Below are positions 1 to 27,180 of a stretch of DNA of 27,180 nucleotides, piece by piece. The stretch spans positions 1 through 27,180 of the IMG/VR virus record IMGVR_UViG_3300025128_007716. One strand, written 5' to 3'. The position numbers were made by a program, and so were the translations under genes. The notes below the pieces were generated by a model that was not told where the DNA came from, ran no database searches, and saw only the letters and a program-made list of their open reading frames with translations. The number at the start of each line of letters is the position of its first letter. Positions within the stretch are counted from its first letter, which is position 1. The DNA comes from a virus.

Positions 1-54
1 GACATGGGGGTGGGGGGAGTTTAAGGTGGGGGTGCTTTCCCCTTTATAGGTGAT
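1..54. other. G-rich stretch upstream of the first gene
   Basis: This short leader has several runs of five or six G (about 6-10, 12-17 and 28-32) and a weak GGGG/CCCC hairpin near 28-42 followed by TTT. One open frame ends with TAA at 22-24, so it could be the tail of a gene that begins outside the window, but eight codons are too few to support a call. I see nothing else in it. Confidence 0.3.
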
Positions 55-92
55 GAGGGAGGGAGGGGTTGTGATTGGCCTCTCCCTCTTTT
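55..92 (+). terminator. Terminator-like hairpin before the SpoVG-like gene
   Basis: GAGGGAGGG at 55-63 pairs with the C-rich arm inside 79-88 (CCTCTCCCTC) through about nine pairs including one G-U in RNA. TTTT follows at 89-92, then AA and TTTT. The T-run leads straight into the GGAGG ribosome site of the next gene at 99-103. It therefore lies between transcription units or acts as a leaky terminator or attenuator. A near copy of the same arrangement lies at 10836-10884. Confidence 0.6.
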
Positions 93-108
93 AATTTTGG
101 AGGAACCA

Positions 109-417
109 ATGCGGATTAGTGTTACGAAGTATAAGGAACTGAACTCTGACAACCTGCTTGGGTATGCTGACCTGATGCTGGATGATGTTGGGGTAGAGAT
201 AAGAGGGTGCCAGTACCGCAATGGTGCTAAGGGCACTTGGATCGCAGTACCCTCGCAGAAGTACGAATCCCAAGGTAAAACCAAATACGCAGGACATGTC
301 GGCTTCCCTGACAACCAGGTCTATATTGACTTCCAGGTCTCAGCCAAAGAAGCCATCGAGGAACACCTCGGTAAAATGATGGACGCGCAACCCGTGCCAG
401 ACGACATGCCGTTCTAG
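109..417 (+). CDS. SpoVG-like nucleic-acid-binding protein with SSB-type C-terminal tail
   Basis: The 102-residue product starts at ATG 109, five bases after GGAGG (99-103). A TTG at 97 is also in frame but overlaps that ribosome site. The core, with LGYADLMLDD and then KGTWIAVPSQKY, follows the SpoVG pattern of a short beta sheet containing an A(M/V)PS motif; SpoVG-family proteins bind nucleic acid. The last eight residues, PVPDDMPF, resemble the acidic amphipathic tail of bacterial SSB (DDDIPF), which recruits replication and repair enzymes. It sits just upstream of the replication initiator. I infer a single-strand DNA-binding or replication-accessory role. The family assignment is from pattern only and a small unrelated OB-like protein is not excluded. 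Confidence 0.6.
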   Translation: MRISVTKYKELNSDNLLGYADLMLDDVGVEIRGCQYRNGAKGTWIAVPSQKYESQGKTKYAGHVGFPDNQVYIDFQVSAKEAIEEHLGKMMDAQPVPDDMPF

Positions 418-424
418 GCTGCGT

Positions 425-453
425 TTGACACAGGGAATGTTTCGCGATATTGT
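425..453 (+). promoter_or_regulatory. Sigma70-type promoter for the replication operon
   Basis: A perfect -35 box TTGACA (425-430) is followed by a 17-base spacer and TATTGT (448-453, four of six consensus positions). It lies in the longest gap of the early region, between the SpoVG-like gene and the initiator. Transcription would start near 460, leaving a leader of about 50 bases before ATG 512. A host RNA polymerase would recognise it. Confidence 0.65.
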
Positions 454-511
454 TGCAAGTATCCTGTAAAGCGAATACCCCTAACAATCACACACAGCAA
501 GGAAAGCATCG

Positions 512-1603
512 ATGTCACAGTTCTATGGGACACCTTTCGTCGTCGTCCCCCTATACCTGATACAGCCACACAACAATAAGCCGCTCCCCTCAGGGACACT
601 CATTACCTGGTGCTGGCTGCAACACCACATCAATAAAAATACACAGGCCTGCTTCCCCACCATAGGAACACTCTCCAAAGAGTCCGGCCTCTCAAGACGC
701 GGCGTCCAACGCGCTCTCGCCCACCTGGAATCTATCGGCGCTATCAGCATTAAAAAGCGCCCAAACAGGTCCTCCCTGTACTCGCTTAACTACGCTAAGT
801 GCGACACTGGTGACACCCCTAGCGCGACACAAATGACACCCCCAAAAAAGAAGAAAGCTAAGAAAAGTAAGGGGTTGCGTAAAAAGAGGGGTGACACTCA
901 TGACGCCTCAAGCGCGACACAGATGACAGGGGTGACACTGGTGACACCTGGGGGTGACGCTGATGACACCCCCTTATATAGTGAATTAGAACAAGGAGAA
1001 GTTAACAAGAAGAAATTACCCCTTAGAGTTCCCCTAAGGGTTGGTCGGATAGTAGAGTTATACAACGAGGTCTTTGTTCCCCATAAGAAGAACGCTCGCC
1101 CTGCTCGTGGTTTGACTAAGGGCTCGAAGCAGTATGTGATGTTTCGGCGTCGTGCTAAGGAGCGCCCTACCGAGGAGGAGTGGCGTGAGATATTTGAGGC
1201 GGCTGCGTTGATACCGGGCTGTGTTGGCAGAACGAAGCAGTTCCCTAAGGGCTTCACCTTGAAGAACTTTGCTCATGCTGCAAACCTGGATTCGATAGTG
1301 AATGGGGATTTTGATGGTTGGGAGGACCACCCCGAGACAGGGCCCCGGTCGTTTCGGGAGAGGGATAAGATTGCAGATGCGGTTGATGGCATGAAGATAC
1401 GGATTCGATCTTGGCTCACAGAAAAGCTCGACGCAGGACAGACCGACTTCAGGTCCTTCTGGGACGTCATGAGAAAGAAGATTGTCCTCGGCCTGCAAGC
1501 TAGAGACATCCCCGAAGAAGAGAAGAGGGTGATAGAAATCACAAAGGCCATGTGGCAAGAAATGCTCATGGACCACAAAGCCAACCAAAGCCTGCACCGC
1601 TAG
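512..1603 (+). CDS. Replication initiator, lambda O-like in organisation, with winged helix-turn-helix
   Basis: The 363-residue protein starts at ATG 512, with AAGGA at 499-503. Residues about 30-95 form a winged helix-turn-helix: TLSKESGLSRRGVQRALAHL is the recognition part and GAISIKKRPNRSSLY the wing. A linker of about 97-155 is low complexity, with repeated GDT/SATQMT patches and a Lys/Arg cluster (111-126). These patches are the translation of DNA iterons at 801-971. The C-terminal part (about 175-363) is charged and helical and is not a polymerase, primase or helicase that I recognise. DNA-binding head, iteron-coding linker and C-terminal partner domain is the design of lambda O and related initiators, which bind their own gene and bring in a helicase loader. 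The next gene is a plausible loader. Initiator function is inferred from layout; the wHTH is visible. Confidence 0.7.
   Translation: MSQFYGTPFVVVPLYLIQPHNNKPLPSGTLITWCWLQHHINKNTQACFPTIGTLSKESGLSRRGVQRALAHLESIGAISIKKRPNRSSLYSLNYAKCDTGDTPSATQMTPPKKKKAKKSKGLRKKRGDTHDASSATQMTGVTLVTPGGDADDTPLYSELEQGEVNKKKLPLRVPLRVGRIVELYNEVFVPHKKNARPARGLTKGSKQYVMFRRRAKERPTEEEWREIFEAAALIPGCVGRTKQFPKGFTLKNFAHAANLDSIVNGDFDGWEDHPETGPRSFRERDKIADAVDGMKIRIRSWLTEKLDAGQTDFRSFWDVMRKKIVLGLQARDIPEEEKRVIEITKAMWQEMLMDHKANQSLHR
801..971 (+). repeat. Six iterons inside the initiator gene (putative origin binding sites)
   Basis: Six 18-bp direct repeats of approximate form GYGACRCNNRTGACRCCY start at 801, 824, 891, 914, 932 and 954. 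The fourth has a poorer right end. Each is itself two 9-bp units with a GTGACAC-like core, giving twelve half-units. Two copies lie before and four after an A-rich spacer (844-889). Copies 1, 3 and 6 are read in one frame and copies 2, 4 and 5 in another, so the repetition is of DNA rather than peptide. These are likely binding sites for the protein encoded by the same gene. Confidence 0.8.
1020..1040. repeat. Inverted repeat beside the AT-rich tract
   Basis: CCCTTAG (1020-1026) and CTAAGGG (1034-1040) are perfect complements separated by seven bases. The repeat closes the putative origin on its right side. No T-run follows, so it is not a terminator. Confidence 0.55.
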
Positions 1604-1612
1604 GAGAAAGCA

Positions 1613-2278
1613 ATGAACAAAGAACTTGAAATCCAACACCTGCTGAAAATGTACAACCGCCGGGCTGACGACAGCACCGTTAGCAACTACCTCGAGGTAT
1701 GCAGGAGCCACAGCAACGAAGACGTAGCGTCTGCTGTGAAGATGCTTGTGTCAATGTCAGACACGCTGCCATACCCAAGAACACTGGCCAATGTTCTCAG
1801 CAAACAGTTCTCGCTAAAGAAGCGGTCAGATAAATGCGACCGTTGTGACGGCAAGGGATACAGCGTCGATGATGACAAGCTCGACTCAAACGGCCTCGAG
1901 AACTTCAGCTACGGCACTGTTGCTAGATGCTACTGCTTCGGGGGAAACCAAACGGACATGCCCGACATAAAGCCTGTGCCTGAAATACGCACTGAAACCT
2001 ATGCGCGGATTTTTGCAGGGGAGATAGCGAAAAAGGCTGTTGATGGTGAGGTTATACACAGCACATCACAGTGGGGGCAGTACATGTGGAATCGGGAAAA
2101 CTTTGACGCATTCTGTGTTCTCGTTGAAGATATGACTATGGGACAGCTTGTCGGCGTAACGTCTGCCCTCAAGAGGTTTACCCCTGTTGACTGCCAGACT
2201 GCGCCGCTTGAAATCGCTAAAGAGGTTCGCAGGGTGGTTAAGTCTATTCCAACGAAAGGGCTGTTCAATGCCGTCTAA
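1613..2278 (+). CDS. Candidate helicase loader with zinc-binding cysteines
   Basis: The product has 221 residues and starts at ATG 1613 after TAGGAG, in which the upstream stop codon is part of the ribosome site. Residues about 7-64 (LLKMYNRR, then VSNYLEVC, AVKMLVSM and LPYPRTLANVL) follow the helical pattern of helicase loaders/inhibitors such as SPP1 G39P: a tyrosine-bearing helix, several short helices and a proline-threonine-rich turn. The middle has C75xxC78xGxG followed by C106xC108, a likely zinc site; the first half matches the DnaJ CxxCxGxG motif. The C-terminal half is helical and unassigned. Position directly after the initiator fits the lambda P role of delivering replicative helicase to the origin. 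It has no Walker motif, so it is not a DnaC-type ATPase. The loader role is inference. Confidence 0.5.
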   Translation: MNKELEIQHLLKMYNRRADDSTVSNYLEVCRSHSNEDVASAVKMLVSMSDTLPYPRTLANVLSKQFSLKKRSDKCDRCDGKGYSVDDDKLDSNGLENFSYGTVARCYCFGGNQTDMPDIKPVPEIRTETYARIFAGEIAKKAVDGEVIHSTSQWGQYMWNRENFDAFCVLVEDMTMGQLVGVTSALKRFTPVDCQTAPLEIAKEVRRVVKSIPTKGLFNAV

Positions 2279-2495
2279 GCAAAAGCTATCTAGGGAAGAC
2301 CTGTTAAATCGCATCGATGTGTTGATGGAGATAAACCGGGACCTTGCAAACGAGGTCAACCGGCTAGGTCGGATTATCAGCGCGCTTACCGGGCCGCAAG
2401 AGGCGCAGACCGTGGCTCGTTCTTTGATCTGGAAACAAGGCAGAACACGCAACCTCGAGAAAATACTTACCGCAGTGGCAGAGATAAAAATATGA
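2268..2495 (+). CDS. Small coiled-coil protein of unknown function
   Basis: The 75-residue product starts at ATG 2268, inside the end of the previous gene (11-bp overlap). An in-frame start at 2187 would place 27 extra residues wholly within that gene and is unlikely. Residues 8-42 (EDLLNRIDVLMEINRDLANE and onward) show heptads of Leu/Ile/Val typical of a coiled coil, and the C-terminus is a basic helix. Its stop overlaps the RusA start as ATGA, so it is translated within the replication operon. I do not recognise a family; a structural partner of a replication protein is possible. Confidence 0.6.
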   Translation: MPSKQKLSREDLLNRIDVLMEINRDLANEVNRLGRIISALTGPQEAQTVARSLIWKQGRTRNLEKILTAVAEIKI

Positions 2496-2920
2496 CAGAC
2501 ATCAGCTTTACGATACCCGTCGCACCCAAGGGTAAATCAAGACACAGGACCGCCAAAGGCAGAGCGTACACACCCAAAGAACAAGTCAGGTGGGAACAGC
2601 AGTTCGCCTTATTCGCATCACAGTACAGGCCCGAACACCCGCTTGAGGGACCGCTTGGCCTGTATGTCACCGCAACATTCCCCAGGCCCAAGAGGCTAAA
2701 AAGGAAAAAGGATGAGGTGGAGAGGCCTGGTAGACTGTTTCATTTTCAGAAGCCTGACGCTGATAATGTGCTAAAAAGCATCTGCGATGCATTAAACGAT
2801 ACAGGCTGGTGGAAAGATGATGCCCAAATTGCGTTTACAACTGTCACCAAGTACTTTGAAGAGATTGTCGGGAAGGGCCCAAGGGTCCGGTGTAGAATCG
2901 TCCAGCTTGAAAATCCGTAA
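2492..2920 (+). CDS. rusA: RusA-type Holliday junction resolvase
   Basis: The 142-residue protein is of usual RusA length. The core KPDADNVLK, then DALND and KDDAQI, carries the acidic residues expected in the RusA active site. D89, D91 and D110 keep the spacing of E. coli D70, D72 and D91, and K95 matches K76. RusA enzymes are dimers that cut four-way DNA junctions symmetrically using Mg2+. In a phage this clears recombination or replication branches before packaging. The start overlaps the previous stop (ATGA at 2492-2495). This is the best-supported enzyme of the early region. Confidence 0.92.
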   Translation: MTDISFTIPVAPKGKSRHRTAKGRAYTPKEQVRWEQQFALFASQYRPEHPLEGPLGLYVTATFPRPKRLKRKKDEVERPGRLFHFQKPDADNVLKSICDALNDTGWWKDDAQIAFTTVTKYFEEIVGKGPRVRCRIVQLENP

Positions 2921-2936
2921 TCGAATCAATGCGATC

Positions 2937-3110
2937 ATGGTCGCGATTGAAGATTCACCCAATACAGAAATTGTTTTCTCAGAGCTTCTGCTTTTACTAA
3001 AAGAAATCGAATATATGGATAGCGTTATCTCAAGAGGGGACGACATAATCGAAGCCCTTGTCTGCGAGATAGCAGAGCTAACAGGAGTTTCATTTTGCGA
3101 CATCAACTAA
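2937..3110 (+). CDS. Small helical protein of unknown function
   Basis: The reading frame fills the gap between rusA and the transglycosylase. From ATG 2937 it gives 57 residues (MVAIEDSPNTEIVF, then a Leu-rich helix SELLLLLKEIEYM and a second helix ending ELTGVSFCDIN). There is no clear ribosome site at 2937. TTG 2907 or ATG 2817/2820 inside rusA are also possible, although the added N-terminus looks like a shadow of rusA. The gene overlaps the next start by 16 bases. I assign no function. Confidence 0.5.
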   Translation: MVAIEDSPNTEIVFSELLLLLKEIEYMDSVISRGDDIIEALVCEIAELTGVSFCDIN

Positions 3111-3550
3111 CACTACACTCTTGCGCCCTGACTGTGTGCATCGCGCTGCTCGGAGCCAAGAACCTGGATAGATATGACTACACCCACCGCGTAGGCTGGT
3201 GCATGGATGTACAAAGAAGGGCAGAGAAAAGGGGCATGGACCCTGTCTTTGTCGCAGGGCTGGCCTTCCATGAAAGCTCCTACCGCAACGTTACATCGAG
3301 GGCTGGGGCCAAGGGCGTCATGCAGGTTATGCCCGAGATACATTGCAGGGGCGATGAGTGCGATCTAGTTGACGCAGGACTTGAATATCTCCAATACTGG
3401 TTAGACAAAACGGGCTCAGAAGCAAGGGCCGTCTGCCACTACAACTCTGGTAACCAATGCTTAAGCGTGTCTGCAAGGTGGGCAACCAGGGTTATGAAGA
3501 CTGTAAAAAAGCTGAGGAAGGTTTGCCGGGTGGAGAAAAAGAAGAAATGA
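3095..3550 (+). CDS. Exported lytic transglycosylase (SLT-like)
   Basis: The 151-residue product starts at TTG 3095, fixed by AGGAG at 3083-3087. Residues about 5-21 are hydrophobic behind a basic N-terminus and look like a signal peptide or anchor. The catalytic domain shows the transglycosylase signature: GMDPVFVAGLAFHESSY with E60 as likely catalytic acid, then GAKGVMQVMP (71-80) and the later YNSG (116-119). Such enzymes cleave the MurNAc-GlcNAc bond of peptidoglycan to leave 1,6-anhydro ends. Eight cysteines are present and would suit the oxidising periplasm. It lies between recombination and terminase genes rather than with a holin, so it may serve lysis or act as a virion or entry enzyme. 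The Lys-rich C-terminus (VEKKKK) is unusual. Confidence 0.82.
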   Translation: MRHQLTLHSCALTVCIALLGAKNLDRYDYTHRVGWCMDVQRRAEKRGMDPVFVAGLAFHESSYRNVTSRAGAKGVMQVMPEIHCRGDECDLVDAGLEYLQYWLDKTGSEARAVCHYNSGNQCLSVSARWATRVMKTVKKLRKVCRVEKKKK

Positions 3551-3858
3551 AGAAGTCTTCCGATGAAGAGCTTCTTGCCTTGTACAAAGAGGCTGTCGCT
3601 GCTACCCGGTCTGGAGACCTGGAAGCCGCTGCGGATGCTGTGCTTCAGGCAAGCGCCTACCAAGGTATTGTTAATGGCAACATGAAAGCGCTAGAGCTTT
3701 ACCTTGTTGGCAGCGGTGTAATCCAAGGCGTGCAAGACAGGAACAGGATTGCGTCTAGGATCACAAACAAAACCGTGAAGCTGCTTACAGAGAAGGAAGA
3801 CGTCGAGGACGTAGAGATTGACTACGCAGCAAGGCTAGCCGAGGCAGAGGGTGAGTGA
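3547..3858 (+). CDS. terS: Putative small terminase subunit
   Basis: The 103-residue product starts at ATG 3547, in an ATGA overlap with the transglycosylase stop. An upstream in-frame ATG at 3457 lies inside that gene and is not needed. The protein is helical and acidic, with SSDEELLALYKEAVAATRSGDLEAA recast as helices at about 3-40 and a C-terminal acidic tail (EKEDVEDVEID). I see no clear helix-turn-helix. The call rests mainly on size and on the 8-bp overlap with the large terminase gene, the usual place for the subunit that recognises the packaging site. Confidence 0.55.
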   Translation: MKKSSDEELLALYKEAVAATRSGDLEAAADAVLQASAYQGIVNGNMKALELYLVGSGVIQGVQDRNRIASRITNKTVKLLTEKEDVEDVEIDYAARLAEAEGE

Positions 3859-5782
3859 GGCTAAGGAAGAATACCTCCGCAGGTGTGAAGACGACTTAAG
3901 TTTCTTCTGCAAAAACGAGGTGTGGATTAGGCCCAAGCACAAAGTAAAGGGCGGGCTTATGCAGCTTGACCTAAACCCCGGACAGCTAACCCTCCACAAT
4001 ACCATCAGCTCTCTTGAGGAGCAAGAGCGTGCAATTTGGCTGCTTGTCCTTAAGCACAGGCAGTGGGGCTCGTCTACATTCTTCCAGGCGATGACAATGC
4101 ACCGCTGTCGCTTTGTTCCCTACACTGAGGCGCTGGTTATCGCAGACCGTGAGCGAACAACCAGGAAGCTGATGGGAATGAACCGGCGCATGTGGGAGAG
4201 GTTTTCTCCTGCAGTGAAGGATGACTGGAGCCGCACCGTTGAACGAACCGACTCCCAGTACGAGTGGAACAATGGCTCGGTCTTGCAGATTGACACTGCT
4301 GGACAAAGCCAGGCCGCTCGTGGTACAACCGCCGACTTGATTCATTGCTCTGAGGTCGCATTCTGGAATAACGGGGACCGGATCATCCCCGCCATGACCT
4401 CCTCCCTGGCTGACGTGTCCGGCTCAATATGCGTGATGGAATCCACCTCCGCAGGCCCACACGGCATCTTCTGGGAGTTATGGGAGCAGGCCGAAGACCC
4501 ATGGTCGCAGTGGACGCGGGTCTTTGTTCCATGGACGTCTCACCCAGAGTATGATGATACGGAGAGGTTAGATCCCGACCTAAAAGACCTGGGTGACAGG
4601 GCCGCAGCAGGAGACAAGAGTGCGCTCGACGACCTAAAGCACCTTACCCAGCAAGAGCACGACTGGCTTATCAACGGTGAGCTTAAGCTTGGACAGGTCT
4701 ACTGGAGAAGAAGAACCCTTGCCACCAGGCTGATGGGCAAGGAAGAGGAGTTTTGCAGGGAGTACCCGTCCACAGCAGAAGAGGCGTTTAGGTCTGCGAG
4801 CTACAACTACCTGACCGACAACGGGCAGAAGGCGCAGAAGGCCGCAGCAGTAGAAAACACAACGTGCTATGATGTGATTATCGACGACGTGTCTCTTGGA
4901 AACCACGAACACGAATGGAAAAAAGACCCACTCCTTCTTGCGCTAGATAGCGACCCAGAAGAGCGGGTGGTGCCAGAGGAGTCTGCTGATGGCTGGATTC
5001 AGGTTATCGACCCTCCTGATGAAGACAAGCGATATATTATCGGGTTTGACCCAAGCGAAGGAACAGGCGGGGACAACTGCGCGTTTGTTGTTCGGTGTGA
5101 CGGAAAGATTGTTGCTGCTGGTTGCAGAAACGATATTGGCACTGACATTCAAGCTGTTTATATGGACGCCATTGGTCGCTGGTATAACGATGCTACGCTT
5201 AATGTCGAGCGGGCCGGAGGCGGTTTAGGGGCCATCAATACGCTGATTCGCCTTATCTACCCAAACCTTTACGGGCAGGAGAGCTTCGATGAGTACGGGC
5301 AGAAGCAGGGCAGGAAGGTGGGGTTCACCCCAACACAGGACACAATCGCTACGCTACTGTCTATGATGCGCCATGAGCTAAACAACGGCACCATGCTGGC
5401 AAGACACCCAAGGCTTTTAAAAGAAATAAACTGGGTCAAGCGCATTGCGAAAAGAAGCCGTGACGAGTCTGTTCGGCACACGTGGAGATGCCCAGGCAAA
5501 GGCCGAGAGCTTAAAGATGGGTCCAGAATAAGCGACGACATGTTCCGCGCATGCTCGCTTACTGTTTTGCCAGCAAGAGACTCGGAGTGGATTAGGCAAA
5601 TGGATTCTTCTGAGGCCACAAACGCTGACCCAGAAAAGACTTCAATCACGTCGATTGGGTATACATTACACAACCCTCTATATAGCGAGGATGAGAAAAC
5701 ACTTGTCTCTGAGGGCGGTTATGACTTAATAGAAATAGTGCCGGAAGACCTTGAGGAAACACCAGACATGCCATTGCCGTAG
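3851..5782 (+). CDS. terL: Large terminase subunit (DNA-packaging ATPase and nuclease)
   Basis: The 643-residue protein starts at GTG 3851, overlapping the upstream stop. The N-terminal motor has an adapted Walker A, LKHRQWGSST (67-76), in which the usual Lys is replaced, a Walker B-like DLIHCSEVAF (162-171) and a coupling motif MESTS (196-200). The C-terminal RNase H-like nuclease shows YIIGFDPSEGTGGD with D400, NVERAGGG with E453, and SDDMF with D562/D563, matching the expected acidic triad. The enzyme pumps DNA through the portal and cuts concatemers. The length is somewhat above many terminases, partly from an acidic C-terminal extension. Portal, scaffold and capsid genes follow in normal order. 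Confidence 0.93.
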   Translation: MSEAKEEYLRRCEDDLSFFCKNEVWIRPKHKVKGGLMQLDLNPGQLTLHNTISSLEEQERAIWLLVLKHRQWGSSTFFQAMTMHRCRFVPYTEALVIADRERTTRKLMGMNRRMWERFSPAVKDDWSRTVERTDSQYEWNNGSVLQIDTAGQSQAARGTTADLIHCSEVAFWNNGDRIIPAMTSSLADVSGSICVMESTSAGPHGIFWELWEQAEDPWSQWTRVFVPWTSHPEYDDTERLDPDLKDLGDRAAAGDKSALDDLKHLTQQEHDWLINGELKLGQVYWRRRTLATRLMGKEEEFCREYPSTAEEAFRSASYNYLTDNGQKAQKAAAVENTTCYDVIIDDVSLGNHEHEWKKDPLLLALDSDPEERVVPEESADGWIQVIDPPDEDKRYIIGFDPSEGTGGDNCAFVVRCDGKIVAAGCRNDIGTDIQAVYMDAIGRWYNDATLNVERAGGGLGAINTLIRLIYPNLYGQESFDEYGQKQGRKVGFTPTQDTIATLLSMMRHELNNGTMLARHPRLLKEINWVKRIAKRSRDESVRHTWRCPGKGRELKDGSRISDDMFRACSLTVLPARDSEWIRQMDSSEATNADPEKTSITSIGYTLHNPLYSEDEKTLVSEGGYDLIEIVPEDLEETPDMPLP

Positions 5783-5788
5783 GGGATT

Positions 5789-5998
5789 ATGGACCACGCA
5801 CTTATCATCATTGGCTCTTTGTTGATCGTGGGACACGTTTTAACGGTCTTTGCGATTATGCTTAATATGACGAAAATCTCTAAGGAGTTCCGTCAGATCG
5901 TTTTAGAGCGTGAAGAAACACATAGAACAATGTATGCTCTAGGCCCAGATACCGAGTCGGACTCTAGCGACGAACACCGCATGATGGAGTATATGTGA
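5789..5998 (+). CDS. Small single-pass membrane protein
   Basis: The 69-residue product starts at ATG 5789, six bases after the terL stop. Residues about 4-26 (ALIIIGSLLIVGHVLTVFAI) form one transmembrane helix. The rest is charged and soluble (KISKEFRQIVLEREE, then an acidic DTESDSSDEH). It could be a pinholin-like or other lysis accessory protein, or a virion membrane-contact protein. With one helix and no lysis neighbours I leave it unassigned. Its stop overlaps the next start as ATGTGATG. Confidence 0.65.
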   Translation: MDHALIIIGSLLIVGHVLTVFAIMLNMTKISKEFRQIVLEREETHRTMYALGPDTESDSSDEHRMMEYM

Positions 5999-6513
5999 TG
6001 GCGATACCCGAGTTGTATTCATGGCAGCCAGAGCCAGAGGGCCCCGGCTTCTTAGACGTCCTTGGTGGCCTGGTAGGAACAGCCGGGATGATCGCAGGCA
6101 CAGCGGTCGGTGGCCCTGGGGGCGCTGCTATTGCCGCTGGCGCAATGGGTGGAGGCAAGTTGCTGCAAGGCGCTAGCGTTGGAGATGCCGCGCTGGCTGC
6201 CGGGGTGGCTGGCGCAGAGCAAGGCGTAAGGCAGTGGGCGGGCGACCACGCTGCAAAGAAGGCCCTCGAGAGAGACAACGAGTTGTGGGAGAAAAGAGCC
6301 AAAAACCTACAGTTGCTTATGTTTGGTCCTCCCAAAAACATTTCATCGACCGGAGGGGCCTCTTCTTTCAACCCCGCGTTTACTCTTGACCCATCAATAA
6401 TGGCAAACATTGCAGGGCTTGCGACCCCATCGCAGCCAGCGGGACAGCCGGTATCGATTCCAGGCCCACACGGAACAGGCGCTAGCCCATACTTTGGCCT
6501 CCCAAGGTTATAG
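5998..6513 (+). CDS. Gly/Ala-rich hydrophobic protein, possible membrane-active virion component
   Basis: The 171-residue product starts at ATG 5998, eight bases after GGAG (5986-5989). A GTG at 5995 would add one residue. Residues about 18-70 are Gly/Ala-rich and hydrophobic (DVLGGLVGTAGMIAGTAVGG, then AAIAAGAMGGGK), resembling glycine-zipper membrane segments. A charged helix follows (QGVRQWAGDHAAKKALERDNELWEKR), then a Pro/Gly/Ser-rich tail. Its place between terminase and portal, and its composition, suggest a minor virion or ejection protein that inserts into the host membrane. I do not recognise a named family. Confidence 0.6.
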   Translation: MAIPELYSWQPEPEGPGFLDVLGGLVGTAGMIAGTAVGGPGGAAIAAGAMGGGKLLQGASVGDAALAAGVAGAEQGVRQWAGDHAAKKALERDNELWEKRAKNLQLLMFGPPKNISSTGGASSFNPAFTLDPSIMANIAGLATPSQPAGQPVSIPGPHGTGASPYFGLPRL

Positions 6514-6515
6514 AG

Positions 6516-8489
6516 ATGAAAGAACAACAACAGACTGACAGTGAAAGGCGCCTTCTTCGGGTTATTGAGGAGCGCTTAGACTCATGCCTTAAGATTAAAA
6601 AGGACCGCATGGAAGAGGCCATGGTGGTCCTTCTTGCTTATGGTGGTTTTTCAATCGATACGGCAAGGGATTTTGCGTCTAGGGTTCAAAGCTCCAGCCT
6701 GCCCAGGTGGTTCGAGGACCGGGTTGTACTGAACATTCTCCAGCCAATCGCTAGGACAGCGGCGGCGATGGTGGTGTCTAATCACCCCACATGGATTGTA
6801 GATCCAATGGGTGACAGCACACACCAACGACAAGCAGCCCGTGGCGTTCAAAAGATGCTGGACTACTTTTATCGAACCAACAACATGCCCTCGGTTATGG
6901 ACCAGGTTGTTCTTCGTAGCGTCTTAACTGGATACGCTGGCGTATACATTGACTGGGATTCTCAGGTTGGTGTTGGCGAGTACGAAGAGAAAAACGCAGG
7001 CCGAGATGGCTGGTTTGTGATCGAGCCTGTAGATATTTTCTCATGGCACCACGAGCCCGGTGTTGGTGGTTCAGACAAAGCGTTCTGGGGAATCCGTGAA
7101 TCAACGATGCACATCGAAGAGGCGCGACTGTTCTTCAACGACCCGCACATCCAGAAAGCTGCGCCGTCCGACGAGGATGATACCGTAAAGCGCCAGCTTC
7201 AGCTTGTCGCTGACAACGAGGGCGTGAACATTGACTTCTCTCAAGACACAGACCGGGTCCGTGTTCTGCATTACTGGCAGAAGCCGGGAGCGCAATTCCC
7301 AGACGGGCTTGAGGTTGTTGTTGCTGGTGACAGGGTTGTGTCGTTTAAAGACCGCCTGATTGGTGGAGAGTTTCCGATCTACACAATGAAGTTCTCCTTG
7401 GAACCACACCGAGACTACGCTTCAGGCATTGGAACAAGCCTTCTTCAGCTTCAGCGCGACCTCACGGTTACGTGGAACGGCTACAGGGTCCGAAGGGACC
7501 AAGAAGTAATGCCCTCTTGGTTTGTCCCTAAAGGTTCTTTGACCCGAGGGATTAACACCAGACCAAAGGCAATCAACGAATACAACCCGAGGATGGGCTC
7601 GCCACAGCAGATGTCAATGAACCCGCTGTCGCTCGTCACGGGTGGGTTTGCTGACAGGACAATCCAAATGATGGAGTACGTGTCTGGCGTCAACGACGCT
7701 AGCCGTGGAGAGTCTCCAACAAGCAACGCAACAGGGCGACTTACTGCATTCTTGGCAGAGCTAGACAACCGCAGGATGGGGCCAACGGTTCGCGAAATGG
7801 GCGCAATGATGAAGCGCATTGGCCGCAGGATGATCCGACTCTGGCAAGAGTTTGGTAGCGAGACTATTGCTGTATCAATCCTTGGCCGTGGCCACAGCGC
7901 TGAGATTGCAGAGGTCAGAAAAGAAGACGTTATCTACTCGAGCATTGATATCGATGTCGCGAGCTTGATGCCAAGAACGCAGCCGCTTAGGCAGGAAACA
8001 ATCCTTAACCTCCTTCAGATGGGCGTTGTTCCACCGGAAAGAGCGCTGGATGCCCTGGAGTTTGGTGGCTTTGAAGAGGCGGTTGGGTTTAGAAGCGTTG
8101 AAGCGATGAACGCGCGGCAGGAGTCGGAAGACCTTGCCGACCTTACCATCGACATTAACGATATCATGGCTCATGATTATGAAGAGCACGAGACTCATAT
8201 CAACGAGCATGTAAAGTATCTCCTGGTTGAAAAGCCCGGCGATGCTATCAGGGAGCGCTTTGTGGCTCACATTGAAAAGCACAAGGCGTTTATTCAGCAG
8301 GCCGCAGCACAGGAAGCGGCAGCACAGCAAGGAGCGCCTGGTCCGATGGGTGGCCCTCCTGGTTTACAAATAGAAGGCTCCCAGGCATCTCCTGGCGGGC
8401 TTCCAATGGAAATGATTCAATTTGCAGAGCCAGGTGTTGATGCGGGGGCTGAAGCCAGCCTTGCAGCCATGGCAGGACTAGAACAATAG
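6516..8489 (+). CDS. Portal protein
   Basis: The 657-residue product starts at ATG 6516 with AAGG upstream. The size and layout match podovirus portals of the P22 type: an N-terminal helical clip/wing region, the NILQPIARTAAAMVVSNHP segment, a domain of conserved-looking WFVIEPVDIFSWHHEP type, and a long helical middle (RLTAFLAELDNRRMGPTVRE) that would form stem and crown. The C-terminal 70 residues are Ala/Gln/Gly/Pro-rich and probably flexible. It sits between terL and the scaffold, as expected. The portal forms the dodecameric ring through which DNA is packaged and leaves. The similarity is judged by pattern and context. Confidence 0.85.
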   Translation: MKEQQQTDSERRLLRVIEERLDSCLKIKKDRMEEAMVVLLAYGGFSIDTARDFASRVQSSSLPRWFEDRVVLNILQPIARTAAAMVVSNHPTWIVDPMGDSTHQRQAARGVQKMLDYFYRTNNMPSVMDQVVLRSVLTGYAGVYIDWDSQVGVGEYEEKNAGRDGWFVIEPVDIFSWHHEPGVGGSDKAFWGIRESTMHIEEARLFFNDPHIQKAAPSDEDDTVKRQLQLVADNEGVNIDFSQDTDRVRVLHYWQKPGAQFPDGLEVVVAGDRVVSFKDRLIGGEFPIYTMKFSLEPHRDYASGIGTSLLQLQRDLTVTWNGYRVRRDQEVMPSWFVPKGSLTRGINTRPKAINEYNPRMGSPQQMSMNPLSLVTGGFADRTIQMMEYVSGVNDASRGESPTSNATGRLTAFLAELDNRRMGPTVREMGAMMKRIGRRMIRLWQEFGSETIAVSILGRGHSAEIAEVRKEDVIYSSIDIDVASLMPRTQPLRQETILNLLQMGVVPPERALDALEFGGFEEAVGFRSVEAMNARQESEDLADLTIDINDIMAHDYEEHETHINEHVKYLLVEKPGDAIRERFVAHIEKHKAFIQQAAAQEAAAQQGAPGPMGGPPGLQIEGSQASPGGLPMEMIQFAEPGVDAGAEASLAAMAGLEQ

Positions 8490-8498
8490 GAGATAAAA

Positions 8499-9278
8499 AT
8501 GGCAGAGCAACAAAGCTTGCTTGGTGAAGAGCCAGACGTTAGTGGGATCTTAGACGCAATGGGCGCGGGTGCAGCCCCAGAGGCAGCCCCAGCCCCAGCC
8601 CCAGACGCAGGAATGCTTCCTGTTGACGCGGCCCCAGCAGAGGCGCCCGCTGACGGCGGGTTTGATTTAGACGCGCTTCTTGCTGAGATCGAGACTGGAG
8701 AGCAGCCTCCAGCAGAGGCAGAGGCCGGTGGCCCTGGCTTTAACGCCAACGACATGGCCGATATGATTCGCCAAGCGAAACAGGCTGTCCGGTCTGACGA
8801 GGAGCCGCAGGCTGATATCTTATCGCAGCGCTTTCAGCAGATTGAGGGTGAGCTTCAGCGAATAAAAGCAGAGCGAGACCACCTTGCAACACAGAAGGTT
8901 CGCGACAACATCACCTCCACGATTGACCAGGCTGTTGGCGACGAGATGTCTAAGCTTGAGATTGCACCAAAGTCTGCGCTAGGAAAGGCTTTTCTTCGTG
9001 CGGTTTCTCAGAACGTGATGGTTGCTGTTGCTAGAGAGCAGGCCCGCACTGGGAACATGGGTGTTGATAGGAAGTCGATCATGCAGCAAGTGGGGACATA
9101 CACCAAGCTTCTGCACGGAATGGCGTCAGAAATGTCAGCAAGAAACACGGCTAAAGAGCGTCGTGCTCCTGCGGGTGGCGCAAAACAACCCTTTACACCC
9201 TCCAAGGCCCCTGGTGAAATGGATGACAATGAGTTCGATTCAGCAGTCATGGCTGCCATGCGAGCGTTAAGTTCTTAG
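8499..9278 (+). CDS. Capsid scaffolding protein
   Basis: The 259-residue product starts at ATG 8499, behind TAGGAG in which the portal stop forms part of the ribosome site. The first 100 residues are acidic and Ala/Pro-rich with a repetitive PAPAPD stretch. Residues about 103-140 (DILSQRFQQIEGELQRIKAE) form a coiled coil, and the rest is helical with a basic patch near the C-terminus (KERRAPAGGAKQPFTPSK). Acidic, helical, low-complexity proteins directly before the capsid gene are typically scaffolds that guide procapsid assembly and are then lost. No protease gene was seen nearby. Confidence 0.8.
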   Translation: MAEQQSLLGEEPDVSGILDAMGAGAAPEAAPAPAPDAGMLPVDAAPAEAPADGGFDLDALLAEIETGEQPPAEAEAGGPGFNANDMADMIRQAKQAVRSDEEPQADILSQRFQQIEGELQRIKAERDHLATQKVRDNITSTIDQAVGDEMSKLEIAPKSALGKAFLRAVSQNVMVAVAREQARTGNMGVDRKSIMQQVGTYTKLLHGMASEMSARNTAKERRAPAGGAKQPFTPSKAPGEMDDNEFDSAVMAAMRALSS

Positions 9279-9313
9279 TTTTGATTTTTAAGTTTTAGTT
9301 TCGGAGTTTAGTT
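9276..9313 (+). promoter_or_regulatory. U-rich AGTTT-repeat leader of the major capsid gene
   Basis: Between the scaffold stop and ATG 9314 the sequence is very T-rich, and AGTT recurs five or six times, the last copies flanking CGGAG, which serves as the ribosome site (GGAG 9303-9306). Unstructured U-rich leaders bind ribosomal protein S1 and raise translation, which would suit the most abundant virion protein. No hairpin or convincing -35/-10 pair was seen. Confidence 0.45.
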
Positions 9314-10813
9314 ATGCAGAAGCAATCCAGCTATAGTGGTGGCGCCTCCAATAACATGGCTATTTCTAGCCTTGATAAGGTGCTTACCAACTTTTACATC
9401 CCTCGGATGTTTGAGCAAATCCAGGTAGAAAATCCTGGGTATGAGTTTTTCAAAAACATGAACACTGTTGTTTCCTGGGGCCCAGGTAACACGGCTAGCT
9501 TCCCTGTTCGCAGGAAAGCAAAGCGCGCTGTTGTTGGTGGTACCTCTGGTCGCTTGCCAACAGGCGGCTCGGCCACTTACGACCAGTGTACATTTGATTA
9601 CACGGTGTTCCGTACCCTCGTGAGTTTTGCGTGGGACCTTCAAATGAAGGGCGGACACGAGCGCTACATCAAGAACATTCTTGATTCGGCAATCACCGAT
9701 GCAAAGCATGAGTTCTTGCGACGAATGAACTGCTACCTTTATGGTGGATCGTTGTCCTACGGAACTGTTGATGGTGTAGATAACACGGTGCAGTCAAACC
9801 TTGACGACGCTACTTTTGGCGCGTCAAACCTTGTTGCTACGCTATACGCTCCATCTGACACCGCAAACGGTTCGTCAACTGAGCCTCTTCAGGTCCAGTC
9901 TTGCTGGCGTAAAGGTAATGGTACCAGTGATGCGTTTAGTGCTCATGGCGCGCTCTGGCTTCAGCCTGGTGACTTTATCGCTATTGCCTCGAAGGTTACA
10001 TCTGACAAGGTCTTTTTCCGTCGCATCGACTCAATTGACCGCAGCACTTACTCTTCTGGGTATGCTAGCATCACCCTTAACAAGAACCTTCCTGGCGGTG
10101 TTACTGCTGGATCTCACATCTACTTCGCTTCGCCTTCGGACGCGACAGATACGATTGAAGACCTTACAGGAACGTTAATCACTGCTTCTGGCGCAGAGCT
10201 TTCTGACTGCCAAGCTGGCCTTTTCGGTATGGCAAACGCTTTGTTTGACAAAACATACCTTGGGAAAGTTAATGGCAGCGCAGGTGGCTCGGACAGCTAC
10301 TGGAAGTCGGTTGTTAAAACCGGTTCCACCGCTGGAACCAACGAGGCGCTTACCTTTGAGCGTATCGACGCCCTTCTCTTAGAGATGAATCAGCAAATGT
10401 TTGTTAAGCCAGACCTGTTGATCATGAACCCAGGAATGTGGCACGAGTTCATTAGCTTGAGCGAGTCCAACCACTCCTTCTTCAACCAAGGCCAGCTTCC
10501 TTCCGGCCACAAGCCAGGGACCAAGCCTCTCTACTCGACGGCTAACGCCACTACGGGCCAGGGAGACCTCAAGGTTCTTGTTGACCCATACTGCCCACAC
10601 GAGCGAATCATCACTTGTGATACGGGTGAGATGGGTTACGCCACGGCAGCGCAAATGGGAGAGGCCAAAGAAGACGGCTCTTTCCTTCGCCACACCGGAA
10701 CGAACTACGATGAGTTCCATGGTTGGTTGCGTTGGGCTGGACAGTTTATCGCGCATAGCCCGTCTGCGATTGGTATCCTTCAGGATGTCACTCAAGACAT
10801 TACTGCGCTTTAA
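9314..10813 (+). CDS. Major capsid protein
   Basis: The 499-residue product starts at ATG 9314. The N-terminal arm (MAISSLDKVLTNFYIPRMFEQ) and the DYTVFRTLVSFAWDLQMKGG segment (95-114) look like the N-arm and spine-helix region of HK97-fold capsids. The C-terminus has GWLRWAGQFIAHSPSAIGIL, the kind of ending seen in P22- and N4-like coat proteins. The central 130-330 is Ser/Thr/Gly-rich and may contain an inserted domain. It follows the scaffold, has a dedicated U-rich leader and is closed by a strong terminator, all expected for the most highly expressed structural gene. Confidence 0.88.
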   Translation: MQKQSSYSGGASNNMAISSLDKVLTNFYIPRMFEQIQVENPGYEFFKNMNTVVSWGPGNTASFPVRRKAKRAVVGGTSGRLPTGGSATYDQCTFDYTVFRTLVSFAWDLQMKGGHERYIKNILDSAITDAKHEFLRRMNCYLYGGSLSYGTVDGVDNTVQSNLDDATFGASNLVATLYAPSDTANGSSTEPLQVQSCWRKGNGTSDAFSAHGALWLQPGDFIAIASKVTSDKVFFRRIDSIDRSTYSSGYASITLNKNLPGGVTAGSHIYFASPSDATDTIEDLTGTLITASGAELSDCQAGLFGMANALFDKTYLGKVNGSAGGSDSYWKSVVKTGSTAGTNEALTFERIDALLLEMNQQMFVKPDLLIMNPGMWHEFISLSESNHSFFNQGQLPSGHKPGTKPLYSTANATTGQGDLKVLVDPYCPHERIITCDTGEMGYATAAQMGEAKEDGSFLRHTGTNYDEFHGWLRWAGQFIAHSPSAIGILQDVTQDITAL

Positions 10814-10835
10814 TCCCGCTCCTCCCCCGAGCACA

Positions 10836-10869
10836 GGGAGGGGGTCATCCGTGGCCTCCTCCCTTTTTT
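10836..10869 (+). terminator. Rho-independent terminator after the capsid gene
   Basis: GGGAGGGGG (10836-10844) pairs with CCTCCTCCC (10855-10863) over nine pairs, one of them G-U in RNA, around a ten-base loop. TTTTTT follows at 10864-10869. CCTCCC at 10821-10826 could instead pair with GGGAGG at 10836-10841, so two exclusive hairpins exist. The terminator is followed within 12 bases by the start of the next gene, so some read-through or antitermination is expected. Confidence 0.8.
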
Positions 10870-10881
10870 ATTTGAGGAACA

Positions 10882-11265
10882 ATGGAAATAACCTCTACAG
10901 AACAGATCCCAGACAGCGTCCCGGCAACCCATTTCCCAGGCGCTTTGCCTAGAGAAGAGATTCGTGCTTTAAAACGACTTGATTCTAGGTTAGAGTTGCG
11001 CTGGAGTCCTCGCCATGAATGCTGGGAGGTTTGGCATGAGCGCCATTTCGGAAAACCCTACGTCTTCTATCGACACAAAAGCATGCTTGGTAAGTTTCTC
11101 CCAGCAGATGAAGACCTGGTGGAAATGGTTAAAGAGCGGGCCATGTGGACCCCGTATGGGCAAGAGAAGCTACGCCGTATGCGAGACCACACAAGCAGCC
11201 AGAGCCAGTACCAGAAAGACCCAGAGAAGCCACTCTGGAAAAAAGGCAAGAAGCTTTACTTCTAG
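10882..11265 (+). CDS. Virion-region protein of unknown function
   Basis: The 127-residue product starts at ATG 10882, four bases after GAGG (10874-10877). The middle is aromatic-rich (LRWSPRHECWEVWHERHFGK, then YVFYRHKSMLGK), and the C-terminal third is basic and polar (RRMRDHTSSQSQYQKDPEK, then WKKGKKLYF). No membrane segment or known motif is seen. Its place between the capsid and head-tail adaptor genes suggests a minor head or connector protein, but I do not recognise it. It is the first gene after the capsid terminator. Confidence 0.7.
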   Translation: MEITSTEQIPDSVPATHFPGALPREEIRALKRLDSRLELRWSPRHECWEVWHERHFGKPYVFYRHKSMLGKFLPADEDLVEMVKERAMWTPYGQEKLRRMRDHTSSQSQYQKDPEKPLWKKGKKLYF

Positions 11266-11274
11266 GAGCAGAAC

Positions 11275-11985
11275 ATGAACCTCTCAACTGCACGCACCCA
11301 ATTACGCCTTATGCTGGGCGACCAGTCTGAGAGTGTTTGGAGCGACTCTGATCTAAACACACTGTTAAACAGAGCGAACCTTCGTATATACAGAAGGCTT
11401 TTGTCCGAAGATCCAAGCAGCGCGTTTGAGCAAAAGGACTACACATACGCAGCAAACAGCGAGTCTATTGCTATTGTTGGGTCAGGTGTAGACTCAAGCT
11501 CCGCAGCGGTAAACCCGATCATCAACCTAGAAAAAGCATTTTACAAGACAAGCGGAAGCACGACGTTCAGGCAGCTCCCGATAGGAACAATGGCTGAGTT
11601 TAACGAGGTTAAGGCTGGCACCAGCACCACGCACGACTTAATCTCTGTTTTACCAAATCTTTACGGCGGGTATGTTGGGTATCTCGTGGATGGAAAAGGC
11701 AGGTTTGGCGTAAGACCTGTACCATCAACCGCATTGACTATCCGGCTTGTACTTAACTGTGATGTTGGAGAGGCCGCGCTGAGCGGGGATAGCTCTAACC
11801 TACTGTCAATCGATGCCTCATCGGCAGACGGGCAGAACCTGGCATACCACGAAGCCGTTGTATATGACGCTGGCTTCTTGGCTACATTTAAAGACGAGTC
11901 TTTAAGGCAGGAGTTCATGAGCATGCGAGAGGACGTCATGTCCATCCAGTCCATGAGAGCCACCAGTTTACATGAGGCATACTAA
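11275..11985 (+). CDS. Head-tail adaptor (P22 gp4-like position and pattern)
   Basis: The 236-residue product starts at ATG 11275, behind TAGGAG. The opening (MNLSTARTQLRLMLGD, then WSDSDLNTLLNRANLRIYRR at 22-41) is typical of phage adaptor or tail accessory proteins, which begin with a four-helix bundle that docks under the portal. The middle is beta-rich (GGYVGYLVDGKGRFGVRPVP), and the C-terminus is helical (YHEAVVYDAGFLATFKDE, then LRQEFMSMRED). This fits the ring that joins the portal to the tail hub. Its stop overlaps the next start as TAATG. Confidence 0.7.
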   Translation: MNLSTARTQLRLMLGDQSESVWSDSDLNTLLNRANLRIYRRLLSEDPSSAFEQKDYTYAANSESIAIVGSGVDSSSAAVNPIINLEKAFYKTSGSTTFRQLPIGTMAEFNEVKAGTSTTHDLISVLPNLYGGYVGYLVDGKGRFGVRPVPSTALTIRLVLNCDVGEAALSGDSSNLLSIDASSADGQNLAYHEAVVYDAGFLATFKDESLRQEFMSMREDVMSIQSMRATSLHEAY

Positions 11986-14345
11986 TGGCTGGTGCAGAGC
12001 GGTTCGTAAATATAAAGCCCACAATGGGCCCTGGGACAGACTCGCTTCGGTTTAGCCTTAACCTTACCCCCCAAATGGGTGTGCTGAAAAGGCGGCCTGC
12101 CATCAGGGCTGTAGAGCTTGGGTATGGGATTACCACTAACGGGGCGACAACGGGCAGCGAGCCCTTCATGCATTACCCGACCAATGATGGTGGGCCAACG
12201 TCGGGCGGCCCGAATTTATTCTATGACGCAGATGGCCAGGTCTATGACGCCATTGATTTTGTTGGCGTTCCGTATACGGTTTCTAACGCAACAACGGGCA
12301 GCGCATCACACCCACCATCGCTATATGGCGGCTCTGTCAATGCAAAATACAACCCGTCAAACCTCATAGAGGAGGGCATTGATGTTGAGCTTATTCACGG
12401 TAAGCTCGTGTGCATGTATCTGACTCGCAAAATGATAAACGTGGCGGACTCAGATGAATCAATACTAATGGCCTGGTCTTGGCATATGCCTGGGGACCCA
12501 AGGCTAGGGTGTAATAAAGGGGACGATTTCCTAGCTGGCTCGACCGGCTTCGTGTCGTCTTACTTTTTGGGTAGCGAGTCTGCCGATGGGCATGGGTTGG
12601 TCGGCTTTAACAGAGCAGGCCTACACGCTTATACAATGGCGTCGTACTGGGACAAGCGAATACACAAAGTGTTAGACGCCTTTATGATGACGGGAAAAGG
12701 TGTTGGCCTGTCGCATATCGGGGCTGGTGTCGTCAATGCCCCTGTGGCTCAGGGCAGCCTTAGCGCGGACTCTATTGTCTTGTGGAACGGCTTGCCGTTA
12801 AAGATGATGGGTGTTCCAGAGGTTATTACAACAGACAGTTCTGGGAACATATCTCGAACAGACCCGTTCTCTTCGATCTACGCAACACACGCACCCAAGT
12901 CAGCGTTTGCTCACACAGACAGGCTGGGGCAAACGGTTTGGTATGGGTTTAGGCCTGGAGACATTTACACGCTCCAGTCTGCTTTGCCAGACGCAGATGT
13001 GACTGTAAACATTCCACCAGGCGACCTGAGTGAAGACAGGATAGACATCACAATGGGCTCGTATGACGTGTGGTATTCAGAGCCAAACAACCCAATGTCT
13101 TTACCTGCTGTTGGCATTATCCCTGTGCTTAACGGCTCAAGGGCAGCAGAGGTTGTTAGCCTCTCCGAGTTCAATCACGGAACGGTTGTGTTTACGAGAG
13201 ACAGCATCCAATACATTTCTGGAATTGGGTCTGATGCAGAGTCAGCATCTCGCCGCGTAATCAGCATGGGAATGGGCGCCGACTCAAGGTGGGCGACAAA
13301 GGAAGTGGGGAACGGCGTGGCGTTCTGCAACAAGGCTGGCTTACACTTTTTAGACCCCAGGGGCTCCGTTAGAAGGCTGGTTGCTTTCGACGAGTTGTTT
13401 AATGAGGGCGTAGTTGCCGAGCGTGAGCCATACAGTGGGCAGCAGGGTGGCACCGGGGTTACGTCAGACGACGGGCTTATTTACAAGGCAGACAACAACG
13501 GTGACGTCTACCCGTGGAAGCACTACCAGGTGGACAAGACAAGGCTAGACCGGGCTGTTGGCGCAGTGTGGGGAGACCTCTACATCTTGTTTGTCAGTAG
13601 AACGATTGACGACACAGGGGACGACAACCGCCTCGCCCTTGTCTGGAACTGGAAAGAGAACGGGTTCTCTACCTGGCTTCTTCCTAAAAACATGGGCGTG
13701 CGCGGCTGGGCTTACGACGGGACACTGTCTTGCCCATACGTCATGACTCGATATGGGCTTGCCATGTTTGATCCAGACTGGACAAACGACGAGGCATGGG
13801 TCCACTCCACAGCAGAGACAGCAAGAAACACTATCGACACAGGGATACCTATTCCAGTGCTTGGCCAAACACACCGCTTCCCGGCAACGGGAGATGGGTT
13901 TGTTGTGCCACACGCAACTGTAACACACACGGCAAAGCTGGACGACGCGGCAGACGTTGGGCCAACAGAGGTTGGCAGCGCCCTTGCGATGCACATCCAG
14001 ATGTGGACGCAGACGTCTGAGCTTTCTATTGCGCGACATGATCGAAACACAAACGACATCGTCAACGCAAAGAACCTGGTGCTACAGAACCTGTACAAGG
14101 GCTCGTTTAAGGGGTGGAGAAAAACACACGCCTCAGACTTTGGCGACTCCCACAACAGGCGAACACCAGGAGTGCAGACTGACGTCTCCTATCGTGTCAA
14201 CGGGGCAATCGTTCGCACAAGCACGTGCCGCTCTGGTGGACATGCTTTGCGACACAGAATGCAGTTCTTCACACTGAACCACAGCGATATAGTTGGGGTC
14301 TCTGTTGGCGTGTCTGCTGTTAGCCCGAGAGGGCGCAGGGCATGA
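11985..14345 (+). CDS. Large beta-rich tail hub/nozzle candidate (P22 gp10 or T7 gp12-like position)
   Basis: The 786-residue product starts at ATG 11985 with GAGG at 11974-11977. It is mostly beta strands and turns. The stretch near residues 393-415 (GTVVFTRDSIQYISGIG) followed by ISMGMGADSRWATKEVGNG and AFCNKAGLHFLDPRGSVRR is typical of beta-propeller blades found in podovirus tail hub or nozzle proteins. Gene order (capsid, adaptor, hub) agrees. Such proteins form the sixfold tube that plugs and then passes DNA. The assignment is by blade pattern and synteny; no enzyme motif was seen. Confidence 0.65.
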   Translation: MAGAERFVNIKPTMGPGTDSLRFSLNLTPQMGVLKRRPAIRAVELGYGITTNGATTGSEPFMHYPTNDGGPTSGGPNLFYDADGQVYDAIDFVGVPYTVSNATTGSASHPPSLYGGSVNAKYNPSNLIEEGIDVELIHGKLVCMYLTRKMINVADSDESILMAWSWHMPGDPRLGCNKGDDFLAGSTGFVSSYFLGSESADGHGLVGFNRAGLHAYTMASYWDKRIHKVLDAFMMTGKGVGLSHIGAGVVNAPVAQGSLSADSIVLWNGLPLKMMGVPEVITTDSSGNISRTDPFSSIYATHAPKSAFAHTDRLGQTVWYGFRPGDIYTLQSALPDADVTVNIPPGDLSEDRIDITMGSYDVWYSEPNNPMSLPAVGIIPVLNGSRAAEVVSLSEFNHGTVVFTRDSIQYISGIGSDAESASRRVISMGMGADSRWATKEVGNGVAFCNKAGLHFLDPRGSVRRLVAFDELFNEGVVAEREPYSGQQGGTGVTSDDGLIYKADNNGDVYPWKHYQVDKTRLDRAVGAVWGDLYILFVSRTIDDTGDDNRLALVWNWKENGFSTWLLPKNMGVRGWAYDGTLSCPYVMTRYGLAMFDPDWTNDEAWVHSTAETARNTIDTGIPIPVLGQTHRFPATGDGFVVPHATVTHTAKLDDAADVGPTEVGSALAMHIQMWTQTSELSIARHDRNTNDIVNAKNLVLQNLYKGSFKGWRKTHASDFGDSHNRRTPGVQTDVSYRVNGAIVRTSTCRSGGHALRHRMQFFTLNHSDIVGVSVGVSAVSPRGRRA

Positions 14346-15067
14346 GCCAGTTCTTGAAGAGGAACATGCTTCTGCGTGAGGTTGATACACCAAACGTTGG
14401 TGTTACCCCAGAAGTGCAGCCAGGGCAGAACCTGCAAGGTATACTATGGTCTGCCTATATGCAGGGTGGTGATGTGATTCGCCTTGGCCCGTACACGTAC
14501 CACATACAGAAAACGATCACGATCCCAGAGAATGTTACGCTCGTCGGTGTCCCGCGCCTAACAAAGCTTGTCTTGCGGCACACAGGCGACAGCACAGAAT
14601 ATGGCCCTGTCGTTATTTTAAGCACAAAAAGCAGGTTAATCGACTGCCATGTAGACATGATTCTTGCGACAGGGTTTTCGTTTTCATCTAACGGATCGTC
14701 GATTCGCGATGCGGGCGGGGGAACAACAGACACAGGAGACGCAACAAACAACAGTGTAGTTGCGCTTGTCGGTGCAAACGCAAGGCTCGAGGGGTGCTTT
14801 ATTCCAGGGGAAACATCAAGCACTGGCAAAAGAAGGGCTGTTGTTGTAGAGGCAAGTAACTGCTTTGTTATCAACAATGAAATTGAGTTTCCAAATGACT
14901 CTTATGGCAACGCATGCATATATGTTGACGCTGGGGTGAACGGAACAACCGTTATGGGTAACTGGTGCGAAAGCACAACTGATGGGGATATACTTTACGC
15001 AAGTGGGACCAACCATGTAATTGGGGCCACAGGCGTGTTAAATTATGCTAAGGTAGCAACGTACTAG
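14342..15067 (+). CDS. Short parallel beta-helix tail protein
   Basis: The 241-residue product overlaps the previous stop (ATGA). After an N-terminal strand region, GGDVIRLGPYTYHIQKTITI and PENVTLVGVPRLTKLVL start a right-handed beta-helix. This continues in short rungs: SRLIDCHV, ARLEGCFI, NCFVINNEIEF and TTVMGNWCES. Pectate-lyase-like helices of this type form tailspikes and fibres that bind or cut surface polysaccharide. Full tailspikes are usually more than twice this length, so this may be a trimeric binding tip or a baseplate-attached spike without an enzyme domain. No catalytic acid cluster could be assigned. Confidence 0.65.
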   Translation: MSQFLKRNMLLREVDTPNVGVTPEVQPGQNLQGILWSAYMQGGDVIRLGPYTYHIQKTITIPENVTLVGVPRLTKLVLRHTGDSTEYGPVVILSTKSRLIDCHVDMILATGFSFSSNGSSIRDAGGGTTDTGDATNNSVVALVGANARLEGCFIPGETSSTGKRRAVVVEASNCFVINNEIEFPNDSYGNACIYVDAGVNGTTVMGNWCESTTDGDILYASGTNHVIGATGVLNYAKVATY

Positions 15068-15076
15068 GAGATAAAC

Positions 15077-15772
15077 ATGGCTGATTGGCCCGTAACAGTA
15101 AACGAATACGCAGCAGGCTCTCTTTGTAACTCTTCCGAGTATAAGGCAGACTTTGAGAAGCTCCGTAATGCCGTGAACTCTCTTCATGCTCGGTACAGCA
15201 CAATATCTTTTAGCGCTTCTCTGAATGACAACTTCCCCTGTACCAGTTCTGGTGGCCAGGAGTATAGGGTGCTTCATGACAACATAGACGCCAATGAGAG
15301 AAGGGTTATCGGGATAATGCAGGTCCCCTCTTGGGCTCAGGCTGTTCGGGTTAGAAAGTTTGAGGTGTATAATCTCACTAACTGGAGGGGGGTTGGTGGA
15401 ACACCAACGCTTGGTTCTGGTGAGATCTTTACGGTTGGGTTGGCTTGGGCGAATTCTCTTTCTGATTTTTCTGCCGATAACGGTGGTGCCTGGAGCCCAG
15501 ATGCAACAATAAAAGAGTTTGCTGGGGTCAACGGGGCCTCGTCCGGCGCGCCATGGACGGACGCCGCTCTTGCTGGCTATGACGGGGCAAACGACCCGGA
15601 CGAGGTGCCAACCCAGCTTGTCGATGATGGCTTGAGCACGGTTGTTACCGCTGGAAACTATCTTGCAATTTATGCTGCTGGTGGGTTTAGCTTGACCTCG
15701 TCAGCAGCGGCAGATGTAAGCCTTAACTTTCACTGCACAGCATGGCTAGATGCCATGGTGCCGATCCCATAG
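15077..15772 (+). CDS. Beta-rich virion protein of unknown function
   Basis: The 231-residue product starts at ATG 15077 behind TAGGAG. The first 45 residues are helical (SEYKADFEKLRNAVNSLHAR) and may be an attachment stalk. The rest is Gly/Ser/Ala-rich beta structure (GSGEIFTVGLAWANSLSDF, later TVVTAGNYLAIYAAGGFSL). A helical anchor followed by a globular beta domain resembles a fibre, knob or decoration protein. I do not recognise a family. It lies between the beta-helix protein and the internal virion proteins. Confidence 0.7.
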   Translation: MADWPVTVNEYAAGSLCNSSEYKADFEKLRNAVNSLHARYSTISFSASLNDNFPCTSSGGQEYRVLHDNIDANERRVIGIMQVPSWAQAVRVRKFEVYNLTNWRGVGGTPTLGSGEIFTVGLAWANSLSDFSADNGGAWSPDATIKEFAGVNGASSGAPWTDAALAGYDGANDPDEVPTQLVDDGLSTVVTAGNYLAIYAAGGFSLTSSAAADVSLNFHCTAWLDAMVPIP

Positions 15773-15781
15773 GAGATTATT

Positions 15782-16369
15782 ATGGCTGGGACTTATGACA
15801 CAGGCAAGAAATCTTGGATGGACAAACCAGATCCGGGGTACGGGTTTTCTTATCCAACCCCCTCCGGGGCGGGAAACCAGCAAAAAGAAGTCCTCCCCTG
15901 GCTGCGCGGGATGATTATGAACACAGATGCCCAGAGAAAAGCTGGGCTTCAGCAGATCGCAGCACAGACCGGGGCGAACCTGAGAAAGGCGGGAGCACAC
16001 GCCGCTGGACGAGGCCTTGCTGGAAGCGGGGCGGCTGGCGCAATGCGGGGCCAAGCCCTTGCGGGCAAGCAAATGGCCGAAGCGCAACTAGCAGCAAACC
16101 TTCAAAACCAGCAGATTCAGTCAGCACTTGCCTTCACACAAGCAGAGCAAAGGCAACAACAGCTTGACCTAGAAGAGTTTGGTGGTGGGGTGTCCGTCCT
16201 TACGCAGACGTGGGCTGACCTACAGAAAGCTGGCGAGGTACACGACGAAGACTGGCCTGCCTTTGCACAGATATTCCAAGGCGCTCTTAGTGAGTATGAA
16301 AAAACAGGAGATGTCTCTGTGTTCGCTAAGTACTCAGCAGCACTTGCCGCATTAGGTGGAGACGTTTAA
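15782..16369 (+). CDS. Internal virion (ejection) protein, T7 gp14-like in size and position
   Basis: The 195-residue product starts at ATG 15782 behind TAGGAG. Residues about 50-125 are Ala/Gln/Gly-rich helices (QQIAAQTGANLRKAGAHAAG, then AEAQLAANLQNQQIQSALAF), typical of ejection proteins that insert into the outer membrane. The C-terminal third is acidic and helical. T7 gp14 has almost the same length and is likewise the first of three ejection genes. The protein would leave the capsid and help build a channel across the envelope. The function is inferred from composition and order. Confidence 0.65.
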   Translation: MAGTYDTGKKSWMDKPDPGYGFSYPTPSGAGNQQKEVLPWLRGMIMNTDAQRKAGLQQIAAQTGANLRKAGAHAAGRGLAGSGAAGAMRGQALAGKQMAEAQLAANLQNQQIQSALAFTQAEQRQQQLDLEEFGGGVSVLTQTWADLQKAGEVHDEDWPAFAQIFQGALSEYEKTGDVSVFAKYSAALAALGGDV

Positions 16370-16391
16370 ATCCCCAGACGGAGTAAGAGTC

Positions 16392-18254
16392 ATGGCGTTT
16401 CAAAATCTATACCCAACAGGAATGCGTCCAAAGAAAGCGACCTTCGGAGAGAAGGTTCAGGATGCTTTGCTGAATCTGGCTGGGACCACTGCTGGGGCGT
16501 ACCTTAACCGCAAGTTTGTTCAGGAGCCGCTTCTTGAGCAGAAGCACAAGCAGGCCATGGAGGGCCTCGACAAGCGCTATGAGTATGAGCACGACAAGCA
16601 AGGCCTGCAACATCAGCATGAGCTAGAAAAGCAAGAAAAGCTTATGGTGTTACAGAGAGACCTGAAGGAGTTTGGCAGCGCCCTGCTTGTTGAGAGGGAT
16701 GACATTAAGAGCCTGCAAGGTATTATAACGAAAATACCGGAGCTATATAAAGGGACGACCGACCTGGTCAACCAGTCGATTGCGGCTGGCAAGAAAACGT
16801 ATACATATAAGGACATAGGGAAGCTGGTTGAGGAGGCAAGGAAAGATGTTCGCTTGCTCAACACGCTTCAGAAAGACGCGAAGACCGAGGCGAATAAAGG
16901 GCTTTACGCTGACAGGCTTTTGGCTGCCGAGTCCAGGCATAACCAGCTCATTTCATTAGAGGGATCTGGCAGGGGGGCAAAGTCAAAAACCATTGTAGAC
17001 CCAAAGATTGTCAGCGGTGTGTTTAACTCCCTTGTCGCGTCCAGAAAGGCTGAGTTTGCGGTGAAGGTGCGGTTGTACGGAAGAGCGTATGAGGTGCTTA
17101 GGAACTCGTCTGGGTCAAGGCGCGTCCAAGACTCCCCGCCCTGGCTAGAGGTCTTTGAGACTTACATGGCTGACCCGGAAGCAAGGCATAGGGCAGAAGT
17201 TATTATTGAAAAAGAAAGAGACGGCTCTGGTCGGAAAGTGGCAGACACTGCGCTCAAAATGGGGCCAACAAGCGCGGCAATTGCCAAGAAAAAGCGTAAA
17301 GAGGCTGGGCTTGGTACCCCTCAGACAGGGGTCTCTCAGGCAGGCGTGTTTGATCTTAGCCCAGGCCAGACAAAGGATGAGGCAACCGAAAGAGCGTGGG
17401 CCGCCGAGCGCAAAATCTTTTTGAGCAGGTACGGGAAGCTGTTCCCGCGCGCAAAGGCTGGTGACGCCGAGCGGGCGTATGAGGCTATACAACTTCGCTC
17501 AAGCTCGAACAGGGGCCCCTTAGTGCAGGCGGCTGCTGCAAACCTTCGCGGCCTGGGGGGTAACAGGGCGAGAACGGAAGGGCTGCGTAAGGACCTAAGG
17601 AAAGGCAGGTCAGAAGCTCTCAAGTACGACCTCTCTGAGTCAAAGGCGCTAATTGATGCGCTTTACCCGGTTTTTGATCGCCTGGGGGTTGCAAAGGATT
17701 CACGCGAGGATGTGATAGAAGGCGTTATAGCAAGCACTCCAAACATCGATCCTAAAACAATAGAGAGGTTGCTAGAAGGAGATACCCTTAGAGATAAACT
17801 GGAGGAAAGCCTGCGAGAAAAAGCCCTTAAGGCTACCGATGACGAAAGTGTTTGGAACGACGAGAAGGCCATTAAAGAAATAGCGGACATGGCCGCGCCT
17901 ATCATCAAGAAGCGGATAGAAGTCTTAAAAAGCGCAACCCCAGCCAAAGACAAGGACAGGGTAAAAGCTGGCTGGCCGGCCACCAGGGAAGGAGCCGAGG
18001 AGTTTACAAAGACACTTTTTAAGGCAGGCGGTCCAGGGCTGGTAAGGGTTTTTGCAGAGGTAAATTATTACCAGAAAAGCGGCAGGCCAAAGCACGCTGA
18101 AAACCTTTACGAGGTCTTCTTTCCAACCTATGAAAGGTGGTCCAGGGCCAAGTCTAGGGGTGCAGGAAAAGACGAGCTTATAGAGATTGTCACCATGGGA
18201 GTACAGAACCTACACAGCACCATGAAAAAACATGGTATGTCGGTGGCCCGTTAA
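16392..18254 (+). CDS. Internal virion (ejection) protein, T7 gp15-like in position
   Basis: From ATG 16392 the product has 620 residues. GGAG at 16380-16383 lies eight bases upstream, which I prefer over GTG 16356, where no ribosome site is seen. The protein is almost wholly helical and highly charged. Residues about 40-95 (EQKHKQAMEGLDKRYEYEHD, then QHQHELEKQEKLMVLQRDLK) make a long coiled coil rich in His, Gln, Glu and Lys. No membrane segment and no enzyme motif are visible. Size, helical nature and place between the small and giant ejection proteins fit a gp15-like component of a DNA-ejection channel. Confidence 0.6.
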   Translation: MAFQNLYPTGMRPKKATFGEKVQDALLNLAGTTAGAYLNRKFVQEPLLEQKHKQAMEGLDKRYEYEHDKQGLQHQHELEKQEKLMVLQRDLKEFGSALLVERDDIKSLQGIITKIPELYKGTTDLVNQSIAAGKKTYTYKDIGKLVEEARKDVRLLNTLQKDAKTEANKGLYADRLLAAESRHNQLISLEGSGRGAKSKTIVDPKIVSGVFNSLVASRKAEFAVKVRLYGRAYEVLRNSSGSRRVQDSPPWLEVFETYMADPEARHRAEVIIEKERDGSGRKVADTALKMGPTSAAIAKKKRKEAGLGTPQTGVSQAGVFDLSPGQTKDEATERAWAAERKIFLSRYGKLFPRAKAGDAERAYEAIQLRSSSNRGPLVQAAAANLRGLGGNRARTEGLRKDLRKGRSEALKYDLSESKALIDALYPVFDRLGVAKDSREDVIEGVIASTPNIDPKTIERLLEGDTLRDKLEESLREKALKATDDESVWNDEKAIKEIADMAAPIIKKRIEVLKSATPAKDKDRVKAGWPATREGAEEFTKTLFKAGGPGLVRVFAEVNYYQKSGRPKHAENLYEVFFPTYERWSRAKSRGAGKDELIEIVTMGVQNLHSTMKKHGMSVAR

Positions 18255-18274
18255 AAAGATTAAAGGAGAGTAAG

Positions 18275-21200
18275 GTGGTTATTGGACCAAGGGATTTCTC
18301 GAGCATCCTGAGCGACCTTGTTCGACTTAGGGATCCTATCCCCAAAGGGCCGAGTAGGCCTGCCGGAGAGGTAGATGTTATGGGTCAAATGGCTTCTCTC
18401 CTGGCAGAGCAGCCGCCCCAACAGCAGCCAACCGACCCATACCAGGGCTATGGCATATCAGCCCGCTACCAGGACGACACCCCCCTTGAGCCCCAGCTAA
18501 TAGAGCAGACCCCGCCAACAGGGGAGGCGACAGGCGAGGTGTGGGGGGAGGACGTACCAGAAACCCTGCCGGAGTTCTTGCCAGAGGAAGCGAGAGAGTC
18601 GTACAGGGCCTTTACTGGGGAGATGGGTGTGACCGAGCCTGTTCAGGCTAGGCAGATTTTTGAGGAGCTTGAGGAGGGTGTGCCACAGCGCGACGACATG
18701 GGCGTGACAAACCCCTTTGAGGCAGGAAGATTGGCTCGGCAGAGCGCAGGGCTAGCATTGGCTATTGCTTCGCAGAAAACAGCAGCGCTTACGACGCAGG
18801 AGACAAGCCTCACTAACGCACTAGAGCTAACAAAAAACATTGTTGGCACCAGAGGTGTTGACCAGCTTGTTTCAGCAGCAGAAAAAGACATTGCCGCAAT
18901 CACAGAGGGTGAAAGGCGCTTCTCTGGAGACGTGTTCGTTGCTGATGTTCAGCCTTTTTTTGATGACCTTATCGAAAACAGGCCCGACCTGGTGTCAGCT
19001 ATAATAAAAGCGGAGCAGGGCGGCACACCTATTCTTAGGACGCCCGAATACAAACTTGCCCTAGAGGCAGCCAAGTCTCACTGGTTTAGCTCACCAGAAG
19101 AGCAGGGCTTAAGCGAGCCAAGAAGACTGTTTCTCCTTAAAGAAGGCAGGCTGGGCGAGGACCGTGGGCGCAGGCGAGGGCTGGCGCTAAAAACATTGGC
19201 AACACCCGGCGCCCTTGCTCAGTACGCTGGATACAAAGGCCTAGCCAAAGGCTCTCTGAAAGAAGAGCTAGAGTCCACACTGCGAGATGCTGACGACAAA
19301 GAGGGCATGCTCAGGTCTTCTGTTGGCAAGGCTTTGGGGGTTAAACCTAAAGACGACAGCCACCCAGCAAACAATTCTGTCATCATGTTTAAGAAAGGGT
19401 CTGACCTTGATGTTCGCGCCGTAGAGGTCATTGTTGCATACAGCAGGAACATCCAGACCAAAGTGCAGCTTGATGAAGCTAAAAAGTCTTCAGCGCTGGG
19501 CAACAGGGTGTTTAGTACGCTTGAGCTTCTTCGTTTCCTTGACGGGAAGATGACGCCACAAAGACTTACCGTGTACATGGCGGCAGTCGAAAAAGACCCC
19601 TCGTTTTTCGGAAGCGGCCTGCCAATAAAAGAAAGAGACGCCTCCGCTGGGTGGAACAGTAAAATCATCCCCGCAATTAAAGAGACTGCTCGAGATATTT
19701 TACGAACAGAGCTTTTGGTAAAACGAGATGGTGAGTCTGCTATGCAGCATGCAGCTCGAGTGTCTGGTGTTATTGACCTTTTGGACGTTGTCCCTGAGTC
19801 TTTCAATATGATCCGAGACTCTGGGTTTAACGAAAGAGGTGTGCCTTATTTTGTAGTGTCTGACTCCTTGTACAACGACACAAGGCGGGCGCAGCCAAAG
19901 ATGTCGTCAGATCCACTTGACCGGGCTATGGCTATTGGTGGGGATGTAGTTAACGCAAAGCAGATTGAGTACGTTGAGAAGCACGTTATGCCTCACGTCC
20001 CCAACATACCCCTCACAAATGCAATGGCAGAAAGCCTTAACCCGCCCAAGTACCGCGCCTTTAGCATGAGCTTTGACCCAAGCGTTTTAGAGAGGGCAAA
20101 CAGGGAGGCACACGGCACAGACACGCTATTAAAGATTCTGCGGGACAAGCCACAAACCGCGCTAGGAAGCAGCAAGGTCAACGAGCAGGTCGCACAAGCG
20201 CTTCACCTCAAGCAACAGGGGGCGACATCAGCATACCTGAACTCGATAGTTTTCGCCGCAACAGAAGAGTCAATGAGGACAAAGAGCTTTACTGACGTTG
20301 CTGGCGATTGGCTTGAGGCCACTGGCTCTGTCCTGCCTGGGCTTGGAAGGATCATTGCCATAGGTGTTGACGACGTAGCCTCGCTGTCACAAGCCGCTGT
20401 AAGGCTACCTGCTGCCGGTGTTGCGTATGCCCATGGCCTCATTACCGGAGATACATCTACGGCTGAGCAAATCATAGGCGAGTCTCTTGAGCATTTGCAA
20501 GAAGGGCTAACGCTTGTGTCGGCAGTCCCACAGATTGCCGTTGGGTACGCGGAACATATGGCAGGGTATAAAGACCCCGAAACATTTCTCAGGCGCCTCC
20601 GATACCATGGGCCGGTTCTTATTTATTGGGACTTTCTAGCAGGCAAGGCTATAACCTCGCACTTTGCCAGGGCCCCAGGGCGAGTTGTTCTTATTAGAAA
20701 AAGCGCCATCGCACAGCAACCAGCAAGGGTAAAAGGGCAGGCCTACTTTGATTACGTTGTCGCGCAAAAGAAAAGCGTAAAAGACGTGCAAGCTATGCTT
20801 GATAACATCGAGCGAATCGGGCGGCCAAGCTACACAAGGAAAATGAGGAAGGACGGCAAGCTCACAGCGACAGAGCAGAAAGGCGCGGTAGAAGCGTATA
20901 AAGAGACCATCGCCAAACACAGCGATGTGATCATGCCGGAGTCGGTAAAGCCTGTTCATCAAACTGTCTTTGTGATTGATGATGTTGCCAAGCCTGTTGT
21001 GGGGCAAACACAAACACCAAGAGCGCCCCTTCGGGAAAGGTCCGGGCTAGGCAAGCCCTACGTTAAACCATCTAGGGCAGAGAGGAGGGCCCGCACTGTT
21101 GACCAGAAGGTGACAGCTTTTAAAGAGTGGGCTCCGGCAAAAGAGCTAGGGTCTTTCCTGTACCGTAGTGCGTTAGAGCACATTGTTTCTGGAAAGAAAG

Positions 21201-24200
21201 GGGCGGGGGTTGTGAAAAGCCTTCTCATCGACGAGGCAAGGTATGGGTCTCAGATTCAGGAGATGATTCACTCGGCAAAGGCAGAGGATGTTCGCATTGT
21301 TAACATCATGCTTGACGGGAGAAACAAGGCCTTTGCTAGAGGTCACATGGACCTGTGGGGGGTAGCGCACCCCAAGGCTGTTGTGGACGCTATCCTTGAT
21401 GGCATGCGCGTACACAGGAACACCATTCTCGAGGGGCAAATACCGGTTCGGGTTGGGGGGAAAACCCTGAAGATCACAGAAGAAAGCCTACTTACGGCTA
21501 TTGACGACGCGGTCAAAGCAAACCCAGAAGGGTTTCAGAACGTCATGTTTGAAATTGCAAGGTCAGGCAAGGTGCTTGACACTAGCGCGTTTGTAGTAAG
21601 GGTGCCCGTAAAGCATGTTGGCGGGAAAGCCAAGGCTCAGGGCGGCATGGTCACGCTGGATCTTGTTGACCTTGGTATATTAAGGAAGAACGGCAAGCCT
21701 AAGATGTTTGGTCGAGGGGCAAAGAAAAGGCCTGTCGCTGAAGCCGTCTTAGAGCTTTGGAGAAAAGACGAGGCCACCATATCCCAGAAAGCAGTTGAAA
21801 TCGCGAGAAACAACCTGGAGCGATTGTATAAAGACGGGGCCCTGGTGCTTGACAGGATGGAAGAGACACTCACGTTTTTTCATCCAAAAACAAATGAGAA
21901 GTTTGTTATCCACAGAGACGACTTTTACAGCCAACTCGACAAATTCAGCAGAGAGCATGCATACAAGCTGATGAACCAAATCTACAGCAAGGACGGTATA
22001 GACCCTGGGTCGTTTGTTTTTACTAACAGCCAGGGGAAAAAGGCAGACCTGTTGCACACCGGGTTCGTGGAAGAGGCGGGCGCGAAAATCGTTCCAAGCC
22101 AGCCGTTGGCTGGGGCGCTATACGCAGACTCACTATCAATGCACGCGCGCCACACGGGGTGGAGCATAGAGACAATGTCTGGCCAGCTTCAGGTTCTTGG
22201 CGAGATAATGCAAGCAAACGGGGGGCCCAGGGTTGTTCTTTCAGTAGACGAGGCTGCGTGGGCCAAGTCCCCTCTGATGAGTGGAAGCAAGACGCTTCGG
22301 CAGGTTCTCACAGAAGACAGCTTTTTGTTTAGGATTCAAGAGCAGGCGGTGTTTCCGGTGCCAAGAAACCCAAACCAGTACACAAGCCCTGTCTCTCTTT
22401 TAAAGCAAGTGTACGGGAAAGAGAATGTTCGCTCCACCAAGTTTAAGGGTGACCCTCTTGTCCCAGGAACAAACGGCCAAATGCTTGCGACAAACGCTAA
22501 CTGGAAAGGTGGTAACGAGTGGATTGCCATTGAGATCAACACCGGAAAGGGTTTTCGCAGCTTAACCCCTAAAGACATCGCCTCGCTTGAAAGCAAGCTA
22601 GCAAAGAACCCGATTAAAGACGGGTATTGGAAAGGCAAAGACCTTCTTGTTGACGGCGGCTTCTATGACCGGCTTGTCCCAGCGCATGTAATGCTTGACA
22701 TGAGGGGCAGTGCTATTGGCAGGCTGATGTACAACGGTGGCAACTCGGCAGAGGCAGCGGCTTCGTTGAGACGGCTGTATAGTCAGGCTAAAGAGTCCGC
22801 CAAGGGAACGCTTCGAGGAGACAAGGCTTCCGGTGTTGGCAGGGACTTTTCTCCAATCAGGGATATTGCCCAGAAGGGAGATGTTGACGCCAGGATTTTG
22901 CCAGAGATTGCAAAGAACAACCCATACGCAGCGGCCATGGCAGCGTCTGAGCTTATGACACCACAGGCCAGGATGCAGTGGAACCTTTACATGAGAGATG
23001 GTGTTGTTCCGCCGTTCGCCCGGTCGAATAGTGGCATACAGGCAAGCTGGGAGCGCGCTGGGGTGTGGAACGCCCAGAAGCAGGCCCCAACTGGCCTGGG
23101 TCTTGTTAGTGCGTTGTTTGAGTTTGACCATAGCACCAGGTGGTATCAAACCTTGTTGACCAGGTCTGTCTTAGATGAGGGTTACAAATATGGCTCAAAG
23201 GTTCTTGATGTTCACAGCATTAAGGCGATGCCAAAAGGGGAGCATCTTGCCGCTTTAACCAAGACGCTTCGTTCGCACATGATTGACCACAGAAGGAGGA
23301 TGGCAAGCATTATTGCCGACCACATCAACTCCGGCTTCTATCGCAGTGAAAAGGTGGCGGCGAGTGTGTTCGAGTACGCGCAAGAAGTGTGGCTTAAACT
23401 GCTAAACGAAAACACCAAGGTTCACGACCCAGGCGTTCTTGATGTTGCAAAGAGTGTTGTTAAGCGTTCTCAGAAAAAGAAACGCTCGCCAGTTGACCTG
23501 TTGGTTGACGGTCTTGAGCGGGGGAATCTTCCAGCACTAGCGGACCCTTGGGTTGTTGGTGCTATCACTTTAAAGCAGCTTCAGAACAGGCTTACCAACG
23601 TGCGCCTGGTTAGATCTGCGATAGAGTCTGGCCTTATTCGGGGTGGCAAGGTTGGCGAGAAGCTCGACCCCAACCAGTGGATTAAGCTTGACACCAAGCT
23701 TGTGCAAGAGTTTGGGACGGAAATAGAAAAAGCCATGAAGCGCGGCGTTGACGAGTCTTTGGGTGTCTTCTCTGGGCAAGACCTTTGGATCAACAAAACC
23801 TTTGCGAAAGACATCGGCCTTAAAGGGAGGGCTCACAGGATTGTTGAGGAGGCAAGGCAGGGCAAAGGAGAGATATGGTCTGCGGTGCAGGAAACTGTTG
23901 GCGCAAAGCTCCCGATGGGAATTGATTATGTCCAAAACCTGTGGCGTACCAACCTTCTTTTCCGTGGTGGGTACGGGTCAAGCGTAAGAAACCTCGTAAC
24001 CAACTTGACCATGATCACGCTGATCAAACCCACAATGCTGGCCAGTGGCCAGTTCTGGTCTGACATGTTTGAGTATTGGACACATGCAAACAGGTACGAC
24101 AGAAAGACAGGAAAGCTTGCGCCAGGGAAGCTCCCAGACGACGCCTCAAGACACGTTATTGAGGTAATGGGTATCGAGACCTCTGGTCAAAGGGTCCTTG

Positions 24201-25786
24201 TTGGTCAGCCTGTGCAGCGAGGAATGCCAGGGGAGTTTACCCACCACCTTGGCCGGGTTGAACTGGCTACAGGAAAGCTTATTGACTACCTTCAAACGAC
24301 AGACGAGGGCAGGCAAATCATTCTTGAAGCCCAAGAGGCCGCCAAGAAATCAATCAAAAAAATAAACGAAGCAAAGAGAAAGAGGGGTGCTGAAAAAGAC
24401 GCCGTCTTTGAGGAGCTAATACTGGACTCTGCGGAGGTGTACGAAAGCTTCTACAATAACGTTATTAAAGCTGTGATAAAAAAAGAGCCCGGGTTAATTG
24501 ACTTTGCTTATGGGCTGGCAGAGAAGGGCTACAAGCCATCGAACCTGCTCCTTGACTCGCTTCACATGCTTAACCCAACATCGAAAGCTTTTTACAAGTT
24601 TCACCTTGGCATTGGCTCAGCTAGAAGCGCAAAGCTGGACATTATTACCGACGCCTTCAGATATCTGTTTACCGCAACAGATGAGTCGATTAGATACGCA
24701 GCAGCAAAACACTTCCACGGTTTAGGGTACCGAGACCAGGCCCTCGTAAGACAGGTAAACGGCATACTGCCAGACTTCCAACGCATTTCTGGGGCAATGC
24801 GCGGCGCAAGGTACATGCACCCGTTTATCTTATACAGCCTGAAGCAGACAGCGATCTTAGCCAAAGCAGGAGCGCAGCACCCAAACAGGTTCTTGGCAAT
24901 CCGGCTTTTAGCTGAAGACATGCGAGCGGAGGAGTGGGCCAACGACCCTAGCAACCTTGCAGCCGCGCTTCACTACTCCCTAATGAAGCCATCGTATCTG
25001 CTTGGAATGTCTGACGGAAGACAGCTAAACCTGGAATCTCTAATGACTACAGCATCAGCAGACGCGCTTGACTTCTCTGAAGTGTGGGTTATTAGCGAGC
25101 TTGCACAGTTTATAGAAGACCTATACGTGGCGGTGGACACTGAAGAGCAGCAGGAATCTTTTCTTGGCGTTGCGGCGAGCAAGCTGGTCAGGCTCTCAAC
25201 AGCGTATCACAGCTTCCTTGGCGGCAGCGCACAAGAGCCTCTTCTTCTTGATCTAGGCACGCTGTTAAGAGACGCTGCCTCAGGCGGGCTTGGGCGACCA
25301 CAGGAATATGTTCACGGAAAGTTTGCCAAAAGAGCTACCGAGGAAGGGTTTGGGACAGCGGTCTCAAGGCTGTTTGGCCTGGATGTAAAACCTGGGCTTA
25401 CCGATGAGGAAACGGGCGCCGTGTTCCTTAAGACAAAAATCCAGCTTAAAAACAACATGGTTAGACAGGTCTTAAAGTTCCGTGGCGTTGCCAAAAGAAA
25501 AGCCCTAAGAGACCTGCTGAGCAAAGGCTATATCTCTACAGACACGGTGTCAGACATTAACACAATGGCACCAAGCGACCCGTTTGGGCGGGCTGTTTGG
25601 GAGGTGTTCAAGCTCGACGACCCTGGTATGAGAAGACGATTTAGGGAGGCGCATGCGTCAGGCATGCTTGATTCTTTGCTGGATACAGCTAAAGATGAGG
25701 CAGGGAAAGAGCTTGGGTTCCAACAAGAAAACCAGGGCTTAGACTTAAGACCCACGAGTTCAGACCAAATATACAACGAGGAATAA
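18275..25786 (+). CDS. Giant (2503-residue) internal virion/ejection protein
   Basis: Starts at GTG 18275, six bases after GGAG (18265-18268). The first 120 residues are Pro/Glu/Gln-rich and disordered. The rest is mostly helical with mixed alpha/beta stretches. Residues about 679-725 (GSVLPGLGRIIAIGVDDVAS, then AGVAYAHGL) are the most hydrophobic part and could contact membrane. From W1890 the pattern WRTNLLFRGGYGSSVRNLVT and, near 2181, MHPFILYSLKQTAILAKAG resemble the C-terminal parts of very large phage proteins of the polyvalent or ejected type. I found no transglycosylase motif (present in T7 gp16), no single-subunit RNA polymerase motifs (as in the N4 virion polymerase) and no DxDxD site. 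It is third in a 14/15/16-like series. Ejection with the DNA is inferred; any enzymatic activity is unknown. Confidence 0.65.
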   Translation: MVIGPRDFSSILSDLVRLRDPIPKGPSRPAGEVDVMGQMASLLAEQPPQQQPTDPYQGYGISARYQDDTPLEPQLIEQTPPTGEATGEVWGEDVPETLPEFLPEEARESYRAFTGEMGVTEPVQARQIFEELEEGVPQRDDMGVTNPFEAGRLARQSAGLALAIASQKTAALTTQETSLTNALELTKNIVGTRGVDQLVSAAEKDIAAITEGERRFSGDVFVADVQPFFDDLIENRPDLVSAIIKAEQGGTPILRTPEYKLALEAAKSHWFSSPEEQGLSEPRRLFLLKEGRLGEDRGRRRGLALKTLATPGALAQYAGYKGLAKGSLKEELESTLRDADDKEGMLRSSVGKALGVKPKDDSHPANNSVIMFKKGSDLDVRAVEVIVAYSRNIQTKVQLDEAKKSSALGNRVFSTLELLRFLDGKMTPQRLTVYMAAVEKDPSFFGSGLPIKERDASAGWNSKIIPAIKETARDILRTELLVKRDGESAMQHAARVSGVIDLLDVVPESFNMIRDSGFNERGVPYFVVSDSLYNDTRRAQPKMSSDPLDRAMAIGGDVVNAKQIEYVEKHVMPHVPNIPLTNAMAESLNPPKYRAFSMSFDPSVLERANREAHGTDTLLKILRDKPQTALGSSKVNEQVAQALHLKQQGATSAYLNSIVFAATEESMRTKSFTDVAGDWLEATGSVLPGLGRIIAIGVDDVASLSQAAVRLPAAGVAYAHGLITGDTSTAEQIIGESLEHLQEGLTLVSAVPQIAVGYAEHMAGYKDPETFLRRLRYHGPVLIYWDFLAGKAITSHFARAPGRVVLIRKSAIAQQPARVKGQAYFDYVVAQKKSVKDVQAMLDNIERIGRPSYTRKMRKDGKLTATEQKGAVEAYKETIAKHSDVIMPESVKPVHQTVFVIDDVAKPVVGQTQTPRAPLRERSGLGKPYVKPSRAERRARTVDQKVTAFKEWAPAKELGSFLYRSALEHIVSGKKGAGVVKSLLIDEARYGSQIQEMIHSAKAEDVRIVNIMLDGRNKAFARGHMDLWGVAHPKAVVDAILDGMRVHRNTILEGQIPVRVGGKTLKITEESLLTAIDDAVKANPEGFQNVMFEIARSGKVLDTSAFVVRVPVKHVGGKAKAQGGMVTLDLVDLGILRKNGKPKMFGRGAKKRPVAEAVLELWRKDEATISQKAVEIARNNLERLYKDGALVLDRMEETLTFFHPKTNEKFVIHRDDFYSQLDKFSREHAYKLMNQIYSKDGIDPGSFVFTNSQGKKADLLHTGFVEEAGAKIVPSQPLAGALYADSLSMHARHTGWSIETMSGQLQVLGEIMQANGGPRVVLSVDEAAWAKSPLMSGSKTLRQVLTEDSFLFRIQEQAVFPVPRNPNQYTSPVSLLKQVYGKENVRSTKFKGDPLVPGTNGQMLATNANWKGGNEWIAIEINTGKGFRSLTPKDIASLESKLAKNPIKDGYWKGKDLLVDGGFYDRLVPAHVMLDMRGSAIGRLMYNGGNSAEAAASLRRLYSQAKESAKGTLRGDKASGVGRDFSPIRDIAQKGDVDARILPEIAKNNPYAAAMAASELMTPQARMQWNLYMRDGVVPPFARSNSGIQASWERAGVWNAQKQAPTGLGLVSALFEFDHSTRWYQTLLTRSVLDEGYKYGSKVLDVHSIKAMPKGEHLAALTKTLRSHMIDHRRRMASIIADHINSGFYRSEKVAASVFEYAQEVWLKLLNENTKVHDPGVLDVAKSVVKRSQKKKRSPVDLLVDGLERGNLPALADPWVVGAITLKQLQNRLTNVRLVRSAIESGLIRGGKVGEKLDPNQWIKLDTKLVQEFGTEIEKAMKRGVDESLGVFSGQDLWINKTFAKDIGLKGRAHRIVEEARQGKGEIWSAVQETVGAKLPMGIDYVQNLWRTNLLFRGGYGSSVRNLVTNLTMITLIKPTMLASGQFWSDMFEYWTHANRYDRKTGKLAPGKLPDDASRHVIEVMGIETSGQRVLVGQPVQRGMPGEFTHHLGRVELATGKLIDYLQTTDEGRQIILEAQEAAKKSIKKINEAKRKRGAEKDAVFEELILDSAEVYESFYNNVIKAVIKKEPGLIDFAYGLAEKGYKPSNLLLDSLHMLNPTSKAFYKFHLGIGSARSAKLDIITDAFRYLFTATDESIRYAAAKHFHGLGYRDQALVRQVNGILPDFQRISGAMRGARYMHPFILYSLKQTAILAKAGAQHPNRFLAIRLLAEDMRAEEWANDPSNLAAALHYSLMKPSYLLGMSDGRQLNLESLMTTASADALDFSEVWVISELAQFIEDLYVAVDTEEQQESFLGVAASKLVRLSTAYHSFLGGSAQEPLLLDLGTLLRDAASGGLGRPQEYVHGKFAKRATEEGFGTAVSRLFGLDVKPGLTDEETGAVFLKTKIQLKNNMVRQVLKFRGVAKRKALRDLLSKGYISTDTVSDINTMAPSDPFGRAVWEVFKLDDPGMRRRFREAHASGMLDSLLDTAKDEAGKELGFQQENQGLDLRPTSSDQIYNEE

Positions 25787-26080
25787 ATGAGCAAGGTATT
25801 GAAGACAGTTGGCGCAGCCCAACTCAACAGAATGTTTATTGATTACTACGGCAGAACAAAGAGCCAGAAGCGAGCGTTCGTGCATTTAGCCCACGAGCTT
25901 GACCGTATCAACAAGGTAGAACACAGTCTCGAAGAGAAGCTTAGTGTTCTTGCTGAGCAGCAGTCTGAGCTTCTCGATATTGTGAAGCAACTCACTGCCA
26001 AAATTTCTACACTAGAAAACAACACTGGTGCTGTGGTACAACCTAAGCGCAAGCCAGGACGACCAAAGAAGGAGACGTGA
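25787..26080 (+). CDS. Coiled-coil protein with C-terminal AT-hook
   Basis: The 97-residue product starts at ATG 25787, one base after the giant gene's stop, with GAGG upstream. Residues about 28-75 (HELDRINKVEHSLEEKLSVL, then EQQSELLDIVKQLTAKISTL) form a heptad coiled coil. The last residues, KRKPGRPKKET, are a textbook AT-hook (GRP core with basic flanks), which binds the minor groove of AT-rich DNA. The combination suggests a trimeric or dimeric DNA-binding virion protein, or one that ties DNA to the ejection proteins. The function is not established. Confidence 0.7.
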   Translation: MSKVLKTVGAAQLNRMFIDYYGRTKSQKRAFVHLAHELDRINKVEHSLEEKLSVLAEQQSELLDIVKQLTAKISTLENNTGAVVQPKRKPGRPKKET

Positions 26081-26081
26081 A

Positions 26082-26432
26082 ATGGCACACAGAATAGGTA
26101 AGATCCAGAAGACCCGAGTCTCTGCGACAGAGATTGATATCGATAATGGAGAAACAGATATCTTCTATGGCACAACCAGTGTCCTTGGATATGACGGTCA
26201 AGGGCTCCACCATACGGTATACATCCACGATTGTCCTGGCACTGTAACCCTTGAGGTAAGCACTAACGCAACAAACTGGACGCGATCAGGATCAACAACC
26301 AGTGCAGGGATCTTAACCACAGGGAACCTCAATGAGCCTGCCCCCAAATACACACGGGTAGCGGCTTCAGGTGGTAGTGATAACAATAAGTACACAGTTC
26401 TCTCTTTCTCTTCTCTCATTCCATCACCATAG
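26082..26432 (+). CDS. Small beta-rich virion protein (decoration or tail tip candidate)
   Basis: The 116-residue product starts at ATG 26082, seven bases after GGAG (26071-26074). In-frame codons upstream lie inside the previous gene. The protein is rich in Thr, Ser, Gly and Asn, with alternating strands (DIFYGTTSVLGYDGQGLHHT, VTLEVSTNATNWTRSGSTTS, then YTRVAASGGSDNNKYTVLSF). It has no membrane segment. It looks like a compact beta-sandwich of the kind used as capsid decoration or as a fibre part. No family is recognised. Confidence 0.65.
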   Translation: MAHRIGKIQKTRVSATEIDIDNGETDIFYGTTSVLGYDGQGLHHTVYIHDCPGTVTLEVSTNATNWTRSGSTTSAGILTTGNLNEPAPKYTRVAASGGSDNNKYTVLSFSSLIPSP

Positions 26433-26444
26433 GAGGTATTGGAA

Positions 26445-26912
26445 ATGGCATACTCCAGTTGGGTATCTGATTTAAAAACACGCTCTTCAGTGGGCTTTCT
26501 CGGTAAGGTTGTGAACCTGTTGGTTCAAGCAAAGGATCGTATTGATGAGAATCACACGAACATTGCAACAACATCTTCAGTGGTCTACTCGTCAGAGATG
26601 ATTACTAGCGCTGGGGCCATAAGCACAACAATTCCATTTACTGCTGTAAGCACAGGGTCTGGAGGTTTTACGTGCACGTTAGCTGACGGTACTACCCTTG
26701 GCCAATGGAAGGCAATCATGCTTGTTGTTGATGGTGGTGACCTGCTTATTAACACAGGGACTTCCGACGCCTTCTTGGTTACTGGTCTTGCAAAAGACAT
26801 CGCAACGTTTGATACGGCAGGAGAAAGGATTGACCTTTTTTGGACATCAACACCAGGTGGAAACAAATGGGTTGTGGCAGCCAACAACGGCGTTGTCTTC
26901 AGCGATGAGTAG
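26445..26912 (+). CDS. Beta-rich virion protein with short helical N-terminus
   Basis: The 155-residue product starts at ATG 26445, eight bases after AGGAGG (26431-26436). The TTG at 26439 is too close to that site. Residues 1-40 are helical (SSWVSDLKTRSSVGFLGKVV, then LLVQAKDRIDENH) and could anchor or trimerise. The rest is beta-rich (VYSSEMITSAGAISTTIPFT, then GERIDLFWTSTPGGNKWVVA), resembling fibre-tip or decoration domains that often end in a Gly/Asn-rich strand. No family is recognised. It shares style with the preceding 116-residue protein, although I see no clear sequence repeat between them. Confidence 0.65.
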   Translation: MAYSSWVSDLKTRSSVGFLGKVVNLLVQAKDRIDENHTNIATTSSVVYSSEMITSAGAISTTIPFTAVSTGSGGFTCTLADGTTLGQWKAIMLVVDGGDLLINTGTSDAFLVTGLAKDIATFDTAGERIDLFWTSTPGGNKWVVAANNGVVFSDE

Positions 26913-26919
26913 GTGAAGT

Positions 26920-27066
26920 ATGACGTCTAAAAAAACAACTAAGAAAACAAAGACAACCCCAAAGAAAAAGTCAGAGCCTGAACTCTCTTGGTATTTTCAA
27001 AAGCAGTGGATCCAAAACCTCCACGCTCGCGTTACTGCACTAGAGAAGAAACTCAAGAGCAAGTAA
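26920..27066 (+). CDS. 48-residue Lys-rich small protein
   Basis: A complete small gene runs from ATG 26920 to TAA 27066, with AGGTGAAG just upstream. The N-terminal 17 residues are almost only Lys and Thr with two prolines (KKTTKKTKTTPKKK), followed by a short amphipathic helix (SWYFQKQWIQNLHARVTALEKKLKSK). The tail could bind DNA or lipopolysaccharide, and the helix could form a coiled coil. Its stop overlaps the next start as TAATG, which supports translation. No function can be assigned. Confidence 0.6.
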   Translation: MTSKKTTKKTKTTPKKKSEPELSWYFQKQWIQNLHARVTALEKKLKSK

Positions 27067-27180
27067 TGCCAAGCCTTAGTACCGTGCATAAGGCACTGGC
27101 TGATGGTTTCAGGTTGGCGGTGAGCGAATACCGTGCCGCTCACCCCAACCGAACCATCGCAGTGGTAGGGACATCTAGGT
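27066..27180 (+). CDS. Start of probable M15-type peptidase endolysin (partial, cut by window end)
   Basis: Only 38 residues are present, from ATG 27066, and no stop occurs before the window ends. The opening (LSTVHKALADGFRLAVSEYR, then IAVVGTSR) follows the N-terminus of M15 (VanY/L-Ala-D-Glu) peptidases, whose pattern is LSxVHPxLxxxhxxAh, then a strand and G-x-R. Such enzymes are common phage endolysins that cut the peptide stem of peptidoglycan. The zinc-binding SxHxxGxAxD motif would lie beyond the window, so the call is tentative. Confidence 0.45.
   Translation, partial: MPSLSTVHKALADGFRLAVSEYRAAHPNRTIAVVGTSR
27112..27150 (+). repeat. Long imperfect inverted repeat inside the start of the last gene
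   Basis: GGTTGG, a bulged C, and GGTGAGCG (27112-27126) pair with CGCTCACC and CCAACC (27137-27150). This gives 14 pairs around a ten-base loop (27127-27136). It lies within codons of the last gene and is not followed by a T-run. It could be an operator or an RNA hairpin that controls this gene. Confidence 0.5.

Follow-up and report, generated by a model that had tools for sequence, protein, structure and literature searches.

The ejection proteins gp14, gp15 and gp16 of phage T7 measure 196, 747 and 1318 aa, and a review of 14 phages gives the same gp14-gp15-gp16 order with sizes of 181–240, 431–982 and 609–1337 aa for the three members (PMC8954989). Ejection proteins display great divergence and domain swapping, and typically diverge fast: gp15-like proteins stand at 34% identity while the portal stands at 69% (PMC8954989). 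In N4 and DEV, third members of ~3,400–3,500 residues can be ejected (PMC12633501, PMC10925440). Here we describe three successive genes of small, medium and giant size in a viral DNA window of 27,180 bases, an IMG/VR record taken whole (hereafter the window, or W). Their products are probably the internal virion proteins that a short-tailed phage, one whose portal is of the P22/SU10 type, ejects by the mechanism proposed below.

All genes of the window lie on one strand (+). No terminal repeats were found in the 27,180-base record; the window is therefore probably an incomplete genome, a piece of a larger one. The genes follow the order HTH protein, RusA, SLT transglycosylase, terminase large subunit (TerL), small TM-like protein, Gly-rich protein, portal, scaffold, capsid, adaptor-like protein, nozzle-like protein, two further tail-type genes, the trio and a 97-aa gene. 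TerL (3851–5782) matches phrog_2 (8e-21), and the portal (6516–8489) is of P22/SU10 type by its matches to Pfam P22_portal (6.4e-10), SU10_portal (1.6e-8) and phrog_156 (4.6e-18). The major capsid protein (9314–10813) is recognized by two weak profiles, phrog_37569 (0.003) and phrog_9953 (0.005), both of the major head protein. A putative head-tail adaptor of 236 aa (11275–11985) and a putative nozzle of 786 aa (11985–14345) are assigned by position and size, T7 gp12 having 794 aa; neither matches a profile, and HHalign comparisons of both with T7, PTXU04, Vibrio 1.182.O and actinophage proteins gave no convincing signal. The SLT transglycosylase gene (3095–3550, 151 aa; Pfam SLT, 7.2e-10) is separate from the giant, and its product may be a peptidoglycan hydrolase acting in trans, for virion entry or for lysis. 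The gene sits on the opposite strand in the related contigs G009 and G010, in the latter near the genes following the giant, so the enzyme may equally serve lysis. The 3′ end of the window runs into a gene whose relative in another related contig, G004, matches a peptidoglycan-binding domain weakly, with a score just below threshold.

The three successive genes that the earlier note had described, with products of 195, 620 and 2503 residues, are all present as uninterrupted open reading frames on the + strand. The first (15782–16369) encodes a Gly/Ala/Gln-rich protein of 195 aa, whose 19-residue hydropathy, taken as a gauge of transmembrane helices, peaks at 0.92; T7 gp14 reaches just 1.31 by the same measure. 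In the PDB, the profile of the 195-aa protein hit ATP synthase subunit c (0.0012); the hits cover a short Gly/Ala-rich stretch and were rejected as composition. The longest reading of the second gene begins at GTG 16356 and gives 632 aa; judged from its start site, the 620-aa reading from ATG 16392 (16392–18254) is the better one, because GGAG, a Shine-Dalgarno sequence, lies 8 nt upstream of this ATG and GTG 16356 has no such site. By position and size, we propose the 195-aa protein to be gp14-like, a putative outer-envelope pore or cap, and the 620-aa protein to be gp15-like, a putative tunnel protein. The AlphaFold model of the latter is all-helical, with a mean pLDDT of 44.0 (four-row alignment; unusable for fold search).

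The giant third gene (18275–25786) opens with a GTG start, with aaaggagagtaag upstream. Among 50 random sequences with the dinucleotide make-up of the window, the longest stop-free run was 305 codons, and the 2503-codon frame is therefore not due to chance; GC content by codon position is uniform along the gene, and the homologous giants in relatives are also uninterrupted. The protein starts with a Pro/Glu-rich, acidic N-terminus (residues 1–160), continues as a variable region to ~1440 and a conserved core at ~1440–2260 (22592–25051), and finishes in a C-terminal tail with the acidic end SSDQIYNEE. Residues 800–2260 are basic, with net charges of +25 and +26 for the two halves. The core is visible in a four-way alignment, where the motifs RNxxxN, FxxTDxxxR and PFxxxxxK...HPxR recur, and it matches the relatives with BLASTP E-values of 1e-7 to 1e-11; outside it, the first ~1,450 residues included, no confident homology was found even among relatives. 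The last 1200 residues are nearly all helical in AlphaFold, at a pLDDT of 33.8 (four-row alignment; unusable for fold search). The giant has fewer hydrophobic stretches than shuffled sequence, and their positions do not correspond between relatives; membrane segments in it are therefore not supported. A gp16-like topology with two membrane regions was considered from hydropathy and left as unproven: the 101-residue mean peaks at ~700 in the window, and this peak is absent in the relatives.

Portal searches yielded 16 related contigs, among them L002, in essence the phage of the window itself. In four IMG/VR contigs of this group, G004, G005, G007 and G010 (G4, G5, G7 and G10 below), a giant gene lies in the same setting. 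The giant measures 2780 aa in G4 (31,557 bases) and 3202 aa in G5 (46,886 bases); it has at least 2213 aa in G7, where the retrieved contig stops within the gene, and at least 2387 aa in G10, where it is cut at its start. Since the first gene of the G10 contig is the giant and the last is the portal, both incomplete, the genome may be permuted or circularized. Contig L007 represents the same strain as G4 (99.86%) and therefore provides no rate information. Ahead of the giant, G4, G5 and G7 also have the two smaller genes of the trio, and homologues of the first gene occupy the same place, with 205, 265 and 242 aa, respectively. The order portal-scaffold-capsid-adaptor-tail-small-medium-giant is common to these three contigs and the window, and the lysis end follows the giant where the contig reaches that far. 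A single-protein search with the giant, run against 2.9 million viral contigs as well as 50,697 phage records, found no match; an alignment search with the giants added no contigs to those already found, and a search of 84,980 cellular genomes yielded neither relatives nor prophages. The terminase led to CRP-7 and Vibrio 1.182.O, which were rejected as counterparts: they have several proteins of 570–1370 aa where the giant would stand, and comparisons with the core, where made, gave no match.

The divergence of the trio is extreme against that of its neighbors. Global pairwise identities between the window and G4, its closest long relative, amount to 77% for TerL, 77% for the portal, 50% for the scaffold, 70% for the capsid, 81% for the adaptor and 64% for the nozzle, and to 66 and 51% for g14342 and g15077, the two genes between the nozzle and the trio. 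Within the trio, where shuffled nulls lie at 20–21%, identity drops to 29% for the gp14-like protein (null 20%), 23% for the gp15-like protein and 22% for the giant (null 21% for both); it is back at 86% in the 97-aa gene (25787–26080) directly 3′ of the giant, the right-hand border of the fast set. Over its length the trio is near or at the shuffled null in these alignments, and homology is recognizable in parts only: in the 195-aa protein, where BLAST against G4 aligns 190 aa at 29% (E 1e-18), in the first ~55 residues of the 620-aa protein (kept at 43% in G4 and G5, with the remainder at shuffled-null identity) and in the C-terminal core of the giant. In trees, the core shows 2.90 substitutions per site between the window and G4, versus 0.26 for the portal and 0.33 for TerL.

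The sole gene besides the trio with such divergence (5995–6513; g5995) lies between the TerL/small TM gene and the portal and encodes a Gly-rich, hydrophobic small protein of 172 aa. Its identity to relatives is 30–39% where TerL and portal are 86–88% identical, and against G4 and G5 it is near the shuffled null; the Gly/Ala-rich hydrophobic N-terminal segment is kept in the relatives. Two relatives of the protein show weak matches, at E 0.05 to the stretch of the gp16 family just around its initial membrane region and at E 0.004 to a tape-measure family; these may be compositional. From rate and composition only, we propose this protein as a candidate fourth injected component.

In the earlier note, no enzyme motif could be found in the extra mass of the giant; the giants scanned here gave no significant Pfam, PHROG or PDB-sequence match. 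Weak Pfam matches to FeoB_Cyto (0.14), MR_MLE_N (0.0065) and LigA (0.039) are below the cut-off and were rejected as chance; the giant's own weak Pfam match is not common to its relatives. The window trio matches none of the PHROG, Pfam and PDB-sequence profiles of T7 gp14, gp15 and gp16, and no match to phrog_805, phrog_1339 or phrog_342 was found in it. As a positive control, the same PHROG library recognizes T7 gp14, gp15 and gp16 and the N4 vRNAP. HHalign comparisons of the core and the two smaller trio proteins with the T7 and N4 trio proteins remain at about the shuffled level, and no sequence, profile or structural link was found between the trio and any experimentally proven ejection protein. 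A signal does appear between the core and the giants of three cultured actinobacterial phages, Shocker (a Microbacterium phage), DS1 and Jasmine (an Arthrobacter phage), together with that of MW202795, an environmental podophage (HHalign score 46.7, E 1.3e-4, ~126 columns), where controls gave a maximum of 21.3 in 60 column-shuffled comparisons and 18.0 with the reversed profile. Remote homology of the C-terminal part of the core to actinobacterial phage giants is moderately well supported by this alignment. Few cultured phages have a portal that matches that of the window; Shocker and DS1 are two of them. The giants of Shocker, DS1 and Jasmine, which are of the phrog_36598 type, are annotated as hypothetical proteins, and the PHROG scan found no direct match to phrog_36598 in the giants scanned.

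We infer ejection from this genomic context, together with a place in the virion, the sequence of exit and all roles at membranes. The first to leave upon adsorption would be the 195-aa protein, which would make or cap a pore in the outer envelope layer, and the helical 620-aa protein would form the tunnel behind it. The giant would exit last, its segments folding or unfolding independently; the conserved C-terminal core would anchor it in the membrane or the tunnel, while the N-terminal ~1,450 residues, which change fast, would enter the cell. The Gly-rich protein (5995–6513) would probably be one more member of this set, a membrane-inserting one. Peptidoglycan could be opened in trans by the SLT protein (3095–3550), for which use in lysis is equally possible.

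The size pattern closest to 195/620/2503 is that of N4 (150/644/3500), with which the gene order also agrees, and the giant might accordingly be read as an N4-type virion RNA polymerase diverged past recognition, within a Schitoviridae-like set that starts transcription on entry. The comparisons with N4 gp50 speak against it: the virion RNA polymerase family phrog_2206 matches N4 gp50 at 3964 bits but is not hit by the window, G5, G7 or G10 giants, no BLAST or HHalign signal links N4 gp50 to the window giant or its core, and the motif B pattern (RxxxK then YG) is found in N4 gp50 and in none of the giants. There is likewise no PDB polymerase match. The N-terminal two thirds of the giant were compared as single sequences or in a three-row profile, at which depth a very diverged polymerase could be missed; on balance we consider a polymerase very improbable. 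An external tail or fiber-associated structure that is not ejected would suit the location of the trio directly after the tail genes, where g14342 and g15077 are also moderately fast (66 and 51%). The AlphaFold sketches, of low confidence, are nevertheless almost entirely helical, unlike typical fibers, and small-medium-giant is the known ejection order; an external structure seems very unlikely to us.

Two further alternatives leave room for ejection. The giant could be a polyvalent injected effector that carries several host-takeover domains in one chain and has a secondary role in ejection. Polyvalent phage proteins (Iyer et al. 2017, PMC5512222) are very large and thought to be packaged and injected, many of them in the capsid, and the size of the giant, its variable N-terminal ~1,450 residues and its place in a presumed packaged set all agree with such a role. 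No domain of theirs was recognized in the window giant, however: no effector or LPD domain, and no other Pfam domain, scored above threshold in the giants scanned. Divergence may explain this absence, and we regard an effector of this kind as unlikely. The low identity between the window and G4, for its part, might reflect not evolution in place but replacement of the cassette by recombination with a distant relative, a plausible minority explanation that is compatible with ejection. The borders of the fast set are sharp (51% just before, 86% just after and about null inside), and the core identity between the window and G4 is nearly the same as between the window and G5 (24.4 versus 23.9%). 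The four-taxon core tree nonetheless has the same topology as those of portal and terminase, at a support of only 62%, and the non-adjacent g5995 behaves alike, which one swap would not explain.

If the trio does encode ejection proteins, the third-member range of 609–1337 aa roughly doubles for a protein without a recognizable polymerase, and the passage of such a large protein through a narrow tail, and the role of the extra mass, become questions. Through the conserved C-terminal core, such giants can be sought even where their other parts are no longer recognizable, and rates compared along the genome point to one more injected protein, out of reach of homology searches. Because phages of Gram-positive hosts have a similar arrangement, it becomes worth asking whether such trios are restricted to phages that cross an outer membrane. 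A wider proposal, rather doubtful at present, is an uncultured podophage lineage with a non-polymerase ejection giant of ~2.5–3.2 thousand residues: a conserved C-terminal anchor, remotely shared with actinophages, would be joined to ~1,450–1,950 N-terminal residues that are replaced nearly in full between relatives with capsid genes 70–80% identical, maybe bearing a turnover of injected functions, and a separate fourth gene would co-evolve with the giant.

Compared with T7, the window trio shares the order, the position after the tail genes and the size of the first protein (196 versus 195 aa), with a second protein of approximately similar size (747 versus 620 aa); the two smaller proteins fall inside the gp14-like range of 181–240 aa and the gp15-like range of 431–982 aa (PMC8954989). 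The giant, by contrast, lies outside the gp16-like range (PMC8954989) and, at 2503 versus 1318 aa, has 1.9 times the length of T7 gp16, in agreement with the 'almost twice' of the earlier note. T7 gp16 also has an N-terminal transglycosylase domain, which is absent from the giant in Pfam and other searches, SLT being encoded by a separate gene (3095–3550); the gp16-like proteins of P22 and Sf6 are likewise without this domain. Further, T7 gp16 needs a basic C-terminal tail of five residues, conserved among close T7 relatives, whereas the C-terminus of the window giant is acidic. The earlier interpretation is thus supported by position, order, the first two sizes, the low-confidence all-helical model of the second protein, fast divergence and the same arrangement in relatives and in cultured podophage-type genomes. 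Membership of a T7-like family is not supported, given the profiles, the transglycosylase and a size pattern that agrees better with N4/DEV: the interpretation is right in kind and too narrow in naming T7.

Measuring the giant against gp16 also overlooked the ~3,500-aa third member of the N4 family. N4 gp52-gp51-gp50 and DEV gp73-gp72-gp71, both of Schitoviridae, have the same order with a giant third member, and by size the window trio is closer to the N4/DEV trio than to T7; both are alike in having no known peptidoglycan hydrolase within the trio. The Schitoviridae third member has ~3,400–3,500 aa, against 2503 in the window and 2780–3202 in its relatives, and in N4 and DEV it is an RNA polymerase, whereas the window giant matches no polymerase profile. 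DEV gp72 and gp73 have been studied for complex formation and for pore activity in lipid bilayers. A similar small-medium-giant order is found in the actinophages Shocker (244/417/1743 aa), DS1 (247/441/1783 aa) and Jasmine (238/431/1803 aa), whose giants come last in the series, before the lysis genes. Their third members are shorter than that of the window (1743–1803 versus 2503 aa), as are their second (417–441 versus 620 aa), and the first two proteins of Shocker and DS1 have no detectable homology to those of the window. Beyond these described systems, what is new in the window is a size class without a recognizable polymerase, a core linked to cultured phages, and a rate signature with its fourth candidate. 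Membership in neither the T7 nor the N4/DEV family is supported, and the trio most likely works like both of these systems.

A small, hydrophobic, glycine-rich protein, the candidate fourth injected component, is encoded at 5995-6513, before the portal gene. It equals the trio in its rate of divergence, whereas the genes on either side are conserved, and in related IMG/VR contigs the same place is held by a glycine-rich gene of 127-346 aa. The gp14-type protein (15782-16369) and its homologues yield a profile matching ATP synthase subunit c; the match consists of a Gly/Ala-rich stretch, and we regard the likeness as compositional.

The putative structural gene at 26028-26432 encodes 134 aa, against 227 aa for its homologue in the related contig G004. 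The two proteins align in two separate matches, and the window version appears to lack a central block. An SLT transglycosylase gene lies near the terminase (3095-3550); its homologue is on the opposite strand in the related contigs G009 and G010. The contig IMGVR_UViG_3300025141_000450 (L032/L033) starts inside the giant gene and ends inside the portal gene, which suggests a permuted or circularised genome.

Ejection-type genes have been linked mainly to podophages of Gram-negative hosts (PMC8954989). Shocker (L039, 21434-28680), DS1 (L040, 4503-11944) and Jasmine (L055, 15347-22802) are cultured phages of Gram-positive hosts, yet in each of them the ejection position is occupied by a small-medium-giant series. 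Escherichia phage PTXU04, reached via the terminase, encodes a candidate giant, a hypothetical protein of 2,197 aa (L051, 22690-29283), after the tail genes and just ahead of the lysis genes.
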